A DNA stretch of 64,000 nt from Microbispora hainanensis (lineage in GTDB: Bacteria; Actinomycetota; Actinomycetes; Streptosporangiales; Streptosporangiaceae): the NCBI RefSeq assembly GCF_036186745.1, contig NZ_CP108086.1, positions 2,418,001-2,482,000 of the forward strand, read 5' to 3'. The position numbers and the translations under genes are program-made. Under the pieces are notes generated by a model that had not been told where the DNA came from, searched no databases, and saw only the letters and a program-made list of their open reading frames with translations. Of this stretch, positions 1 to 64,000 are shown in pieces (within the stretch, counting starts at the first letter, position 1; every line of letters starts with the position of its first letter).

Positions 1-58
1 GAATACTTAATGACCACTTCGGTGACTCTTGGCGTCGCCGGTTCCGCGCGCGAAAGCG

Positions 59-118
59 CAGCTCGGGACGGCGCGGCACCGCTCGGAGCCGCGCAGCACA
101 GCTCGGAAGCGCGCGGTA
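59..118. repeat. Three degenerate 20-bp tandem repeats
   Basis: Three consecutive 20-nt units (59-78, 79-98, 99-118) share a CTCGG core followed by GCGC. They lie in the non-coding DNA beyond the 3' end of the first gene. No function is apparent. Confidence 0.45.
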
Positions 119-182
119 CGGCGCGCCGCGGCTCGGTTCACGCGGGCGCGGCACGGCGAGGTCCGGCGCCGCGCCGTCCAGG

Positions 183-620
183 TCACACCTCGGTCTGGTG
201 CTCCAGCTGGCCGCGCCAGGAGGGGATGTCGGGCGCGGCCTCCCGCTGGCGCGGGGTGAACGCCTCCGCCATGGCCCGGAATGTGGGGCATGGCCAGCGC
301 CACATGCAGCTCCGGCATCGCAGGATCGGATTGGCCGGGTCGCTGGAGATGCCGCCCGCGTCTCTGGGCTGGTGCAGATCGAGCAGCCGGAGGCCGAGCT
401 CGGAGAAGCTCAGCAGCTCCTCGCGCGCTTCGGCGAGGAAGTCGAGGTCCTCCGCGGCCAGCCGGGCGCTGACCGGGACGTACCCCTCGCGGTTGACCAG
501 GCCGCGCAGCGGCTCGGCCGCGTCGCGCCACGACGAGGCCTTCTCCGTGCGCACCTGGATGGTCTCCAGATGCTCGCGCAGCACGCGCCGCTGTGGATCC
601 TCGGGAATCTCACTGTTCAT
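183..620 (-). CDS. Hypothetical protein with C-terminal cysteine cluster
   Basis: A 145-residue protein I do not recognise. The body is predicted helical and rich in Glu, Arg and Leu. The C-terminal part carries the cluster CRSCMWRWPC at about residues 102-111, which could bind a metal, although no histidine completes an obvious zinc site. I chose the ATG at 620 because GAGAG lies 8-9 nt upstream; the frame stays open further but the extension is Arg-rich and looks non-coding. It is divergent from the STAS gene at 836. No signal peptide or membrane segment is visible, so it is probably cytoplasmic. Function unknown. Confidence 0.7.
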   Translation of the reverse strand: MNSEIPEDPQRRVLREHLETIQVRTEKASSWRDAAEPLRGLVNREGYVPVSARLAAEDLDFLAEAREELLSFSELGLRLLDLHQPRDAGGISSDPANPILRCRSCMWRWPCPTFRAMAEAFTPRQREAAPDIPSWRGQLEHQTEV

Positions 621-746
621 CTGCTCTCGGGCCCGCTGTGCTCGGCGCCCGCCCTCCTTTGCGAAGTGACGACCAAGACGCGGAGGTTCCGGGCCCTCCA
701 TCCGGCGACGCCGGTGTCGCATAGCGTCAAGCTTCGCGCACTCGGC

Positions 747-772
747 GTTTACATGGGGCCGGAATCGGGGAC
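747..772 (+). promoter_or_regulatory. Possible sigma-B-type promoter
   Basis: GTTT at 747-750 and GGGGAC at 767-772 are separated by 16 nt, resembling the GNNT-N14-16-GGGTAY stress-sigma consensus of actinomycetes with one mismatch in the -10. It precedes an anti-anti-sigma gene, where such promoters are common. Weak evidence. Confidence 0.25.
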
Positions 773-835
773 AAAGGGCGGACGACTCTTCGATGAATCC
801 GATGGAGCGTGACCCGAGGCCGGTACGACGCTAGT

Positions 836-1195
836 GTGCGCCTCGTGGAGCTCAAAGTCGCGACGCAATCCCACGCCGGTCAGGCCGTCATGGCCGTCTT
901 CGGCGAAATCGACCTATATACCGCGCCCCGGCTGCAGGCGGAGTTCACCCGCCTGCTGGAGACCGGGCCCGACCGGGTGGTCATCGACATGTCCGGAGTC
1001 GAGTTCTGCGACTCCACGGGCATGAACGTGCTGCTGTCGGCGCTCAAACGGCTGCGCGAGCGGGGCGGCACGCTGGAGGTGGCGGCGCCGAGACCGGCGG
1101 TACGCAAGATTCTCCAGGTCACCGGCCTGGACTCGGTGTTCACCGTGCACGACACGGTGCCCGCCGATCTGCTCACGGCCGAGCATCAGGGCTAG
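836..1195 (+). CDS. STAS-domain anti-sigma factor antagonist
   Basis: A 119-residue single-domain STAS protein, the family (SpoIIAA/RsbV/BldG) that binds anti-sigma kinases in partner switching. The phosphoacceptor region reads FCDSTGMNVLL, with Ser in the usual DSxG position near residue 62, so it is probably regulated by phosphorylation. GTG 836 gives the usual family length; an in-frame GTG at 809 would add nine residues, and its only Shine-Dalgarno-like GGAG lies too close to it. No kinase or phosphatase partner is adjacent. The GT2 gene follows after 4 nt, so the two are probably co-transcribed. Confidence 0.88.
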   Translation: MRLVELKVATQSHAGQAVMAVFGEIDLYTAPRLQAEFTRLLETGPDRVVIDMSGVEFCDSTGMNVLLSALKRLRERGGTLEVAAPRPAVRKILQVTGLDSVFTVHDTVPADLLTAEHQG

Positions 1196-1199
1196 GCGC

Positions 1200-1946
1200 A
1201 TGGGGGAGATGGCAGTGCCCGAGCCGGACACCGCGGTGGTGATCCCGGCGAAGGACGAGGCCGACCGGATCGGCGTCACCGTGACCGCCGCCCTGAAGCT
1301 GCCCGGCGTGGATCTCGTGGTCGTGGTCGACGACGGCTCGTCCGACGAGACCGGCCGGGTGGCCAGGGCGGCGGGCGCCCGGGTCGTACGGCACAGCCGC
1401 AACCGGGGCAAGGCGGCGGCGATGGAGAGCGGCGCCGAGGCCGTACGCCTCCTGGACGAGGACCAGCCCCGGCACCTGTTGTTCCTCGACGCCGACCTGG
1501 GCGAGACGGCTGCGGCCGCCCTCCCCCTGATCGAGCCGGTGCGGGCCGGTGAGGCCGACATGACCATCGCGAAGTTCGCGACCAGGGTCAAGCTCGGCGG
1601 GCACGGCATCGTCGTACGGGTGGCCCGTGACGGGATCAAGAGGCTCACCGGCTGGGAGGCCACCCAGCCGCTCAACGGGCAGCGGTGTCTCACCCGGGCG
1701 GCCTTCGAGGCGGCCCGGCCGCTCGCGCACGGCTTCGGCGTCGAGACCGGCATGACCGTCGACCTGCTCAGGAAGGGCTTCCGGGTGGTCGAGGCCGAGG
1801 TCGAGATGTCGCACCGCGCGACCGGCACCGACTGGCGCTCCCAACTGCACAGGGCCAAGCAGCTTCGCGACGTCGGCCTGGCCCTCGCCGCCCGCGAGCC
1901 CGCCGTGGACCAGGCGCGCTCCGCCCTCCGCCCGCCCCGCCGCTGA
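1200..1946 (+). CDS. Glycosyltransferase family 2 protein
   Basis: A 248-residue GT-A fold glycosyltransferase. The N-terminus reads VVIPAKDEADRIG, the classic nucleotide-sugar binding start, followed by VVVVDDGSSDET and LDADLGE, which supply the aspartates and the DxD-like metal site (about residues 98-102). There is no membrane segment, so it is a soluble or peripheral enzyme, resembling glucosyl-3-phosphoglycerate synthase and dolichol-phosphate mannosyltransferase relatives. The following genes are polyprenol-dependent membrane glycosyltransferase types, so a role in making an envelope glycan or its lipid-linked sugar donor is a reasonable inference. Exact donor and acceptor are unknown. 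Confidence 0.85.
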   Translation: MGEMAVPEPDTAVVIPAKDEADRIGVTVTAALKLPGVDLVVVVDDGSSDETGRVARAAGARVVRHSRNRGKAAAMESGAEAVRLLDEDQPRHLLFLDADLGETAAAALPLIEPVRAGEADMTIAKFATRVKLGGHGIVVRVARDGIKRLTGWEATQPLNGQRCLTRAAFEAARPLAHGFGVETGMTVDLLRKGFRVVEAEVEMSHRATGTDWRSQLHRAKQLRDVGLALAAREPAVDQARSALRPPRR

Positions 1947-2225
1947 GCCCTGCCACCGAGCTCGCCGCAGAGCCCCGCCACCGAGCGCGGCTGTCGGCCC
2001 CTGCTGGTGGGCCATGCCGCTGGGCGCCGCCGCTGAGTGCCTTTGCCGGGCGGTTGCCGTCGCGCGGCGCGCCGGGCTCTGCTGCCGGGCCCTGACTCCG
2101 CCGAGCCTCTGCTGCTGGGCCCCGCCACCAGGCCCGCTATCGGCCGAGCTCGGGGTGGGTGTCCCGCGCCCGGCGGCCGAGGCGAGCCCGTACGCGTCGC
2201 CGGGGCGGTGTGGTGGAATTCTCGG

Positions 2226-3686
2226 GTGGATTCGCGGGGGCGCGCAGGGATCGCCGCCCGGCTGGCCCCGGCCGCCGGCGGCCTGTCGATCGTCCTCACG
2301 ATCACAATCGGCGTCCTCGGGCCGTCGGCGATGGTCCCCAGGCTGCCCGGACCGTCGTGGCAGCCCCCCTACTCGCTCGATCTCGCCCCCGGCGGTCATC
2401 TCGTCGTCGCGCTGGCCGCCGCCGCGCTCGTCCTCGGCACGGCCGGCCTGGCCCTCGGCCTCGCGTACCCCGGCGGATCGCCTCGGGCGCGCACGCTGCT
2501 CGTCGCCGGGTGCGTCGCCGCCGCGGTCCTCGCTTTCCTGCCGCCCTCCGGGTCGGCCGACCACCTCAACTACGCGGCGTACGGCCGGATGGCGGCCCTC
2601 GGTTACGACCCGTACGCGACCGTGCCCGCCGACCTGCCCGCCGATCCGGTCATCGGCAGGGTGGAGGAGTGGCGGAACACCCCCAGCCTGTACGGCCCGG
2701 TCGCCACGGCCGTGCAAGCGCTCGCGAGCCATGTCGGGGGCGACTCGGTCCGGCTGACGGTCTTCGTGATGGCCCTGGTCAACGCCGCCGCCTTCGTCGC
2801 CACCGGCCTGCTGCTCCACCGGGACACCGCGGGCGACCCCGTACGGCAGCGCCGCGCGGCCCTGCTGTGGACGGCCAACCCGCTGCTCGTCTACGAGCTG
2901 GTGGCCGGGATGCACCTCGACACCGTGGCGATCGCGTTCGTCGTGGCGGGCCTGGTCGCCCGCCGGGGCGTGCTGCTCGGCCTCGGCGTCGCGGTCAAGG
3001 CCACCGTGGGCGTGGTGGCGCTGGGCACGGCGTGGGAGCTGCGCCGGAGCCCCCGGCGGCTCGCCCTGGTCGCCGGGCTGGCGGCGCTGACCGTGCTCGT
3101 GGCCTATCTGCTGGCCGGGCCGCACTCGCTCGACCAGTTGCTGAACGCCAGCAAGTCGGTCTCGCTCGCCACGCCGTGGAAGCTGGCCCAGAGGGCGCTC
3201 CAGGGGCTGTTCGGGCCGGGGGCCTATCGGGCGTGGATCCAGGCCGGTTCGCTGCTCCTGCTGGCCGTGCTGGTCGTCCTCCTGCTGCGCGGCCGTCCCG
3301 CCGCCGGCCGTGAGGGACCGGTGGTGGCCCTGGCCGTCGCCGTGGCCTGGCTGTTCGCCACGCCGTACGCGCTGCCCTGGTATGACGGGCTGGGCTTCGC
3401 ACTGCTGGCCCTGGTCGCCTGGCCGGGCCTGGAGGCGTTCCTGGTCGCCCGGCTCGCCGTGCTCTCGCTGGCCTACCTGCCCGCGCGCCAGGCGGACCAG
3501 CCGAGCGACCTGCGGTGGCTCGTCGACGTGGTCAGGGGCTGGGTGGCGCCGTCGCTCCTGCTGGCGCTGACGATCGCGCTGCTGTGGTGGGCGGCGCGGT
3601 CTGCAGCGCGTGCACGGACGCCGCGAGCGCCAGCGGCACCGCGACCGTCAGGGCCATCGCCGGGATCGCGATCCCCGAGTCGTTGA
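2226..3686 (+). CDS. MptB-like polyprenol-phosphomannose mannosyltransferase
   Basis: An integral membrane protein of about 486 residues with roughly twelve hydrophobic segments, resembling the GT-C mannosyltransferases (MptA/MptB, GT87-like) of actinobacteria that use polyprenyl-phosphate mannose outside the membrane. The first extracytoplasmic stretch holds the family-like SADHLNYAAYGRMAALGYDPY. I start at GTG 2226 because GGTGGA lies 9 nt upstream; GTG 2208 is an alternative, and the frame upstream is GC-rich low-complexity sequence without membrane character. The last 155 bp overlap the convergent gene ending at 3532. Substrate is inferred from family only. Confidence 0.78.
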   Translation: MDSRGRAGIAARLAPAAGGLSIVLTITIGVLGPSAMVPRLPGPSWQPPYSLDLAPGGHLVVALAAAALVLGTAGLALGLAYPGGSPRARTLLVAGCVAAAVLAFLPPSGSADHLNYAAYGRMAALGYDPYATVPADLPADPVIGRVEEWRNTPSLYGPVATAVQALASHVGGDSVRLTVFVMALVNAAAFVATGLLLHRDTAGDPVRQRRAALLWTANPLLVYELVAGMHLDTVAIAFVVAGLVARRGVLLGLGVAVKATVGVVALGTAWELRRSPRRLALVAGLAALTVLVAYLLAGPHSLDQLLNASKSVSLATPWKLAQRALQGLFGPGAYRAWIQAGSLLLLAVLVVLLLRGRPAAGREGPVVALAVAVAWLFATPYALPWYDGLGFALLALVAWPGLEAFLVARLAVLSLAYLPARQADQPSDLRWLVDVVRGWVAPSLLLALTIALLWWAARSAARARTPRAPAAPRPSGPSPGSRSPSR

Positions 3687-5673
3687 TCAGGAACCCGGCG
3701 AACGCCGCGGTCAGCGCGCCGAACAGCCCGGCCCGCAACTGCGGCGCCCGCTCGTAGGCCAGGCTGAGCGCGGGCGCGCCCCACCGGGACGGCCGGGCCA
3801 GCACGAGGAACAGGAACGCCACCGCGACCAGCGACAGCAGCGTCAGCGGGAGGTTGCCCAGCGTGTGGAGCATCGCCCCGAGCTTGCGTCCGACCACCGA
3901 GCCGCCCTCGCCACCGATGATCTGCTGGACGAACGCCCCGAGGTGGGTGCGCCGGTCGGCGGGGCGCAGATAGTCGGCCACCGCGATCAGCGCGATGAGC
4001 ACGACGCCCGCGACGGCGATCAGCCCGAGCCGGACGACCGACACCCGCCTGCCCGTGACCATCAGCATGCACACCGCCACGCCCAGGACGAACGACGGCA
4101 CCCCGCCGAAGTCCGCGCCCCACGTCGGCCAGCCGTCCCCGGCGATCGCGAGCAGGCCGTACGCCACGCAGACGGCCACGGCGAGCCTCGGCCGGCGGCG
4201 CAGGGCGCAGGCGACGGCGGCCAGGAGCAGGATCGTGCCGGTCGAATAGACGGCGAAGGCCATGTTGCCGAAGCCGTAGAACCTGCCGCCGGTCACGGGT
4301 TCGTAGCCGGCCACCGCGTTCACCTGCAGCCGCGAGCCCGTCACCACGTCGGCGAGCAGCGCGAGCGAGCTGACCCCGGCGACCACGGCGGGCGGCCCCA
4401 GCACGTGGCGGCGCCACGGCCCGGCGTACGCGAGCCCGGCCACCAGGACGGCGAAGCCGAGGATCGTGCCGAGCAGGGCGGGCATCGGGTGGGCGAAGCC
4501 CCACCACGGCACGAGCTGCGCCAGGAAGATCGACACCGGAAGTGCGCCGCTGACCGTCGCGACGACCCGCGTGGTCGTCGGCATGCGCCGATAACGCCTG
4601 ATCACGAGCGCGGCCAGGCCGTAGAAGAGCAGTTGCGCGGCGACCAGCGTGATGAAGAACGGCTCCCTGACCTCCCTGAGCACCTGGCTCGCCAGGTCGG
4701 CGTCGGCGAGCTCGGTCACCGAGGGCGCGCCGCCGTCCCCGGACCACGCCCGGCCGACCGCGCCCTCGGGCGTGGGGAGGCCGAGCAGGTGGGTGACCGT
4801 CGTCGTGACGTCGGTGATCGTGACGAGCGCCTGCTGGCGGGTCGAGGCGGCGGTCAGCGACCCGTGCCCGTACGGCCCGCCGGAGGCGATGGCGACGTGC
4901 AGGTGGGCGATCGACCCGGAATCGGACAGCCCCGCCACGAGCACGGTCGAACCGGCGGGCACCTTGGCGAGCACCTCGGCGACGGTCCTGTCGGCCGTGC
5001 TCACGGCCTCCCGCCGGGCCTGGCCACGCGAGTCGTCGGCCCAGGCCTTGGTGATCTCCCCCGCCTCGGCGACCACGAGGGCGTACGGCGTGAGGTCGGG
5101 CAGCGCGGCCGGGGAGGCGGCGTACGTCGCGACCCTGCCGGAACGGTCGGCGGCGGCCAGGGCGGCCCCCGGGCCGATGGCCGCGATCTTTCCCCCGGCG
5201 GTGGTCACGGTGTCGGCGAGCAGCCCGAGCCTGGCCTTGAAGGGCCCGGCCTGCTGCACGGCGACCAGCTCGGACCAGCCCGGGATCGTCGCGCCGCCGT
5301 CGGCGGTGGTGACAGGCTCGGGAAGGGGCGCGCAGCTGGGGCCGGGAGTCCCCGCCCGCTGGCCCGCGGAGACCGTCAGCCAGCCGGCGGCCGGGCAGGT
5401 GACCGGCAGCCCCTCGGGAGGGACCGCCCTCGTGGACAGCGACGCGCTGGAGCCGCGGGCGGCCAGCCCCCACAGCGCGGGGGTCCGCCGCGCGTCGAGA
5501 TCGTCCCAGCGCAGGCCGGGCACCCCGATCACCACCACCCGGCCCGTCACCGGGGCGGCCTGCCGTACGGCCGACGCGGGGGCGACGGGCAGGACGAGGG
5601 CCGCCACGACGAGCACCAGGATGGACGCGAGGAGCCTCGCGGGCCTGCCACGCACTGTTCCGCGCTCCCTCAT
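3532..5673 (-). CDS. Membrane protein with alkaline-phosphatase-like extracytoplasmic domain
   Basis: A 713-residue protein. After an N-terminal signal or anchor (LLASILVLVVAALVLPVAPA) comes a roughly 290-residue exported domain that starts VVVIGVPGLRWDDLD and TPALWGLAARGS, the N-terminal signature of the alkaline phosphatase/phosphodiesterase superfamily. About nine or ten transmembrane segments follow (residues 340-700). This domain order is seen in many actinobacterial proteins of unknown function; lipid-linked glycan modification would suit it and the GT neighbours. ATG 5673 is preferred over 5694 because the longer version would crowd the divergent promoter. Its 3' end overlaps the mannosyltransferase gene by 155 bp. 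Confidence 0.75.
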   Translation of the reverse strand: MRERGTVRGRPARLLASILVLVVAALVLPVAPASAVRQAAPVTGRVVVIGVPGLRWDDLDARRTPALWGLAARGSSASLSTRAVPPEGLPVTCPAAGWLTVSAGQRAGTPGPSCAPLPEPVTTADGGATIPGWSELVAVQQAGPFKARLGLLADTVTTAGGKIAAIGPGAALAAADRSGRVATYAASPAALPDLTPYALVVAEAGEITKAWADDSRGQARREAVSTADRTVAEVLAKVPAGSTVLVAGLSDSGSIAHLHVAIASGGPYGHGSLTAASTRQQALVTITDVTTTVTHLLGLPTPEGAVGRAWSGDGGAPSVTELADADLASQVLREVREPFFITLVAAQLLFYGLAALVIRRYRRMPTTTRVVATVSGALPVSIFLAQLVPWWGFAHPMPALLGTILGFAVLVAGLAYAGPWRRHVLGPPAVVAGVSSLALLADVVTGSRLQVNAVAGYEPVTGGRFYGFGNMAFAVYSTGTILLLAAVACALRRRPRLAVAVCVAYGLLAIAGDGWPTWGADFGGVPSFVLGVAVCMLMVTGRRVSVVRLGLIAVAGVVLIALIAVADYLRPADRRTHLGAFVQQIIGGEGGSVVGRKLGAMLHTLGNLPLTLLSLVAVAFLFLVLARPSRWGAPALSLAYERAPQLRAGLFGALTAAFAGFLINDSGIAIPAMALTVAVPLALAASVHALQTAPPTTAARSSAPAGATAPPSP

Positions 5674-5703
5674 GATCGATAACGGTGCGGACACGGTCCA
5701 CGG

Positions 5704-5717
5704 TAGCCTGCCTGGTC
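5704..5717 (+). promoter_or_regulatory. TAGCCT -10 box, leaderless start
   Basis: TAGCCT at 5704-5709 lies 8 nt before ATG 5718 with no Shine-Dalgarno between, the geometry of a leaderless actinobacterial transcript. Confidence 0.45.
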
Positions 5718-7100
5718 ATGACGACTGGCCGGATAGCCGGGGCCCGGCGGCCCGCGTGGGCGTGGGCGCTCGCCCTGGTGGCACTGGCCGCCGCGGCGTC
5801 GCCGCTCATCGCCTACTGGCTGACCAATCCCGAGGACCAGCGTCTGGTGGACCTGGACGTCTACCGTACGGGTGGCTGGGCACTGCTGCAGGGCCTGCCC
5901 GTCTATGACGTGATCACGCCGGCTCCCCAACTGCTGCCGTTCACCTATCCGCCGGTGGCCGCGATGCTGGCGGTGCCGCTCGCCATGATGTCGTGGCCGG
6001 TCGCGCAGTGGGTGTGGACGATCGCTCTCGTCACCGTGCTCGCCGTGACGGTCCGGCACGCCTTCCGCGCCTTCCTGGACGGCGTACGCGACGCCGCCCC
6101 GGGCGGCGTGAGCGGCTCCTTCCTGCGTGACTCTTTCCTGGGCGGCTCTTTTCTGAGCGGCTCTTTCCTGGGCGGCTCTTTCTTGGGCCGCCTGCGCGGG
6201 CCCCTGGCCGCGCCGCTGGTGTTCGCGGTGCTGTCCGCCGCGTGCACCTATCTCATGCCGATCAGGGACCAGTTCAGGTTCGGTCAGGTGGACCTGTTCC
6301 TCATGGCGTTGTGCCTGCTCGACTGCGTGGCGCGCAGACCGTGGTGGCCGCGCGGCATGCTGATCGGCCTCGCCACGGCGGTGAAGCTCACCCCCGGGGT
6401 GTTCCTCGTCTATCTGGCGATCACCGCCTTCCCCGCCCGGGAGGGGGACACAAGGCAGCGCCACGGAAGCACAGCGCAGCGCCGGGCCCTGTGCATGGCG
6501 GTGTTCACGGCGGCCCTGCTCACGCTGCTGCCGTTCCTGGTGATGTTCGACGACGCCCGGGACTTCTGGTTCGGGGCGCTGCTCGACTCCGAGCGCCTGG
6601 GCGCGAACGCCGCCACCACCAACCAGTCGCTGCGCGGCATGCTGCTGCGGCTCTACCTGCCCGGCCGGCTGACCACCGTGATCTGGCTCGCCGCCGTCGC
6701 CGTGATCGGCTGGTACGGCTTCCGCCGCGCCCGCCGGGCACACCTGGACGGCGACATGATGACGGCGGTGGCGCTCACCGGGCTGATGGCGGTGCTGCTC
6801 TCGCCGGTGGCCTGGATCCACCACATCGCCTGGGTCGTGGTCGTGCTCGCGGCCCTCGCCGGGTCGGGGCGCGACCGGGTCAGGCTGCTGGTCGCGGTGG
6901 GCGTATGGCTCTACTACGTGCTGCCCATACCGTGGTGGGGGGTGACGCTCAAGGCGCTGGAGATCCCCGTGCTCAGCCCGGTCGTGGGCAAGATCGTGCA
7001 GAACGCCTTCGGGCTCGGCGCGATCGGCCTGGTCTGGCTCCTCGGCTCGTGGCTGCCCCGGCGGCGGGCCGCTGTCGCCGTTCCCGCTGCGGCGAGTTGA
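5718..7100 (+). CDS. GT87-family (DUF2029) membrane glycosyltransferase
   Basis: A 460-residue polytopic protein. DLDVYRTGGWALLQGLPVYD early in the sequence followed by FTYPPVAAMLAVPL is the hallmark of the GT87/DUF2029 family, polyprenol-phosphate mannose-dependent mannosyltransferases acting on the outer face of the membrane. Later family features are FGQVDLFLMALCLLD, the VKLTPGVFLVYL segment and SPVAWIHHIAWVV. ATG 5718 is chosen because a -10 box sits 8 nt upstream. A five-copy pentapeptide repeat (GSFLG type, residues 133-157) interrupts a loop that is normally short. The gene is divergent from the phosphatase-like membrane protein. Confidence 0.82.
   Translation: MTTGRIAGARRPAWAWALALVALAAAASPLIAYWLTNPEDQRLVDLDVYRTGGWALLQGLPVYDVITPAPQLLPFTYPPVAAMLAVPLAMMSWPVAQWVWTIALVTVLAVTVRHAFRAFLDGVRDAAPGGVSGSFLRDSFLGGSFLSGSFLGGSFLGRLRGPLAAPLVFAVLSAACTYLMPIRDQFRFGQVDLFLMALCLLDCVARRPWWPRGMLIGLATAVKLTPGVFLVYLAITAFPAREGDTRQRHGSTAQRRALCMAVFTAALLTLLPFLVMFDDARDFWFGALLDSERLGANAATTNQSLRGMLLRLYLPGRLTTVIWLAAVAVIGWYGFRRARRAHLDGDMMTAVALTGLMAVLLSPVAWIHHIAWVVVVLAALAGSGRDRVRLLVAVGVWLYYVLPIPWWGVTLKALEIPVLSPVVGKIVQNAFGLGAIGLVWLLGSWLPRRRAAVAVPAAAS
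6114..6188 (+). repeat. In-frame 15-bp repeat (GSFLG x5)
   Basis: Five 15-nt units at 6114, 6129, 6144, 6159 and 6174 encode GSFLR, DSFLG, GSFLS, GSFLG and GSFLG inside the GT87 gene. Units 4 and 5 differ at one base, so slippage is plausible. Confidence 0.85.
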
Positions 7101-7109
7101 CCAAAACAT

Positions 7110-7122
7110 TACGCTCGGTGCC
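7110..7122 (+). promoter_or_regulatory. TACGCT -10 box, leaderless start
   Basis: TACGCT at 7110-7115 is 7 nt before GTG 7123 and no Shine-Dalgarno is present. Confidence 0.4.
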
Positions 7123-7539
7123 GTGCTGGTTACCGTTGTGGAGATAGTGGCTGTGCTGGCGGGAGTGACCGGCGTGGCCGTCGGCCTGATCGCGCTGCGC
7201 ACCGCCCGCCGTTCCGTGGGGGTGTGCCTGGACGCCCTCGACCGGCGGGCCGCCGACGGCCCGGTGGACAGCAGGGCCATCCGCGACGTGGCGCTCTATC
7301 GCTATGACGCGCTCGACGAGATGACCGGCAGGCTGTCGTTCTCGCTCGCGCTCATCAACGGCTTCGGCGACGGCGTCGTGCTGACGTCCATCAACGGACG
7401 CACCGAGACCCGCACGTACGCCCGTGCCGTACGCGGGGGGAAGGGGCTGCAGCCGCTGTCGCCGGAGGAGGAGCACGCCGTGCGGGCCGCCCGGCTCGGC
7501 ATCGGGCCGGAGGCCGAGCCGCAACGCCTCCCGCGCTGA
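7123..7539 (+). CDS. DUF4446 family protein
   Basis: A 138-residue protein of the DUF4446 family: one N-terminal membrane anchor (VVEIVAVLAGVTGVAVGLIA), then DVALYRYDALDEMTGRLSFS and VVLTSINGRTETRTYA, both strongly typical, ending with LSPEEEHAV. The family is widespread in Firmicutes and actinobacteria and has no established function; the topology predicts a single anchor with the domain in the cytoplasm or at the membrane. Its position just before pheA and serS is a common actinobacterial neighbourhood. GTG 7123 fits a leaderless promoter and begins directly at the anchor. Confidence 0.9.
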   Translation: MLVTVVEIVAVLAGVTGVAVGLIALRTARRSVGVCLDALDRRAADGPVDSRAIRDVALYRYDALDEMTGRLSFSLALINGFGDGVVLTSINGRTETRTYARAVRGGKGLQPLSPEEEHAVRAARLGIGPEAEPQRLPR

Positions 7540-7667
7540 GCGGCCGGGCCGGAGGTGGGGCCGGACGAGGGGCCGTACGCCCCCTGAGCAGGCGGTACGG
7601 CGGGTTCATGGGCGAAAGCCTGTAACCGCAGGGGTGTCTTCGCATCTCCGCCACGCCTACCTGTGGA

Positions 7668-7680
7668 TACCCTTGAGGAC
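7668..7680 (+). promoter_or_regulatory. TACCCT -10 box upstream of pheA
   Basis: TACCCT at 7668-7673 is 7 nt before ATG 7681. The intervening GAGGA could alternatively serve as a ribosome binding site for a longer transcript. Confidence 0.4.
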
Positions 7681-8601
7681 ATGTCGAAGCTCGCGTACCT
7701 GGGGCCTCAGGGCACCTTCTGTGAGGCGGCCCTGCGACTCCTGGAGCCGGATGCCGAGCGCCTGCCCTGCGCCAACGTGGGAGCCGCGCTCGACGCCGCC
7801 CGCGACGGCGAGGCGGACGGCGCGGTGGTCCCGCTGGAAAACTCGGTGGAGGGGGCGATCACGCAGACCCTCGACGAGCTGGCCGGGGGGAGGCCGCTCC
7901 ACATCACCGGCGAGTGGCTGCTTCCGGTCGAGTTCTCCCTTCTGGTACGGCCCGGCACGGAGCTGGCCCAGATCAAGCGGGTCCTCACCCACCCGGCGGC
8001 GCACACCCAGTGCCGTGGGTTCATCGAGCGCGAGATGCCCGGCGCCGTGGTGATCGCGGCCTCGTCGACGGCCGCCGCCGCGCAGGAGGTCGCCTCTCCC
8101 GGGTCTCCGTACGACGCGGCGATCAGCCCGGCCATCGCCGGGGAGTACTACGGGCTCGACGCGATCGCCTCGAACATCGGCGACCGCTCCGACACCGTCA
8201 CCCGGTTCATCAAGGTGAACCGCCCCGGCCATCTGCCCGCGCCGACCGGCGCCGACCGCACCTCGCTCGTGGCCTTCCTGCGCGACGACCACCCGGGCGC
8301 GCTGCTTGAGATGCTGAGCGAGTTCGCGGTGCGCGGGGTCAACCTGACCCGCATCGAGTCGCGCCCCACCGGCGACGGCATCGGCCGCTACTTCTTCCAC
8401 TTCGACTTCGAGGGTCACATCGCCGACGCCCGGGTCGGGGAGGCCGTCTCCGGTCTCCACCGGCTCTGCGACGATCTGCGTTTCCTCGGCAGCTATCCGC
8501 GGGCCGACCGGGTTGTGACGCAGGTCAAGGCGGGTACGGCCGACGCCGACTTCGCCGAGGCCGCGGAATGGCTCGCAAAGATCCGCGCCGGGCTCGCTTG
8601 A
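7681..8601 (+). CDS. pheA: Prephenate dehydratase
   Basis: A 306-residue monofunctional prephenate dehydratase that converts prephenate to phenylpyruvate in phenylalanine synthesis. It opens with LAYLGPQGTFCEAAL, contains PLENSVEG and the catalytic SDTVTRF motif (Thr-Arg-Phe, about residues 170-176), and ends in an ACT regulatory domain (SLVAFLRDDHPGALLEML) with the ESRP phenylalanine-binding motif in TRIESRPTG, so feedback inhibition by phenylalanine is expected. ATG 7681 gives the conserved N-terminus; an in-frame GTG at 7663 adds six unconserved residues. serS follows after 38 nt on the same strand with its own promoter-like box. Confidence 0.97.
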   Translation: MSKLAYLGPQGTFCEAALRLLEPDAERLPCANVGAALDAARDGEADGAVVPLENSVEGAITQTLDELAGGRPLHITGEWLLPVEFSLLVRPGTELAQIKRVLTHPAAHTQCRGFIEREMPGAVVIAASSTAAAAQEVASPGSPYDAAISPAIAGEYYGLDAIASNIGDRSDTVTRFIKVNRPGHLPAPTGADRTSLVAFLRDDHPGALLEMLSEFAVRGVNLTRIESRPTGDGIGRYFFHFDFEGHIADARVGEAVSGLHRLCDDLRFLGSYPRADRVVTQVKAGTADADFAEAAEWLAKIRAGLA

Positions 8602-8626
8602 CGGGCGGGAGCCGCACCGGCTCCGG

Positions 8627-8639
8627 TAGCCTGTGAGCC
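8627..8639 (+). promoter_or_regulatory. TAGCCT -10 box, leaderless start of serS
   Basis: TAGCCT at 8627-8632 is 7 nt before GTG 8640; there is no Shine-Dalgarno. Confidence 0.4.
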
Positions 8640-9905
8640 GTGATTGACCTGCGTACCCTTCGTGAGGACCCTGACCGGCTCCGGGCGTCGCAGCGCGTCC
8701 GCGGCGAGGACGATTCGGTCGTGGAGACCCTGCTGTCGCTCGACGAGCGCCGCCGATCCGCGCTCAACACCTTCGAGTCGCTGCGCGCCGAGCAGAAGAG
8801 CATCGGCAAGTCGGTGTCCCGCGCGTCCGGGGACGAGCGCCAGGCGCTGCTCGACCGTGCGAAGGAACTGGCCGCGCAGGTGAAGGCGGCCGAGACCGAG
8901 GCCGCCGCGCTGGCGAGCGAGCTCGACGAGCTGCTCATGACCGTCCCGAACATCGTCGAAGAGGGCGCGCCCCCCGGCGGCGAGGACGACTACGTCGTGC
9001 TTGAGGAGGTCGGCGAGAAGCCGGTCTTCGACTTCGAGCCCCGCGACCACGTCGAGCTGGGCGAGCTGCTCGGCGCGATCGACACCGAGCGCGGGGCCAA
9101 GGTGTCCGGCGCCCGGTTCTTCTTCCTCAAGGGCGTCGGCGCGCGGCTGCAGCTCGGGCTGCTCAACATGGCGATCCAGCAGGCCGTCGAGGCCGGCTTC
9201 ACGCCGATGATCACGCCCGTGCTGGTCAAGCCCGAGGCGATGGCCGGCACCGGCTTCCTCGGCGCCCACGCGAGCGAGGTCTACCGGCTTGAGGCCGACG
9301 ACCTCTATCTCGTCGGCACCAGCGAGGTGCCGCTGGCGGCCTACCACTCCGACGAGATCCTCGACCGGTCGGCGCTGCCGATGCGCTACGCCGGGTGGTC
9401 GTCCTGCTTCCGCCGCGAGGCCGGGTCGTACGGCAAGGACACCCGGGGCATCATCCGCGTCCACCAGTTCGACAAGGTGGAGATGTTCTCCTACTGCCGT
9501 CCCGAGGAGGCGCACGAGGAGCACCTGCGGCTCCTCGCCTGGGAGAAGGAGATGCTGGAGAAGGTCGAGATCCCCTACCGCGTGATCGACGTGGCGGGCG
9601 GCGACCTCGGCTCGTCGGCGGCGCGCAAGTATGACTGCGAGGGCTGGGTGCCCACGCAGGGCCGCTACCGCGAGCTCACCTCGACCTCCAACTGCACCGA
9701 CTACCAGGCCCGCCGGCTGAAGGTGCGCTACCGCGACGAGGAGGGCAAGCCGCAGCACGTGGCCACCCTCAACGGCACGCTGGCGACCACCCGCTGGATC
9801 GTGGCGATCCTGGAGAACCACCAGCAGGCCGACGGTTCGGTGGTCGTCCCCAAGGCGTTGCGGCCCTACGTGGGGCTCGACGTCCTGGAGCCGCTCTCCC
9901 GCTAG
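8640..9905 (+). CDS. serS: Seryl-tRNA synthetase
   Basis: A 421-residue class II aminoacyl-tRNA synthetase charging tRNA-Ser. The N-terminal coiled-coil arm that grips the tRNA long variable arm spans about residues 25-100. Motif 2 reads [14 protein letters not shown] with [10 protein letters not shown], and motif 3 is [16 protein letters not shown]. The serine/ATP site piece LVGTSEVPL is present. Length and all core motifs are normal. The GTG start gives [12 protein letters not shown], the usual N-terminus. A strong hairpin follows the stop codon, so the transcript probably ends there. Confidence 0.98.
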
Positions 9906-9921
9906 ACCCTTCGATCGAGGG

Positions 9922-9946
9922 CCTCCGTACGTGTCACGTGCGGAGG
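9922..9946 (+). terminator. Hairpin terminator after serS
   Basis: Nearly perfect 12-bp inverted repeat (CCTCCGTACGTG with CACGTGCGGAGG, one G-T wobble) begins 17 nt after the serS stop and is followed by TCTTCGTGT. Confidence 0.65.
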
Positions 9947-10226
9947 TCTTCGTGTCTCATGACGACGTTCTGCGGCGGGTTCACGCGGCGACCGGGCAGC
10001 GGACTGTTGTCCGGCAAAAGTACAATCTGCAACTTTTGACGGCAGGACCGTTAGATGTGATGTAAATCTCCCGGTTCGGACGACGTCCAGGTGCCGAGAA
10101 GAGCCCCGGCGTGAAACTTTCATGCGCCCGGTCTTCAGGGGGTCTGCTCACGTCCTAATGGCCGTAGACCCCGGGCATGCGAAAGGCGGGGCTCGCCGAC
10201 GCGAACCCCGCCTTCGTCAAGTCAGG
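9947..10226. other. Intergenic region with AT-rich inverted repeat
   Basis: No gene is evident. CAAAAGT (10015-10021) and ACTTTTG (10032-10038) form a perfect 7-bp inverted repeat in an AT-richer patch, TTGACG overlaps its right arm at 10036-10041, and GGGGTCT pairs with AGACCCC further on (around 10138-10172). A small RNA promoter is conceivable but no good -10 is seen. Confidence 0.35.
10183..10214 (-). terminator. Terminator of the cold-shock gene
   Basis: AAGGCGGGG (10183-10191) pairs perfectly with CCCCGCCTT (10206-10214) around a 14-nt loop, 12 nt beyond the stop codon of the minus-strand cold-shock gene. Confidence 0.7.
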
Positions 10227-10430
10227 TCAGATGCCCCGGACGTTCGACGCCTGCGGACCCTTCGGACCAGCGATGACCTCGAACTCGACCCGCTGGCCGT
10301 CCTCGAGGTTGCGGTAGCCGCTGCCAGTGATCGCGGAGAAGTGCACGAACACGTCGGGCTCGCCGCCGTCCGGTGCGATGAAGCCGAAGCCCTTCTCAGC
10401 GTTGAACCACTTGACGGTTCCCTGAGCCAT
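10227..10430 (-). CDS. Cold-shock protein (CspA family)
   Basis: A 67-residue single cold-shock domain that binds single-stranded RNA/DNA as a chaperone or antiterminator. RNP1 reads KGFGFIAP and RNP2 VFVHFSAI. It opens with [17 protein letters not shown], the standard start; ATG 10430 has GGGAGAG at a good distance. The roughly 240-bp spacer to the next divergent gene leaves space for the long 5' leader typical of csp mRNAs, although I see no definite promoter. The gene stands alone and has its own terminator. Confidence 0.96.
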
Positions 10431-10670
10431 TACTGCTCTCCCTAAGGAAGTGAATCTTGGGGACCACACCTCGTGGACCCCGGGTGTGTCGCACAGCTCC
10501 CCGGGTGGCTCATACAGTCAAACTGGTTTTCGCTACGGGAACAGCTAATACAACGCCTTCACATCTAACACTATGTAGCCCGTTGGTGTTCCACGTCCGG
10601 GCGAAGTTTCTCGCCCCGCGTGTGGCAGAGGGCATGGCACGGCATGTTTCGGTGCACACTGGAACCTGTC

Positions 10671-11468
10671 ATGACCTGCCCCCGCCTCGTCGCCACGGAC
10701 CTCGACGGCACCGCGCTGCGCACCGACGGAACGATCTCTCCGCGTACCGCCGCCGCTTTCGCCCGCGTGGAAGAGGCCGGTGGGGCCCTCGTCTTCGTGA
10801 CCGGCCGGCCGCCCCGCTGGATGTACAACGTCGCGGGAGCCGTACGGCACCGGGGGCTGGCGATCTGCGCGAACGGCGCGCTCGTGTACGACCTCCACAC
10901 CGAGGAGATCATCGAGTCGCGTCTGATCGCCGCCGACGTGCTCGAAGAGTGCGTCGCCCGGCTGCGGCGGCAGGTGCCCGGCCTCAGGTTCTCCGTCGAG
11001 TACGAAGGGGGCTTCGCGCACGAGGCCGCCTACGTGCTGGGGCGCTGGGACGCCCGGGAGCTGTCGTACAGGCAGATCGTGGCCGTCGCGGCGCTGACGT
11101 CCCAGCCGTGCGTCAAGCTGCTCGCGCAGCACCCCTCGATGGACCCCGACGAGCTGCACCAGGGGGTGCTGGAGATCGTCGGCGACCTCGTGACCCCGAC
11201 CCACTCCAGCGGCCGTGCGCTGATCGAGATGAGCGCGCGCGGTGTGACCAAGGCCACGGCGCTGGCCACGCTGGCCGAGGAGATGGGGATCAAGCCCGCG
11301 GAGGTGGTCGCCTTCGGCGACATGCCGAACGACCTGCCGATGCTGACCTGGGCCGGCACGTCGTACGCCGTGGCGAACGCCCACCGCGACGTGCTGGCCG
11401 CCGTCGATCACGTGACGGCGGCCAACAACGACGACGGTGTGGCGGTCGTGCTGGAGACCCTGTTCTGA
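10671..11468 (+). CDS. HAD-superfamily (Cof-type) phosphatase
   Basis: A 265-residue Cof-like HAD hydrolase. Motif I is LVATDLDGTAL (nucleophile Asp in DLDGT at about residues 9-13), motif II lies in VFVTGRPP, and motif IV is VVAFGDMPNDLPML near residue 215. The cap domain of the C2 type sits between. Such enzymes dephosphorylate sugar phosphates, FMN or other phosphometabolites; the substrate cannot be told from sequence. ATG 10671 begins directly before the conserved core; the open frame upstream is not conserved in character. It is divergent from the cold-shock gene and convergent with bpa. Confidence 0.88.
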   Translation: MTCPRLVATDLDGTALRTDGTISPRTAAAFARVEEAGGALVFVTGRPPRWMYNVAGAVRHRGLAICANGALVYDLHTEEIIESRLIAADVLEECVARLRRQVPGLRFSVEYEGGFAHEAAYVLGRWDARELSYRQIVAVAALTSQPCVKLLAQHPSMDPDELHQGVLEIVGDLVTPTHSSGRALIEMSARGVTKATALATLAEEMGIKPAEVVAFGDMPNDLPMLTWAGTSYAVANAHRDVLAAVDHVTAANNDDGVAVVLETLF

Positions 11469-11482
11469 GTCGCTTGGCGCCT

Positions 11483-11570
11483 GGGGTTGGTGCCGGGGTC
11501 CGTGTTCGGGGTTTTGCGGGGTCTCCGGGGCTTTCCGGGTTCTACGGGTTTCGGGGTTTACAGGTAGGGG
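11483..11570. other. G-tract cluster, possible G-quadruplex
   Basis: Nine runs of three or four G (11483, 11495, 11508, 11518, 11527, 11537, 11546, 11553, 11567) spaced by 5-9 nt lie between the convergent HAD and bpa genes and run just past the bpa stop. Confidence 0.5.
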
Positions 11571-12085
11571 CCGCCCGCGCGGTGGCCCTGGTCGTCCTGC
11601 CCGCCCTGGGTCATGCCGCCGGGGAGCGCGCGGCGCATCTGCTCCAGCTGCGCGCGAGCGGCCATCTGCTGCGCGAACAGCGTGGTCTGGATGCCGTGGA
11701 ACAGGCCCTCAAGCCAGCCGACGAGCTGGGCGTGCGCGACCCTCAGCTCCGCGTCGCTCGGCGGGGTCTCGTTCTCGTCGCTGAACGGCAGGGACAGCCG
11801 TTCCAGCTCCTCCACCAGCTCGGGGGCCAGGCCCTCCTCAAGCTCCTTGATCGAACTCTGGTGGATGTCCTTGAGCCGCTTGCGGCTGGCGTCGTCGAGG
11901 GGAGCCGCCCGCACCTCCTCCAGCAGCTGGCGGATCATGCTGCCGATCCGCATCACCTTGGCGGGCTGCTCCACCAGATCGGCGACGGACCGCTCCTCGT
12001 GCTCGCCCTTACCGTTGCCGCCGGAGACCGAAAGGCCCTGCGGCCCAACGACCACGATCTGCGGCGTGCTCTCGTCTGCGTTCAT
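11558..12085 (-). CDS. bpa: Bacterial proteasome activator Bpa (PafE)
   Basis: A 175-residue protein matching Bpa/PafE (DUF2587), the ATP-independent ring activator that opens the actinobacterial 20S proteasome. The helical core is recognisable in RSVADLVEQPAKVMRIGSMI, LLEEVRAAPLDDASR, IHQSSIKELEEGLAPELV and WLEGLFHGIQTTLFAQQM. The C-terminus is GPYL; the mycobacterial protein ends GQYL, the motif that docks into proteasome pockets, so the penetrating Tyr-Leu is kept and Gln becomes Pro. ATG 12085 has AGGAG upstream. The gene is not near other proteasome genes here. Confidence 0.93.
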   Translation of the reverse strand: MNADESTPQIVVVGPQGLSVSGGNGKGEHEERSVADLVEQPAKVMRIGSMIRQLLEEVRAAPLDDASRKRLKDIHQSSIKELEEGLAPELVEELERLSLPFSDENETPPSDAELRVAHAQLVGWLEGLFHGIQTTLFAQQMAARAQLEQMRRALPGGMTQGGQDDQGHRAGGPYL

Positions 12086-12143
12086 CGATCGTTTACAACT
12101 CCTGATTCGCCGGGGCACACCGTGCTCACCCCATCAACTTAAC

Positions 12144-13106
12144 TCACCTGACCAGCAGCAGCTTTCCGATGTGTTCACCCTCTTCGAGCATCTGGTGAGC
12201 GCGGGCCGCCTGGTCGAGCGGGATCCGCTCGTGCACCACGGGCCGTACGGCACCGGCGGCGACGAGCGGCCACACGTTGTCGACCACGCCCCGGCAGATC
12301 GCGCCCTTGTCGTCCACCGGGCGGGTGCGCAGCCCGGTCGCGTGGATCGAGGCCCGCTTGGCGAGCAGCGTGCCGAGGTCGAGCTCGCCCTTCGCGCCGC
12401 CCTGCAGGCCGATCACGACCAGGCGGCCGCCGGTCGCGAGGGCGCGCAGGTTCCCGGCCAGATACTTCGCGCCGATGATGTCGAGGATGACGTCGGCCTG
12501 CCCCTTGAACCGCTCGGCGAAGTCCTCCTCGCGATAGTTGACGCCGTCGTCCGCGCCGAGCTCGCGGCAGCGCGCGAGCTTGTCCGCGGAGCCGGCCGTC
12601 ACGAGCACGCGGGAGCCGAACGCCTTGGCGAGCTGGATGGCCATCGTGCCGATGCCGCTCGCGCCGCCGTGGACGAGCAGGGTCTCGCCCTTCCGGAGGC
12701 GGGCGGTCATGAAGACGTTCGACCAGACCGTGCAGGCGACCTCGGGGAGACCGGCGGCCTCGTCCAGCGTGACGCCCTCCGGCACCGGCATCACCTGCTG
12801 CCAGGGCACCGCCACCCGTTCGGCGTACCCGCCGCCGGCCAGCAGGGCGCAGACGCGGTCGCCGGGCGCGAGATGCGGGACGTTCTCGCCGACCTCGATG
12901 ATCGTGCCGGAGCACTCGAGCCCCGGGATCTCGGAGGCTCCGGGCGGCGGCGGGTAGAGACCGCGCCGCTGGAGCAGATCCGCCCGGTTGACGGCCGAGG
13001 CGGCGACCTCGATGAGCACCTCACCTGGGCCGGGACGCGGGTCGGGCACTTCCTGCCAGGCCAAAACCTCGGGTCCGCCGGGTTCGGAAATCACGATCGC
13101 ACGCAT
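12144..13106 (-). CDS. NAD(P)H quinone oxidoreductase, zinc-independent MDR family
   Basis: A 320-residue medium-chain dehydrogenase/reductase of the quinone oxidoreductase type (Qor, PIG3-like). The GroES-like half contains AVNRADLLQRRGLYPPPPG and GLECSGTI; the Rossmann half holds LVHGGASGIGTMAIQLAK, the NADPH site. No structural zinc cysteines are present, as expected for this branch. It would reduce quinones or alpha,beta-unsaturated carbonyls with NADPH. The start MRAIVISEPGG is the family N-terminus. TACTTT lies 7 nt upstream of the ATG, suggesting a leaderless mRNA. Divergent from the ParA-like gene. Confidence 0.92.
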   Translation of the reverse strand: MRAIVISEPGGPEVLAWQEVPDPRPGPGEVLIEVAASAVNRADLLQRRGLYPPPPGASEIPGLECSGTIIEVGENVPHLAPGDRVCALLAGGGYAERVAVPWQQVMPVPEGVTLDEAAGLPEVACTVWSNVFMTARLRKGETLLVHGGASGIGTMAIQLAKAFGSRVLVTAGSADKLARCRELGADDGVNYREEDFAERFKGQADVILDIIGAKYLAGNLRALATGGRLVVIGLQGGAKGELDLGTLLAKRASIHATGLRTRPVDDKGAICRGVVDNVWPLVAAGAVRPVVHERIPLDQAARAHQMLEEGEHIGKLLLVR

Positions 13107-13119
13107 GTGACCTAAAGTA
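13107..13119 (-). promoter_or_regulatory. TACTTT -10 box, leaderless start
   Basis: On the minus strand TACTTT (13119-13114) is 7 nt before ATG 13106 with no Shine-Dalgarno. Confidence 0.4.
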
Positions 13120-13220
13120 GCGTGGCGGAGAACTCGGCGGTTGCCCGCATTCACCGTATTACGTGGCGCTAATCTGCAATGTGTTTGCTACCCCATTAGC
13201 CCAGCCCGAGGGGGTACACG

Positions 13221-15782
13221 GTGGCGAGACATGATCGTGAGGATCCCCATTCTCTCGAAGACCAGCTGGCATGGCTTGACGCGATCAAGGAAATGCCCGA
13301 CGAGGTGGAGATAGCGGTCAGCGCGGTCACCTCGGCCACGCTCGCCTCTCCAACGCCGCCACCGGCCGCCGAGCCCGAGCCCGCCTCGCCGTACCCGGCC
13401 GACCCGTGGAGTCTCGTACCGGCCGAGCCCGCGTCCGGCGGCCTGCTCCGCGGCGCGGCCGACAGCGCTGCCGGCTCCGGCTATGGCGCTCCGGCGCAGG
13501 AGGACGTGCAGACGTCCGAGTCGTCGTCCACCGGTCCCGTCCGAGACCCCCTCTTCGATCCTGACTATTCGGACCGCTTTGGGTATGAAAGCGGCAAAAA
13601 GTCCGAATTTGGGGTCGGGTATGGAAGCGAGACCAGCTTCCGCGACCTGGGCTTTGGCGAGCCGGGGTTTGGCGAGCCGGGGTTTGGTGACTCGGGGTTC
13701 GGCGACACTGCGCGCTTCGGCGACACGAAGTTCGGTGACGCGGGCCTGCGCGACCCTGGCGTGGGCACCCCTGGCTTCGGTGACGCGGGCTTCGGTGACG
13801 CGGGCTTCCGCGACCCGGGCTTCCGCGACCCGGGCTTCGGTGAGACGACGAATCTGAGTGACACGACGGCCTTCGTGACCAGGCCCGCGTCCTCGGCTGC
13901 GTCCCCTACGTCCTCGCCTGCGGACACGCGTGAGAGCGCCCCGGCCGAGTCGTCCACCGCGTTCGGCACGCCGCCGGGGACGAGGGCCGAGGAGTCCGCC
14001 ACCTCGACGGGACCGGTGAAGGCCCCGTCCTTCGGTTCCGGGGCGGCCGGTTTCGGGGCGGCGTCGGACTCCGAGCAGGTGCCGGACCGGTCTGCGGAGT
14101 CGTCCTCGCCGAGGTCTTCCGACGCTTCTCCGGGCTCGGAATCGGAGTCCTCAGAGGAGATCTCGAACGAGACGCCGGGCGACGACCAGCCGCAGGCGGA
14201 GGACGACGGCCACTCCCAGCCGGGTGGTGCATCGTCCTTCACCACACCTCTCTTCAGTGGTTCCTTCCCGGGCTCCCCGGCGGACACCGACGCCTACAAG
14301 AATCTCGGTGCGTTCACTGGCGGCGAGTCCGTCTCCGGCACGTCGTCCACCAAGGAGCCGCTGCGGGGCTGGCTGGAGCCGGCCGTGCCGGTGCCGGCGG
14401 CCCAGCAGGATCCCGCCGTTTCCGACGAGCCGGAGGAGCCGCCCGCGCCGCCGGAGATCCCGTCTCCGTTCGGCCCCCCACGGGCCGAGGCCGTGCCGGA
14501 CTTCGCCGACGACCGCTTCACCGGCTCGCTGCGGGAGGAGTTGGCCGCCGAGGAGCGAAAGCCGTACGAGCCGGGGCCGGTCGCGGCGGCGGCACCTCCG
14601 CCCCCGCCCGCACCGGCGCAGATGCCGTCACCGCAGCCCGCACCGGCGCCGCAGCCCGCGCCCGAGCGCGCCTCCGCGCCGGTGGAGACGCCGCCCGTGG
14701 AACGCGACGCGGTGGCGGAGCGGGAGGCGTACCAGGCCCCGCGCCGGCCGGCTCCCGTCTCCGCCTTCAGCTCGCCCGCGCGTACGACGGGGAAGTCGGC
14801 CGGCTCGAAGCCGACCGCCGACAGCCTCGACCCGGTCACCCTGCTGCGGGGGCGGCGGAACGCTCCCGCGACGGGCTGGCGGCGGCTGGTCTACAAGGCG
14901 TCCGCCGGGCTGATCAAGCCGGGTGAGGCCCCGGAGGTGCGGCGGCGTCGTGAACTCGTGCAGCGCGCCCGCACGCCCGTCGCCACCGGTCACCACCGGG
15001 TCGCCGTGCTCAGCCTCAAGGGCGGGGTGGGCAAGACCACGACGACCGTCGGGCTCGGCGCCACGCTCGCGCAGGTGCGCGGCGACCGGGTCATCGCGGT
15101 CGACGCCAACCCCGACCGTGGAACGCTCTCCGACAAGGTCGAGCTGGAGACCGCGGCCACCGTACGCGACCTGCTGAACGAGCGGGCGCAGATCAAGCGA
15201 TACGTGGACATCCGGGCCTTCACCTCGCAGACGCCCTCGCGGCTGGAGATCCTGGCGTCGGACCGCGACCCGTCGGTGTCGGAGGCGTTCAGCGCCAAGG
15301 ACTACCACGCGGTGGCGAACGTGCTGGAGAACTTCTACTCCATCTGCATCACCGACTGCGGCACCGGCCTCCTGCACTCCGCAATGTCGGGTGTGCTCGG
15401 CATGGCCGACCAGATCGTGCTCGTCAGCTCGCCGTCCGTGGACGGCGCCAGGGCGGCCTCGGCCACACTGGACTGGCTGGAGGCGCACCACTACGGCGAC
15501 CTCGTGCGGGCCGCCACCGTGGTGCTCTGCAGCGTACGGCCGCGGTCGAAGTCCACAGTGGACCTCGACAAGCTGGAGGCCCACTTCGCCGCCCGCTGTC
15601 GCACCGTGGTGCGGGTGCCGTACGACGCCCACCTGGAGGAGGGCGCGGAGATCGACCTGGACCGCCTGCAGCAGGCCACCAGGGACGCCTACCTCCGCCT
15701 CGCGGCCTCCGTGGGCGACGGCTTCGCCGGGCCACACGCGCTGGCCGCGCCCAGGTTCTCGGAGATCCCGGACCACCTGTGA
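13221..15782 (+). CDS. ParA/MinD-like ATPase with repeat-rich N-terminus (EspI-like)
   Basis: An 853-residue protein in two parts. Residues 1-580 are low-complexity, rich in Pro, Ser, Glu and Ala, and include a glycine-phenylalanine repeat (residues 144-209, GFGDAG/GFRDPG type). Residues 590-853 form a ParA/MinD ATPase with deviant Walker A KGGVGKTT (600-607), VIAVDANPDRG and CITDCGTG. The layout resembles mycobacterial EspI and Streptomyces MinD-like proteins linked to type VII secretion; no secretion genes are in the window, so the partner is unknown. GTG 13221 has GAGGGGG upstream. It may localise at the membrane or pole through its disordered arm. Confidence 0.85.
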   Translation: MARHDREDPHSLEDQLAWLDAIKEMPDEVEIAVSAVTSATLASPTPPPAAEPEPASPYPADPWSLVPAEPASGGLLRGAADSAAGSGYGAPAQEDVQTSESSSTGPVRDPLFDPDYSDRFGYESGKKSEFGVGYGSETSFRDLGFGEPGFGEPGFGDSGFGDTARFGDTKFGDAGLRDPGVGTPGFGDAGFGDAGFRDPGFRDPGFGETTNLSDTTAFVTRPASSAASPTSSPADTRESAPAESSTAFGTPPGTRAEESATSTGPVKAPSFGSGAAGFGAASDSEQVPDRSAESSSPRSSDASPGSESESSEEISNETPGDDQPQAEDDGHSQPGGASSFTTPLFSGSFPGSPADTDAYKNLGAFTGGESVSGTSSTKEPLRGWLEPAVPVPAAQQDPAVSDEPEEPPAPPEIPSPFGPPRAEAVPDFADDRFTGSLREELAAEERKPYEPGPVAAAAPPPPPAPAQMPSPQPAPAPQPAPERASAPVETPPVERDAVAEREAYQAPRRPAPVSAFSSPARTTGKSAGSKPTADSLDPVTLLRGRRNAPATGWRRLVYKASAGLIKPGEAPEVRRRRELVQRARTPVATGHHRVAVLSLKGGVGKTTTTVGLGATLAQVRGDRVIAVDANPDRGTLSDKVELETAATVRDLLNERAQIKRYVDIRAFTSQTPSRLEILASDRDPSVSEAFSAKDYHAVANVLENFYSICITDCGTGLLHSAMSGVLGMADQIVLVSSPSVDGARAASATLDWLEAHHYGDLVRAATVVLCSVRPRSKSTVDLDKLEAHFAARCRTVVRVPYDAHLEEGAEIDLDRLQQATRDAYLRLAASVGDGFAGPHALAAPRFSEIPDHL
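13650..13847 (+). repeat. 15-bp degenerate repeat encoding GFGD-type pentapeptides
   Basis: About thirteen pentapeptide units (GFGEP, GFGDS, RFGDT, KFGDA, GFRDP) encoded in phase inside the ParA-like gene; several units are identical at DNA level, e.g. the adjacent GFRDP pair near 13803-13832. Confidence 0.85.
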
Positions 15783-15873
15783 GCGAGCACGGATGATCTC
15801 TTTCACGGTCGCGGTCACGTACGAGGGAGTGAGAGACTAGGCTGCTGCGTGGCGTTCCAGCACGGAGCGCAGG

Positions 15874-15962
15874 GGAGAGCTCGCCTAGTGGACGATGGCG
15901 GCGGTCTTGAAAACCGCTAGGCCGGGTGACCGGTCTCGTGGGTTCGAATCCCACGCTCTCCG
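15874..15962 (+). tRNA. tRNA-Ser(TGA)
   Basis: An 89-nt tRNA with 7-bp acceptor stem GGAGAGC/GCTCTCC (15874-15880 with 15955-15961), discriminator G 15962, anticodon loop CTTGAAAA giving TGA (codon UCA), a long class II variable arm (TAGGCCGGGTGACCGGTCTC) and T-loop GGTTCGAATCC. CCA is not encoded. An IS256 element starts 18 bp downstream. Confidence 0.97.
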
Positions 15963-15980
15963 CTCTCGTGATGTCGCAAG

Positions 15981-17412
15981 GAGCAATGCTTAGAACCTGT
16001 GGATCTTCAGGGAAGGGGTGTACCTTCCCGATGATCATGTAGGTCTCATGCATGACCGACGCGCCAACGTCGGTCGGGAAGGCACACCCGTGCTCACCGT
16101 AGTCCCTGACCCCGCTGACGGCGACCGCCGTACCGCAGACGCCCCGGTCTCCTCCTCCCTGATCGACGAGATCGTCCGGGAAGGCGCCCGCAGGATGCTC
16201 GCCGAAGCGCTCAAAGCCGAAGTCGACGCCTATATCGCCCAGTTCGCCGATCAGCGTGACGACGATGGGCGCCGTCTGGTCGTGCGTAACGGCTACCACC
16301 AGGCGCGCGAGGTGCTCACCGCGGCCGGCGCGATCGAGGTCAAGGCGCCCAGGGTCAACGACAGGCGCGTCGATGAGGTCACCGGCGAGCGCAAGCGCTT
16401 CTCCTCGGCGATCCTGCCGCCCTGGGCGCGCAAGACACCGAAGATCACCGAAGTGCTGCCCTTGCTCTACCTGCACGGCCTGTCCTCCGGTGACTTCGTC
16501 CCAGCGCTGGGGCAGTTCCTCGGCTCGGCCGCCGGCCTGTCGGCGCCGGTCATCACGAAGCTGACCGAGCAGTGGAAGGCCGAACAGCGCGCCTTCGCCG
16601 ACCGTGACCTGTCGGGCGTGGACTACGTCTACCTGTGGGCCGACGGGGTGCACGTCAACGTCCGCCTGGAGGAGCACCGTTTGTGCCTGCTGGTGATGAT
16701 CGGCGTGCGCGCCGACGGCCGCAAGGAGCTCATCGCGCTGTCCGACGGCTACCGCGAGTCGACCGAGTCGTGGGCCGACCTGCTGCGCGACTGCAAACGG
16801 CGGGGAATGCGCGCGCCGGTGCTGGCCGTCGGGGACGGCGCACTGGGGTTCTGGGCCGCCCTCGGTGAGGTGTTCCCGCAGGCCAGGGCTCAAAGGTGCT
16901 GGTTTCACAAAATCGCCAACGTGCTGGGAGCCATGCCGAAGTCCGCACAGAGCGGCGCGAAGAAGGCGTTGGCGGAGATCTGGAACGCCGAGGACAAAGA
17001 CCACGCCCTGGCGGCGGTGAAGGCGTTCCAGGCCGCTTACGGGGCCAAGTACGGCAAGGCCGTGGCCAAGGTCGTCGACGACGTGGACGAGTTGCTAGCG
17101 TTCTACGACTTCCCAGCCGAGCATTGGGTGCATCTGCGCACGACCAACCCCATCGAGTCGACGTTCGCCACCGTGCGGCACCGCACCAAGGTCACCAAAG
17201 GCCCCGGTTCACGGGCGGCCGGGCTGGCCATGGCGTTCAAGCTGATCGAGTCAGCCCAGGCCCGCTGGCGCGCGGTCAACGCCCCCCACCTCGTCGCCCT
17301 GGTCCGCGCCGGGGCCACCTTCGTCAACGGCAAGCTCGTCGAACGCCCCGACGATCAGCCCTCACCAGCAGCTGCTTAGGAACTCGTGATCCACAGGTCT
17401 TGACGATTGCTC
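15981..17412 (+). mobile_element. IS256-family insertion sequence
   Basis: A complete element of 1432 bp with imperfect 25-bp terminal inverted repeats (15981-16005 and 17388-17412, 20 of 25 identical, both beginning GAGCAAT and ending ACCTGTGGATC). It carries one transposase gene. The usual 8-9 bp target duplication is absent: the left flank reads GTCGCAAG and the right flank CCGTACAG. Its right end sits in a toxin-like gene, so an adjacent deletion probably removed the other half of the target. Confidence 0.93.
16090..17379 (+). CDS. IS256-family transposase
   Basis: A 429-residue DDE transposase. The catalytic residues are D185 in YLWADGVHV, D249 in VGDGALGFW and E356 in NPIESTFATVRHRTK, the last matching the family signature; RCWFHKIANVL is also typical. 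All catalytic residues and both element ends are intact, so it may be active. I start at GTG 16090 because GGGAAGG lies about 7 nt upstream and the length is then typical; the frame is open to a GTG at 16018. Only this copy is in the window. Confidence 0.95.
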   Translation: MLTVVPDPADGDRRTADAPVSSSLIDEIVREGARRMLAEALKAEVDAYIAQFADQRDDDGRRLVVRNGYHQAREVLTAAGAIEVKAPRVNDRRVDEVTGERKRFSSAILPPWARKTPKITEVLPLLYLHGLSSGDFVPALGQFLGSAAGLSAPVITKLTEQWKAEQRAFADRDLSGVDYVYLWADGVHVNVRLEEHRLCLLVMIGVRADGRKELIALSDGYRESTESWADLLRDCKRRGMRAPVLAVGDGALGFWAALGEVFPQARAQRCWFHKIANVLGAMPKSAQSGAKKALAEIWNAEDKDHALAAVKAFQAAYGAKYGKAVAKVVDDVDELLAFYDFPAEHWVHLRTTNPIESTFATVRHRTKVTKGPGSRAAGLAMAFKLIESAQARWRAVNAPHLVALVRAGATFVNGKLVERPDDQPSPAAA

Positions 17413-17600
17413 CCGTACAGATCGAGTGTCCGAAGGCCTCCACCATGCAACGGGCCTCTACCGGCATGGACCGCATCCCTTCCGAGGATTGCGAGTTGGT
17501 CGGCAAGCCGCTCGACCTCGAGGATGACGGTCGGGGGAAACCCGGCAATGACATGCTCGGCGTCGGGGTTGTACTCCCAGGTCCAGGCGTCAGTCACCAA
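17413..17600 (-). pseudogene. Toxin-like (RelE-type) gene truncated by IS256
   Basis: The 5' part of a gene starting at ATG 17600. It encodes about 62 native residues (WEYNPDAEHVIAGFP, VILEVERLADQLAILGRDA, GPLHGGGLRTLDLY) before reading into the insertion sequence end and stopping at 17376. The start resembles small RelE/ParE-like proteins with a beta-strand, a helix and a GGGLRTLD strand; that assignment is from memory of similar sequences and is tentative. The missing C-terminal half is not found on the other side of the element. Its start overlaps the stop of the upstream gene, so the two were translationally coupled. Confidence 0.7.
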
Positions 17601-17943
17601 CTGCCTCTTGGCGTGCGGACGCTGTGATCTCGTTGATCTCGGCCAGGGCTCTGTCCAGTTTGGTCCTGTCGGTCGCGGCGGCGACTTCCGTCTCCAACGC
17701 GCGGAGGCGGGCCGCTAGGGCGGGACGACGGTGTATCGCCACGAACTCACCCCACTGCTGTATGAAGTTCTGCAGAGGTGCCACGGTGCTCTGGCGCGCC
17801 GCCTGCTCTGTCGCCTGATCGAGGTGGTCGACGAACTGGTTGAGATATGCGGGAGCGATCTGGGCGACTGCTGCCCTGAGGGCGGCGGTGGTAAGTGGCG
17901 GGCGGGGAATCAGTGCCTCGTTGTCTTGATGCGGGGTGGGCAT
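17590..17943 (-). CDS. Hypothetical protein, partner of the truncated toxin-like gene
   Basis: A 117-residue, mostly helical, acidic-to-neutral protein (LTTAALRAAVAQIAPAYLNQF, then AARLRALETEVAAATDRTKL). No DNA-binding motif is obvious and I do not recognise the family. ATG 17943 has GGAGG 6 nt upstream, so the gene is expressed in its own right. Its last codons overlap the start of the IS-truncated toxin-like gene (10 bp), the arrangement of an antitoxin-toxin pair, so an antitoxin or co-factor role is possible. With the partner destroyed it may be an orphan. Confidence 0.65.
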   Translation of the reverse strand: MPTPHQDNEALIPRPPLTTAALRAAVAQIAPAYLNQFVDHLDQATEQAARQSTVAPLQNFIQQWGEFVAIHRRPALAARLRALETEVAAATDRTKLDRALAEINEITASARQEAVGD

Positions 17944-18513
17944 CGTTGACCTCCAAGCTGTTACGCCTGCACGCTACCGCCATGACGGAACCCTTCGCAC
18001 CCTGAAACCGCAGGTCAAAGGTCCGACATGGGTGGGGCCGACTTCCTACGACCGCGGCTGGCGGATTCGGTTGCGCCTCGTCGTCAGAATAGACCTCTGC
18101 CGGCTGACGAGCCCGCCTCCAGCTCCGGCGTCGGCTTCAGCGTGCCGTCGGACGATCGACAACCCTGGAGCACCAATGATCAGTAGTGGTGGCTCACTTT
18201 CGGTAGAGCCAAGATCTTCCCCTCTGACACGTACTGGCCTATGGTCTGCCATGGCGGACGATCAGCTTGGGTCAGTTCCCCGCCCAGGGACCGCTGGCCT
18301 GCCGTCCGTTCCACGAGCATCAGCTTTGGTGGACAGCCTGCGACGGCTGGGGCCTGAAGGCGAGGCGCCACCTTCGCCTCACATCTCGATCAGACGTATT
18401 CAAAAAGGTAGGGGCAGAGAGGCTTGATCACGACCAAGCCGGGCAAGGGCTCAATCGTCAGTCCATCCAACGAGATAGACGACTAGATACGGGACAGGCC
18501 GGCCCGTCGCGTT
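17944..18513. other. Non-coding, lower-GC accessory spacer
   Basis: About 570 bp without a convincing gene. Several short open frames exist on both strands but none has actinobacterial codon bias (third-position GC is low) or recognisable content. Base composition is visibly less GC-rich than the core regions. It may be debris of an older island. Confidence 0.5.
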
Positions 18514-19134
18514 TCAACCCTCCATGCACTCCGTGATGCGGGCTGCGAGCTCGCCGAACGTCACGGAACTCGGGGTGATGGTCTGCAGCCGCGCCAGTGA
18601 CACCCGTGCCTGGGTGCCCAACGCGGCGTCCAGCATCGTGGTCGGGGTGACGTAGAACTCCCACTGGTCCAGGTCGAGCGGGTTGACCGTCGCCTTATCG
18701 GTGTGGTGCAGGAGGCAGAAGACGTAGACCCGGCTTGGACGGTGTGGCACCGTCGCCGCAGTGTTCGTCCGGGCATCCCATCCCTTGGCGGGGGCGACAT
18801 TGAACTCGATGCGCGACAGCCGCTGCTGACTCCACGACTGTACGTAAGCCGCCGATTTGACCTCGATGTCCAGCCCGCCGGGCAGCCGCAGGTCGACCGC
18901 ATCCCACTCCGTGCGAACACCATCGCCGGCACCCATGGCCAACGCAACGATGTACTCGGCGAGGACCCCGCGCAGTCGATTGCTCATCAGGTCGGAGCAT
19001 GCCCACGCCCAGAAGTCGGTCAGGACGGCACCTGCCGCAGCCCCGGCCTGTGTGAAGGGCTCGGTGCCCGACCTGCGGGGGACGGCGAGCGCGTCAAGCG
19101 GCACGCCGCCGGAGGTCGCCTCGAAGTCGAGCAT
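18514..19134 (-). CDS. PD-(D/E)XK nuclease-like protein
   Basis: A 206-residue protein. RGVLAEYIVALAMG with E60, then EWDAVDL with D81 and DIEVKSAAYVQSW with E91 and K93 form the E-D-ExK pattern of the PD-(D/E)XK nuclease fold; VYVFCLL and LDLDQWEFYV follow as core strands. This family of stand-alone proteins occurs sporadically in bacteria beside mobile or restriction genes, and its substrate is unknown; a restriction or defence role is inference. ATG 19134 is the only reasonable start. It lies at the edge of the IS/tRNA-Ser accessory patch with no methylase partner. Confidence 0.72.
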   Translation of the reverse strand: MLDFEATSGGVPLDALAVPRRSGTEPFTQAGAAAGAVLTDFWAWACSDLMSNRLRGVLAEYIVALAMGAGDGVRTEWDAVDLRLPGGLDIEVKSAAYVQSWSQQRLSRIEFNVAPAKGWDARTNTAATVPHRPSRVYVFCLLHHTDKATVNPLDLDQWEFYVTPTTMLDAALGTQARVSLARLQTITPSSVTFGELAARITECMEG

Positions 19135-19224
19135 TGCGGATGTCCTTCCGATGTGTAGGTGGGACAGATCGGCCCGGCCGGCCTGACCTCAGCCGGCCAA
19201 CCCGGCCCGGTTCGGCATTGCGTG

Positions 19225-20901
19225 TCAGGCCGGTGGTTGTGGGGGTGGGATGTGCAGGAGGCGGGCGGCCCAGGAGAGGGCGACGGTGAGGTGGCGCCGG
19301 CGTTGGTCGAACAGGGCCGGGTTGGCGTCGCGCGCCGGGGAGAGCAGGGGTTGTTGCCCGGCGATCAGCGCGGCGTGGGCCGTGGCGTGCGGGCCCTGGT
19401 CGGTGTCCGGTGCGGGGCCGCCTTCGGCGTGCAGGGCGACGAGCCACAGATGGTGGTCGAGCCAGGGATCGCTGATCGCCGCCGACGCCCAGTCGGCCAG
19501 CACCAAGCGGCCGTCATGCCACCAGAGGTTGGCCGCGCGTACGTCACGGTGGATCAGGCTGTCCCCCTCGACGGGTGCCTCGGCGGCGGCGGCATGGAGC
19601 GTGTCCAGGTGTTCGGCCAGCCACCGGCGTGAACATACGCCCATGCGCAGCAGGCGGGCCGGGTCGGCGGCGATGGCCTCCCAGGGATTGGCCATCTCCC
19701 GCAACACCGGTACGCCGGACGGCGCGGGCAGCGTGTGCACCTCGTGGAGCAGCTTCCTGGTGGCCGCGACCAGGGGTGCGGTCCACTCGCGGACCCAGTG
19801 GTCCTGCTCCAGCATTTCCAGCACGAGCATCGGCATCGGCTCGCGGGTGCTCGCCAGCAGCCGCGGCAGGAACGGGTGGTCACCGAGGGCCTCGTACACC
19901 GCCGACTCCACGACAAGTTCGGCGGGTGCGGCGGCTTTGACGAATACGGAACCGTCATCGGCACGGTCGGCGATTCGCGCCACGGAATGCCCGCCCGTGA
20001 CCGGTCGCAGACCAGTGATCTCGCAGCCCAGCGCGCGGCCGACCGAGGCGGCGATGTCGGCGTCGGTTGCCGGTCCGGTGGTCATGGGCCGGCCGGACAC
20101 GCGTGACAGCAGCAGTTCGACCACCGGTTCGTTGGCGCGGCGGACCGCCTGCCTGCTGTCCGGGTCCGGCCGGCCGAGCGACTCGGTGACCAGGCGCCAT
20201 ATCAGGGCGCGCAGCAGCAGTTGGTCGATGTCGTCCTCGCCGTCCAGTTCGTCGAGGATGCCGGGCGGTGCGGCCGACCAGGCCAGCAGGTCCACGGCGG
20301 CGACCGCCAAGGCGTAGCCCGTTGGTCGCCAGCTGGGTGAGAAGTCGATGACCGCGGGCGGCTGCCCATCCGCGAACAGCACGTTGCCCGCGATGTCACA
20401 GTGCACGAGCTGGCTGGGCAGCCGTACCGGCCGGGTGGCGGCGCGCAGGGCCTCCACCAGATCCGACAGTTCCGGCGCCGGCTCGACCTCGGCCTGGTCC
20501 CATGCCACCCGCTCGGCCACCGCCCAGCGGTTTCTGCCGCGCCCCAGCCAGCTCGGGGCGGGGACGCCGGCGAGGGCCGCGTGGAAGGCCCGGCCGGCCG
20601 CGACGAGCTCCGGCCAGCGCGTCACGGGATCGGGTTCGCCCTCGACAACGGTCCACGCCGCCCATCCGCCGGCGACCCATGAGCCGTCGGCCGCGCGTAC
20701 GGGCCGGGGCACCCGGAAACCCGGACCGCGCAGATCGGCGAACACCTCGGCCAGCCATGACGCCACCGCCGGACGCGGGGCGGGCTTGAGCACCAGCTCA
20801 CCCGCCTGCCAGCAGGTGCCGCCACCTCCGGGCAACAGCCGCGCGGGGCCGGACGGAACCCCGAATGCCGCGCGTACGTCCAGCGGGAGATCATCGGACA
20901 C
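19225..20901 (-). CDS. Fusion of two aminoglycoside-phosphotransferase-like kinase domains
   Basis: A 558-residue protein with two APH/choline-kinase-fold domains. Domain 1 (about 1-270) resembles TIGR02569 actinobacterial proteins, with GPGFRVPRPV, the loop VHCDIAGNVLF near residue 170 and AVIDFSP. Domain 2 (about 275-558) has the loop LIHRDVRAANLWW near residue 450 and LVLADWA. At the junction MTTGPATDADIAASVGRAL looks like an ordinary N-terminus, so two genes may have fused. Both catalytic Asp residues are present. Substrates could be antibiotics, sugars or small alcohols; nothing decides. GTG 20901 is chosen because GGAGGG precedes it. Confidence 0.8.
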   Translation of the reverse strand: MSDDLPLDVRAAFGVPSGPARLLPGGGGTCWQAGELVLKPAPRPAVASWLAEVFADLRGPGFRVPRPVRAADGSWVAGGWAAWTVVEGEPDPVTRWPELVAAGRAFHAALAGVPAPSWLGRGRNRWAVAERVAWDQAEVEPAPELSDLVEALRAATRPVRLPSQLVHCDIAGNVLFADGQPPAVIDFSPSWRPTGYALAVAAVDLLAWSAAPPGILDELDGEDDIDQLLLRALIWRLVTESLGRPDPDSRQAVRRANEPVVELLLSRVSGRPMTTGPATDADIAASVGRALGCEITGLRPVTGGHSVARIADRADDGSVFVKAAAPAELVVESAVYEALGDHPFLPRLLASTREPMPMLVLEMLEQDHWVREWTAPLVAATRKLLHEVHTLPAPSGVPVLREMANPWEAIAADPARLLRMGVCSRRWLAEHLDTLHAAAAEAPVEGDSLIHRDVRAANLWWHDGRLVLADWASAAISDPWLDHHLWLVALHAEGGPAPDTDQGPHATAHAALIAGQQPLLSPARDANPALFDQRRRHLTVALSWAARLLHIPPPQPPA

Positions 20902-21027
20902 CCCACCACCCTCCACACGGGCCCGCGCGGGTGTCAATCGAAATACCACCCCCTGCCACGCCTCTCGGCTCGCAGGTGCGGGCGTTGCCGCCGGTCAGCT
21001 CTCGATGAGGACAAGGAGCACTGCCTC

Positions 21028-21729
21028 ATGCCTCACCCCCGAAGAATCGTCCTGCTCGGCGGCGGCTTCTCCGACGACCCCGACACCCTGCTGGACGACT
21101 TCGTCCTCGCGACCACGGGCAAGCAGCGCCCGAAGGTCTGTTTTGTTCCGACGGCCAGTGGCGACTCGGCGGGTTACGTCGACCGCTTCTACGCCGCTTT
21201 CTCCTCCCGTGACTGCCTGCCCACTCACCTCTCGCTGTTCCGCCGCGAGCACCGCGACCTGCGCGCCCTGATCCTGTCGCAGGACGTGGTGTACGTCGGG
21301 GGCGGCAACACCGCCAACCTGATCGCCGTCTGGCGCCTGCACGGGTTGGACGAGGTGCTGCGCGAGGCGTACGAGGCCGGGGTGCTGCTCTGCGGAATCA
21401 GCGCGGGTGCGGCCTGCTGGTTCGACGCCTGCCTCACCGACTCGTTCGGCCCGGTGAGCCCTCTGCTGGACGGTCTGGGACTCATCGGCGGAAGCTTCTG
21501 CCCCCACTACGACGGGGAGGCCGACCGGCGGCCTGCCTTCCTGAACGCGGTGGCCGACGGCAGCCTGCCGGGCGGCTGGGCTCTCGATGACGGAGTGGCC
21601 GCCCTCTTCACCGACGGAGTCCTCACCGAGGCCGTCTCGCGGGTGCCCGGCGCCGCTGTCCACCGGGTGACCGCCACCGCCGACGGCACTGCCGTGGAAA
21701 CCGCCGCCCCGGTCCGGCAGCTCCGTTAG
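21028..21729 (+). CDS. Peptidase E (S51 family) dipeptidase-like protein
   Basis: A 233-residue protein of peptidase family S51. It opens RRIVLLGGGFSDDPD, has YVGGGNTANLIAVWRLHGLD and the nucleophile loop LLCGISAGAACW (Ser in GxSAGA near residue 130). Peptidase E cleaves Asp-X dipeptides; related cyanophycinases cut cyanophycin. The short form and GGGNT loop favour the peptidase E branch. ATG 21028 has AAGGAG upstream. Its stop overlaps the convergent HxlR gene by 4 bp. Cytoplasmic; no signal peptide. Confidence 0.9.
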   Translation: MPHPRRIVLLGGGFSDDPDTLLDDFVLATTGKQRPKVCFVPTASGDSAGYVDRFYAAFSSRDCLPTHLSLFRREHRDLRALILSQDVVYVGGGNTANLIAVWRLHGLDEVLREAYEAGVLLCGISAGAACWFDACLTDSFGPVSPLLDGLGLIGGSFCPHYDGEADRRPAFLNAVADGSLPGGWALDDGVAALFTDGVLTEAVSRVPGAAVHRVTATADGTAVETAAPVRQLR

Positions 21730-22370
21730 CGGCCCTTGTCGAAAAGCCGGAAGAACCGCTGGGCCGCGTCGGTGTCACCGGTCACCAGCACGTCGCCGGC
21801 GTCGGCCGCCTCCGCCACCGTGAGGCCGGTGAAGATCAGGGCCCGCAGCGTACGGACGTCGGCGCGCACCGTCGCGTGCGCCTGCGAGTGTCCGCCGCGG
21901 GCCACGCTCACCCCGGACGGCGTGGCCATGATGTCGAACGCGTCGACGCCCGCGACCAGCCGGACCGTCAGGGACGGTGTGTCCGGGGCGGGCGGCCGGT
22001 AGAAAACCTTGAGCAGCAGCATGAACGCGTCGGTGCTCATCTCGGCGCCGCCCAGTGTCGCCCGGCGCGCGCCCCAGCGGGCCAGCTCGATCAGCACCGG
22101 TTCGAGCTCCCGGCCGCTGTCGGTCAGTTCGTAGCCCCGGGCGCTGACCGGCGGCCCGAGCTCCACCCGGCGGACCACCCCTTCGTTCTCCAGCTCGCGC
22201 AGGCGCTGGCTGAGCACGTTCTGGCTGGCGTTGGGGAGGGCGTTGCGCAGGTCGCGAAACCTCTTCGGGCCGAAGACCAGCTCCCGCACGATGTGCAGGG
22301 CCCAACGCTCGCCGACGACGTCGAGCGCCAGGGCGGCGCCGCATCCGTCCCCATAGCTTCGCTGTGACAC
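21726..22370 (-). CDS. HxlR-family regulator with C-terminal SCP2-like domain
   Basis: A 214-residue transcription factor. The N-terminal winged helix of HxlR type (residues 8-105) shows WALHIVRELVFGPKRFRDLR and NVLSQRLRELENEGVVRR. The C-terminal part (about 115-214) with GVDAFDIMATPSGVSV and VLVTGDTDAAQRFFRLF looks like a SCP2/sterol-carrier-like domain, a known HxlR fusion that may sense a hydrophobic ligand. Usually autoregulatory. GTG 22370 lies 69 nt from the divergent gene at 22440, and three 21-bp-spaced repeats fill that spacer. Confidence 0.88.
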   Translation of the reverse strand: MSQRSYGDGCGAALALDVVGERWALHIVRELVFGPKRFRDLRNALPNASQNVLSQRLRELENEGVVRRVELGPPVSARGYELTDSGRELEPVLIELARWGARRATLGGAEMSTDAFMLLLKVFYRPPAPDTPSLTVRLVAGVDAFDIMATPSGVSVARGGHSQAHATVRADVRTLRALIFTGLTVAEAADAGDVLVTGDTDAAQRFFRLFDKGR

Positions 22371-22380
22371 AGGTCAACTT

Positions 22381-22433
22381 TACTCTAGGAGCAACTGGTC
22401 CTACTTTAGGAGCAATCAGTGTGAAGTTAGGAG
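22381..22433. promoter_or_regulatory. Operator array: (C/T)TAGGAG at exact 21-bp period
   Basis: CTAGGAG at 22385, TTAGGAG at 22406 and TTAGGAG at 22427 start exactly 21 bp apart (two helical turns). The first two belong to longer copies, TACTCTAGGAGCAA and TACTTTAGGAGCAA. The third also supplies the GGAG ribosome binding site of the 22440 gene. Confidence 0.65.
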
Positions 22434-22439
22434 TTAGAG

Positions 22440-23162
22440 ATGGACGCACTGCTCGCCCGCGTCATGGAGGCGCACGGCGGACTCGAACGCTGGAAGAACC
22501 TGTCGATTCTCACCGCGCGCATCACCGCCGGTGGTCCCTTCTGGGAGTTCAAGGGTCAGCCCGGCTTCGCCGGCGACGACCTGGTGGAGGTGAGCCTCCA
22601 GAAGGAGCGCATCGTCCATCGCCGCCCCGAGACCGGCCGTACGGTCGTGTACGACCGCGAGGCGGACCGGGTGACCGTCACCGGCCCGGACGGCGAGGTG
22701 CTGGCCGATCTGCCCGAGCCGAGGTCCACCTTCGACGGCCACACGCGGGACACGCAGTGGAACGTGGGTCAGGTCGCGTATTTCCGCAGCTACGCCCTCT
22801 GGCACTACCTCGTCGAGCCGTACGTCTTCACCTGGCCGGGGGTCGAGGCGCACGAGGTGGAGCCGTGGACCGAGAACGGCGAGAAGTGGCGGGTGCTGAG
22901 CGTCACCTATCCGCCGTCGATCCACACGCACAACGCGACGCAGCTCTACTACTACGACGACTCCGGGCTGCTGCGGCGGATGGACTACCAGCCCGACGTG
23001 ACCGGCGGGTCGGAGACGGCGCACTACATCCGGGCGCACGAGGTGGTGGACGGCATTCCCGTTCCGGTCAAGCGGCACATCCACCGGCGCAACGAGGACC
23101 GCACGGCGGACCTCTCCTGGGCTCCCATCACGATCGACATCTCGGACGTCACGATCGGTTGA
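22440..23162 (+). CDS. Conserved hypothetical protein, divergent from HxlR regulator
   Basis: A 240-residue soluble protein without signal peptide. The start MDALLARVMEAHGGLERWKN is reminiscent of proteins that begin with a 'hGGxxxW' helix and continue in a LolA/LppX-like half-barrel (alternating strands such as VVYDREADRVTVTGPDGEVL). No catalytic motif is visible. Relatives often sit next to HxlR or TetR regulators, as here. GGAG 7 nt upstream supports ATG 22440. It is presumably controlled by the neighbouring HxlR protein through the 21-bp repeats. Function unknown. Confidence 0.75.
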   Translation: MDALLARVMEAHGGLERWKNLSILTARITAGGPFWEFKGQPGFAGDDLVEVSLQKERIVHRRPETGRTVVYDREADRVTVTGPDGEVLADLPEPRSTFDGHTRDTQWNVGQVAYFRSYALWHYLVEPYVFTWPGVEAHEVEPWTENGEKWRVLSVTYPPSIHTHNATQLYYYDDSGLLRRMDYQPDVTGGSETAHYIRAHEVVDGIPVPVKRHIHRRNEDRTADLSWAPITIDISDVTIG

Positions 23163-23237
23163 GAGGCCCGGCCGGGCAGGCCGGTGGCGGTCCGGCCTGC
23201 CCGGGTCTCTGTCTCTCCTGCCGCCATGGGTGGCAGG

Positions 23238-23723
23238 TCAGGCGGCGGGCGAGTGCTCCTTGATGTAGCGGATCAGGCCGACGACGTCGTCGGGCACGAG
23301 GCGGCCGATCGCGCCGCTGGAGTAGACGCTGACGACGACCCGCCCGGCGGGGTCGAGCACGAAGCCGGTCGACTGGACGTACCGGGGGTCGTCGTTGACG
23401 AAGGCGCCGGTCGTGCGGGCCAGCAGGTCCGGGTCGGCGCTGTGGCCGACCGGGAAGTCCAGCCGGAGCGTGGTGACCAGGTCCTTCGTCGTGGCCTCGT
23501 CGTCCACCGACAGGGCCACCACCTTGGCCTCGACACCGCCCAGGGCGTCCAGCGACCGCTGGAAGGCGCGCAGCTGCGCCTTGCAGTAGGGGCACCACGA
23601 ACCCCGGTAGAAGAGCACGACGCCGAAGCTTCCGGCCAGCGCGTCGGGCAGGCGCAGGGTCTCGCCGTCGATAAGGGTCACGTCCAGATCGGGAAAACGG
23701 TCACCAGGGTTGAGCAGCGTCAT
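23238..23723 (-). CDS. Peroxiredoxin-like thiol oxidoreductase (AhpC/TSA, CPYC)
   Basis: A 161-residue thioredoxin-fold protein of the AhpC/TSA redoxin superfamily. LFYRGSWCPYCKAQLRAF places C44 and C47 in a CPYC motif, which differs from the PxxxTxxC of true peroxiredoxins and resembles the peroxiredoxin-like/redoxin branch. GFVLDPAGRVVVSVYSSGAIG is the typical C-terminal sheet. It probably reduces peroxides or disulfides in the cytoplasm. ATG 23723 starts directly before NPGDRFPDLDV. Divergent from the sigma factor gene. Confidence 0.87.
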   Translation of the reverse strand: MTLLNPGDRFPDLDVTLIDGETLRLPDALAGSFGVVLFYRGSWCPYCKAQLRAFQRSLDALGGVEAKVVALSVDDEATTKDLVTTLRLDFPVGHSADPDLLARTTGAFVNDDPRYVQSTGFVLDPAGRVVVSVYSSGAIGRLVPDDVVGLIRYIKEHSPAA

Positions 23724-23810
23724 GTTCGATCCCCCTGTCGTATCGATTTCGGGTTGTCACTGTCTTCGCGTCACCACGGGGCGAGGTCTTACCTCACGAG
23801 TTCGGGCGAA

Positions 23811-23823
23811 TAGCATCGGACGT
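23811..23823 (+). promoter_or_regulatory. TAGCAT -10 box, leaderless start
   Basis: TAGCAT at 23811-23816 is 7 nt before ATG 23824 of the sigma factor gene, with no Shine-Dalgarno. Confidence 0.42.
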
Positions 23824-24492
23824 ATGGCGGCCGATCACGGCCTCGGGCAACACCAGGCCACCCTCGCCTCTGCCGATGCCGAGTCGGCCGAGTGGCTGCG
23901 TACGCTCGGCGGCGCCGGAGCGGAGCGGGAGGCGGCCGTGGAACGGCTGCACGCGATCCTGCTGCGCGTGGCGGGCAACGAGGTGCGCAGGCGTGCCCCG
24001 CGACTGCGCCTGTCCGGACCCGAGCTGGACGACATGGCGCACCAGGCCGCAGCCGACGCCCTGCTGGCCGTCATCGCGAAGCTCGGTCAGTTCCGCGGTG
24101 AGAGCCGGTTCACCACCTGGGCCTACAAGTTCGCCGTCCTGGAGGTGTCGGCCAAGCTCGGCCGCCACTTCTGGCGTGATCCGGGGGTGCCGCTGGAGGG
24201 CGAGGACTGGGAGCGCCTGCCCGACCGGTTCGAGTTCGACCCGGCCGAACGCTCCGAGTGGCGTGACCTGGTCGACGCGCTGCGCCGGGCCGTGGATGAG
24301 GAGCTCACCGAACGGCAGCGCCACATCTTCGTCACGATCGTGCTGCAGGGCGTCCCGTCGGACGCTGTGGCCGTCGAACTGGGCACGAACCGCAACGCGA
24401 TCTACAAGGCGATGTTCGACGTCAGGCGCAAGCTGCGCGCCGCGCTCGTCGCCCAAGGCTTCCTGGACATCGGCACTGCGAGGCGGTCATGA
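23824..24492 (+). CDS. ECF-type RNA polymerase sigma factor
   Basis: A 222-residue sigma-70 family protein with region 2 (ELDDMAHQAAADALLAVIAK, FRGESRFTTWAYKFAV) and region 4 (LTERQRHIFVTIVLQGVPSD, NRNAIYKAMFDVRRKLRA). It lacks region 3 and belongs to the extracytoplasmic-function class. ATG 23824 follows a -10 box directly, and the frame upstream overlaps the divergent redoxin gene. It ends in an ATGA overlap with a small zinc-finger-like gene, the usual sigma/anti-sigma arrangement. Neighbouring redox genes suggest, but do not prove, an oxidative-stress input. Confidence 0.92.
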   Translation: MAADHGLGQHQATLASADAESAEWLRTLGGAGAEREAAVERLHAILLRVAGNEVRRRAPRLRLSGPELDDMAHQAAADALLAVIAKLGQFRGESRFTTWAYKFAVLEVSAKLGRHFWRDPGVPLEGEDWERLPDRFEFDPAERSEWRDLVDALRRAVDEELTERQRHIFVTIVLQGVPSDAVAVELGTNRNAIYKAMFDVRRKLRAALVAQGFLDIGTARRS

Positions 24493-24710
24493 ACGGTTTG
24501 GACGAGCTGGACCGGTTCCTGCGTACCGACCCGCGCGACGTGGGCTGCGACAAGGCGCTGGACCTGCTCCACGTGTACGTCGAACTAGTGGCCCGGGACC
24601 CGGACGACGCGCGGCGGCGCTACCCGGGGATCGCCGTTCACCTGCGCGCCTGCGGCCCCTGCAACGACGATTTCGAGGGCCTGCTGGCCGTGGTGTCCGA
24701 CGCGATATAG
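24489..24710 (+). CDS. Small zinc-finger-like putative anti-sigma factor
   Basis: A 73-residue protein translationally coupled to the sigma gene (ATGA). HLRACGPCNDDFEGLL holds an H-x3-C-x2-C motif as in zf-HC2 (ZAS) anti-sigma factors, and an upstream Cys (VGCDKALDLL, residue 19) supplies a fourth ligand. Such domains bind and silence the paired sigma factor and often release it on thiol oxidation. Unlike most, there is no membrane segment, so it would be a soluble regulator. The last 73 bp overlap the convergent TetR gene. Confidence 0.75.
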   Translation: MNGLDELDRFLRTDPRDVGCDKALDLLHVYVELVARDPDDARRRYPGIAVHLRACGPCNDDFEGLLAVVSDAI

Positions 24711-25327
24711 CGCAGCGCGTGGAGGCAGAGGTCGACGACGGCATCGGCGTACGCGGCGTCGAGGGGCTGCCCCGACACCAGCAGCCGATAGTGGAGCGGC
24801 GCGAAGACGAGGTCGAGAGCCGTGTCCGGATCGACGTCGGCGCGGACGGCCCCGGCCCGCTGCGCCTCGCGCAGCGCCTCTCGCACGGGTGCCCGCCGGG
24901 GCTCGAACCACTGCTCCGCCATGGCGCGGGCCAGGTCGGGGTCGGTCTGCGCGGCGCCGATCAGTTCCCGTAGCCGGCTTCCCCCGGCCCCGTCCACGTA
25001 CAGGGTGAGGAATCCGTGCGCGTAGGCGCGCAGGAGCGTGGCGAGGTCGCCGGTGGCGAGGTCGCCGTCGGCGGGGAGAGGGCCGTCGGCGGGAAGGGGG
25101 CCGTCGGCGGGGAGCGGGCCGATGCTCACCTTGTCGAGGAACGCCTCGAAGACGATCGCCGCCTTCGAAGGCCACCACCGGTAGAGCGTCTGCCTGCCCA
25201 CGCCCGCCCTGGCGGCGATGCCGCCCATGGTGACCGACTGGTAGCCGCCCTCCACGAACAGGGCGTACGCGGCGTCGAGGATCGCCCGCCAGGACTCCTG
25301 GCTGCGGCGGGCGGGATCGGCGGGCAT
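24638..25327 (-). CDS. TetR-family regulator with PLPADG repeat
   Basis: A 229-residue TetR regulator. The HTH runs AILDAAYALFVEGGYQSVTM, GIAARAGVGRQTLYRWW (residues about 15-57). A three-copy GPLPAD repeat (residues 70-87) follows the DNA-binding domain at the junction with the ligand domain. I start at ATG 25327 because two perfect palindromes lie just upstream; ATG 25354 would put one palindrome inside the coding region. The divergent target is the glycoside-hydrolase-like gene at 25424. Its 3' end overlaps the anti-sigma-like gene by 73 bp. Confidence 0.88.
   Translation of the reverse strand: MPADPARRSQESWRAILDAAYALFVEGGYQSVTMGGIAARAGVGRQTLYRWWPSKAAIVFEAFLDKVSIGPLPADGPLPADGPLPADGDLATGDLATLLRAYAHGFLTLYVDGAGGSRLRELIGAAQTDPDLARAMAEQWFEPRRAPVREALREAQRAGAVRADVDPDTALDLVFAPLHYRLLVSGQPLDAAYADAVVDLCLHALRYIASDTTASRPSKSSLQGPQARR
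25067..25120 (-). repeat. Three 18-bp repeats encoding GPLPAD
   Basis: Three consecutive, nearly identical 18-nt units in the TetR gene encode GPLPAD x3, followed by a diverged GDLAT/GDLAT pair. Confidence 0.85.
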
Positions 25328-25342
25328 GGGTCCACTGTAGTG

Positions 25343-25362
25343 GAGACGAGACATCTCGTCTC
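25343..25362. promoter_or_regulatory. TetR operator O1 (perfect palindrome)
   Basis: GAGACGAGA-CA-TCTCGTCTC, 9-bp perfect arms, 16 bp upstream of the TetR start. Its centre is 35 bp from that of O2. Confidence 0.8.
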
Positions 25363-25376
25363 GTGTATGGTCGTCG

Positions 25377-25398
25377 CGAGACGAGATGTCTCGTCTCG
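25377..25398. promoter_or_regulatory. TetR operator O2 (perfect palindrome)
   Basis: CGAGACGAGA-TG-TCTCGTCTCG, 10-bp perfect arms with the same half-site as O1, 25 bp upstream of the glycoside-hydrolase-like gene. Confidence 0.8.
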
Positions 25399-25423
25399 TC
25401 AAAAGCCGTGAAGGAGGCGCGCT

Positions 25424-26602
25424 GTGACCGGAGACCCCGCGGCCGGAGGCCGCTTCACCATCGAGCGCCGCGACCGCTGGTCGCTGCGTACGCCTGACGG
25501 GTCCCCTTTCCTGTCCGTCGGGGTCGTCCACGCGGACGACACCAACCTGCGTTATCCGCACAACATCGGGATCTACCGGACGCGTTATGGCGGGTCACGC
25601 GGACGCTGGCTGCGCGAGGGACTGGTGCCGGAGATGACCTCGTGGGGGTTCAACACGATCGGCTGGACCTCGGAGTACGTCAGCGGCACCGGTCTCGCCA
25701 CGGAGGGCGGCCCCGTCGACCTCGGACACTCGGACGGCCTGCCGCCCGACGAGCTGGCCGCGTCGGGCCTGCCGTACACGCTGTCGCTGCGGGTGGCCGA
25801 GATCGAGCTGTGGAACGGGTCACCGGCCTACCGCGATCCCCGTACGCCTGCCTTCGCGGAGTGGTGCGATCACCTGGCCAGGACGCTGTGCCGCCCGGAC
25901 GACCCGAACCTGCTCGGCTACTTCCTCGCCGACGTGCCCTGCTGGGGTCCGCACCTGGCGGGCGGCGGCTTCCCGCCCGACGAGCTCTCCGCGATCGCGG
26001 AGGCCTACTATCGCGTCGCCACCGAGGCGATCCGGCGGCACGATCCCCACCATTTGATCCTGGGTGACCGCTACGGCACCCGGGCCGGGGTGCCCGAGCC
26101 GGTGCTCGACGCCATGGCGCCGTACGTCGACGTGCTGTCGGTGCAGACGTTCCCCCCTCCCGGGCCCGGCCACCTCGATGCGGCGCTCGACCGCATCGAA
26201 CGGTGGCACGAACGCACCACCCGGCCCGTCCTGATCGCCGACACCGGCAACTGGTGCCCGACGACGATGAGCCCTGGCCGTACGGGGTCCTGCCGTGACC
26301 AGCGCGAACGCGGCGAGGGGTACGCGACGGCGGCCGAGGCGTTCGCCGCCCGCCCGTGGTGCCTGGGCTGGCACTGGTGCAGCTGGCTGGAGAACCCCCA
26401 CCGCGGATTCGGGCTGAAGGACCCCTGGGACGAGCCCTACCGGGACCTCGTCGACGCCGTGACCGAGACCAACCACCGGCTGAGCGCGCTGCTAACCGCG
26501 GCGGCGCCGCAGCCGCGTGGCGATCGTGCCGAGCGCCGTCACCAGCGCGACCAGGCCCAGGACGACGAGCAGGTTGCGCCCGTAGTCCAGCGGCAGGAGT
26601 GA
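25424..26602 (+). CDS. Glycoside-hydrolase-like (TIM-barrel, agarase-related) protein
   Basis: A 392-residue cytoplasmic protein. FTIERRDRWSLRTPDGSPFL followed by SVGVVHADDTN is the N-terminal pattern of agarase-like/GH-A clan proteins; GFNTIGWTSEY, LLGYFLADVP, HLILGDRY, YVDVLSVQTFP, PVLIADTG and CLGWHWCSWLENPHRGFG look like successive barrel strands. The canonical acid/base Glu of clan A is replaced by Asp in FLADVPCW, so activity is uncertain. Target polysaccharide is unknown. GTG start with AAGGAGG upstream. Controlled most likely by the divergent TetR. The last 111 bp overlap the convergent membrane gene. Confidence 0.7.
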   Translation: MTGDPAAGGRFTIERRDRWSLRTPDGSPFLSVGVVHADDTNLRYPHNIGIYRTRYGGSRGRWLREGLVPEMTSWGFNTIGWTSEYVSGTGLATEGGPVDLGHSDGLPPDELAASGLPYTLSLRVAEIELWNGSPAYRDPRTPAFAEWCDHLARTLCRPDDPNLLGYFLADVPCWGPHLAGGGFPPDELSAIAEAYYRVATEAIRRHDPHHLILGDRYGTRAGVPEPVLDAMAPYVDVLSVQTFPPPGPGHLDAALDRIERWHERTTRPVLIADTGNWCPTTMSPGRTGSCRDQRERGEGYATAAEAFAARPWCLGWHWCSWLENPHRGFGLKDPWDEPYRDLVDAVTETNHRLSALLTAAAPQPRGDRAERRHQRDQAQDDEQVAPVVQRQE

Positions 26603-26947
26603 CGGATTGTCGGCCCGGCGGCCGAGACCCGTGACCATCGGCAGGGCGACGAACGACAGCACGGCCGCGACGATCAGCCCGGCCCGCACCCACGGTGGCG
26701 TACGCAGCCTCCCGGCGGCCACGCCGACGAGCAGGACGAGCGGCACGAGCACCCCGTCATGCGCCACGACGAAGCCGCCGAACCACAGCGCCCAGCCGAG
26801 CGGGTCGCTGTGGCGGGCGTCCACGAGCAGGCCGGTGAGTCCGGTGAGGACCAGGCCGCCGCCGATCGCGTATCCCAGCAGACGCGGTGCGTTCACGCGT
26901 CTCGGCAAGCGTCTCGGCAAGCGTCTCGGCAAGCGCGGTGCGTTCAC
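26492..26947 (-). CDS. Small membrane protein coupled to molybdopterin oxidoreductase gene
   Basis: A 151-residue protein with four hydrophobic segments (LGYAIGGGLVLTGLTGLLV, WFGGFVVAHDGVLVPLVLLV, WVRAGLIVAAVLSFVALPMV, LLVVLGLVALVTALGTI). GTG 26947 overlaps the stop of the sulfite-oxidase-type gene (GTGA), which indicates coupled translation and a likely membrane partner role. A 51-bp segment containing three 12-bp repeats duplicates the start (VNAPRL occurs twice); GTG 26896 would also serve as start and gives 134 residues. I do not recognise the family. Confidence 0.72.
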   Translation of the reverse strand: MNAPRLPRRLPRRLPRRVNAPRLLGYAIGGGLVLTGLTGLLVDARHSDPLGWALWFGGFVVAHDGVLVPLVLLVGVAAGRLRTPPWVRAGLIVAAVLSFVALPMVTGLGRRADNPSLLPLDYGRNLLVVLGLVALVTALGTIATRLRRRRG

Positions 26948-26949
26948 GC
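26884..26949 (-). repeat. Duplicated start region with three 12-bp repeats
   Basis: Three copies of GTCTCGGCAAGC (26899-26934, plus strand) are framed by two copies of GCGGTGCGTTCAC (26884-26896 and 26935-26947). The duplication preserves frame and gives two potential GTG starts 51 bp apart. Confidence 0.85.
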
Positions 26950-28119
26950 CGCCACCACCTTCGACACCCATTTGGTCTGCAGCACGCCCGGCCGGTTCGG
27001 CGCGATCAGCCGTACGGGGAAGCCGTGGTCGGGGGCGAGCGGCGCGCCGCCGATCCGCAGCGCCAGCAGCGTGAGCGGGTCGTTCCAGTGCGGTGGCCGC
27101 ACCTCGCTCGACCGGTAGCCCCCGCCTCTCTCCAGCGACTCGACCGTGAGAACGGCGTCCGGCGCGATGCCCGCCAGGGCGGCGAGGTCGCGCAGCCGGA
27201 TGCCCGACCACTCGGCCTCGGCGCTCCAGCCCTCCACACAGGCGATCGGCAGCCGCACGGTGTGCTGGGGGAGCCGCAGCAGGTCGTCGTACGCCAGGGA
27301 CAGCGGCGTGCGCACCGCGCCGGTCACGGTGAGCCGGTATCCCGGGTCGTGGATCACGGTGGTCACGCCCGCCGCCTCGGCGGACTTGTTGACAGGCAGG
27401 CCCTGCGGGCCGATGTGCGGGTCGCGCGGCGCCAGCAGGGCGAGCCTGGAAAGCGGCGCGTACGTCTCGCCCACCGTGAACAGCACGGTCAGGCCCGACG
27501 CGGCGGCCACCGTGCCGAGGAAGCGGCGCCGCGCCGTCACCGTCTCCGGGGGATCGACCTGCTCCCGCGTCCACAGGTTCCCGCGTATCTTCGCCCACTC
27601 GTTGACGACATGGATGATCAGGGCGCCGTACAGGAGATATGCCGTCCAGTAATGCGCGACGGGAAAAGAGAACGGCCACAGGTAAACGTACGAGATGTTC
27701 AGCAATCCAGTGACCAACTGGAATAGCGAAGCCCCGACGAGAACGAGCACGAGCGCGCGTTCCATGGCGTGGGAGAGCGACCGGAACGGCGGCCACTGCC
27801 ACAGCTTCGGATAAACGGTCCAGAGCTTCGCGAAAAGCAGCGGAACCGTCGCAAGCCCGCCGATGACGTGGAGCCCCTGCGTCACCCGATAAAGCCCGAC
27901 CGGCCGGGACGGCCACGCCAGGCCACCGGGTGGATGCTGCATGAAGTGGCTGATCAGGCCGGTCACGAAGGCCACGGTGAAGCTGATCCCGAGCCACATG
28001 CCGAGCCGGGCGGCCACGCGCTCGGAATGCAGCACGCTGCCGAAACGGCCGGGCACACTTCGAAGAAGTGTTTCGGCCCGTTCTCTCACGGCGGAATCAA
28101 CGACGGAATCACGCACCAT
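26944..28119 (-). CDS. Cytochrome b561-type / sulfite-oxidase-type molybdopterin fusion
   Basis: A 391-residue membrane oxidoreductase. Residues 20-185 form a four-helix cytochrome b (SHFMQH, GLHVIGGLATVPLLF, AHYWTAYLLYGALIIHVV) with candidate haem histidines. Then RRRFLGTVAAASGLTVLF, a twin-arginine-like anchor, precedes a sulfite-oxidase/MsrP-type molybdopterin domain whose Mo-ligating cysteine is in PIACVEGWSAEAEWSG. The catalytic domain should lie outside the membrane, passing electrons to or from quinone through the haems. Substrate unknown. ATG 28119 has AAGAGG upstream. GTGA overlap with the next membrane gene. Confidence 0.85.
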   Translation of the reverse strand: MVRDSVVDSAVRERAETLLRSVPGRFGSVLHSERVAARLGMWLGISFTVAFVTGLISHFMQHPPGGLAWPSRPVGLYRVTQGLHVIGGLATVPLLFAKLWTVYPKLWQWPPFRSLSHAMERALVLVLVGASLFQLVTGLLNISYVYLWPFSFPVAHYWTAYLLYGALIIHVVNEWAKIRGNLWTREQVDPPETVTARRRFLGTVAAASGLTVLFTVGETYAPLSRLALLAPRDPHIGPQGLPVNKSAEAAGVTTVIHDPGYRLTVTGAVRTPLSLAYDDLLRLPQHTVRLPIACVEGWSAEAEWSGIRLRDLAALAGIAPDAVLTVESLERGGGYRSSEVRPPHWNDPLTLLALRIGGAPLAPDHGFPVRLIAPNRPGVLQTKWVSKVVAA

Positions 28120-28448
28120 GGCGCGGCCTCTTTTCCCGGAACGGCGGCGAACCATGATCCGCGCCGCCCGCGCCGGAAAGGACATTCGGAAGCACAATCG
28201 CGACCGTACCGCCGCCCGGCCTCGCGAATGCTTACGGAACCATGACGGGCCGCCGGGAGATCCGGCCGGCGCTGGTCCACGGCCCTTTTCCGTCGGCCGG
28301 CACACGCGCCGGCCGGCACGGGCGGGGCGAAGATCTTTTGTCGGTGGCGCCTGTCAGGCTTGCCGTGAACCTCAAGTCCTTGTGGGAGCCCAGGCTGGGA
28401 CGCCAGCAGCGACCACGTCGTCCCCCTACAACCCTTGATCGAGGTGCC
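28120..28448. other. Divergent promoter region
   Basis: 329 bp between the molybdopterin fusion and the MFS gene. It contains CGGCCGGC-rich inverted repeats (around 28293-28319) but no operator or promoter that I can define with confidence, and no gene. Confidence 0.4.
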
Positions 28449-29906
28449 ATGTCCATCGCACAGGTCGATTCCCCAGCCGAACCCGCGACCGCGGTTTCGA
28501 GACGCACCCCGGCCGTGATCCGGCTGCTGGTGCTCGCCACGTTCGTGGTCATCCTCAACGAGACGATCATGATCAACGCGATCCCGCGGCTGATGGGCGC
28601 TCTGCACATCACCGAGCAGACCGCGCAGTGGCTCTCGACCGCCTTCATGCTGACCATGGCCGCCGTGATCCCGATCACCGGTTGGTTCCTGCAAAGGGTG
28701 ACCACGCGCCGCGCGTACGCCACCGCGATGGGCCTGTTCCTGCTCGGCACGGCGTTGGCCGCCGTCGCGCCGTCGTTCGAGGTGCTGCTGGGCGCCCGCA
28801 TCATTCAGGCGTGCGGCACGGCCGTGATGATGCCGCTGCTGATGACCACGTTGATGCAGGTCGTGCCCGAGTCGGAGCGGGGCCGCGTGATGGGCAACGT
28901 CAGCCTGGCCATCTCGGTCGCGCCCGCGATGGGCCCGACGGTGTCGGGCGTGATCCTCCAGTTCGGCTCCTGGCGGTTGCTGTTCGCCGTGGTGCTCCCC
29001 ATCGCCGGGATGATCACCTGGCGCGGCCTGAAGCAGCTCAAGAACGTCGGCGAGACCCAGGTCAGCTCGATCGACTGGCTGAGCGTGGTGACCTCGGCCG
29101 TGGGCTTCGGCGGACTGGTCTACGGGCTCAGCCGGTTCGAGGGTGGCAACGTTCGCGTGGCCGCCGCGATCGTGGGAGGCGGTCTGGCCGCCATCGCCGT
29201 CTTCGTCGTCCGCCAGATGTCGCTGCAGAAGCGCGGCGTGCCGCTGATGGACCTGCGCACCCTGCGCCACCGCACCTACACGGTCGCGCTGATCCTGATG
29301 GCGGTGTCCTTCATGGCGATGCTCGGCTCGATGATCCTGCTGCCGTTGTATCTGCAGAACATCCGCGCGCTCAGCCCCCTGGAGACCGGGCTCCTCGTGA
29401 TGCCGGGCGGTCTCGCGATGGGGCTGCTCGGTCCGCCCGTCGGCCGCCTGTTCGACCGGTTCGGCGGCCGGGTCCTGGTCATTCCCGGCGCTGTCGGGAT
29501 CGCGCTCGCGCTCGCCGGCTTCACCCAGGTCACCATGACCATGCCCTACTGGCAGCTCCTGGCGCTGCACGCGCTGCTGATGGTGAGCCTGGCCGCGACC
29601 TTCACCCCGGTGTTCACCCTCGGGCTCGGCGCGGTGCCCCCGCACCTCTACTCCCACGGCAGCTCGATCCTGAGCACGCTGCAGCAGGTCGCCGCGGCCT
29701 TCGGCACCGCGCTGGTGATCACCGTGATGAGCGCGCGAGCCGATGCCCTGCGATCGGCGGGAGTCGCGGAGGCGCTCGCCGACCTCGACGGCATGCGGCT
29801 GGCCTTCGTCATCGGCGCCGTGCTGTCTGTGGCCGTGGTCGTCACCGCCGTGCTCCTGCCCGCCCGAGCGGACAGCGCCGTCAAGTCGGCGGGGCCCGTC
29901 CACTGA
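28449..29906 (+). CDS. MFS drug/proton antiporter (DHA2, EmrB/QacA type)
   Basis: A 485-residue, 14-helix major facilitator of the DHA2 family. Helix 1 carries ATFVVILNETIMINAIPRLM, followed by TAQWLSTAFMLTMAAVIPITG (motif D1/motif A region) and GPTVSGVILQFGSWRLLF (motif C, the antiporter signature). It exports drugs or small amphiphiles with proton exchange. ATG 28449 has GAGGTG 5 nt upstream. It faces the molybdopterin fusion across a 329-bp spacer and converges on the xylanase gene; no regulator is adjacent. Confidence 0.92.
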   Translation: MSIAQVDSPAEPATAVSRRTPAVIRLLVLATFVVILNETIMINAIPRLMGALHITEQTAQWLSTAFMLTMAAVIPITGWFLQRVTTRRAYATAMGLFLLGTALAAVAPSFEVLLGARIIQACGTAVMMPLLMTTLMQVVPESERGRVMGNVSLAISVAPAMGPTVSGVILQFGSWRLLFAVVLPIAGMITWRGLKQLKNVGETQVSSIDWLSVVTSAVGFGGLVYGLSRFEGGNVRVAAAIVGGGLAAIAVFVVRQMSLQKRGVPLMDLRTLRHRTYTVALILMAVSFMAMLGSMILLPLYLQNIRALSPLETGLLVMPGGLAMGLLGPPVGRLFDRFGGRVLVIPGAVGIALALAGFTQVTMTMPYWQLLALHALLMVSLAATFTPVFTLGLGAVPPHLYSHGSSILSTLQQVAAAFGTALVITVMSARADALRSAGVAEALADLDGMRLAFVIGAVLSVAVVVTAVLLPARADSAVKSAGPVH

Positions 29907-30166
29907 GATGGGCCTGACATTGGCGGAGGGACGCCTGTGGTCGATCCGCCCGCCCCGCGATCGCGGAACGAGCGGATCTGGTCATCCGGCGGTCACAGCG
30001 CCTGGCGGCATATCCCTGGGGAAGAGGACGCCGCCGCCAGGCGTCGTACGGCGGGATGTGGCACACGGGGCCGCCTCGTGGAGTGCGGCCCCGTGCCCGT
30101 CGGCCGATGCGATCAGTCCGGCTGGTTCGGCCGGTTCGGTCAGTTCGGCCGGTTCTGCCGGGTCGG
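29907..30166. other. Convergent intergenic region with repeats
   Basis: No gene. Contains the terminator hairpin at 30064-30095 and, at about 30122-30170, a tandem GGTTCGGCCGGTTCGGTCA-type repeat that runs to the end of the xylanase gene. Confidence 0.45.
30064..30095. terminator. Strong hairpin between MFS and xylanase genes
   Basis: CACGGGGCCGC (30064-30074) pairs perfectly with GCGGCCCCGTG (30085-30095), an 11-bp stem with a 10-nt loop, between convergent genes; probably bidirectional. Confidence 0.6.
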
Positions 30167-31351
30167 TCAGGGGCGGCCCGGGCCTCCGCCGTCGCGGCGC
30201 GGCGCGCCCGCGGCGAGTGCGAGGTCCTGCTGGATCACGTAGTACTGCGACTTGGGCTTCAGGTCCGCGTCATACAGCAGGGCGGCGCCCTCCTGCGGGT
30301 CGGCGAACCAGCCGGGGATCCAGGAGTAGGTGTCGCCGAAGCCCCACGGGGTGAACGAGATGCACTCGCGCACCGCCAGGCAGGCCTTCAGAGCGCGGGA
30401 CCAGTAGCTCTCCTGGGCGTAGACGGCCAGCGGGTTGGTCGGGGTGTTCACGTTCGGCGCGGCCTCGGTGAACGTGCGGACGTCCACCTCGGTCTCGGCC
30501 ACCTTCAGGCCGAGGTCCGCGAAGCGCTGCAGGTTGTTCTGCAGGTCGGGGAAGCCGTACTGGGTGTCCAGGTGGCCCTGGAAGCCGACGCCGTCGATGG
30601 GCACGCGCTGCGCCTTCAGCGTCTTGACGAAGTCGTACACCGCGTTGCTCTTCGGCCCGGTGAACTCGAGGTTGTAGTCGTTGTAGAACAGCAGGGCCTT
30701 GGGGTCGGCCTCGTGTGCCCAGCGGAAGGCGTCGGCGATGTAGCCGAGGCCGCCCCACGCCTTGTACCAGATGGTCTCGCGGGGCTTGCCGTCGTCGTCG
30801 AACGCCTCGTTGACGACGTCCCACTGCCAGATGTCGCCCTTGAAGTGCTTCACCTGGTCCTGGATGTGCTTCTTGAGCACGGCCTTCACCTCGTTGTTCG
30901 ACAGCGTGGTGGTGAAGCCGTCGGAGGAGAGCCAGGTGGGCAGCTGGTTGTGCCACACCAGCGTGTGACCGCGGACCAGCTGCTTGTTCTTCTTCGCGAA
31001 GGAGACCAGCCGGTCGGCCGCGGCCCAGTCGTACGTGCCGCGGTTGGGCTCCACGAGCTGCCACTTCATCACGTTCTCCGGGGTGACGCTGGAGAACTGC
31101 TCGGCCGTGATCCGGGTGTATTCGGCGTTGCTGCCGAGCTCATCCGTGTTCACGGCGGTGCCGATGCGCAGGCCGATGCGGTCGCCGAGAGCGCGCAGCG
31201 AGTCCGCGGGGACGGGCGCGGAGTGCCCGGGGCCGGGCGGAGGAGGGGCGGGGGCGGCGCCGGGCTCGGCCGAGGCCGAGCCGGTGAGAGCCGCCCCGCT
31301 CAGCAGGACCGTGGCGCTCACGAGGCCGATGGACAGTGCGGAACGAAGCAC
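30167..31351 (-). CDS. Secreted endo-1,4-beta-xylanase, GH10
   Basis: A 394-residue exported xylanase. Signal peptide residues 1-28 (LSGAALTGSASA), a short Pro-rich linker, then a GH10 barrel from about residue 50. Acid/base E182 in WDVVNEAFDD and nucleophile E288 in VAETEVDVR are both present, with GHTLVWHNQLPTW as the conserved barrel strand. No binding module follows, so it is a single-domain enzyme cutting xylan backbones. GTG 31351 has GAGGAG upstream. It follows the CE4 deacetylase after 51 nt, so both are probably one operon under the CGAAA-N-TTTCG boxes upstream. Confidence 0.95.
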   Translation of the reverse strand: MLRSALSIGLVSATVLLSGAALTGSASAEPGAAPAPPPPGPGHSAPVPADSLRALGDRIGLRIGTAVNTDELGSNAEYTRITAEQFSSVTPENVMKWQLVEPNRGTYDWAAADRLVSFAKKNKQLVRGHTLVWHNQLPTWLSSDGFTTTLSNNEVKAVLKKHIQDQVKHFKGDIWQWDVVNEAFDDDGKPRETIWYKAWGGLGYIADAFRWAHEADPKALLFYNDYNLEFTGPKSNAVYDFVKTLKAQRVPIDGVGFQGHLDTQYGFPDLQNNLQRFADLGLKVAETEVDVRTFTEAAPNVNTPTNPLAVYAQESYWSRALKACLAVRECISFTPWGFGDTYSWIPGWFADPQEGAALLYDADLKPKSQYYVIQQDLALAAGAPRRDGGGPGRP

Positions 31352-31402
31352 ACGAACTCCTCGGGGGATGAAAGTGGGGGGTTGATGGGTACTGCGATCG
31401 GG

Positions 31403-32110
31403 TCAGCCCCGGCGGGCGGGCAGCGACAGGCGCCATCCCTCCGACCGGAGCGCGGGAATGACCGTGTCGACGGCGGCGATGGTCTGACTTCGGTCCCCGC
31501 CGCCGTCGTGCATCAGGACCACCGCCCCCGGTGTGATCCCTTCTCTCAGGCGGCGGACCAGCTCGGCGGTGCCCGGCGTCTCCCAGTCGCCGATGGCCAG
31601 ACGCCAGCCCAGCGCTTGCATGCCGAGGTCTGCCGCGACGGCCGGCGTCTGTCCCCAGTTGCCGTACGGGGCACGGAAGTACGGGATGCGCGCCCCTGGT
31701 ACGGCCGCGCGGATGGCGGCGGTCGTCTCCAGCAGATCGGCGCGGATCCGCTCGGCCGGCCAGGTCGCCATGTCGTCGTGGCGCATGCCGTGGTTGCACA
31801 GCGTGTGCCCGTCGGCGACGATCCGCCGGACGACCTCCGGGTGCTGCCGCACATGCTCGCCCCAGAGGCAGAAGACCGCCTTCACGCGGTGCTCGCGCAG
31901 CACGTCGAGCAGGCGCAGGGTGTCGGGCGGGTTCGGCCCGTCGTCGAAGGTGAAGCTGACCGACCGCCCGCCGCCGCGGGCCGAGTCGACGACCGTGGGA
32001 GTCGGGTTGTCGGCCAGCGCCGGGTGTGCCATGCCCAGCAGCAGACCTATCGCGGCCAGTGGAGCGGCGAGAAGACGTGGCCTGCGTGGGCGACGGCTTC
32101 GGTTGACCAC
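31403..32110 (-). CDS. Secreted polysaccharide deacetylase (CE4, NodB homology)
   Basis: A 235-residue protein with signal peptide (LLAAPLAAIGLLLGMAHPALA) and a NodB domain. Motif 1 is SFTFDDGP (D56, D57), motif 2 NHGMRH gives zinc ligands H107 and H111, motif 3 is YFRAPYGNW and motif 5 VVLMHDGG. Metal ligands are complete. CE4 enzymes deacetylate xylan, chitin or peptidoglycan; placement directly upstream of a GH10 xylanase favours acetylxylan esterase activity (inference). Confidence 0.92.
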   Translation of the reverse strand: MVNRSRRPRRPRLLAAPLAAIGLLLGMAHPALADNPTPTVVDSARGGGRSVSFTFDDGPNPPDTLRLLDVLREHRVKAVFCLWGEHVRQHPEVVRRIVADGHTLCNHGMRHDDMATWPAERIRADLLETTAAIRAAVPGARIPYFRAPYGNWGQTPAVAADLGMQALGWRLAIGDWETPGTAELVRRLREGITPGAVVLMHDGGGDRSQTIAAVDTVIPALRSEGWRLSLPARRG

Positions 32111-32139
32111 GATGACTCCATCTTCAGACGACGTACGCC

Positions 32140-32150
32140 CGAAAGTTTCT
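32140..32150. promoter_or_regulatory. CGAAA-N-TTTCG-like box, proximal
   Basis: CGAAAGTTTCT 30 bp upstream of the deacetylase start, ten of eleven positions of the CGAAA-N-TTTCG palindrome; ATTACGAAAGTAAT follows at about 32156-32169. Such boxes bind LacI-type repressors of xylanase genes in Streptomyces. Confidence 0.5.
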
Positions 32151-32299
32151 GTGACATTACGAAAGTAATGCAGACCATAGGAACGCGATAGTGCTACGTC
32201 AAGAGGTCAAAACCGCCCGCAAGCTCGCGTACACGGCGTCGTGGCTGATGAAAGGCATGCCAGCGGGTTCCCGACCGCCGTAAAACACCCGGCAGCCCC

Positions 32300-32314
32300 T
32301 CCGAAACTTTCGGA
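32300..32314. promoter_or_regulatory. CGAAA-N-TTTCG box, distal, perfect 15-bp palindrome
   Basis: TCCGAAA-C-TTTCGGA, a perfect palindrome 190 bp upstream of the deacetylase. It is framed by CCCCT and AGGGG, so it could also act as part of the terminator of the ABC gene ending at 32330. Confidence 0.6.
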
Positions 32315-32329
32315 TTAGAAGGGGTGTGA

Positions 32330-34370
32330 TCAGGGGAGACGGCCGGCCTCCTCGTCGTGGAGGTACGCCGACGCCTGGAGGGTGAACAGCTCGGCGTATC
32401 CGCCCCCGAGCCGCATCAGTTCGGTGTGGGTGCCGTCCTCCACGAGCCTGCCGTCCTCCAGGAACATGATCCGGTCGGACTGGCGGACGGTGGAGAACCG
32501 GTGCGAGATGTACAGCGTCGTCTGTCCCGCCGCCAGGGCGCGAAGCCGGGTGAACAGATCATGCTCGGCCTGCGCGTCGAGCGCGGAGGTCGGCTCGTCG
32601 AGCACGAGGATCGCGGACTCGCGCATGAACGCCCTGGCCAGCGCGATCTTCTGCCATTCACCGCCGGACAGGCTGACGCCCTGGTCGAACCACCGGCCGA
32701 GCGGACTGTCGAAGCCCCTGGGCAGCCGCTCGATGCGCTCGGCTATCCCGGCCCGCTCGGCGGAGTCCGCGATCGCCTCCCTGTCCTCAAGATGCGAGAG
32801 GTCGCCGAGGCCGATGTTCTCGCTCGCGGTGGCCTGATAGGTCACGAAGTCCTGGAACATCGCGCTGATCCTGGCCCGGTAGTCCTCCGGGTCGTACTCC
32901 CTGATGTCGACGCCGTCGAGCAGGATCCGGCCCTCCGTCGGGTCGTACAACCGGCACAGCAGCTTGATCAGGGTGGACTTGCCCGCGCCGTTGCGACCGA
33001 CGACCGCGACGGTCTCGCCCGGACGGATCTCGAAGCCGACCCGGTCGAGCGCCTTGACGTCGGAACCGGAGTAGCTGAACGAGACATCCTCGAACCGCAC
33101 GTGACCCCGTACGTCGGCCGGCACTGGGCGGGGCCGCTCCGGCCTGCGGATCTCCGGGCGGGTGCCGAGGAAGCGGTAGAGCAGGTCAAGGAACAGGTTG
33201 TTCTCGTACATGCCGCTGAACCCCAGGAACAGGCCCTGGACGGCACCCTGCACGGCGGTCGCGGCGCCGGTGTAGAGCGCGAGATCACCCAGGGTGAGCC
33301 GGCCCGAGCCGGCCTGCACCGCGATGTAGAGGTAGATCCCGGAGCTGGTGAGGGTCGTCAGCATGCTCCACGCGGCGGCGGCCGCGTTGCGGGTGCCGAT
33401 CAGCTTGCGCTGCCGTTCGTAGTAGACCTGGCCGAGCCGGTGGAACCGGTCGACGAGATAGGAGCCGAGCCCGAAGTGCTTGATCTCCTTGGCGTACGTG
33501 TCGGTGGTGACGAGCCCGGCCAGATACTCCATCCGGCGGCGGATCGGTGAGCCGAGGAAGCTGAACGCGAAGCTCCTGGCGGAATATCGGGTCTGCGAGA
33601 CGAACGCGGGGATCGGGGTGACGAGCGCGACGACCGCGAGCAACGGGCTGATCGCGATCAGCATGGCGATCATCGTGCAGAACGTGATCACGGTTTTCAC
33701 CAGGCCGAACGCGGAGTTCATCATCGACAGTGGGCGGCTGGGCGCCTCCTGGTCGGCCTGCCGCAGCAGGTCGTAGGACTGGGAGCCTTCGAAGAAGGCG
33801 AGATGCAGGTCGCTCGCGTGCGCCATCACCTTGTGGCGGATGGTGAGCACCATCTTCTCCTGCAGCAGTTGCTGGGCGATGTTCGTGAGCGACGTGACGA
33901 CCGTGGTCACCGTGAAGAGGAGGAACTGCAGCGCGGCCACCGCGACGATCTTGGCGACCGACGATGGCGATGCCCGGGAACAGCGGCACCGTCAGCATGA
34001 CGACGTCCGAACGGTGCTGGGCGTGCACCTGGATGCCCTCGACCACCGAGTCCATCAGCAGCTTCGTCATGTACGCCGAGGCGGTGGGCAGCAGGCCGCT
34101 GACGATGGTGACCGCGCCGATCACCACGGTCAGCACGGGACCGGCCTGCCATGTCAGCCCGACCACGCGCGGCAGCCCGCGCGCGGTGCCGGCGACCGTC
34201 TGCCGGATCCGCCGCCACCGCGACCTCAGGTCTCTGGGCTGTTCGCGCGGCTTGGGGTCCGGAATGTCGATAGGGCCGGTCAGCCCGCTGTCGGCGATGC
34301 TGGTCGGGTCGTCCAACCCGAGTGGCAGGCGGCGCATCGCCGATTCGGTACCGCCCCCACCCCGGTCCAC
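32330..34370 (-). pseudogene. ABC exporter (fused permease-ATPase), frameshifted
   Basis: A type IV ABC exporter whose coding sequence changes frame once. The N-terminal part from GTG 34370 reads normally through VVGLTWQAGPVLTVVIGAV and YMTKLLMDSVVEGIQVHAQH to LFPGIAIV near 33955; the rest is one base out of phase, starting AKIVAVAALQFLLF. The second part has Walker A VVGRNGAGKSTL, signature SLSGGEWQKIALARAF and Walker B AILVLDEPTSALD. Deleting one G near GTCGGTCGCC (33950-33965) would restore about 680 residues. It is a pseudogene or a sequencing error. It overlaps the stop of the small upstream gene (TAGTG). Confidence 0.85.
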
Positions 34371-34669
34371 TAAGCACCGCCCTGAGACCTGGCCGGCGGT
34401 TTCGCGTGCTCGAACGCGCCGTGCGGGAAGGGCTCGATCGGCAAGGTCAGGCGGGCCGGTTCGCCGTTCGCGTCGGGCCGGCGAAACCGGGCGGACAGCG
34501 CCGCCGGGGCGATCCGACCGATCGTCACCGCGGCTCCGCGCTCGGCCATAAGCGGAACGGTCACGTTCACGGCGCGGCGTTGCCCGGCACTCATGCTCGG
34601 GCCCTCGGCGCCTGGCCGGCGGCGTCCGGCAGGGGCTGCGTCAGGGGCGTTCGGTGGGAATTTCGTCAT
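34370..34669 (-). CDS. Small hypothetical protein before the ABC exporter
   Basis: A small protein of 99 residues from ATG 34669, or 74 from ATG 34594, which has the better ribosome binding site (GAGGG at 7 nt). It has no Cys, no membrane segment and no recognised motif; VNVTVPLMAERGAAVTIGRI and ARLTLPIEPFPHGAFEHA are its most structured parts. Its stop overlaps the ABC gene start by one base. A precursor peptide for the exporter is conceivable but nothing in the sequence is typical of known ribosomal peptide classes. Confidence 0.4.
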   Translation of the reverse strand: MTKFPPNAPDAAPAGRRRPGAEGPSMSAGQRRAVNVTVPLMAERGAAVTIGRIAPAALSARFRRPDANGEPARLTLPIEPFPHGAFEHAKPPARSQGGA

Positions 34670-34803
34670 GCCTCGACCGTGCGGAGTGAGCACTCATTCC
34701 GTCAAAGCGTTTCTCGCCGACCGGGCTCGTCCGGTTCTGACCGACGGCATTAACTGGGCCGTGCGGCTTGTGCTCGGGCCGGTCCCGCCTCGCCTGCCGT
34801 GGC

Positions 34804-34816
34804 TAGACTCGGTGAG
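34804..34816 (+). promoter_or_regulatory. TAGACT -10 box, leaderless start
   Basis: TAGACT at 34804-34809 is 7 nt before GTG 34817. Confidence 0.42.
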
Positions 34817-35551
34817 GTGACGTTCGATCTGCATGGGCGGACGAGGCGACTGGAGCTGACCGACCAGGATCTGCGGTCCTTCGAGGCCGTCGTGCTGGAG
34901 GCCACGCCGGACGGGATCGTCCTGGACCGATCGGCCTTCTATCCGGGCGGCGGAGGCCAGCCGCCGGACCACGGCGTGCTGCTGTGGCAGGGCGTCGAGA
35001 CCCGCATCGAGGGTGTACGCAAGGGCGACGACCTCTACCTCATCCCCGCTGTGGACGACCCGATCCCGCCAGCCGGAACGGTCGTGCGGGCGGCGGTCGC
35101 CGACGAGCGGCGCTCCGCGCTCATGCGCACACATTCGGGTCTGCACGTGCTGTGCGGCGTCGTCTTCCGCGACTACGGAGCCCTGGTCACCGGCGGGAAC
35201 ATGGAGCCGATGACCGCGCGGATGGACTTCAACCTCCCCGAGGTGCCGCCCGGGTTCAAGGAGGCGGTCGAGGAGGCGTGCAACGCCGAGATCGCCGCCG
35301 ACCGCCGGATCGACGTACGGGTGCTGCCCCGCGCGGAGGCGTTCGCGATCCCCGACATCATCCGCACCGCGACGAACCTCGTGCCGGAGGGCATCCCCGA
35401 GGTGCGGATCGTCGACATCGTGGGCCTGGACACCCAGGCCGACGGGGGTACGCACGTCGCCTCGACCAAGCAGATCGGCAGGATCAAGGTCGCCAAGATC
35501 GAGAGCAAGGGCCGCGGCTTCCGCCGCCTCCGCATCGCGATCGCCGACTGA
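34817..35551 (+). CDS. Alanyl-tRNA editing protein (AlaX family)
   Basis: A 244-residue stand-alone editing domain that hydrolyses mischarged Ser- or Gly-tRNA-Ala. FYPGGGGQPPDHG is the glycine-rich start, THSGLHVL gives the H-x3-H zinc ligands (H106, H110), and QADGGTHVAST the second ligand block; the position of the ligand Cys in CGGTH is Asp here, a variation I recall in some AlaX proteins. GTG 34817 is chosen over GTG 34799 because of the -10 box 7 nt upstream. Single gene, convergent with the GNAT gene. Confidence 0.9.
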   Translation: MTFDLHGRTRRLELTDQDLRSFEAVVLEATPDGIVLDRSAFYPGGGGQPPDHGVLLWQGVETRIEGVRKGDDLYLIPAVDDPIPPAGTVVRAAVADERRSALMRTHSGLHVLCGVVFRDYGALVTGGNMEPMTARMDFNLPEVPPGFKEAVEEACNAEIAADRRIDVRVLPRAEAFAIPDIIRTATNLVPEGIPEVRIVDIVGLDTQADGGTHVASTKQIGRIKVAKIESKGRGFRRLRIAIAD

Positions 35552-35742
35552 CCGCGCCCCGGCGGACCAAGCCGCCGGCCAGCTGCGCCGTCGGCTGATC
35601 GTCGCCCGACCGGGCCGCCGATCGCCGGGCCGTCCCGTCGGCCGGCCGAGCTCCGGTCGGCCGGGCCGGTGGCCGGCCGCGCTGCCGACCGCCGGGTCAG
35701 CTGAGCGCGCCGCCGACCCGCCGCACGCCGAACATCGGCAGG
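35552..35742. other. GGCCGGCC-rich convergent spacer
   Basis: 191 bp between convergent alaX and GNAT genes, packed with CGGCCGG/CCGGCCG inverted repeats that can form several alternative hairpins. Probably a bidirectional terminator region; no gene. Confidence 0.45.
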
Positions 35743-36357
35743 TCAGAAGTCGATCCGTACGACGGCTCGTGCGAGGGTCGGCCTGCTCACCTCGGTGAAC
35801 CCGGCGTCGAGGAAGACGTCGCGGCTGCCGACGTGCAGCTCGCCCCAGGTGATCTCGACCCCCGGCCTGGTGATCATCGGGTATGCCTCCAGGGCCCGGG
35901 CTCCCCGCTCACGCGCGTAGTCGATCGTGGCGTGCGCGAGCGCGTAGGTCACCCCGCGCCGGCGGAAGCCCTTGCGGGTGACGAAGCAGGTCACGGCCCA
36001 GACGCTGTCGTCGGCCTGGTCCTCCTGCCGCCCCTTCCAGGGGACGCGGGTGCGGGTCAATTGGGGATAGGCCGTACGGGGCTCGACCGCACACCACCCG
36101 ACCGGCTCACCGTCCAGGTAGGCCACGAGACCGCTGGTCGACCGGGCGCCGGGGGTTCCGCAGCCGGTCTGTTCGCGCAGGCGCGCGGCGCGTTCCGCGT
36201 CGGACACCGAGTGCCACTGGTAGGTGAAGATCTTGTAGCGCTGGCAATGGCAGTCCGTCGTGCCGAAGACGGCCTCCAGGTCGTCCCACGACGCCTGGTC
36301 GGCGGGGACGACGACGAGTCGATCGGCGGGAATCGGCTCGGTGATGTCCTGCCTCAT
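35743..36357 (-). CDS. GNAT-family N-acetyltransferase
   Basis: A 204-residue acetyltransferase. AVTCFVTRKGFRRRGVTYALAHATIDYA holds motif A with the acetyl-CoA loop RKGFRRRGV; VAYLDGEPVGWCAVEPR is the preceding strand pair and DVFLDAGFTEVSRP the C-terminal motif B region. Unusual CHCQR early on (DCHCQRYKIFT) recurs in this subgroup. The acceptor is unknown. ATG 36357 is 2 nt after the DinB stop, so the two form an operon. Confidence 0.88.
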   Translation of the reverse strand: MRQDITEPIPADRLVVVPADQASWDDLEAVFGTTDCHCQRYKIFTYQWHSVSDAERAARLREQTGCGTPGARSTSGLVAYLDGEPVGWCAVEPRTAYPQLTRTRVPWKGRQEDQADDSVWAVTCFVTRKGFRRRGVTYALAHATIDYARERGARALEAYPMITRPGVEITWGELHVGSRDVFLDAGFTEVSRPTLARAVVRIDF

Positions 36358-36359
36358 CT

Positions 36360-36899
36360 CTACGGGTGGTCCTCTCCGACCAGGCCGTCCACGGACTCGC
36401 GGATGAGGTCGGCGTGCCCGGCATGGCGGGCGTACTCCTCGATCATGTCGATCAGCAGGCGGCGGAGGCTGGGCGACTCGCCGCGTGAGCTGGTGTACAC
36501 CGCGAGCCGTCCGAGGCCGCCCTCGGCCAGCGCCTGCCGTACGTTGGCCCGGGAGCGGGCCACGGCGTCCTGCCACAACGTCGTCAACTGCTCGGGGGTG
36601 TCGTCGGTGGCGGTGCGCCACTCCCACTCGGGGTCGGCGTCGAAGTCCACCGTGTCCCACGGCGGCGCAGGAGGTCGCCCCAGCAGCTTCTGCGAGAACA
36701 TGTCGTCCTCCACCAGCGCCAGGTGCTTGAGCAGCCCTCCCAAGGTCATCGACGACGCGGCGGTGGTCGCCCGCAGACCGGCCGCGTCGAGCCCGCCGCA
36801 CTTCCAGGCGAAGATCCGGCGCTGGCGGTCAAGGGAGCCCAGCAAGGTGTCGATCTCGTCACCGGCGACCGGCGGCTCATGGAGGACGTTTTCGGTCAT
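36360..36899 (-). CDS. DinB-family (DUF664) protein
   Basis: A 179-residue four-helix-bundle protein of the DinB/DUF664 type. SSMTLGGLLKHLALVEDDMF and IDMIEEYARHAGHADLIRESVDG carry the three His metal ligands of the family (H in KHLALVE, and H-x3-H in RHAGHAD). Related proteins include mycothiol-, bacillithiol- and glutathione-dependent transferases, and mycothiol dependence would suit this organism. ATG 36899; 60-bp divergent spacer to the WYL regulator with nested inverted repeats. Confidence 0.88.
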   Translation of the reverse strand: MTENVLHEPPVAGDEIDTLLGSLDRQRRIFAWKCGGLDAAGLRATTAASSMTLGGLLKHLALVEDDMFSQKLLGRPPAPPWDTVDFDADPEWEWRTATDDTPEQLTTLWQDAVARSRANVRQALAEGGLGRLAVYTSSRGESPSLRRLLIDMIEEYARHAGHADLIRESVDGLVGEDHP

Positions 36900-36900
36900 G

Positions 36901-36958
36901 CGGCACAGGCTACGGTGCATTCCGGACGATCCACTTCCGGAATATGGCGGGTGTGCCG
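36901..36958. promoter_or_regulatory. Nested inverted repeats between DinB and WYL genes
   Basis: Inner repeat ATTCCGGA (36919-36926) with TCCGGAAT (36936-36943); outer repeat CGGCACA (36901-36907) with TGTGCCG (36952-36958). Both are perfect, and together they occupy nearly the whole 60-bp divergent spacer. Confidence 0.65.
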
Positions 36959-36959
36959 A

Positions 36960-37910
36960 ATGACGCACGACGAGAGCCCGACGGCGCGGGCGCTCCTGCT
37001 CCTCGAACTGATCCAGAGCAGTCCCGGCATCACGGCGGAACGGCTGGCCGGGCGGCTCGGCGTCTCGGAGCGGGCCGCCCGGCGTTACGTCGGCATCCTG
37101 CGTGAGGCGGGCATCCCCGTGGAGTCCGAACGCGGCCCCTACGGGGGATACCGCATCGGCCGGGGGCTCCGGCTGCCGCCCCTGATGTTCACGCAGGCCG
37201 AGGCGCTCGGGCTGGTGATGGCCGTGCTCGACGGTCACCACGACTCGGCGGACGCGGCCGATCCCGTGGGCGGCGCGCTCGGCAAGATCCTGCGGGTGCT
37301 TCCCGAGGCGGTCGCGGGGCCGGCCGCGGCCGTACGGAGCCTGAGCACGAGACACCCCGAGCCCGGGGCCAGACCGCCCAGCCCGGAGACCACCGCCGCC
37401 CTCGTCCAGGCCTGCGCGGGGCGCCGCCGGCTGCGGCTCGGATATCGCATCCGCCCGGGAGACGAGCGGGTCATGGAGGTCGATCCGTGGGCCGTCGTCG
37501 TACGCCGCGGCCGGTGGTATCTGCTGTGCTGGTCGCACACGAAGCACGCCCGCAGGGTGCTGCGGGTGGACAAGGTGGCGGACGTCGAGGTGCTCGACGT
37601 GCCGGCCGGCCCTCCGGCCGATCTCGACCCGGCGGAGATGCTGGAAGACCATCTGTCGGCGGGGTGGCGGCACCAGGTGGAGGTCGTCGTCGACGCGCCC
37701 GCCGAGGCCGTGGCCGAGTGGATCCCGCGCAGCCTGGGCCACCGCGAGCCGATCGACGCGACCACCACGCGCCTGGTGGGCAGCACGGACGAACCGGACT
37801 GGTACGTCCGGCAGCTCACCGCGATCCGGGCGCCCTTCCGCATTGTCGGGTCACCCGAACTGCGCGAGGCCGCCGAAGCCCTGGGCCGGCGCCTTCTCGG
37901 GCATCGCTGA
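36960..37910 (+). CDS. HTH/WYL-domain transcriptional regulator
   Basis: A 316-residue YafY-type regulator. Winged HTH at residues 8-60 (ITAERLAGRLGVSERAARRYV, GPYGGYRIG), WYL ligand domain in the middle (DPWAVVVRRGRWYLLCWSH, RVLRVDKV) and WCX C-terminal extension (PDWYVRQLTAI). WYL proteins sense nucleotides or other small ligands. ATG 36960 is the first codon after the spacer. It most likely controls itself and the divergent DinB-GNAT pair through the nested repeats. Confidence 0.92.
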   Translation: MTHDESPTARALLLLELIQSSPGITAERLAGRLGVSERAARRYVGILREAGIPVESERGPYGGYRIGRGLRLPPLMFTQAEALGLVMAVLDGHHDSADAADPVGGALGKILRVLPEAVAGPAAAVRSLSTRHPEPGARPPSPETTAALVQACAGRRRLRLGYRIRPGDERVMEVDPWAVVVRRGRWYLLCWSHTKHARRVLRVDKVADVEVLDVPAGPPADLDPAEMLEDHLSAGWRHQVEVVVDAPAEAVAEWIPRSLGHREPIDATTTRLVGSTDEPDWYVRQLTAIRAPFRIVGSPELREAAEALGRRLLGHR

Positions 37911-37971
37911 AGGGCCGGCCGGCGAAACCGCCGCGGGGGACTTCGCGGCCCCGGCGCGAGGCGTCCAACTG

Positions 37972-38217
37972 TCACTTCTCCCGTCCGGGAAACGGCGGCA
38001 ACTCGCCCAGGTCCGTGGTCTTCGGCGGGGTCTGCACCTGCGACCGTCGCGTGGGGGAAGGGACCCGCAGGACGATCTTCAGTACCTGGACCGCGCGGGT
38101 CTGACGCTTGGCCGACGGTGCCCAGATAGCGGTCAGACCGGCGGCCACGACGACCACGGCGACGGCGACGGGCACGATCGACGCCCCCATGCCCACGGTT
38201 TTGAAGAACTCGGTCAC
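37972..38217 (-). CDS. Small single-pass membrane protein
   Basis: An 81-residue protein with one strong hydrophobic helix (ASIVPVAVAVVVVAAGLTAIW) after a short N-terminal VTEFFKTVGM, followed by a basic stretch (APSAKRQTRAVQVLKIVLR) and a Pro/Thr-rich tail. GTG 38217 has GGGAGG 6 nt upstream, which decides the start over the longer frame beginning at 38394. No family recognised. It is convergent with the WYL gene and faces a 280-bp promoter region. Confidence 0.65.
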   Translation of the reverse strand: MTEFFKTVGMGASIVPVAVAVVVVAAGLTAIWAPSAKRQTRAVQVLKIVLRVPSPTRRSQVQTPPKTTDLGELPPFPGREK

Positions 38218-38497
38218 GAACGGCCTCCCGGGCAGCGCGAAGCTGACCAGAGGTCTCTCCCGCCCATCCTGTGGCCGGACCGGCGGCCCCGGGCGCTCAC
38301 GCCGTAATGACGAGGCCGTCGCGAAGGGATACTCCCCTCTGTTCTCGCCGTAAGCGTAAGGGCCGGTGCCGTTGCCGAGCCAGGCACACTTCACTCACCG
38401 CAGCCCACGCGGTTCCCCCTGTGCCGCGCCGGTGCACTGTGATGTCAATTACCCCGATTTGCCGTGAACCCCGGCGTCCGGACAGTACCCAATCACG

Positions 38498-38758
38498 ATG
38501 GACTCGACGGATCCGGAGCTGTTGCGGCAGGTCGCCGTCATGGCGGCGGGCCGTGTGATGTTCACCGACCCGGTGACCGGCATCGTCGACCGTGCCCAGG
38601 GCGCGACGTGGGAGGTCGTCACTCGCGGGACGCCCCCGGCCACCGGCGTGGTCGTGTCGGCGGTCGGCGGGCCCGACGGCACGCGCTACCGCGTGGTCAG
38701 CCAGGACGGGCCGGACCCAGCGGCGGTCCCGGTCCGGCCGTCGCTGGAGGAGGGGTAG
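38498..38758 (+). CDS. Small hypothetical protein
   Basis: An 86-residue acidic protein (LLRQVAVMAAGRVMFTDPVTG, then WEVVTRGTPPATGVVVSAVG). No motif or membrane segment. TACCCA lies 6 nt upstream of ATG 38498 and no Shine-Dalgarno is present, so it may be leaderless. Codon usage (GC at third positions) supports coding. It lies between a membrane protein gene and the mca gene and converges on the latter. Function unknown. Confidence 0.6.
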   Translation: MDSTDPELLRQVAVMAAGRVMFTDPVTGIVDRAQGATWEVVTRGTPPATGVVVSAVGGPDGTRYRVVSQDGPDPAAVPVRPSLEEG

Positions 38759-38795
38759 GTCGCACTCATGCGCGAGGGCGTCCCGAGCTGAGCGC

Positions 38796-39614
38796 TCAGT
38801 CGCGCAGGCCGGCGAACAGGTCGTCCTCCTTGTCGGGGGCGGCCACCCGGGACGTCGTACGGACGAAGAACTCGCGCGAGAACGCCTGGTGCTGGGCCTC
38901 CGGCGGCATCTTCAGGAAGGGGATGTTGTCGCCCTGGCTCGCGTGGGCCGCCAGCGCCTTCAGCTTGTTCTCCACGTACGGCGAGACGTCCACGACGCTG
39001 GTGATGAGCTCGTCGGGCGTGCCGAAGTCGTCGGGGAGCTCGAAGTCGTCCGGCGCCATGCCGTTGGCTCGCATGAACTCGAACATCTGCCGGATGCCCT
39101 CACGCGGCACGGCGGCGTAGTAGAACTTGTCCGGAATACCGGTCTTCTCGGCCGCCGCGACCGCGATGCGGTGGGCCTGGATGTGGTCGGGGTGCCCGTA
39201 GTTGCCGTTCTCGTCATAGGTGACTACGACCTGAGGGCGGTAGTGCTCCATCAGCGTGGCGAGCCTGGCGGCGGCCGTCTCGACCGGGACGTTCGCGAAC
39301 GCGTCGGGGTGGCCGTTGCCGTCCCAGCCGTCCATGCCGGAGTCGCGGTAGCCCAGCAGTTCCAGGTGGTCGATCCCCAGGTGGGCGATCGACTCGTGCA
39401 GCTCGGCCAGCCGCCGCTCGGCGACGGCGGCATCGTCGTGACCGGGCTCGCCCGGCTTCACCCCGCCCGGGCCGTCCCCCTGCTCGCCGTTGGTGCACGT
39501 CACCAGGACCGTACGGATCCCTTCGGCGGTGTATTTCGCGAGGATCCCGCCGGTGCCGATCACCTCGTCGTCGGGGTGCGCGTGCACGGCCATGAGGGTG
39601 AGCTGTCGGTCCAT
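38796..39614 (-). CDS. mca: Mycothiol S-conjugate amidase
   Basis: A 272-residue zinc amidohydrolase of the LmbE/PIG-L family, cleaving mycothiol S-conjugates into GlcN-Ins and a mercapturic acid for export, i.e. detoxification in actinobacteria. AVHAHPDDEVIGTGG provides H13, D16 and E17; GNYGHPDHIQAHRI provides the second His set. Length, and the C-terminal part LKALAAHASQGDNIPFL, favour Mca over the related deacetylase MshB. ATG 39614 has GGGGGA upstream; the extra ten residues of the longer frame are unconserved. Confidence 0.93.
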   Translation of the reverse strand: MDRQLTLMAVHAHPDDEVIGTGGILAKYTAEGIRTVLVTCTNGEQGDGPGGVKPGEPGHDDAAVAERRLAELHESIAHLGIDHLELLGYRDSGMDGWDGNGHPDAFANVPVETAAARLATLMEHYRPQVVVTYDENGNYGHPDHIQAHRIAVAAAEKTGIPDKFYYAAVPREGIRQMFEFMRANGMAPDDFELPDDFGTPDELITSVVDVSPYVENKLKALAAHASQGDNIPFLKMPPEAQHQAFSREFFVRTTSRVAAPDKEDDLFAGLRD

Positions 39615-39724
39615 TCCGTCCCCCGGAGTGTCGTTTACCGTCAACCGGACGAGCCTATATCGCCCCTTGAACGTCGCGCGGGCGCGTGCCGTTTGGGGCG
39701 GCCCGGCCCGGTTAGGCGACCGCT

Positions 39725-40204
39725 ATGAGCATTTATCGAGACATGGCGGCGGGAGCGGTCGCGGGAGCGGCCGGGACGACCGTGCTCAACGCGATCACCT
39801 ATCTGGACATGGCGGTGCGCGCCCGTCCGGCGAGCTCGCTGCCGGAGCAGGCGGCCGGCGCCGTCAGCGAGCGGCTCCACGTCGGCCTCGGCGAGGAGGA
39901 GGACGCCCGCAACCGGGAGCAGGGGCTCGGGCCCATGCTCGGCATCCTCACCGGCGTCGGTGTGGGCCTCGCCTACGGCCTGTTCCGCCACGCCGTACGG
40001 CGGAGGGTCAGCCTCCCGGCCGCGGCGACCGGGGTGGGCATGGCGGCGGCGGTCGCGGGCAGCGCGCCGATGACCGCGCTCGGGCTCACCGACCCGCGTG
40101 AGTGGGGCGTCGGCGGCTGGATGTCCGACCTCGTCCCCCACCTCGGCTATGGCCTCGCCACGGTCGCGGCGTTCGAACTGACCAGGTCCCGCCGCCGGCG
40201 CTAG
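39725..40204 (+). CDS. Membrane protein of unknown function
   Basis: A 159-residue protein with three or four hydrophobic helices: MAAGAVAGAAGTTVLNAITY, GILTGVGVGLAYGLF, AATGVGMAAAVAGSAPMTAL and HLGYGLATVAAFELT. The pattern resembles small glycine-rich actinobacterial membrane proteins without assigned function. ATG 39725 fits the first helix. Its stop TAG lies in a CTAG that also supplies the stop of the convergent MFS gene. Confidence 0.75.
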   Translation: MSIYRDMAAGAVAGAAGTTVLNAITYLDMAVRARPASSLPEQAAGAVSERLHVGLGEEEDARNREQGLGPMLGILTGVGVGLAYGLFRHAVRRRVSLPAAATGVGMAAAVAGSAPMTALGLTDPREWGVGGWMSDLVPHLGYGLATVAAFELTRSRRRR

Positions 40205-41412
40205 CTAGAGGAGGAGGCGGCGGTGCTCGCGGCCGGGGTCATGCGGGTGGTCACCAGCCACCAGATGACCAGTTGGAGCAGGGCCAGCGCCACGGCGAAG
40301 GGCGGCAGCGTCCAGGCGCCGATGCCCTGGGCGATCGCCCCGGCGAGCCACGGGAACACCGCGCCGCCGATCACCGACACCCCGTTGATCAGCCCGATGG
40401 CGGTGGGCACCAGCCGGGCCACGGTGAGCCGGGGCGCCACGGCCATCGTCGTGGGGAAGATCGGCCCGAGCCAGAAGCCGAGCAGCACGAAGCTGACGCT
40501 GGCCATCACGGCGCCCGGCACGAGCCAGGCCAGCGTCGTGCTGAGCGTGACCCCGGCCAGGCAGAGGAAGGTCATCCCGGTCGCGGTCATGCCGAGCCGG
40601 GTGGCGATCGGGCTGATCAGGAAGCGGCCCAGGGTGAGCCCGAGCCAATACCCGGAGACGGTGTATCCGGCCAGCAGGCCGCTTTGCCCGTGCTCGTCGA
40701 CCAGGAAGCTGAATCCCCAGTTGCCGACGCTGATCTCCAGGCCGACGTACACGGCGAGGAACACCGCGCCCAGCAGGACGGCGGGCTGCCGTGAGGCGGT
40801 GGCCAGCAGGCCGGAGCGCTCCGCGTGCTCCTCGGCGGTCGCGGGCGGCGGGGCCTCGCGGGCGGGCAGGGTCAGATAGAAGCCGATCAGCAGCGGCAGG
40901 CAGACCAGGGCCAGCACCAGCCACACGGCCGTCCAGGGCAGGAAGGTCAGGATCCACGTGGCCAGCAGCGGCCCGAGCAGGGCGCCGACGCCGAAGAACG
41001 CGTGCAGGCGGTTGAGCAGCGTCGTCGCCCCGGGCAGGTCGGTCAGGTAGGAGTTCAGCACCGATTCGAAGATGCCGGTGCCATATCCGGCCACGATCTG
41101 GATCACCAGGAAGGCCAGGAACGGCGGGCGTACGGCGGTGAGGAGACCGGCCAGCGCGAACGTGCCGCCGCCGAGGATGAGCGAGGCCCGGATCCCGAGG
41201 CGGTGGATCAGCGGGCCCGCGGTCGAGCCCGACAGCATGAACCCGGCGGAGAAGGCGAAGAACTGGGTGCCGATCGTGGCCTTGTCGAGGCCGTAGTCGT
41301 CGATCTGCGCCGGCAGCAGCACCCCGCCCACGCCGGAGCTCAGGCCGACGAGGACGAAGGTGATGTAGGAAAGCGCGACCGGCGCCCAGAACTCGCGCCG
41401 CAGTGCGGACAC
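40201..41412 (-). CDS. MFS transporter
   Basis: A 403-residue, 12-helix major facilitator. The first half shows SYITFVLVGLSSGVGGVLLP and GSTAGPLIHRLGIRASLILG (motif A-like), the second half RFLISPIATRLGMTATGM and FVLLGFWLGPIFPTTMAVAP. The profile is close to the FucP/sugar and YfkF-like MFS group in which GPIFPTTMA recurs, so a sugar or other small solute is possible. GTG 41412. No regulator is adjacent; the divergent neighbour is an alpha/beta hydrolase. Confidence 0.88.
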   Translation of the reverse strand: MSALRREFWAPVALSYITFVLVGLSSGVGGVLLPAQIDDYGLDKATIGTQFFAFSAGFMLSGSTAGPLIHRLGIRASLILGGGTFALAGLLTAVRPPFLAFLVIQIVAGYGTGIFESVLNSYLTDLPGATTLLNRLHAFFGVGALLGPLLATWILTFLPWTAVWLVLALVCLPLLIGFYLTLPAREAPPPATAEEHAERSGLLATASRQPAVLLGAVFLAVYVGLEISVGNWGFSFLVDEHGQSGLLAGYTVSGYWLGLTLGRFLISPIATRLGMTATGMTFLCLAGVTLSTTLAWLVPGAVMASVSFVLLGFWLGPIFPTTMAVAPRLTVARLVPTAIGLINGVSVIGGAVFPWLAGAIAQGIGAWTLPPFAVALALLQLVIWWLVTTRMTPAASTAASSSS

Positions 41413-41542
41413 CTGACCTCCCGCGTACGAGCAGCCTTCCGGCCACCCGGCAAGCGGGATCGGCCGACGATCAACGGTGATCCCGTTTTCGGCGACATGC
41501 TACTTGCTGTGCCCGTTGCTCCCATAGGGGTTTACCGGGGGT

Positions 41543-41554
41543 TATCGTCGCAAA
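41543..41554 (+). promoter_or_regulatory. TATCGT -10 box, leaderless start
   Basis: TATCGT at 41543-41548 is 6 nt before GTG 41555, no Shine-Dalgarno. Confidence 0.4.
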
Positions 41555-42232
41555 GTGGCGAGCGCGAGGGTGAAGGCCAACGGCATCGGGATCGCGTACC
41601 GGACGTACGGTCCGGACGGCGCCCCGCCGCTGATCCTGCTGCACGGTCTGGGCGAGGGCATGGCCGGCTGGGACGGCGTGGCCGGCGCGCTGGCCGTCGG
41701 CCGGCACGTGTACGCCCTGGACCTGCGCGGTCACGGCGCCAGCGACTGGCCGGGGGACTACGGCCTGGAACTCATGCGCGACGACGTCCTCGCCTTCCTC
41801 GACGCGCTGTCGCTCGACCCGGTCGACGTGATCGGGCACTCCATGGGCGGCGTCGTCGCCTACCTGCTCGCGGCGGAGCGGCCGGGCCGGGTGCGGACAC
41901 TGGTCCTGGAGGACGTCCCGCTCCCGGTGCCGCGTGTCCCGCCCCCGCTCGTACGGCCGGAGGGGCCGCTGTCGTTCGACTGGGCCATGGTCGAGGCGAT
42001 CAGGCCGCAGATCGACGAGCCCGACCCGGCCTGGCTGGAGCGGCTGGGCCGGATCACCGCCCGCACGCTCGTGATCGGCGGCGGGCCGGACAGCCACATC
42101 CCGCAGGACCGGGTCGCCGAGATGGCCCGCCGCATCCCCGGCGCCGTGCACGTCACGATCCCGGCCGGGCATCTGGTGCACGAGACCGCCCCCGACGCCT
42201 TCGTCCGCGAGGTCACGGCCTTCCTCGGTTAG
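41555..42232 (+). CDS. Alpha/beta hydrolase
   Basis: A 225-residue alpha/beta hydrolase. LILLHGLGEGMAGWDGVA contains the oxyanion HG, YALDLRGHGAS the next strand, VIGHSMGGVVAYLLA the nucleophile elbow (Ser in GHSMGG), and GHLVHETAPDAF the catalytic His; Asp is probably in GGGPDSHIP. It lacks a long cap, so it is a compact esterase/lipase-like enzyme of unknown substrate. GTG 41555 with a -10 box 6 nt away. The 3' end is duplicated in tandem across the stop codon. Confidence 0.9.
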   Translation: MASARVKANGIGIAYRTYGPDGAPPLILLHGLGEGMAGWDGVAGALAVGRHVYALDLRGHGASDWPGDYGLELMRDDVLAFLDALSLDPVDVIGHSMGGVVAYLLAAERPGRVRTLVLEDVPLPVPRVPPPLVRPEGPLSFDWAMVEAIRPQIDEPDPAWLERLGRITARTLVIGGGPDSHIPQDRVAEMARRIPGAVHVTIPAGHLVHETAPDAFVREVTAFLG

Positions 42233-42255
42233 AGCGAGGTCACGGCCTTCCTTGG
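42207..42255 (+). repeat. 27-bp tandem duplication across a stop codon
   Basis: GCGAGGTCACGGCCTTCCT begins at 42207 and again at 42234 (22 nt matched with one change), so the last eight codons of the hydrolase are repeated just after its TAG. Confidence 0.85.
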
Positions 42256-42298
42256 CCAGACCGGCTGACAGGGCCGGTGGCCCGATCCCGTCGCGGCA

Positions 42299-42319
42299 TA
42301 TACTTCCTTCATGGAAGTA
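42299..42319. promoter_or_regulatory. MarR promoter and operator overlapping the start codon
   Basis: TATACT (42299-42304) is 6 nt before ATG 42311. TACTTCC (42301-42307) and GGAAGTA (42313-42319) form a perfect 7-bp inverted repeat covering the -10 box and the start codon. Confidence 0.7.
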
Positions 42320-42784
42320 ACTAGTTCGGTCTGGACGATCGTACGGGCGTTGCATCGGGCGGCCCAGATACAGCGGCGAGCTGCGGCGGCCTCCGAACCG
42401 GGGCCCGTGGCTCTCGGCCTGTTGAATCTCGCGGCGCAGGGCGGTGTGCGGCCGAGCGCGGCGGCGGCGGAGCTGGATGTTCCGCCGCAGTCGGTGACGC
42501 GGGCGGTCGCGGAGCTGGAACGGCTCGGGTTCGTGCGTCGCGTCGGTGACGCCTCGGACGGACGGTCGTACGCGATCGAGGTGACCGACGCCGGGCGCCG
42601 GGAGCGTGAGCGGTTCCGGGACGAGATGACCGCACGGTTCTCGGCGCATCTCACCGGCTGGGAGCCGGAGGAGATCCGCCGTTTCGCCGACCAGCTCGAC
42701 CGTCTGGTGACCTCGCTCGCCTCGGACGCGCCCGCCCGCCCGGCCACGGAGCGCAAGCCGAACGCGTGGCGGACGTCGTCATGA
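42311..42784 (+). CDS. MarR-family regulator
   Basis: A 157-residue winged-helix regulator of the MarR type. GGVRPSAAAAELDVPPQSVTRAV is the HTH (about residues 43-65) and FVRRVGDASDGRSYAIEVT the wing. The protein ends in an ATGA overlap with the monooxygenase gene, so regulator and enzyme are one transcript. A palindrome over its own promoter implies autorepression, which would also control the monooxygenase; ligand probably the enzyme substrate. Confidence 0.9.
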   Translation: MEVTSSVWTIVRALHRAAQIQRRAAAASEPGPVALGLLNLAAQGGVRPSAAAAELDVPPQSVTRAVAELERLGFVRRVGDASDGRSYAIEVTDAGRRERERFRDEMTARFSAHLTGWEPEEIRRFADQLDRLVTSLASDAPARPATERKPNAWRTSS

Positions 42785-44328
42785 GCGACGTCGATGTGAT
42801 CGTCGTGGGCGCGGGCCTGGCGGGCCTGGCGGCGACCGCGTTCCTGGCCCGGCAGGGGGTGCGGGTGCTGGCCGTCGACCGGCACCCGGGCACCTCGGTG
42901 CATCCGAAGGCGCGGCTGGTGAACGTCCGGTCGATGGAGCTTTATCGCACCCTGGGCATCGAGGCGGAGGTCCGCGCGGCGGGCGAGGCGAACAGCGGGT
43001 TCGAGAACGCCGAGACCCTGGCGGGAGAGTGGGGAACGTGGATCGCGCCCCCGGCCGACGAGGTCGAGGCGGCGGGCCTGAGCCCCACCGTGCCGTACTC
43101 GTGCGACCAGCAGCGTCTCGAACCGATCCTGCTGCGGCGCGCACGAGAGCTGGGGGCGGAGGTCCGGTTCCGCACCACGGCCGTCCTGACGGACATCACC
43201 GCCGACCAGGTGACGGTCGGTTTGCGCGGGGAGGACGGCGAGGAGAGGTTCGTACGCGCCCGGTTCCTCGTCGCCGCGGACGGCGCCCGCAGCGGCATCC
43301 GCGCCCGGCTCGGCATCGCGCTGCGCGGCGAGGAGATCAAGGGGGAGTCGGTCAGCGTGGTCTTCCGCGCCGATCTGGCACCGGCCCTGCGTGGGCGGGA
43401 GGTCAACGCGATCATGTGTCGCGACGCCGGCGCGTTCCTGTTCGCCCGCGGCACCAAGGACGACCGTTCCTGGCAGCTCGGCACCTACCTCCGGCCGGGA
43501 TGGGCCGCGCTGGAGCCCGGCGAGCTGGACGACCGGCTCGTCGAGGTCATCCGGGCGGCGACGGGCCTGCCCCACCTGCGTCCGGTGATGGAGGACACCG
43601 CGCGGTGGACGACCGGCGCCTACGTCGCCGGCCGTTTCCGCGCAGGCCCGGTGTTCCTCGTCGGAGACGCGATCCACGTGATGCCGCCCTACGGCGGCTT
43701 CGGCGGCAACACCGGAGTGCAGGACGCCCACAACCTCGCCTGGAAGATCGCCGCCGTGTGCCGTGGCGATGCCGACGAGACGCTGCTGGACACCTACGAG
43801 CCGGAACGGCGGCCGATCGCCGAGCTGACCGTCGCACAGGCACTCCTGCGTTCCCGCAAGAGGCCCGGACAGGCGCCGCCACCGGAGCAGATCGACGCCG
43901 TCGCGCTCGCGCTCGGCTTCCGATACGGGCACGACTACGGGCACGACGGCGGCGCCCCGGTCGAGGACCCCGCCCGGCCGAGTGGCCGGCCGGGCACCCG
44001 GATGCCGCATGTGCGCCTCGGCGACGGCCGCAGCACGCTCGACCTCCTCGATCCCACCCGCTTCAGCCTCGTCGGCCGCAGCACGGAGCCGGTCGTCCGC
44101 GATCTCGCGGCCCGCCTCGATGAGCTCCGTGAGCTCGTCGCCGCCGTTCCCGTGGCCGCAGTTCCCGTCGACCCCGGCGTCGTCGACCCCGCCCACCGCG
44201 AACGGTGGGACGCGGTGTGGGACCCGGGCGCACTGCTCGTCCGTCCCGACGGCGTCATCGCGGCACGGATCAGGACCCGATCCGAGATGCGCGAGGCGCT
44301 CCTCTCCTGCCTCGGGAGACGTCGCTAG
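42781..44328 (+). CDS. FAD-dependent aromatic monooxygenase
   Basis: A 515-residue flavoprotein of the PheA/MhpA/rifampicin-monooxygenase group. VIVVGAGLAGLAATAFLA is the dinucleotide motif, LVAADGARSGIRARLGI the DG motif, and VGDAIHVMPPYGGFGGNTGV the FAD ribityl site. The C-terminal 110 residues form the thioredoxin-like domain usual in this group. It hydroxylates an aromatic substrate with NAD(P)H and O2, in catabolism or antibiotic inactivation; which one is not decidable. Coupled to the MarR gene and overlapping the convergent sigma gene by 4 bp. Confidence 0.92.
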   Translation: MSDVDVIVVGAGLAGLAATAFLARQGVRVLAVDRHPGTSVHPKARLVNVRSMELYRTLGIEAEVRAAGEANSGFENAETLAGEWGTWIAPPADEVEAAGLSPTVPYSCDQQRLEPILLRRARELGAEVRFRTTAVLTDITADQVTVGLRGEDGEERFVRARFLVAADGARSGIRARLGIALRGEEIKGESVSVVFRADLAPALRGREVNAIMCRDAGAFLFARGTKDDRSWQLGTYLRPGWAALEPGELDDRLVEVIRAATGLPHLRPVMEDTARWTTGAYVAGRFRAGPVFLVGDAIHVMPPYGGFGGNTGVQDAHNLAWKIAAVCRGDADETLLDTYEPERRPIAELTVAQALLRSRKRPGQAPPPEQIDAVALALGFRYGHDYGHDGGAPVEDPARPSGRPGTRMPHVRLGDGRSTLDLLDPTRFSLVGRSTEPVVRDLAARLDELRELVAAVPVAAVPVDPGVVDPAHRERWDAVWDPGALLVRPDGVIAARIRTRSEMREALLSCLGRRR

Positions 44329-45275
44329 ACCATGGGCGGCAGCGAGAAGACGGCGAACAGGGCGGGGTCGCCGAACACGACGTTGCGCGCGACGCGGTCC
44401 CCGTAGATCGTGAGCACCTGGAGCGAGTGGGCCCGGAAGACGCCGTCGCCGCCGTCCACGTAGGCCGCGAGCGCGGGCTGTCCGTTGGCGCGGGTCGGCA
44501 CCATCCGCCAGGGGCCCCGGGCGGCGCAGACCCAGCGGATGAAGTCGCCGAACATCTCCCGCCCGGCGAACCATGACAGGAACGGCGGCATCTCCAGCAC
44601 GGCGTCCTCCCGCAGCAGCCGCTCCAGGGCCTCGACGTCGGCCTTCTCGAACGCCGCGACGTAGCGGTCGAGCAGGTCGCGGCAGGCCGGGTCGTCCGGC
44701 TCGACCAGGTCGTCCTCGGCGGGCGCCACCCGGTCGAGCTGGGCGCGGGCGCGCTGCAGGGCGCTGTTGACCGCGGCGACCGAGGTCTCCAGCAGGCCGG
44801 CGACCTCGCTCGCCCGCCAGGCCAGCACCTCGCGCAGGATGAGCACCGCCCGCTGCCGTGGCGGCAGATGCTGCAGGGCCGCGACGAACGCCAGCCGGAC
44901 CCCGCCCCGCGACGCGACGAGCGCGGCGGGGTCCACCAGCGCGTCGGGAACGGGCTCCAGCCAGGTCACCTCGGGCAGCCGCCGCTGCGGTCCCGCCTCC
45001 GGGTCGTCGCTCGGGCCGGTGAGGCCGGACGGCAGGGCCCTGCGCCCGCGCTGTTCGAGCGCCGTGAGGCAGGCGTTCGTCGCGATGCGGTAGAGCCAGG
45101 TGCGCGGGGAGGCCCGCCGCTCGTCGTAGTCGCCGGACGCCCGCCACGCCCGCAGCATGACCTCCTGCAGCAGGTCCTCCGCGTCGTGCACCGAGCCGAG
45201 CATCCGATAGCAGTGCGTCATCAGCTCACGCCGGTAGGGCCCGGTGATCTGCTCGAACTCCTCGTCACTCCACAT
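44325..45275 (-). CDS. SigX5/SigJ-type ECF sigma factor with SnoaL-like domain
   Basis: A 316-residue sigma factor of the TIGR02960 type. Region 2 is YRMLGSVHDAEDLLQEVMLRAW, region 4 HLPPRQRAVLILREVLAWRA with SVAAVNSALQRARAQL. The C-terminal SnoaL-like extension (about 205-316; LDRYVAAFEKADVEALERLL, FLSWFAGREMFGDFI) is known to modulate activity in place of an anti-sigma factor. GGGAGAA precedes ATG 45275. Divergent from an MFS pump across a spacer with repeated CCGGTA-N2-TACCGG sites. Confidence 0.93.
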   Translation of the reverse strand: MWSDEEFEQITGPYRRELMTHCYRMLGSVHDAEDLLQEVMLRAWRASGDYDERRASPRTWLYRIATNACLTALEQRGRRALPSGLTGPSDDPEAGPQRRLPEVTWLEPVPDALVDPAALVASRGGVRLAFVAALQHLPPRQRAVLILREVLAWRASEVAGLLETSVAAVNSALQRARAQLDRVAPAEDDLVEPDDPACRDLLDRYVAAFEKADVEALERLLREDAVLEMPPFLSWFAGREMFGDFIRWVCAARGPWRMVPTRANGQPALAAYVDGGDGVFRAHSLQVLTIYGDRVARNVVFGDPALFAVFSLPPMV

Positions 45276-45302
45276 GTGTTCTCCCGCGTCGCGTGGCCGT
45301 CA

Positions 45303-45377
45303 CCGGTATCTACCGCCTCGCCGCGCCGGACTCATCGGTCGCCGATGAGTTTTCCGGCCGGCCCCGGTAGGTACCGG
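45303..45377. promoter_or_regulatory. Paired CCGGTA-N2-TACCGG sites flanking a 9-bp hairpin
   Basis: CCGGTA-TC-TACCGC (45303-45316) and CCGGTA-GG-TACCGG (45364-45377) lie symmetrically around ACTCATCGG-TCG-CCGATGAGT (45330-45350), a perfect inverted repeat followed by TTTT. Confidence 0.6.
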
Positions 45378-45402
45378 CGAACCCACTGCGGAAGGACACG
45401 AC

Positions 45403-46821
45403 GTGACAACCAGCCATACCGTCCGCCCCGCGCCGCCCCGTGCCGGGCGGCCCTGGCCGATGCTGGCGGTGCTGCTCGCCGGCCAGTTCATGGGGCTGCT
45501 GGACCTCTACATCGTCAACGTGGCGATCCCCAGGATCGGCGCCGAGCTGGGGGCGTCCGGCGCCGCGCTGCAACTGGTCGTGGGCGGCTACATCATCGCG
45601 TACGCGACCCTGCTCATCACCGGCGCCCGGCTCGGCGAGCTGTACGGCAGGCGCCGCATGTACGTGATCGGGGTCGCCGGATTCACCGGGGGCTCGCTGC
45701 TGTGCGGGCTCGCGCCCGATGCCGGGACGCTGATCGTCTTCAGGTTCGTCCAGGGGGCCGCGGCGGCGGTCATGGTCCCGCAGATCATGAGTGTGATCCA
45801 GACCAGGTTCACGGGCAGGGCCAGGGCCACCGCGCTGAGCGCGTACACCGCGGTGCTCTCGGCCGGTTCGGTCGTCGGGCTGGCGCTGAGCGGGGTGCTG
45901 GTCGGCGCCGACCTGGCCGGCACCGGCTGGCGGCCGGTGTTCCTCGTGAACGTGCCCGTGGGCGTCGTGCTGACGGTCGTGGTGCCCCGGCTGGTGCCCG
46001 CGGACGCGCCGCCGGACCGGCCGCGCGGCTCGCGCCGGCTCGACCTGCGGGGCCTCGCGCTCGCGCTGCCCGCCACGCTGCTGGTCGTGCTCCCGCTCGT
46101 GCTGGGCCGGGAGGCCGGGTGGCCCCTGTGGACGTACGCGTCGATGGCCGCGGGGGTGGTGCTCGCCGCCGTGTTCGTCGTGGCGCAGCGCCGTACGGCG
46201 GCCCGCGGCGGCGACCCGCTGCTGAACCTGGACGTGCTGCGGGCGACCGGCATGCCCTCGGGGCTGACGACGCTGCTGGCCCTGATGGTCGCCTATGGCG
46301 GGTTCCTGTTCACCTTCGCCCTGCATCTGCAGGGCGTGCTCGGGGAGAGCCCGCTGCGTGCCGGGCTCACGTTCCTGCCCATGGCCGCGGCGTTCGGGCT
46401 GGGCAGTTTTCACTGGCGCAGGCTTCCGGGGCGGATCCACCACCTGCTGCCACCGGCCGGGCTGGCGCTCAGCGTCGTCGGCACCGCGGCCCTGGCCGTC
46501 TCGGCGACCGGCGACCCGGTGATGTGGGCCGCGCTGGTGGTGCTCGGCGCGGGGCTGGGCGTCTCGACCAGCCTGCTCACCCACGCCCTGGTCCACGTGC
46601 CGCCCGCCCGCGCCGCCGACGCGAGTGGCCTGCTGACGACGACCATGCAGTTCGGCCAGCTCAGCGGGGTTGCGGTGTTCGGTGCGGTGTTCCTCGCCCT
46701 GGCCGATCCGCCGCGTCCGGAGGCCATGGGCGCGACCGCCTGGTGGCTAGCGCTGGCCGCGGCCGCCGGCGCGGTGAGCGCCGTCGCCCTGGCCCGTGCC
46801 GTACGGGCCCGGCCCGCGTGA
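45403..46821 (+). CDS. MFS drug antiporter (DHA2)
   Basis: A 472-residue, 14-helix DHA2 transporter. LLAGQFMGLLDLYIVNVAIPRI is helix 1 with the D1 motif, LGELYGRRRMYVIG motif A, and SAGSVVGLALSGVLVGADLA in place of motif C. It probably expels a toxic small molecule. GTG 45403 has GGAAGG upstream. Position opposite a SigX5-type sigma factor, with shared repeats between, suggests joint control. Confidence 0.92.
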   Translation: MTTSHTVRPAPPRAGRPWPMLAVLLAGQFMGLLDLYIVNVAIPRIGAELGASGAALQLVVGGYIIAYATLLITGARLGELYGRRRMYVIGVAGFTGGSLLCGLAPDAGTLIVFRFVQGAAAAVMVPQIMSVIQTRFTGRARATALSAYTAVLSAGSVVGLALSGVLVGADLAGTGWRPVFLVNVPVGVVLTVVVPRLVPADAPPDRPRGSRRLDLRGLALALPATLLVVLPLVLGREAGWPLWTYASMAAGVVLAAVFVVAQRRTAARGGDPLLNLDVLRATGMPSGLTTLLALMVAYGGFLFTFALHLQGVLGESPLRAGLTFLPMAAAFGLGSFHWRRLPGRIHHLLPPAGLALSVVGTAALAVSATGDPVMWAALVVLGAGLGVSTSLLTHALVHVPPARAADASGLLTTTMQFGQLSGVAVFGAVFLALADPPRPEAMGATAWWLALAAAAGAVSAVALARAVRARPA

Positions 46822-46926
46822 GGCCAGGTGCCGCGTCCGGCGGCGTTGCGTCCCCTGCGGACGGCCTTTGCCAAGGCGGGGTTACCGTGGGGTGTACGCC
46901 CTGGGGCCCTGGGGGAGTGATCCGTC

Positions 46927-47349
46927 ATGCCTCACGGCCGACAGCTCGCCGACCGCGTGCTGGACGCGGTGAACGCGCATGACCTCGACCGGCTGGCGGC
47001 GTGCTACGACCGGCATGCCGTCCTGGTCACCCCTCTGAGCATGTGCGAGGGGCGCGATCGGATCATCGGCTACTGGAAGGACCTGTTCGGGGGCTTCGTC
47101 GACCTGGCCATGACGGTCTGGAACAGGGTGGAGTACACCGAGCCCGGCTTCAACGAGTGGATGATGACGGGCACGCACACCGGCACCATCGCGCTGCCGG
47201 ACGTCGTCGCGGACGCGAGCGGCCGGCGGATCACCCTGCGCGGCTGCGGGGTGTTCCACACGAAGAACGGCCTCGTGGCCACCCATCGGCACTATTTCGA
47301 CCTGCTGGAGCTGTACTGCCAGCTCGGATTCTCGCTCGACATCGACTAG
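46927..47349 (+). CDS. SnoaL-like (NTF2-fold) protein
   Basis: A 140-residue NTF2-superfamily protein: ADRVLDAVNAHDLDRLAACYDRHAVLVTP is the typical first helix-strand unit, and THTGTIALPDVVADASGRRI with GVFHTKNGLVATHRHYFDLL completes the cone. Members are isomerases, hydrolases or ligand binders; no specific role is visible. ATG 46927 has GGGGGAG upstream. The MBL gene follows after 72 nt. Confidence 0.87.
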   Translation: MPHGRQLADRVLDAVNAHDLDRLAACYDRHAVLVTPLSMCEGRDRIIGYWKDLFGGFVDLAMTVWNRVEYTEPGFNEWMMTGTHTGTIALPDVVADASGRRITLRGCGVFHTKNGLVATHRHYFDLLELYCQLGFSLDID

Positions 47350-47421
47350 CTAACCTCACCCCGCTTTCGGGTGATTTGTGGTGGTTTACGTAGCCTGGAA
47401 GCCTGGGAGAGGGGAGGCGTC

Positions 47422-48267
47422 ATGCCCGATCCAGCGGACGCGACCGTGTTCTTCGTGGGAAACGCCACCATGATCATCCGTTCTCACGGTTTCACCGTGC
47501 TGACGGATCCGAACTTCCTGCACCAGGGGCAGCGGGCCCATCTCGGCTGGGGGCTGAGCACCCGTCGCCGTACGGAGCCGGCGATGGAGATCACGGAGCT
47601 CCCGCCGCTGGACCTGGTCGTGCTGTCGCACATGCACGGCGACCACTGGGACAGGATCGCCAGGAAAGGCCTCGACAAGGACCTGCCGATCGTCACCACC
47701 CGACACGCGGCGGCCCGGCTGCGCCGCCAGGGTTTCGTCCGCGCCATCGGCCTGGAGCCGTGGGAGTATCACCACGAGCGCCACGGGGACGGCACGCTCA
47801 CCGTGACGGCCACGCCCGCCCGGCACGCGCCGGGCCCGGTGAACTCGATGATGCCGCCGGTGATGGGAAGTGTGCTCGACTTCGCGCACGCGGGCGAGGT
47901 CGATCTGCGCCTGCACATCAGCGGCGACACGATCATGGACGAGTGCCTGTCGGAGATCCCGCGCCGCTTCCCCGACATCGACGTCGGCATCCTGCACCTC
48001 GGCGGCACGCGGATCCTCGGCGTCACCGTGACCATGGACGGCGCCCAGGGGGTGGAGTGGCTCGGGCTGATGCAGCCGGAGTCGGCCCTGCCCGTCCACT
48101 ACGACGACTACGCGGCGTTCGCCTCCCCGCTCAAGGACTTCCAGCAGCACGTCCGGCGAGCGGGGCTGTCGCACATGGTCCACTACCTCATGCGCGGCGA
48201 GACCTACCGCCTGCCCGTACGGAAGGCCGGCGTACGCCCGCACCGCCCGGTCGTCGGGCCCGGCTGA
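47422..48267 (+). CDS. MBL-fold metallohydrolase (UlaG-like)
   Basis: A 281-residue metallo-beta-lactamase-fold protein of the UlaG/RomA type. FFVGNATMIIRSHGFTVLTDP is the first strand block, VVLSHMHGDHWD the H-x-H-x-D-H metal motif, and RLHISGDTIMD supplies the later Asp; ALPVHYDDYAAF holds the last His. The substrate is unknown; relatives cleave sugar lactones or phosphodiesters. ATG 47422 has GGGAGG upstream; the longer frame is not needed. A double hairpin lies after the stop. Confidence 0.9.
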   Translation: MPDPADATVFFVGNATMIIRSHGFTVLTDPNFLHQGQRAHLGWGLSTRRRTEPAMEITELPPLDLVVLSHMHGDHWDRIARKGLDKDLPIVTTRHAAARLRRQGFVRAIGLEPWEYHHERHGDGTLTVTATPARHAPGPVNSMMPPVMGSVLDFAHAGEVDLRLHISGDTIMDECLSEIPRRFPDIDVGILHLGGTRILGVTVTMDGAQGVEWLGLMQPESALPVHYDDYAAFASPLKDFQQHVRRAGLSHMVHYLMRGETYRLPVRKAGVRPHRPVVGPG

Positions 48268-48289
48268 CCGCACCGGGGACCTTCGAGGA

Positions 48290-48322
48290 CTCACCACGCG
48301 GTGAGAACGCCGCCGCGGCGTT
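48290..48322. terminator. Bidirectional double hairpin
   Basis: CTCACC-ACGC-GGTGAG (48290-48305) is followed directly by AACGCCGC-C-GCGGCGTT (48306-48322), both perfect, between the convergent MBL and rhodanese genes. Confidence 0.6.
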
Positions 48323-48351
48323 GTCCTGCCCCGGCCGTACGGACCTCGCGA

Positions 48352-49164
48352 TCAGGCGGAGTGGCTCTCCTTCGGAGTGGCGGGATCGGCGCTCCACTCC
48401 GACCACGAGCCGTCGTAGACGGTGAGCCGATCGAACCCGATCTCGCGGAGGGCCAGGAAGGCGGCGCTGGCGGAGACCCCGCCACCGCAGTAGAGGATCG
48501 TGGGCCGGTCCCGTACGATGCCGGCCCGCTCGGCGAGCTCCGCGATCTCGGACGGGGCGCGCAGGAGGCCGCCGTCGGCGAAGAGGGCCGGCGCCGGGAA
48601 CCTGACCGCGCCGGGGATGTGGGCGCCGGCCGCCCGGTAGGTCTCGTCCATCCGGCAGTCGGCGATCGTGACGTCCCCCGTGCCGAGGGCCGCGAGCACG
48701 TCGTGCTTGGTGACCCGCAGGTCCCGGGGTCCGGGCACGGGGTACGTACGAGGCTCGGGCGCGGGCACCTCGGCGGTGACCGGCCGGTCCTCGCGCAGCC
48801 ACGCGGGCAGCCCGCCGTCGAGGACGTGGGCGTCGGCGTGCCCGTACTGGCGAAGCGCCCACACCAGCCGTGCCGCCATGTAGATCGTGCCGTCGTCGTA
48901 GGCGACCACGGTCGTGTCCGGCCCGATGCCCGCGGCCCCGAGCACGCGGGCGAACGCCTCCGGCGTGGCGAGCTGGCCCTCGACCGGGTCGTCCTCGTCC
49001 GACAGGTCGCGCAGCCAGCTCAGGTAGACGGCGCCGGGGATGTGGCCGTCCGCGTAGGCGCGCGCGCCCGCCTCCGGGTCGTCGAGCCGCCACCGTACGT
49101 CGACGATCCGGACACCCGGGTCGGTCAGCCGGGCCGCGAGCTCGGCGGTGCCGATGAACGTCAT
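48352..49164 (-). CDS. Thiosulfate/3-mercaptopyruvate sulfurtransferase (tandem rhodanese)
   Basis: A 270-residue two-domain rhodanese. The catalytic cysteine is C226 in LYCGGGVSAS (C-terminal domain); the N-terminal domain has Asp at the equivalent place (VVAYDDGTIYMA) and is inactive, as usual. Last gene of the molybdenum hydroxylase-ABC run; its start overlaps the livF-like stop (ATGA), so it is co-translated. It could supply sulfur for the sulfido ligand of the hydroxylase cofactor or handle a sulfur product; both are inference. Confidence 0.92.
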   Translation of the reverse strand: MTFIGTAELAARLTDPGVRIVDVRWRLDDPEAGARAYADGHIPGAVYLSWLRDLSDEDDPVEGQLATPEAFARVLGAAGIGPDTTVVAYDDGTIYMAARLVWALRQYGHADAHVLDGGLPAWLREDRPVTAEVPAPEPRTYPVPGPRDLRVTKHDVLAALGTGDVTIADCRMDETYRAAGAHIPGAVRFPAPALFADGGLLRAPSEIAELAERAGIVRDRPTILYCGGGVSASAAFLALREIGFDRLTVYDGSWSEWSADPATPKESHSA

Positions 49165-49886
49165 GATCGCTCCTTTGTGCCGAGATAGATGTCGCGGACG
49201 CGAGTGGAGGAGGACAGGTCGGCGGCCGGGCCGGATTCGGCGATGCGGCCGGTCTCCAGCACGTAGGCGTGGTCGGCGAGGTCCAGCGCGAGCTTGGCGT
49301 TCTGCTCGACCAGCAGGATGGTGTGGCCCTCGTCGCGCAGCCGGGCCAGCGCCTGGTAGATCCGCGTGACGAGCTTGGGCGACAGGCCCATCGACGGCTC
49401 GTCGAGGATCAGCAGGGTCGGCCGGGCCATGAGCGCCCGGCCGATGGCGAGCATCTGCTGCTGGCCGCCGGACAGCAGCCCGGCCGGGGCGTCCAGCCGG
49501 TCGGCGAGCTCCGGGAAGGTGCCGAGCACCCGGTCCAGCTCGTCGTCGCTCCGCCAGCTCCGGGGGCGGGTCGCCGCTCCCATGCGCAGGTTGTCGCGGA
49601 CCGACAGCCGGGCGAAGACGCGCCGCCCCTCGGGCACGTACGCGATGCCGAACCCGGCCATCTTGTGCGCCTCGTGCCTGCTCACGTCGGTGTCGCCGAC
49701 CTTCACCACGCCGGAGCGGTCCGCCTGCAGCCCGAGCAGGCCCCGGATGGTGGTGGTCTTGCCCGCGCCGTTGGCTCCCAGCAGGCAGGTGACCCGGCCG
49801 GTGGCGGCCTCGAACGAGACGCCGTGGACCACCTCGATGCGGCCGTAGGCGACACGCAGGTCGCGGATGGTGAGCGCGGCCGTCAT
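49161..49886 (-). CDS. livF: Branched-chain-type ABC transporter ATPase LivF
   Basis: A 241-residue ATPase of the HAAT importer family. Walker A LLGANGAGKTTTI, signature LLSGGQQQMLAIGRALM, Walker B LLILDEPSMGL. AYVPEGRRVFARLSVRDNL is characteristic of LivF. It pairs with the LivG protein to power uptake through LivH/LivM. ATGA overlaps on both sides. The symbol follows family resemblance; the substrate need not be a branched-chain amino acid, given the operon content. Confidence 0.94.
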   Translation of the reverse strand: MTAALTIRDLRVAYGRIEVVHGVSFEAATGRVTCLLGANGAGKTTTIRGLLGLQADRSGVVKVGDTDVSRHEAHKMAGFGIAYVPEGRRVFARLSVRDNLRMGAATRPRSWRSDDELDRVLGTFPELADRLDAPAGLLSGGQQQMLAIGRALMARPTLLILDEPSMGLSPKLVTRIYQALARLRDEGHTILLVEQNAKLALDLADHAYVLETGRIAESGPAADLSSSTRVRDIYLGTKERS

Positions 49887-50650
49887 GGTGTCCCCTCTCC
49901 CAGGTACGCCTCGATGACGCGGGGATCGGCGCGTACCTCCGCCGGGTCGCCCACCGTCAGCAGCTCGCCGTGGTCGAGCACCGCGATGTGGTCGGAGACC
50001 TCCATGACGAGCTGCATGTTGTGCTCGATGAGCAGCACGGCCACGCCCGCCCGCGCCATGCTGGTCACCTGCTCGCCCACCATCCGCGCGCTGGTCGCGG
50101 GCAGCCCGGCGGCCGGCTCGTCGAGCACGACCACGTGGGGGTCGAGGGCGAGTACCCTGGCCAGCTCCAGGAGCTTGGCCTGGCCGAAGGGCAGGGACTC
50201 CACCGGCACGTCGGCCGAGTCGGCCAGGCCGAACCGCTCCAGCAGCTCGCGGGCGGCCGTGCGCAGCCGCCGTTCCTCCCGCCGCGCGCCCGGCGGCGCG
50301 AGCAGGGCGCCGACCAGCCCGCTGCCGCCCCGGCCGTACGCGCCCATCATGACGTTCTCCAGCACCGTGAGGCCCTTGAAGATCTCCAGGTTCTGGAAGG
50401 TGCGGGCCAGGCCCGCCGAGGCGCGCAGCTCCGGACGCTGTCCGGTGAGGTCGCGGCCGGCCACCTCGATCCTGCCCTGGTCGGGGCGTTCGAAGCCGGA
50501 GACGATGTTGGCCAGGGTGCTCTTGCCGGCTCCGTTGGGGCCGATCAACGCGGTCACCATGGCCGGCCGCACGGTCAGGCTGACGTCGTTCAGCACGCGG
50601 ACCCCGCCGAAGCTCTTGGAGACCCCCGTGATCACCAGTCCTTCGCTCAT
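49883..50650 (-). CDS. livG: Branched-chain-type ABC transporter ATPase LivG
   Basis: A 255-residue ATPase. Walker A LIGPNGAGKSTLANIVSG, signature-like ESLPFGQAKLLELARVL (SLPFGQ replaces LSGGQ, as in many LivG proteins), Walker B VVVLDEPAAGL; GLARTFQNLEIFKGLTVLENV is typical of LivG. Translationally coupled with the LivM gene upstream and LivF downstream by ATGA overlaps. Confidence 0.94.
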   Translation of the reverse strand: MSEGLVITGVSKSFGGVRVLNDVSLTVRPAMVTALIGPNGAGKSTLANIVSGFERPDQGRIEVAGRDLTGQRPELRASAGLARTFQNLEIFKGLTVLENVMMGAYGRGGSGLVGALLAPPGARREERRLRTAARELLERFGLADSADVPVESLPFGQAKLLELARVLALDPHVVVLDEPAAGLPATSARMVGEQVTSMARAGVAVLLIEHNMQLVMEVSDHIAVLDHGELLTVGDPAEVRADPRVIEAYLGEGTP

Positions 50651-51579
50651 CGGGCCCTCCTCGGCGCCAAGCGCGCGGTCAGGCCGCCGACGCCGTCGGG
50701 GAACGCCTGGACGGCCACCAGGAACACCACGCCCACGATCAGCGACTCAAACCCGGCGTACTCGGTGCCGAGCTGGGACAGGCCGGTCAGCAGCGCCGCG
50801 CCGATCAGCGGGCCGGTGGGACGGCCCGCGCCGCCGACGGTCAGGCCCACGACGAACAGCACCGCTGTGAAGAAGCCGAAGGACGAGGGGCTGACGAAGG
50901 TGTCGTGGAACGTCTGCAGGGCTCCGGCCACCCCCGCGTAGCAGCCGCTGAGGCCGAAGGCGAACAGCCTCAGCCGGTAGGCGGGCACCCCGCTCGCCAC
51001 GGCGGCGGGCTCGGAGGACCCGAGCGCCCGCAGCGCCCGGCCCGCCCGCGAGGACGCCACGTTGTGCGCCACGAGCACGCCGAGGAAGGCGAGCGCGGCG
51101 GCCAGGACGTACATCGCGGTGGTCCCGCTCACGGCCTCGCCGAGCGGCGGGATGCCGAGCAGGCCGTTGGGCCCGCCGGTCAGCCAGGTCAGCCGGCCGA
51201 ACAGCAGATAGAGCACGTAGCCCGCCGCGAGGGTGGCCATCGTGAAGTACGTGGCCCGCAGCCGCAGCGACGCCGACCCGATCAGCAGCGCGACCACGGT
51301 GACCAGCAGCGGCGCGCACACGAAGGCCAGGACCGGCGGCAGGATCGAGCGCGCGCTGAGGATGCCCGCCGTGTAGGCGCCGAGGCCGTAGAGGCCCGCC
51401 TGCGCCAGGGAGATCATCCGGGCGTGGCCGTTGATGAAGTCGAGCCCCGTGAGCAGGAGCAGCATGACGCAGAACTGCACCAGCACCGAGTGCGCGTAGT
51501 CGGAGACGAACACCAGAGGGAGGGCCACGAGCAGGACGCCGGTCGCCACCGGCGGCGACAGGACACGCGAGACGGCCAT
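50647..51579 (-). CDS. livM: Branched-chain-type ABC permease LivM
   Basis: A 310-residue permease with about nine or ten helices. LDFINGHARMISLAQAGLYGLGAYT and the loop ALRALGSSEPAAVASGVPAYRLRLFAF (coupling EAA-like region) identify LivM. The start ATG 51579 shares its A with the stop of livH (TGATG), so translation is coupled. Ends with an ATGA overlap to livG. Confidence 0.93.
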   Translation of the reverse strand: MAVSRVLSPPVATGVLLVALPLVFVSDYAHSVLVQFCVMLLLLTGLDFINGHARMISLAQAGLYGLGAYTAGILSARSILPPVLAFVCAPLLVTVVALLIGSASLRLRATYFTMATLAAGYVLYLLFGRLTWLTGGPNGLLGIPPLGEAVSGTTAMYVLAAALAFLGVLVAHNVASSRAGRALRALGSSEPAAVASGVPAYRLRLFAFGLSGCYAGVAGALQTFHDTFVSPSSFGFFTAVLFVVGLTVGGAGRPTGPLIGAALLTGLSQLGTEYAGFESLIVGVVFLVAVQAFPDGVGGLTARLAPRRAR

Positions 51580-52454
51580 CAGACGCGCACCGCCTTCCGC
51601 TGCGCGAACAGGCCGGTGGGCCGGGTGAACAGCACGATCAGCAGGACGACGAACGCGACCGCGTCGCTGTAGGTGGCCGAGCCGTACCCGGCGACCACGG
51701 CCTCGGTCAGCCCGAGCAGCAGCCCGCCGGCCAGGGCGCCGTAGAGGTTGCCCAGCCCGCCGAGCATCGCGGCGGCGAACCCCTTGAGCCCGAGCAGGGT
51801 CCCCGAGTCGTAGGACATCACCGACAGCGGTGCGAGGCCGACCCCGGCGAGCGCGCCCAGCACCCCGGCGAGCACGAACGCCCAGCGGGCGGTCGTACGG
51901 AACGGCACGCCAAGGGAGGCGACCATCTCGGGGTCGTCGGCGGCGGCCCGCAGGATCGTGCCCCGGCGGGTGCGCCGGAAGAACGCCGACAGCGCCGCGG
52001 CGACCACCACGACGACCGCGAGGTTCCACAGCGCCTGGGTGTCGACGACCGCTCCGGCGACGTGCAGCGGCGCCTCCCCGAGGAAGTGGGGAAGCTGGTA
52101 GGTGCGCGCGCCGGTGGCCAGCAGGACCACCGCCTTGATCACCAACGTCAGCCCGATCGTCGCGAGGGTGATCACGTCGGCGTTGTGGGAGCGGGAGAAA
52201 CGACCGGCCGCCAGCTCCGTCAGCAGGCCGGCCGCCACTCCGACGGCCAGGGCGGCGAGCAGGCTCACGACCAGCGGCGGTCGCAGCCACTCGTTGACGA
52301 TCCCGGCCATGACGCCGCCCAGCATGACGAACTCGCCCTGCACGAAGTTCACCGCGCCGGTGCCGTTGGCGACCACGCCGAAGCCCACGGCCACCAGCGC
52401 GTACACCGCGCCCACGCTGAGCCCGGCGAACAGGACCTGGAGCAGCAGGGTCAC
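51579..52454 (-). CDS. livH: Branched-chain-type ABC permease LivH
   Basis: A 291-residue permease of about eight helices. LLLQVLFAGLSVGAVYALVA, GAVNFVQGEFVMLGGVMAGI and the coupling loop GTILRAAADDPEMVASLGV are LivH hallmarks. GTG 52454 is chosen because GGGAGG lies 4 nt upstream and the helix begins at once; a 12-bp tandem repeat has duplicated this ribosome binding site, creating a second possible GTG at 52466. The binding-protein gene stops 101 nt upstream. Confidence 0.92.
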   Translation of the reverse strand: MTLLLQVLFAGLSVGAVYALVAVGFGVVANGTGAVNFVQGEFVMLGGVMAGIVNEWLRPPLVVSLLAALAVGVAAGLLTELAAGRFSRSHNADVITLATIGLTLVIKAVVLLATGARTYQLPHFLGEAPLHVAGAVVDTQALWNLAVVVVVAAALSAFFRRTRRGTILRAAADDPEMVASLGVPFRTTARWAFVLAGVLGALAGVGLAPLSVMSYDSGTLLGLKGFAAAMLGGLGNLYGALAGGLLLGLTEAVVAGYGSATYSDAVAFVVLLIVLFTRPTGLFAQRKAVRV

Positions 52455-52476
52455 CGGGCCTCCCACCGGGCCTCCC
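52453..52476 (-). repeat. Duplicated ribosome binding site of livH
   Basis: Two tandem 12-bp units (ACCGGGCCTCCC on the plus strand) at 52453-52464 and 52465-52476, each carrying GGGAGG in the minus-strand sense. Confidence 0.8.
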
Positions 52477-52555
52477 ACCCGGCGCGGGAGAGCGGGGGCC
52501 GGGTCGTCCGGCCCCCCGCCAGGTCTCCGCTCGGGCGAACCACGCCGGACACGAC

Positions 52556-53734
52556 CTAGCTCCCGGCGGGCACGAAGCGCGTGCCGTCCCACTTGATCAT
52601 CGTCACGCCGTCGGAGGCGAGGCCGCTGTGGTCCTGGGCGCTGTACCGGAACACGCCGGTGAGGCCGACGTACTCGCCCAGGTTCTCCAGCGCCTTGGCC
52701 AGCGCCGGGCCGTCGGTGGTGCCCGCCTTCTCGATGGCCTCGGCGGTGATCATCATGGCGTCGTACGCCTGGCCCGCGTAGACGTTGGGCTGCTCCTGGT
52801 ACTTCGCCTGGTAGGCCGTGACGAAGTCGCCGATCGTCTTCTTCTGCGGGTCGGAGTCGGGCAGCAGGTCGTAGACGGGGAGCTTGGGGGAGGCCAGCAC
52901 GGTGCCGACGCTCGCCTCCCCCGCCTGCCGCATGTACCTGTCGTCCACGAAGCCGTGGCCGTGCTGGATCAGCACCGAGTCGTCGCGCACCAGCGCCCGC
53001 GCGTTCTTGATGAAGGCGACGCCCGAGCTGTCGGTGGTCCAGGCGAGGTAGGCCTGGGGCTTGCCGGCCGCGAGCTTGCCGAGCGTGGGGGTGAAGTCGT
53101 TGGTGCCCGTGTCGAAGGACGCGACGTCCATCTTGATGCCGGCCGCGGGGACCTCCTGCTTGGCCACCTCCAGCGCCGACTGCCCGAAGCCCGTGGTGTC
53201 GGGCAGCATCGCGACCCGCGAGACGCCCTTGGCCCTCCAGAACTCGATGATCTTCTGGATGACGACGGTGTCGTTGAAGGTCGCCTTGAACGTCAGCGCG
53301 TGCGCGCTTTCCGGCTGCACGATGTTGCGGGCGCCCTCGGTGGCGACGAACAGCTTCTTCGCCGGTTCGGTGAGCTGCGCCATGGCCAGCGCGATGCCGC
53401 TGGCGCTGCCGCCGCCGACCACGACGTCGACCTTGTCACTGGTCAGCAGCTTGCGGGTCTGCGACACCGCCGTCGCCGTGTCGCCGGCCGGGTCGTAGAA
53501 CTTCCACTCGATCTTCTTGCCGTCGATGCCGCCCCGCTGGTTGATCTGGTCGATGGCGAGCTCGATGCCCTTGCGCATCTTGTCGCCGACGTTCGCCGCC
53601 GGGCCCGTCACCGAGAACAGCGTGCCGACCTTGATCGTCTTTGCTTCGCCGCCGCCGGAGTCCGCGCCGGCCGAGCAGCCGGCCACCAGGACCGCGGTGG
53701 AGAGTGCGGCGGCGAGCCCATGCCTTGTCTTCAT
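52556..53734 (-). CDS. ABC substrate-binding lipoprotein (LivJ-like)
   Basis: A 392-residue periplasmic-binding-protein type I (Peripla_BP_6). The lipobox LVAGC puts the lipidated Cys at residue 20. IKVGTLFSVTGPAANVGDKM and GIELAIDQINQRGGI are the N-terminal family pattern; RVAMLPDTTGFGQSALEVAK the hinge region. It captures the substrate outside the cell for the LivHMGF importer. AGGAGAAA precedes ATG 53734, 7 nt after the stop of the iron-sulfur subunit gene. Relatives in such operons bind aromatic or heterocyclic compounds as often as amino acids. Confidence 0.93.
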   Translation of the reverse strand: MKTRHGLAAALSTAVLVAGCSAGADSGGGEAKTIKVGTLFSVTGPAANVGDKMRKGIELAIDQINQRGGIDGKKIEWKFYDPAGDTATAVSQTRKLLTSDKVDVVVGGGSASGIALAMAQLTEPAKKLFVATEGARNIVQPESAHALTFKATFNDTVVIQKIIEFWRAKGVSRVAMLPDTTGFGQSALEVAKQEVPAAGIKMDVASFDTGTNDFTPTLGKLAAGKPQAYLAWTTDSSGVAFIKNARALVRDDSVLIQHGHGFVDDRYMRQAGEASVGTVLASPKLPVYDLLPDSDPQKKTIGDFVTAYQAKYQEQPNVYAGQAYDAMMITAEAIEKAGTTDGPALAKALENLGEYVGLTGVFRYSAQDHSGLASDGVTMIKWDGTRFVPAGS

Positions 53735-53741
53735 GTTTCTC

Positions 53742-54278
53742 CTAGTGCTGCCGATCGGTGTGCTGTTGATCGGGAACGTCGCGTTCCCACTGCTCGTCCG
53801 CCTGCCGTACGGCGGCGATGATGCCCTGGTAGCCGGTGCACCGGCAGAGGTTGCCGGACAGCGCGACGCGGATGTCGCGCTCGGACAGCCCCCGCCGGGT
53901 GCTGAGCAGCTCGTACGCCGTCATCAGCACCCCGGGGGTGCAGAACCCGCACTGCAGGGCGTGGTTGTCGGTGAAGGCGCGCCGCAGCGGATGGGAGGCC
54001 GAAGCGCCGGAGGCGAGGCCCTCCACGGTGGTGACCTCGTGCCCATCCGCCTGGACGGCCAGCAGCAGGCAGGACCGCACCGACGCGCCGTCGAGCAGGA
54101 CCGTGCACGCGCCGCACACCCCCTGCTCGCATCCGACATGCGTGCCGGTGAGCCGCAGCTTCTCGCGCAGCAGCTCGGCGAGGCTCTCGCGCGGCTCGGC
54201 CCGTACGGCGTGCTCCACGCCGTTGACGCGCAGCCGGACGAGAATCCGCTCGTCACGCTCCCCGGGACCGGTGGTCAC
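53742..54278 (-). CDS. Molybdenum hydroxylase small subunit, two [2Fe-2S] clusters
   Basis: A 178-residue CoxS/XdhA-type subunit. The plant-ferredoxin cluster uses C50, C55, C58 and C70 (HVGCEQGVCGACTVLLDG), the second cluster C110, C113, C145 and C147 (QCGFCTPGVLM, NLCRCTGYQGI). All eight are present. It carries electrons from the Mo site to FAD. The GTG start overlaps the stop of the FAD subunit gene by 4 nt (GTGA). Confidence 0.95.
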   Translation of the reverse strand: MTTGPGERDERILVRLRVNGVEHAVRAEPRESLAELLREKLRLTGTHVGCEQGVCGACTVLLDGASVRSCLLLAVQADGHEVTTVEGLASGASASHPLRRAFTDNHALQCGFCTPGVLMTAYELLSTRRGLSERDIRVALSGNLCRCTGYQGIIAAVRQADEQWERDVPDQQHTDRQH

Positions 54279-55171
54279 CGCTGCTCACCCGCCCGGGACC
54301 AGGCCGTCTCCAGGCTCCGCAGCGTCAGCGCGTACACCAGCCGCCGCCGGTGCGCGGCGTCGGTGCGGGCGTCGCCGTACGGCTCGCACTGGACCGCGGC
54401 GGCCCTCGCCACCGCCCGGAACGCCTCGGGAGACGCCGCGGACGCCTCCGCAGACGCCTCCGGAGCGGCGCCGATCAGCGAGGCCGCCGCGGGCACGCGC
54501 CACGGACGCGGCCCGACCCCGGCGCAGACGAGGGCGGCGTCCGCGATCACGCCGCCGGCGGTCAGCGTCAGCTCGCAGGCGACACCCACCAGCGGCAGGT
54601 CCGCGTGCCTGCGGCTGTACTCCACCCACGCCTGGCCGGTGCGCGGTGGCGGGAGCGGGAACCGCACGCCGATCGCCATCTCGCCCAGGGCCAGCGACGT
54701 GTGGTTCGCCCCGAGGAAGAACTCGCCGGCGGGACACGTCCTGAGCCCGGCCGCGGACGCGATGCTCACCTCGGCCCGGCAGGCCACGGCCACCGCGGGC
54801 AGCTCCGCGGACGGGTCGGCGTGCGTCAGGCTGCCGACGATCGTGCCCCGGTTGCGGATGGCGATCCTGCCGATCAACGCCGTCGCCTCGGAGAGGATCG
54901 GAATCCGGGCGCGCACGTCCGCGTCCAGCTCCACGCGGCGCTGCCGTACGGTGGCGCCGATGTGGAGCGCGTCGTCGTCCCACCGCAGGACGTCCAGGCC
55001 GGCGACGGCGTTGATGTCGACCAGCGTCCCGGGGCGCGCCGCCCGCCGGTTGAGCAGCGGCACGAGGCTCTGCCCGCCGGCGAGCACCCGGGCGTGCCGA
55101 TTCCCGGCGAGGTGGGCGAGCGTCTCCTCCAGCGAACGCGGGCGCACGTAGTCGAAGGCGGCGGGTCTCAT
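54275..55171 (-). CDS. Molybdenum hydroxylase FAD-binding subunit
   Basis: A 298-residue CoxM-type flavoprotein. FDYVRPRSLEETLAHLA, VLAGGQSLVPLLNRR (FAD pyrophosphate loop) and IRNRGTIVGSLTHADPSAELP (second FAD loop) are all conserved; the C-terminal CO_deh_flav_C domain follows. An alanine-rich insertion (residues about 230-250) encoded by GACGCCTCCG-like repeats is unusual. It passes electrons from the iron-sulfur subunit to the final acceptor. Six nucleotides separate it from the metallohydrolase gene. Confidence 0.94.
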   Translation of the reverse strand: MRPAAFDYVRPRSLEETLAHLAGNRHARVLAGGQSLVPLLNRRAARPGTLVDINAVAGLDVLRWDDDALHIGATVRQRRVELDADVRARIPILSEATALIGRIAIRNRGTIVGSLTHADPSAELPAVAVACRAEVSIASAAGLRTCPAGEFFLGANHTSLALGEMAIGVRFPLPPPRTGQAWVEYSRRHADLPLVGVACELTLTAGGVIADAALVCAGVGPRPWRVPAAASLIGAAPEASAEASAASPEAFRAVARAAAVQCEPYGDARTDAAHRRRLVYALTLRSLETAWSRAGEQR

Positions 55172-55177
55172 CGGGGG

Positions 55178-55972
55178 TCAGGCTCCGATCGGGGACCCGA
55201 TGCGGGTGATGTCCCAGGCCTCGGACATGTGCAGCGGCAGCACGTTGTCGCCGCCGATCTCCTTGAGCTTGAGCATCGTCTCGTACGACTCGAACAGGTC
55301 GGTGTGGCCGCCCGGCGGGATGACCTTGAAGTGCTCCTGCTGCTCTTCGGTGGGGTAGAAGTTCTCCTTCAGCACGCACATGCCGGCGATGACGAAGGTG
55401 CCCTCGCTCGTCTTGACGATCGCGGACTGGCCGCCGAAGGTGTGCCCGGGGGACAGGATGAGCTCGAGCCCTTCGGCGATCTTGTGCGTGCCGTCGAGGA
55501 GCTCCAGGTTCCCCTCGGCGATCTTGTCGTAGTGCTCCTTGGGGGCGAACGAGGTGGCGAACATCTCGTGCGACGGGGTGGTCTCCCACTCCCTGCGCTG
55601 CACGTAGACGGTGCTCTCCGTGAACGGGTCCATCGTCATGCAGTGGTCCCAGTCCAGATGGGACAGGACGACGAAGTCGATGTCGCGCGGGGCCAGGCCG
55701 CGGTCGCGCAGGTGCTCGGTGATCGGCTTGACGTCGACCACGTCGGCGAAGACCTGGCCGACGTGCACGAGCTGGCGGTCCTTGGGCCGGATGTGCTCGG
55801 CGTAGTCCCGGGCGCTGCAGCCCACGTCGATCAGCACGTTGAGGTCCTTGCCGCGCACCAGCCAGGACACGTACGGGATGTCGATGGCCACGCCCGCGTT
55901 GTGCATGTAGGTGAAGCGGCTCTTCTCCCTGTGCGGTCCGTACGCGACGACCATGGGCTCGATCGTGAACAA
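55178..55972 (-). CDS. N-acyl-homoserine-lactonase-like MBL metallohydrolase
   Basis: A 264-residue AHL-lactonase-type enzyme: VVLSHLDWDHCMTM is the H-x-D-H motif (His-Leu-Asp-Trp-Asp-His), GHTFGGQSAIV supplies the next His, and LPLHMSEAWD the last. I place the start at TTG 55972: AAGGAG lies 6 nt upstream, and the first ATG (55954) has no ribosome binding site. It sits between the Mo and FAD subunit genes of the hydroxylase, so it probably hydrolyses a lactone, lactam or other ring product of the hydroxylation rather than a quorum signal (inference). Confidence 0.88.
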   Translation of the reverse strand: MFTIEPMVVAYGPHREKSRFTYMHNAGVAIDIPYVSWLVRGKDLNVLIDVGCSARDYAEHIRPKDRQLVHVGQVFADVVDVKPITEHLRDRGLAPRDIDFVVLSHLDWDHCMTMDPFTESTVYVQRREWETTPSHEMFATSFAPKEHYDKIAEGNLELLDGTHKIAEGLELILSPGHTFGGQSAIVKTSEGTFVIAGMCVLKENFYPTEEQQEHFKVIPPGGHTDLFESYETMLKLKEIGGDNVLPLHMSEAWDITRIGSPIGA

Positions 55973-55992
55973 CGTTGTCTCCTTGTCGGGGA

Positions 55993-58350
55993 TCAGAAGG
56001 GGCCGGGCAGCAGACCGGACACGTAGGCGGGCGTCAGCGGGGTGCGGTCCACCTCGACGCCGAAGGGGGCGAGCGCGTCGGCGACGGCGCAGGCCACGGC
56101 GGCCGGCGTCGCGATCACTCCGGATTCGCCCATTCCCTTGCTGCCGTTGACGGTGAGCGGAGACGGCGAGCAACAGTGCCCGAGCCGTACGTGGGGGATC
56201 TCGGCGGCGGTCGGCAGCAGGTAGTCGGAGAACGAGGTGGCCAGCGGCACGCCGTCGGCGGTGTAGGGGACGTGCTCGTACAGCGCGCCGCCGACGCCCT
56301 GGACGAACGCGCCGAGGACCTGGCCCTCGACCATGAGGGGGTTGAGCATCGTGCCGCAGTCCTCCACGGCCGCGGCGTCCACCACCGCCACGTCGCCGGT
56401 CAGCGGATCGACCTCGACGACCACGGCCACGCAGCCGTTGGAGTAGGTGGCCGGGGGGTCGTAGAAGCGGTTGGCGACCAGGTCGGGCTCGGGGAGGTGC
56501 TCGCGCACGGCGGGATCGAAGTGCGCCCGGCCGGCCAGCTCGGCCAGCGGCACGCTCCGTGCCGGCACGCCGCGGACCCGGACGTGCCCCTGGTCGAACT
56601 CCAGGTCGCGGGGGTCGCACTCGAGCAGGCCGGCGGCGAGGCGGGCGAGCTTGTCCCGCAGGTCGCGGGCGGCCAGGGTGAGCGCCCCGCCGATGACCGT
56701 GGCGGTCCGGCTGGCCCTCGTGCCCGCCGTGCTGATCGGGACGGCGGCGGTGTCGTCGGCCAGCACGGTCACCGTCGCCGGGTCGACGCCCAGCACGTCG
56801 GCCACCACCTGGGCCAGAACCGTGGCGTGCCCCTGCCCCTGGGACGGCGTGCCGACCGCCACGGTCACCTCGCCGGACGGCTCCATGGTGACCCGCACGT
56901 GGTCGTGCGAGGCGAAGGACCACGACGACTGCAGCGCCCCTGCGGTGCCCCAGCCGCTGGGCTCGACGTACGGGCTGACGCCGACGCCCAGGTAGCGGCC
57001 GCGCTCGCGGGCGGCCGCGCGGCGCTCCTCCAGGCCGGTGTAGCCGATCAGGCCGGCCGCCTTGTCGAGGGACTCGACGTAGCTCCCGCTGTCGTAGTCC
57101 ATCCCGGTGGCCGAGGTGTAGGGGAACTCCCGGACGAGGTTCTGCCTGCGCAGGTCGAGCGGGTCGCGGCCGAGCAGCCGGGCGGCCCGGTCGATCAGGA
57201 CCTCCCGCGCGGAGTGGCTCGCCGTCCAGCCGACCCCCCGATACGGGGAGATCGGGGACTTGTTGGTCAGCACCGCGGTGACTTCCCAGGCCACGTTGCG
57301 GATCCGGTACGGCCCGGGCAGCAGCCCGGCCGACAGGTAGCACTCGATGAGCGCGCTCGCGCTGTTGAAGGAGTAGGCCCCGCAGTCGCCGACGATCCGT
57401 GCGCGGACCGCCTCGAACGCGCCGTCCGCCGACAGCGCCAGCTCCATGTCGACGATCTGGTCCTTGGCGTGCGGGGCGGCGGTGATGTTCTCCTGCCGGT
57501 CCTCCACCCACCGCACCGGAAGGCCGGTGGCCCGCGCGGCCAGCGCGACGGCGATCTCCTCGGGGGCCGCCGGGATCTTCTGGCCGAAGCCGCCGCCGAC
57601 GTCGGGGACGAGCACCCTGATCCGGCCCTCGCCCATCTCCAGGCAGTGCGCCAGCTTCCGCCGCAGCAGGTGGGGCGACTGGGTGGAGCAGTGCACGGTC
57701 AGCCGGTCGCCGGCCGCGTCGTAGTCCGCCAGGCAGCCGCGGGTCTCCATCGGCGCGGCGATGAAGCGGCCGGTGGTGAACCGCCCGGTGACGACGTGTG
57801 CGGCGGACGCGAAGGCGTCGTCCACGTTCCCGTACGTCCGGCTGCCCGCGTAGATCACGTTGCCGGGAATGTCCTCGAAGAGCGGCTCGGCCCGGCCGTG
57901 CTGTCCGGCGAGCGGGTCGGTGGCGGCCGGCAGCGGCGCGTAGCCGACCCGGATCAGCTCCGCCGCGTCCTCGGCCACCGCCCTGCTGCCGGCGAGCACG
58001 ATCGCCACCGGCTCTCCCACGTAGCGCACCCGGTCGGAGGCGAGGGCCGGTTGCGGGGTCTTCACCAGCCCGGGTACGGCGACGGAGTCGACCAGCGGCC
58101 GGTGTGGAAGCTCGGCCGCGGTGAGCACCGCGTGCACCCCGGGCAGCGACCGGGCCGCGCTGGTGTCGATGGAGACGATCCTCGCGTGCGCGTGGGGCGA
58201 GCGGAGGAAGTGCGCGTGCGTCATCCCCGGCACGGTGACGTCGGCGAGGAACCTCCCCGCGCCGGCGAGGAGCCGTGCGTCCTCCAGCCGCGTCAGGCGT
58301 GCGCCCAGTGCCCGCTCGCTGGGGCCGGAACCGGTGAGCCGCTCGCTCAT
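55993..58350 (-). CDS. Molybdenum hydroxylase large subunit (form II CoxL/XDH type)
   Basis: A 785-residue molybdopterin-cytosine-dinucleotide subunit. VGGGFGQK (residues 251-258) contacts the cofactor and E742 in KGMGESG is the catalytic Glu. The active-site loop reads PYRGVGW (369-375); form I CO dehydrogenase has AYRCSFR there, with the Cu-binding Cys, so this is not a CO dehydrogenase. It should hydroxylate a carbon next to nitrogen in a heterocycle or an aldehyde. First gene of the ten-gene run, divergent from a TetR regulator. Confidence 0.95.
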   Translation of the reverse strand: MSERLTGSGPSERALGARLTRLEDARLLAGAGRFLADVTVPGMTHAHFLRSPHAHARIVSIDTSAARSLPGVHAVLTAAELPHRPLVDSVAVPGLVKTPQPALASDRVRYVGEPVAIVLAGSRAVAEDAAELIRVGYAPLPAATDPLAGQHGRAEPLFEDIPGNVIYAGSRTYGNVDDAFASAAHVVTGRFTTGRFIAAPMETRGCLADYDAAGDRLTVHCSTQSPHLLRRKLAHCLEMGEGRIRVLVPDVGGGFGQKIPAAPEEIAVALAARATGLPVRWVEDRQENITAAPHAKDQIVDMELALSADGAFEAVRARIVGDCGAYSFNSASALIECYLSAGLLPGPYRIRNVAWEVTAVLTNKSPISPYRGVGWTASHSAREVLIDRAARLLGRDPLDLRRQNLVREFPYTSATGMDYDSGSYVESLDKAAGLIGYTGLEERRAAARERGRYLGVGVSPYVEPSGWGTAGALQSSWSFASHDHVRVTMEPSGEVTVAVGTPSQGQGHATVLAQVVADVLGVDPATVTVLADDTAAVPISTAGTRASRTATVIGGALTLAARDLRDKLARLAAGLLECDPRDLEFDQGHVRVRGVPARSVPLAELAGRAHFDPAVREHLPEPDLVANRFYDPPATYSNGCVAVVVEVDPLTGDVAVVDAAAVEDCGTMLNPLMVEGQVLGAFVQGVGGALYEHVPYTADGVPLATSFSDYLLPTAAEIPHVRLGHCCSPSPLTVNGSKGMGESGVIATPAAVACAVADALAPFGVEVDRTPLTPAYVSGLLPGPF

Positions 58351-58366
58351 GTCCCCTTCCGAGGAT

Positions 58367-58386
58367 CTAACAGTTCGGTCTGATAG
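58367..58386. promoter_or_regulatory. Candidate TetR operator O1 over the operon promoter
   Basis: CTAACAG-TTCGGT-CTGATAG, 7-bp arms with one mismatch, 17 bp upstream of the large-subunit gene; the minus-strand TGTTAG of the left arm could be its -10 box. Confidence 0.45.
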
Positions 58387-58477
58387 TTGTAGTCACGCCT
58401 GCCGGCCATGCTCGTTAGGTCGTGATCATCTGGGTTGATCAGTGATTTTGACCGGAGCGAGTCCGGCAGCGGAGTCC

Positions 58478-58501
58478 GTTCCTGTTTGCTCGAACAGGAA
58501 C
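58478..58501. promoter_or_regulatory. Candidate TetR operator O2
   Basis: GTTCCTGTT-TGCTCG-AACAGGAAC, a perfect inverted repeat with 9-bp arms in the middle of the divergent spacer, 92 bp before the TetR start. Confidence 0.65.
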
Positions 58502-58592
58502 AGCATACATAGCCTACCGGCTGTGTCGGAAATTCTGCACGTTAGGGTGATCGAGGCCGCGCACCCCCGTCCGCTGTGAAAGGAGAGCCCGG

Positions 58593-59273
58593 GTGACCGT
58601 CAAGAATCGCGATGGGTCGGCCGTGGACGGCAAGGTGCGGCGTCGTGATCCCGACCGGTCCCGGCAGGCGATCCTGGACGCGGCCGAGCAGGTCTTCGCC
58701 AGGGAGGGCTACGACGGGGCGAGCATGGCCGCGATCGGCAAGGCGGCCGGGGTCTCGGGCACGCTGCCCGGCTACTTCTTCGGCGACAAGGCGACCCTGT
58801 ACGCGGCGGTCATCGACCGGCTGTTCGAGGAGCGCAACCGCGCGCTGGAGGAGCTGGGCAGGGCGGCGACGGCCGTGCTGAAGGAGGAGGACGGGCTCCG
58901 CCGCGGGCTGGAGGTGCTGGTCGGCGGTTATCTGCGGTTCCTGCTCGCGCGCCCCACGTTCGTGCAGCTGATGGCGCGCGACGCCCTCGAGATGACCCGC
59001 AGCGGCCGGGCGACCGAGCCGCGCCATTCGGCCGCCTACGAAAGCAGCGTGCGCGGGTTCCTCGCGGCGCTGTCGCCGCCGCCCGGTCCGGGAGTCGAGC
59101 CCGACCAGTTGCTGATCAGCATCGTGGCGCTGTGCTTCTTCCCTCTCGAGCACGACGCGACCATGCTCGCCGGCATGGGGTACCGCGCGTGGACCCCCGC
59201 CTTCGTGGGCAAACGCACCGAGCACGTGGTGGACATCCTGCTCCGGGTGCTGACCACCACGCCCGTACGGTAG
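58593..59273 (+). CDS. TetR-family regulator of the Mo-hydroxylase operon
   Basis: A 226-residue TetR protein. HTH: AILDAAEQVFAREGYDGASM, IGKAAGVSGTLPGYFFGDKA (about residues 26-68). The C-terminal domain (LFEERNRALEELG, LVGGYLRFLLARPTFVQLMA) is of the TetR_C-type ligand-binding class. GTG 58593 has AAAGGAGAG upstream. It faces the operon across 242 bp with two inverted repeats and most likely represses it until a pathway compound binds. Confidence 0.9.
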   Translation: MTVKNRDGSAVDGKVRRRDPDRSRQAILDAAEQVFAREGYDGASMAAIGKAAGVSGTLPGYFFGDKATLYAAVIDRLFEERNRALEELGRAATAVLKEEDGLRRGLEVLVGGYLRFLLARPTFVQLMARDALEMTRSGRATEPRHSAAYESSVRGFLAALSPPPGPGVEPDQLLISIVALCFFPLEHDATMLAGMGYRAWTPAFVGKRTEHVVDILLRVLTTTPVR

Positions 59274-59315
59274 ACCTGCTCGATCGGCCTTCGAGGACAT
59301 GCCCTCCGCTGTTCA

Positions 59316-59360
59316 CGGGCTCACGGGCGTACGGGCTCACGGGCGTACGGGCTCACGGGC
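59316..59360. repeat. 16-bp tandem repeat spanning the ChaA stop codon
   Basis: CGGGCTCACGGGCGTA at 59316-59331 and 59332-59347, then a partial third copy at 59348-59360; the minus-strand stop codon of the antiporter gene (59353-59355) lies in the third copy. Confidence 0.9.
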
Positions 59361-60453
59361 TCGCCGCGAGGAGCAGGAAGGCGGCGCACAGCGTGAGGTG
59401 CACGCACGCCTGCAGCAGGTGGGCCCGGCCGGGCATCACGGTCAGCGTCGCCACGACGACGGTGATGCCGAGCAGCACGATGTGCGTCGGGCCGAGCCCG
59501 AGCAGCAGCGGGCCCTTCATCCACAACGACGCGACGGCGATCGTCGGAATGGTGAGCCCGATGCTGGCCATGGCCGAGCCGAAGGCGAGGTTCATACTGA
59601 CCTGCACCCGGGCCCGCCGGGCCGCGCGCACGGCCGCGAGGGTCTCCGGCAGCAGCACCAGCAGCGCGATCACGACGCCCACGGCCGACTGCGGGAGGCC
59701 CGCCGCGCTCACGGCCGTCTCGATCGCGGGAGACTCGACCTTCGCCAGGCCGACCACGGCGACCAGCGCGCTCAGCAGCAGCGCCAGACTGGCCACGGTG
59801 GCCCGCGTGCTCGGCGGGCTGGCGTGTTCGGCGGCATCTCCGCCATCCTCGTCCGTCTCCACGGGCAGGAAGTAGTCGCGGTGCCGCACGGTCTGGGTGA
59901 GCACGAACAGGCCGTACAGCGCGATCGAGGCGAGCGCCGCGAACGCGAGCTGGGCCGGGGCGAAGGCGGGGCCGGGGCTGCTCGTGGTGAACGTCGGCAG
60001 GACGAGGCTCAACGTGGACAGGGTGGCGACGGTGGCCAGCGCGGCTCCCGTCCCCTCCGCGTTGAACACCGCCACCCGCCGCCGCAGGGCCGCGACCAGC
60101 AGCGACAGGCCGACGATCCCGTTACAGGTGAGCATCACGGCGGCGAAGACGGTGTCGCGGGCGAGCGACGACGCGGCCGGGCCCCCGGACGCGGTGAGGC
60201 TGATGATCAGGGCCACCTCGATCACGGTGACCGCCACGGCGAGCACGAGCGACCCGAACGGCTCGCCCACCCGATGGGCGATGACCTCGGCGTGGTGCAC
60301 GGCCGCGAGCACGGAGACCGCGAGGAACAGCGCCGCGATCACCACGACGACGAGAGGAATGGTCCGTCCCCACGCCAGCGCGAGCACTGCCACGGCGAGG
60401 ATCGGGACGGTCACGGTCCAGGTGGCGGCCAGTCGGCGGAAGAGCAGGATCAC
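59353..60453 (-). CDS. chaA: Calcium/proton antiporter (ChaA, CaCA family)
   Basis: A 366-residue protein with eleven helices of the ChaA type. EVIAHRVGEPFGSLVLAVAV with VIEVALI is the first alpha repeat, and VIALLVLLPETLAAVRAA with NLAFGSAMASIGLTIPTI the second, each with the acidic ion-binding residue. It exports Ca2+ (or Na+/K+) in exchange for protons. GTG 60453 is preferred to TTG 60471 because AGGA lies 8 nt upstream. The stop lies in a 16-bp tandem repeat. Confidence 0.9.
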   Translation of the reverse strand: MILLFRRLAATWTVTVPILAVAVLALAWGRTIPLVVVVIAALFLAVSVLAAVHHAEVIAHRVGEPFGSLVLAVAVTVIEVALIISLTASGGPAASSLARDTVFAAVMLTCNGIVGLSLLVAALRRRVAVFNAEGTGAALATVATLSTLSLVLPTFTTSSPGPAFAPAQLAFAALASIALYGLFVLTQTVRHRDYFLPVETDEDGGDAAEHASPPSTRATVASLALLLSALVAVVGLAKVESPAIETAVSAAGLPQSAVGVVIALLVLLPETLAAVRAARRARVQVSMNLAFGSAMASIGLTIPTIAVASLWMKGPLLLGLGPTHIVLLGITVVVATLTVMPGRAHLLQACVHLTLCAAFLLLAASP

Positions 60454-60499
60454 ATGCTTTATCCTGCCCAAATGGGACGAATGGTATAAAAGTCTCAGC

Positions 60500-61375
60500 T
60501 CAGAGCTGCTTGAGCAGCCAGCGGGGACCGGCGACCACGGCGCCGAGGGCCGTCACCCGCTCGCGCAGCCCGCGGTCGGCGGTGACGACGAGCGTGGTCT
60601 CCCAGGGCCGCATGTCGCGCACCGCCTCCACGATCGCGTCGTCCCCACTGCCTCCCGCCGCCACGACCGTCAGGTCCCCGGTCACCGGCCCGGAGTCGGC
60701 GGCACCGGTCGCCGCCCCTTCGAGCACCGCGACCATGCGCGGGAACCACCGGGTCAGGGCCGGCACGCCTTCGGGCATCTCGCCGATGCCCTGTTCGCAG
60801 AGCGGGACCAGCTCGTTGAGCAGGCGGTTCGCGGCGCCCGCCCGGTCCTTCCACCAGCCGTGCTCGGCCCGCGCGCCGATGATGTTGGCCATGTCGAGCA
60901 CGACGACCACCGGGCTCAGCGCGGGCCTGATCCTCGGCCACGACTCGGCGAAGCCGGGGTGCAGCTCCCTCGCCGGGACCTCGTCGGCCGCCACCCAGCG
61001 CATGTCCGCGCTCTCGCCGTTGGCGGGCGAGGCGTCGAGCAGCCCTTCGGCCTCCGCGATCACCGTCTGGAACGACCAGCCGCCGTGGTCGTCGACGTAG
61101 AGCCCGCGCACCCGGACGAGCTCGGAGTCGAGCGCCGCCTCCTCGCGGGCCTCTCGCAGCGCGCCGGCGATGGCGTCCTCGTGGCTGTCACGCGCGCCGC
61201 CCGGCAGGCCCCACGTCCCGCCGTGATGGCTCCACCAGGAACGCTTCTGCATCAGCACGTACGGCATGCCGTCGAGCGTGTGGTGCACGGTGAGCAGGCC
61301 GGCGGCGCCGTACAGCCCCCAGTGCTGGTGTCCCAGTGAGCACAGGGCCCAGCCGTCGCCGTCCTTCGCCGTCAT
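60500..61375 (-). CDS. NUDIX hydrolase fused to a NYN/PIN-like domain
   Basis: A 291-residue two-domain protein. The N-terminal NUDIX domain has the box GGARDSHEDAIAGALREARE with EE following (residues 59-81) and an unusual start LCSLGHQHWGLYGAAG. From about residue 155, VVVVLDMANIIGARAEHGWW and DDAIVEAVRDM, LVVTADRGLRERVTALG match the NYN/PIN RNase fold with conserved Asp residues. Nucleotide hydrolase and RNase modules in one chain suggest RNA or nucleotide quality control. ATG 61375. Not co-transcribed with obvious partners. Confidence 0.87.
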   Translation of the reverse strand: MTAKDGDGWALCSLGHQHWGLYGAAGLLTVHHTLDGMPYVLMQKRSWWSHHGGTWGLPGGARDSHEDAIAGALREAREEAALDSELVRVRGLYVDDHGGWSFQTVIAEAEGLLDASPANGESADMRWVAADEVPARELHPGFAESWPRIRPALSPVVVVLDMANIIGARAEHGWWKDRAGAANRLLNELVPLCEQGIGEMPEGVPALTRWFPRMVAVLEGAATGAADSGPVTGDLTVVAAGGSGDDAIVEAVRDMRPWETTLVVTADRGLRERVTALGAVVAGPRWLLKQL

Positions 61376-61414
61376 GCACCCATCTTGCCGCAGCCTGCCG
61401 AGGCGCTCTAAGGG

Positions 61415-61666
61415 TCACCAGTGTTCGAGAGGGACCTCCACCCCTGCGGTCAGATCGAAGAGGGTCACTCCGTCCATGATGCGGACGACCTGGATCTGTG
61501 TCGCGAAACGTACTTCCCGTAGGCGCGTGGCGGCCTCGTGGGCGGTCTGCGGGAAGTGATAGCGATCGGCCGCTTCGCCGTCCGGGACGGGCCGGATCGA
61601 GCGGACCTCGAACCGGTCCGGCGGCCATACAGGGGGAAGAGGAGCTGAGTGGTGCCAACCGGACAT
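61415..61666 (-). CDS. Small hypothetical protein
   Basis: An 83-residue protein (PPDRFEVRSIRPVPDGEAADR, then EAATRLREVRFATQIQVVRI, DGVTLFDLTAG). No signal or membrane segment; a small alpha/beta fold is likely. ATG 61666 with GGGAGAG 3-4 nt upstream is better than the frame's first ATG at 61705. I do not recognise the family. The NUDIX-NYN gene follows 39 nt downstream on the same strand. Confidence 0.6.
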   Translation of the reverse strand: MSGWHHSAPLPPVWPPDRFEVRSIRPVPDGEAADRYHFPQTAHEAATRLREVRFATQIQVVRIMDGVTLFDLTAGVEVPLEHW

Positions 61667-62408
61667 GTCTCTCCCGTCAGGCCGTTTCCAGAGAAGTTGA
61701 CCCATGGGGCCTTGTTGATCGCCAGTGCGTGACGGGGTCGTAGGCCGATCGTTATTAACCGGTAAGCGATCCTTTCTGGCCTGGAGTCCCTAGCCCGTTA
61801 GCGTTTGAGCCCTCACTCGTGATTCCCCCATTGTCCGGAGAATCAGGAGATGTCATATCTGGAGAGGCGCCCGCTTCCTGCGGCCGGAGGAGCGGGCGTT
61901 GTCCTCCCACTTTTCTCCTCCGTCTCGCGCCGTCATCGGCGCGGGTGGCGGTGACCGTTGCCCGTCGCCGTCCCCTGCCGGTCCATCGATCCCGGCAGGG
62001 GACGGCGCAGGCGTGGCGGCGGCAGCCCGGTGAGCGTGTCGACCTGGGGTCGAGCGCCGAGGTCTCCGTCGGCGCGCAGCCGGTGAAACGCCGTGCCTGC
62101 GCTCGGGCCCTTCGAGCCCACCCGCGGCTGCCGCCGCCCTTGCTTTCCTCGTTCTCGCCTGAACGTTTCACCCGCTCCCGGGTTCCGGTGTGCCGTCTCC
62201 GGTGGTTTCTGTGCTTGTGGGGGCCGGTGTGCGCGGTTGCCGCTGTGGGGTGTCGTTGACCGGTGATCGGTGGGGTCGTACGTTGCTGTGCGGTGTTCCT
62301 GGGTGTGGATGTCCGGGTGTGGATGTCGTTCGGGTGCACGAAAAGCCTTGTGGGGTCGGGAGTCTTTCCTCGGTCAGGGGCCCTGCGTGACCTGCAAGGA
62401 GCTCGGTT
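61667..62408. other. Long 5' region of the pectate lyase gene
   Basis: 742 bp without a convincing gene; open frames on both strands have no coding character. It holds CGCCCGCT/AGCGGGCG (around 61867-61897), the 16-bp stem at 61966-62007, and a 14-bp direct repeat (GGGTGTGGATGTCC at 62301 and 62315). A long structured leader or promoter region is likely. Confidence 0.45.
61966..62007. other. Perfect 16-bp stem, 10-nt loop
   Basis: CGCCGTCCCCTGCCGG (61966-61981) pairs perfectly with CCGGCAGGGGACGGCG (61992-62007). No T-run follows, so it may be a terminator for the minus strand, a binding site, or a leader structure. Confidence 0.7.
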
Positions 62409-64000
62409 GTGACAAGCAGAACCAGAACGGGTGCCGGGGTGATCGGTGCGCTGGCCGGTGTGGTCGCCCTGGCCGGTGTGGCCGTCGCCCCGGCGGCGCA
62501 GGCCGCCACCGGGTGTGCCGTGACCTATACGACCAACGACTGGCCGGGTGGGTTCACCGCCGCCATCACGATCCAGAACCTGGGCAGCGCGATCAACGGC
62601 TGGAGTCTGGGGTTCGCGTTCCCGGCGAGTGGTCAGAAGGTGGACACCGGGTGGTCGGCCACTTTCAGTCAGAGCGGGCAGAACGTCACGGCCACGAACG
62701 TGGACTACAACGCGGCCATCGCCACCGGCGCGTCGGTGTCCATCGGCTTCAACGGCAGCTGGTCGGGGTCCAACCCCAAGCCTGCGTCGTTCACGCTCAA
62801 CGGCGTCACCTGCACCGGCTCCATCACCACCTCATCACCCTCGCCGACCGCCACGCCCTCACCCTCACCTTCCGTAACGCCCACGCGCTCGCCTTCGCCT
62901 TCACCCACGCCCTCGCCCACGCCGTCGAGCGGTGCGCTGTACGTGTCGCCGAACGGCAGGGACGGCGCGGCGGGGACGCAGTCGGACCCGACGACCCTCA
63001 CCGCGGCGATCACCCGCGTCGCCCCCGGCGGCACGATCTACCTGCGCGGCGGGCGCTACGACTTCACGCAGACGATCACCATCGCGCCGGGCAACAACGG
63101 CACCTCGAACGCCCGCAAGACCCTGTCCGCCTACCCCGGCGAGACTCCGGTGCTGAACTTCTCGGCGCAGAGCGAGTCGTCGTCCAACCGCGGGCTCACG
63201 CTGAACGGCTCGTACTGGCACGTGTACGGCATCGTGGTCGAGCGGGCCGGCGACAACGGGATCTACATCGGCGGCAGCAACAACATCATCGAGCGCACGA
63301 TCACCCGCTACAACCGCGACACCGGGCTGCAGCTCGGGCGGATCGCCTCCGACACCCCGCGCGACCAGTGGCCGTCGAACAACCTCATCCTCAGCTCGGA
63401 GTCGCATGACAACGCCGACTCCGACGGCGAGGACGCCGACGGCTTCGCCGCCAAGCTCACCACCGGCACGGGCAACGTCTTCCGCTACGACGTGTCCCAC
63501 AACAACATCGACGACGGCTGGGACCTCTACACCAAGACGGACACCGGAGCCATCGGACCGGTCACGATCGAAGACTCCCTGGCCTACAACAACGGCACCC
63601 TCAGCAACGGAGGCCAGTCCGGCAACGGCGACCGCAACGGCTACAAGCTCGGCGGCGACAAGATCGCCGTCAACCACGTGGTCCGGCGCAACATCGCCTA
63701 TCGCAACGGCCACCACGGGTTCACCTACAACAGCAACCCCGGCACGATGACGATCTCGGACAACGCCGGCATCGACAACGCCGAGCGCAACTTCTCCTTC
63801 GACACCGGCACCTCGGTCTTCCGCGGCAACACCTCCTGCCGCAGCGGCAGCGGGTCCAACGACAAGACCGTCGGCAACGTGGACAGCTCCAACCAGTTCT
63901 GGGCGGGCTCGAACGGATCCCGGTGTTCCTCCTACACCGGCGCTCTCGGCTGGTCCTTCGCCTCGGACGGCCACCTCATCGTGACCTTCGGCGGCAGGCC
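62409..64000 (+). CDS. Secreted CBM2-pectate lyase (PL9-like), partial at window end
   Basis: At least 530 residues, running off the window. Signal peptide (residues 1-33, ending APAAQAA), a CBM2 cellulose-binding module (about 35-133: TNDWPGGFTAAITIQNLGS, NGWSLGFAFP, between two cysteines), a Ser/Thr/Pro linker (about 137-176), then a right-handed beta-helix starting LYVSPNGRDGAAGTQSDPT and PGGTIYLRGGRY, the pattern of PL9 pectate lyases. It should bind cellulose and cut pectin in plant walls. GTG 62409 has AAGGAG 7 nt upstream. Other polysaccharide lyase families are possible. Confidence 0.88.
   Translation, partial: MTSRTRTGAGVIGALAGVVALAGVAVAPAAQAATGCAVTYTTNDWPGGFTAAITIQNLGSAINGWSLGFAFPASGQKVDTGWSATFSQSGQNVTATNVDYNAAIATGASVSIGFNGSWSGSNPKPASFTLNGVTCTGSITTSSPSPTATPSPSPSVTPTRSPSPSPTPSPTPSSGALYVSPNGRDGAAGTQSDPTTLTAAITRVAPGGTIYLRGGRYDFTQTITIAPGNNGTSNARKTLSAYPGETPVLNFSAQSESSSNRGLTLNGSYWHVYGIVVERAGDNGIYIGGSNNIIERTITRYNRDTGLQLGRIASDTPRDQWPSNNLILSSESHDNADSDGEDADGFAAKLTTGTGNVFRYDVSHNNIDDGWDLYTKTDTGAIGPVTIEDSLAYNNGTLSNGGQSGNGDRNGYKLGGDKIAVNHVVRRNIAYRNGHHGFTYNSNPGTMTISDNAGIDNAERNFSFDTGTSVFRGNTSCRSGSGSNDKTVGNVDSSNQFWAGSNGSRCSSYTGALGWSFASDGHLIVTFGGR

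What the first reader, a model, noticed from the sequence alone, without database searches (positions are those of the whole stretch)
48352..58350. Ten-gene molybdenum-hydroxylase / lactonase / Liv-importer / rhodanese operon with unknown substrate
Seen: ten minus-strand genes, most joined by 1-8 nt gaps or ATGA/GTGA overlaps, encode a three-subunit Mo hydroxylase, an AHL-lactonase-like enzyme placed between its Mo and FAD subunits, a binding protein, two permeases, two ATPases and a rhodanese. Known: form II Mo hydroxylases (PYRGVGW loop, not AYRCSFR) hydroxylate N-heterocycles or aldehydes. Inference: import, hydroxylation, then hydrolytic ring opening of one compound, with the rhodanese supplying or accepting sulfur. 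I know of no described pathway with exactly this set.
Basis: partly seen in the sequence, partly recalled or inferred. Interest (0 to 1): 0.72.

Follow-up and report, generated by a model that had tools for sequence, protein, structure and literature searches.

The report
Probable vitamin-B1 thiazole breakdown operon
The ten genes are real and conserved, and probably let the bacterium import and dismantle the sulfur-containing ring of vitamin B1 or a similar compound, a breakdown route for which we found no described genes.

Summary
Observation confirmed: ten minus-strand genes (48352-58350) encode a Mo hydroxylase, a lactonase-fold hydrolase (MBL), a Liv-type importer and an MST-like rhodanese. 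A divergent TetR gene (58593-59273) and an operator-like site (58366-58388) belong to it. The set is collinear in Microtetraspora glauca and largely kept in Nonomuraea and Nocardioides.

Relatives suggest the substrate. All five Nocardioides/Nonomuraea clusters with a complete Mo part carry a persulfide-dioxygenase-rhodanese fusion and a TauE-type exporter (in Nonomuraea across a contig break), so sulfur is probably released. In 9 of 12 relatives searched, thiaminase-II (TenA) genes lie near the MBL gene; in N. caldifontis one lies in the operon beside a ThiY-like binding protein. Two amidohydrolases (presumed pyrimidine part) are missing from all three Streptosporangiaceae, which keep Mo-MBL-rhodanese-importer. 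I infer a thiazole module of vitamin B1 catabolism: import, C2 hydroxylation, ring opening, desulfuration. Gene context is shown; every reaction is inferred.

Against: no TenA, dioxygenase or TauE beside the window operon; two unrelated types of Mo subunit; no rhodanese near the MBL in L017-L021. The MBL fails AHL-lactonase tests (HLDWDH; AiiA's bridging Asp is Gly). Seven literature searches listed no thiazole catabolic genes.

The parts
58593..59273 (+).
   Evidence: PF00440 above cut-off; homologue (46-75%) in 7 of 7 loci with MBL at 72% identity or more
58366..58388 (-). Operator-like site 15 nt upstream of the Mo start codon
   Evidence: Best position of the whole window for a motif learned from five Nocardioides/Nonomuraea TetR intergenics: 15.0, next 8.1; controls
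55993..58350 (-). Mo hydroxylase large subunit (form II, nearest quinoline 2-oxidoreductase)
   Evidence: PF01315, PF02738, PF20256; best solved relative 1t3q, 615 bits
55178..55972 (-). MBL-fold hydrolase, proposed thiazolone (cyclic thiocarbamate) hydrolase; TTG start
   Evidence: PF00753; HLDWDH in 15 of 15 sequences; AF2 model pLDDT 77.7, fold nearest AHL lactonases and 4-pyridoxolactonase
54275..55171 (-). FAD subunit of the Mo hydroxylase
   Evidence: PF00941, PF03450
53742..54278 (-). [2Fe-2S] subunit of the Mo hydroxylase
   Evidence: PF01799, PF00111
52556..53734 (-). LivJ-type substrate-binding protein
   Evidence: PF13458; no equivalog cut-off reached
51579..52454 (-). LivH-type permease
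   Evidence: PF02653
50647..51579 (-). LivM-type permease
   Evidence: PF02653; ATG start at 51579
49883..50650 (-). LivG-type ATPase
   Evidence: PF00005, PF12399
49161..49886 (-). LivF-type ATPase
   Evidence: PF00005
48352..49164 (-). Two-domain rhodanese, MST-like, loop CGGGVSA
   Evidence: PF00581, two stretches; loop CGGG(V/I)SA in 8 of 8; nearest solved 1urh, E. coli-type MST

Best explanation
A TetR-controlled catabolic operon for a thiazole, most likely the thiazole half of thiamine (HET, 4-methyl-5-(2-hydroxyethyl)thiazole, or its acid). Proposed route: (1) LivJHMGF imports it. (2) The Mo hydroxylase hydroxylates C2, next to the ring nitrogen as in quinoline 2-oxidoreductase, giving the thiazol-2-one, a cyclic thiocarbamate. 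(3) The MBL hydrolase opens it; loss of CO2 leaves an enamine-thiol that becomes an alpha-mercaptoketone plus ammonia (a RidA-type protein may help in Nocardioides/Nonomuraea clusters). (4) The MST-like rhodanese takes sulfur from the mercaptoketone as a cysteine persulfide, leaving a plain ketone. (5) A persulfide-dioxygenase-rhodanese fusion oxidises it to sulfite, exported by TauE, in the Nocardioides/Nonomuraea clusters; in the window's genome the best homologue of that fusion lies elsewhere. Shown: the genes, their conservation, the shared operator-like site, and the sulfur and thiamine gene context in relatives. Inferred: every reaction, the ring position, and that the window organism uses the same substrate as its TenA-bearing relatives.
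For: Conserved set with shared regulator and operator-like site. Sulfur: MBL-rhodanese fusion (nearest 3tp9; ETHE1 and BpPRF also match) directly after the Mo gene in 4 genomes and at a contig start in the fifth, TauE next in 5 of 5. Thiamine: TenA near the MBL in 9 of 13 genomes searched, all copies in 6 of them; in N. caldifontis the order SBP-ATPase-TenA-permease-MBL-rhodanese, the SBP matching FAMP-binding protein, THI5 and THI13, the TenA matching B. subtilis-type TenA. Control: of 93 other Mo large subunits 2 have a TenA within 45 kb, both on contigs that carry the MBL cluster. Module split: two amidohydrolases absent from all three Streptosporangiaceae, which keep Mo, MBL, rhodanese, importer. 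Window-type Mo subunit on the MBL contig in TenA-bearing G698, G699, G700, G702. Nearest Mo relative hydroxylates next to a ring N.
Against: No TenA clusters with the MBL in the window genome (2 copies, nearest 71 kb), M. glauca (5) or N. harbinensis (2, fragmented assembly), and G701 has none. No dioxygenase or TauE gene was found beside the window operon or in M. glauca. The Mo subunits are of two types 32-35% identical. No rhodanese, FAD or FeS homologue of the window's was found in L017, L018, L020, L021, L093, nor FAD/FeS in L022, L092. No TPP riboswitch in seven cluster loci. TenA often serves salvage, not catabolism.
Confidence: 0.58

Rival explanations
1. Sulfur-heterocycle catabolism, but not of thiamine: in the Streptosporangiaceae the operon breaks down another thiazole or a thiophene-type compound (for instance thiophene-2-carboxylate, where Mo hydroxylation would give a thiolactone that an MBL enzyme could open), and the other bacteria recruited the same module for thiamine.
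For: No TenA near the operon in the three Streptosporangiaceae; an AMP-forming ligase lies next to the TetR in L010, L011, L012, as a CoA-thioester route would need.
Against: LivJ is 56-59% and MBL 72-76% identical to those of the TenA-bearing Nocardioides and of Nonomuraea, and the operator-like site is shared; the window operon has no CoA ligase.
Confidence: 0.2
2. The Mo hydroxylase and MBL act on the pyrimidine half of thiamine (ring hydroxylation, then ring opening), and only the rhodanese and dioxygenase deal with the thiazole.
For: Mo hydroxylases and ring-opening hydrolases are usual in N-heterocycle degradation (recalled); in L017-L021 the MBL sits next to an amidohydrolase and no rhodanese.
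Against: The genomes without the two amidohydrolases (presumed pyrimidine genes) keep Mo, MBL and rhodanese together; Mo-MBL-rhodanese are adjacent in L022.
Confidence: 0.12
3. One reading: a nitrogen heterocycle or lactone without sulfur is imported, hydroxylated and hydrolysed, and the rhodanese merely supplies sulfur, for example for the Mo cofactor.
For: Mo subunit nearest quinoline 2-oxidoreductase; MBL fold nearest AHL lactonases; enzymes of this class can need cofactor sulfuration (recalled).
Against: Persulfide-dioxygenase fusion and TauE join 5 of 5 Nocardioides/Nonomuraea clusters, which sulfur supply does not explain; the MBL metal site departs from AiiA; TenA co-localises.
Confidence: 0.1

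Closest known systems
Quinoline 2-oxidoreductase (Qor, PDB 1t3q) and other form II Mo hydroxylases
   Same: Three-subunit Mo hydroxylase; best solved relative by sequence, with YRGVGF against YRGVGW and a conserved KGMGE segment.
   Different: Different substrate proposed; an MBL gene is set between the Mo and FAD genes.
AiiA-type AHL lactonases and 4-pyridoxolactonase (vitamin B6 catabolism)
   Same: MBL fold, best structural matches; 4-pyridoxolactonase is also a ring opener in vitamin breakdown.
   Different: HLDWDH instead of HxHxDH, Gly in place of AiiA's bridging Asp; no equivalog cut-off reached.
3-Mercaptopyruvate sulfurtransferase (SseA)
   Same: Two rhodanese domains, MST-like active loop.
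   Different: Lacks the SseA insert before the second GHIPGA motif, which as I recall holds a substrate-binding Arg; below the equivalog cut-off.
Thiaminase II / TenA with ThiY-type importer (thiamine salvage)
   Same: Present near the MBL gene in 9 relatives.
   Different: Described role is salvage of the pyrimidine; here it stands beside genes for ring destruction. Not in the window operon.
Furoate and thiophene-carboxylate degradation (recalled, not tested)
   Same: Mo hydroxylation beside a ring heteroatom, then opening of a lactone or thiolactone.
   Different: They run on CoA thioesters; the window operon has no CoA ligase.

Membership tests
AHL lactonase (AiiA type) | HxHxDH metal motif and bridging Asp | tested here: not met
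   HLDWDH in 15 of 15 and Gly197 where AiiA has Asp; that this Asp bridges the metals in AiiA is recalled
AHL lactonase (AiiA type) | NCBIfam equivalog cut-off | tested here: not met
   75.4 bits against 375
AHL lactonase (AiiA type) | MBL lactonase fold | tested here: met
   Foldseek top hits are lactonases, E 3e-15, TM 0.66-0.72 in the first ten; model pLDDT 77.7
Aerobic CO dehydrogenase (form I) | Active-site loop AYRCSFR and equivalog cut-off | tested here: not met
Form II Mo hydroxylase (xanthine oxidase family) | Large, FAD and FeS subunits | tested here: met
   All domains above cut-off
Liv/HAAT importer | Binding protein, two permeases, two ATPases in one operon | tested here: met
Liv/HAAT importer | Amino acid or urea specificity | tested here: not met
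   No equivalog cut-off reached by any of the five proteins among the rows shown; binding itself not testable
Mercaptopyruvate sulfurtransferase | Catalytic Cys in an MST-like loop | tested here: met
   CGGG(V/I)SA in 8 of 8
Mercaptopyruvate sulfurtransferase | Equivalog cut-off and SseA insert | tested here: not met
   134.9 bits against 250; insert absent
Thiamine (thiazole) catabolic cluster, proposed | TenA next to the cluster | tested here: inconclusive
   Near the MBL in 9 of 13 genomes; not in the window's own, M. glauca, N. harbinensis or G701
Thiamine (thiazole) catabolic cluster, proposed | Sulfur-oxidation genes next to the cluster | tested here: inconclusive
   In 5 of 5 Nocardioides/Nonomuraea genomes; not beside the window operon
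Thiamine (thiazole) catabolic cluster, proposed | Turnover of HET by the enzymes | not testable with these tools
   Needs purified enzymes or a growth test

The most novel reading that the evidence does not exclude
Actinobacteria and some Thermoleophilia and Acidimicrobiia-type MAGs carry a modular pathway that destroys vitamin B1 completely: TenA splits it, amidohydrolases and B12-mutase-linked genes consume the pyrimidine, and a Mo hydroxylase, an MBL enzyme with an altered metal site and an MST-type rhodanese open and desulfurise the thiazole. The window operon is the free-standing thiazole module. That would be a new enzymatic way to open a thiazole ring and a biological sink for the thiazole vitamer HET.
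Probability: 0.5. Interest if true: 0.82.

Novelty: new variant of a known kind. Interest (0 to 1): 0.65.

Why it matters
Thiaminases split vitamin B1, but in seven searches of an open-licence library I saw listed no genes for breaking the thiazole ring itself. If right, the operon gives candidate genes for biological thiazole ring opening, a genetic marker for vitamin B1 loss in microbial communities, and candidate enzymes for thiazole-containing drugs and pesticides. The steps can be tested with non-pathogenic type strains.

Tried and rejected
Rejected: AHL quorum quenching (metal motif and cut-off not met). CO oxidation (form II loop, cut-off not met). Branched-chain amino acid or urea import (no equivalog cut-off among the rows shown). 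Thiophene-2-carboxylate was my first idea once the sulfur genes appeared (note); it became a rival when TenA and the ThiY-like protein turned up.

Led nowhere: Rfam on the window (one tRNA) and on seven cluster loci (nothing); sigma-70 promoter scan of 47200-58700 (0 found, 0.3 expected). A near-perfect inverted repeat at 58478-58501 was reported only for the window by my repeat finder; by eye the M. glauca site resembles it, and I did not test this. The own-genome dioxygenase homologue near 6.17 Mb has no second cluster around it. My GC-frame gene caller missed or mis-framed genes (for example Liv genes in L009 and L011, RidA and CoxG in L013); counts of core genes come from tblastn.

Literature: seven searches, listings only (one search listed 20 of 263 papers, one search listed 25 of 267; the others listed all their hits). 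Passages only of PMC4475313 and PMC10881298; no paper read whole. The library holds open-licence papers only, so absence from it is weak.

Dropped rows: one search counts split Pfam matches of one TenA gene (4 genes) once, and leaves out the three Mo large subunits of G701 and the 12 cluster-linked ones, so 93 of 108 rows serve as control. L016 (G701) was not searched.
Full report
What is there. Ten minus-strand genes from 58350 down to 48352 encode, in order, a Mo hydroxylase large subunit, an MBL-fold hydrolase, the FAD and [2Fe-2S] subunits, LivJ, LivH, LivM, LivG, LivF and a two-domain rhodanese. Seven of nine junctions are gaps or overlaps of at most 7 nt; Mo-MBL is 20 nt and LivJ-LivH 101 nt. 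A TetR gene diverges from the operon (58593-59273). Beyond the rhodanese lie two plus-strand genes, an MBL-superfamily (Lactamase_B_2) gene at 47371-48267 and a SnoaL-like gene at 46927-47349; neither gave a tblastn match at 1e-8 in the relatives' loci.

How common it is. The MBL protein at E <= 1e-40 occurs in 3 of 297 genomes of the family, the window's own included, and in none of the 14 other same-genus genomes listed. At E <= 1e-35 it occurs in 1 of 396 genomes of the phylum sample, the window's own. A scan of one genome for each of 84,980 species gave 27 loci: 14 with 49-87% identity (L009-L022) and 13 distant archaeal ones (29-41%). It is a rare accessory cluster.

Conservation. M. glauca (L009) has all ten genes and the TetR in the same order. 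Nonomuraea harbinensis (L011), Nocardioides carbamazepini (L012), N. soli (L013) and Nocardioides sp. LHD-245 (L015) have TetR, then MBL-LivJHMGF-rhodanese, then FAD-FeS-Mo. N. caldifontis (L010) has MBL-rhodanese-FAD-FeS-Mo without Liv genes. The 4-kb contig L014 has TetR, MBL and the start of a rhodanese. A Thermoleophilia MAG has Mo-MBL-rhodanese (L022); an Eremiobacterota MAG contig has Mo-FAD-FeS-MBL and ends there (L016). Against: no rhodanese, FAD or FeS homologue was found in L017, L018, L020, L021 or L093, nor FAD/FeS in L022 and L092. The Mo subunit is of two kinds. The window kind (56-78% identity) is on the MBL contig in G692 (M. glauca), G698 (L022), G699, G700, G702 and L016, and on another contig in G703. 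A second kind, 32-35% identical, is in Nonomuraea and the Nocardioides; its nearest solved relative is 4-hydroxybenzoyl-CoA reductase.

Sulfur. Directly behind the Mo gene of N. caldifontis lies an MBL-rhodanese fusion (nearest solved 3tp9; the persulfide dioxygenase ETHE1 and BpPRF also match), then a TauE-family gene. The same fusion is directly downstream in N. soli, LHD-245 and N. carbamazepini; in Nonomuraea it starts at base 158 of a contig, while the match to its Mo gene ends 190 bases before the end of another. The TauE homologue follows in 5 of 5. RidA- and CoxG-type genes lie between rhodanese and FAD in 4 of these 5 (the fifth was mis-called). This fits release of the substrate's own sulfur. 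In the window's genome the one homologue of the fusion (61%) lies at 6.17 Mb, with no second cluster around it; M. glauca's best is 41%, on another contig.

Thiamine. TenA (PF03070) genes cluster with the MBL gene: 4 of 4 in G693 (N. caldifontis), 3 of 3 in each of G695, G696, G697 and G698, 4 of 4 in G699, 2 of 3 in G700, 3 of 4 in G702 and 2 of 4 in G703, but 0 of 2 in the window's genome (nearest 71 kb away), 0 of 5 in M. glauca, 0 of 2 in N. harbinensis; G701 has none. Control: of 93 other Mo large subunits of the same genomes, two have a TenA within 45 kb, both on contigs that carry an MBL cluster. In N. caldifontis the genes before the MBL are a binding protein, an ATPase-like match, a TenA and a permease. 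The binding protein matches six solved sequences: the FAMP-binding protein, two THI5, two THI13 and one without a specific name. The TenA aligns with B. subtilis-type TenA, including the Cys and Glu that I recall as catalytic.

Modularity. Near TenA lie two amidohydrolases, a B12-binding protein with a methylmalonyl-CoA-mutase-like protein, a CoA transferase, an M20 peptidase-like protein and an aldehyde dehydrogenase. The first amidohydrolase occurs in 9 of 12 genomes searched and the second in 8 of 12; the window's genome, M. glauca and N. harbinensis have neither at 1e-60. A homologue of the second is nearest aminohydrolases of N-heterocycles, below their cut-offs. So the genomes without this presumed pyrimidine block keep the Mo, MBL, rhodanese and importer genes. 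That is why I assign these to the thiazole, the sulfur-bearing half of thiamine.

Regulation. A 23-base motif taken from the TetR intergenics of L010-L013 and L015 scores best in the whole window at 58366-58388 (15.0; next 8.1), 15 nt before the Mo start codon, and in L009 within its TetR intergenic (12.0; next separate site 7.0). Control stretches of 266,824 bases gave one hit of 12 or more (14.3, elsewhere in the M. glauca genome) and none of 15; 0 of 2000 shuffles of the window intergenic reach 15, and 4 of 2000 of the M. glauca intergenic reach 12. In L022 the best hit (14.7) is far from the MBL.

The enzymes. The Mo subunit is nearest quinoline 2-oxidoreductase (615 bits), which fits hydroxylation next to a ring nitrogen. 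The MBL model (pLDDT 77.7, 15-sequence alignment) is nearest AHL lactonases and 4-pyridoxolactonase. Its metal motif is HLDWDH in 15 of 15, Gly stands where AiiA has the Asp that I recall as bridging, and Cys199, His223 and Asp225 are invariant. HLDVDH occurs in another MBL-fold protein of the same genome, so the His-to-Asp change is not unique. The rhodanese has the loop CGGG(V/I)SA in 8 of 8 and lacks an SseA insert that, as I recall, holds a substrate-binding Arg, so its substrate may not be mercaptopyruvate.

Mechanism and limits. The chain of import, C2 hydroxylation, thiocarbamate hydrolysis, loss of CO2 and ammonia, and sulfur transfer from an alpha-mercaptoketone is chemistry inferred from the families. 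The mercaptoketone step explains why an MST-type rhodanese belongs here. Weak points: no clustered TenA and no sulfur-oxidation gene beside the window operon, two types of Mo hydroxylase, no TPP riboswitch, and partial sets in L017-L022.

Literature. Seven searches listed no paper on thiazole-ring catabolic genes by title or abstract start; two listings showed only part of their hits (20 of 263, 25 of 267). Passages of PMC4475313 treat HET as a likely end product or as phosphorylated by ThiM. Passages of PMC10881298 call the generation of HET an unclear pathway. Older physiology of thiamine-degrading soil bacteria is recalled only.

Noticed in passing
L017, L018, L020, L021 (genomes G699, G700, G702, G703): These 2.6-4.1 Mb MAGs (perhaps sponge-associated; inferred from bin names only) hold 9-19 Mo-hydroxylase large subunits each at E <= 1e-60.
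   Followed up: no
L089 5969-10386, L051 4402-8774, L022 4385-7586: Conserved block of M20 peptidase-like, B12-binding, methylmalonyl-CoA-mutase-like and CoA-transferase III genes near TenA; possible pyrimidine-degradation genes.
   Followed up: partly
L023-L035: Thirteen archaeal loci encode distant MBL relatives (29-41%), found by the conserved stretches FTYMHNA/HLDWDHC; L032 also has two rhodanese matches within 4 kb.
   Followed up: no
window 46927-48267 (+): SnoaL-like gene and MBL-superfamily (Lactamase_B_2) gene on the plus strand just beyond the operon end.
   Followed up: no
window 59353-60471 (-) and 60500-61375 (-): Sodium/calcium-exchanger-family gene and NUDIX gene beyond the TetR.
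   Followed up: no
L055 2818-3633 (own genome, near 6.158 Mb): Another MBL-like protein of the same genome shows HLDVDH, the same His-to-Asp change.
   Followed up: no
window 58478-58501: Near-perfect inverted repeat in the TetR-Mo intergenic, apart from the operator-like site.
   Followed up: partly
window 15874-15962 (+): A tRNA gene, the only Rfam match in the window.
   Followed up: no
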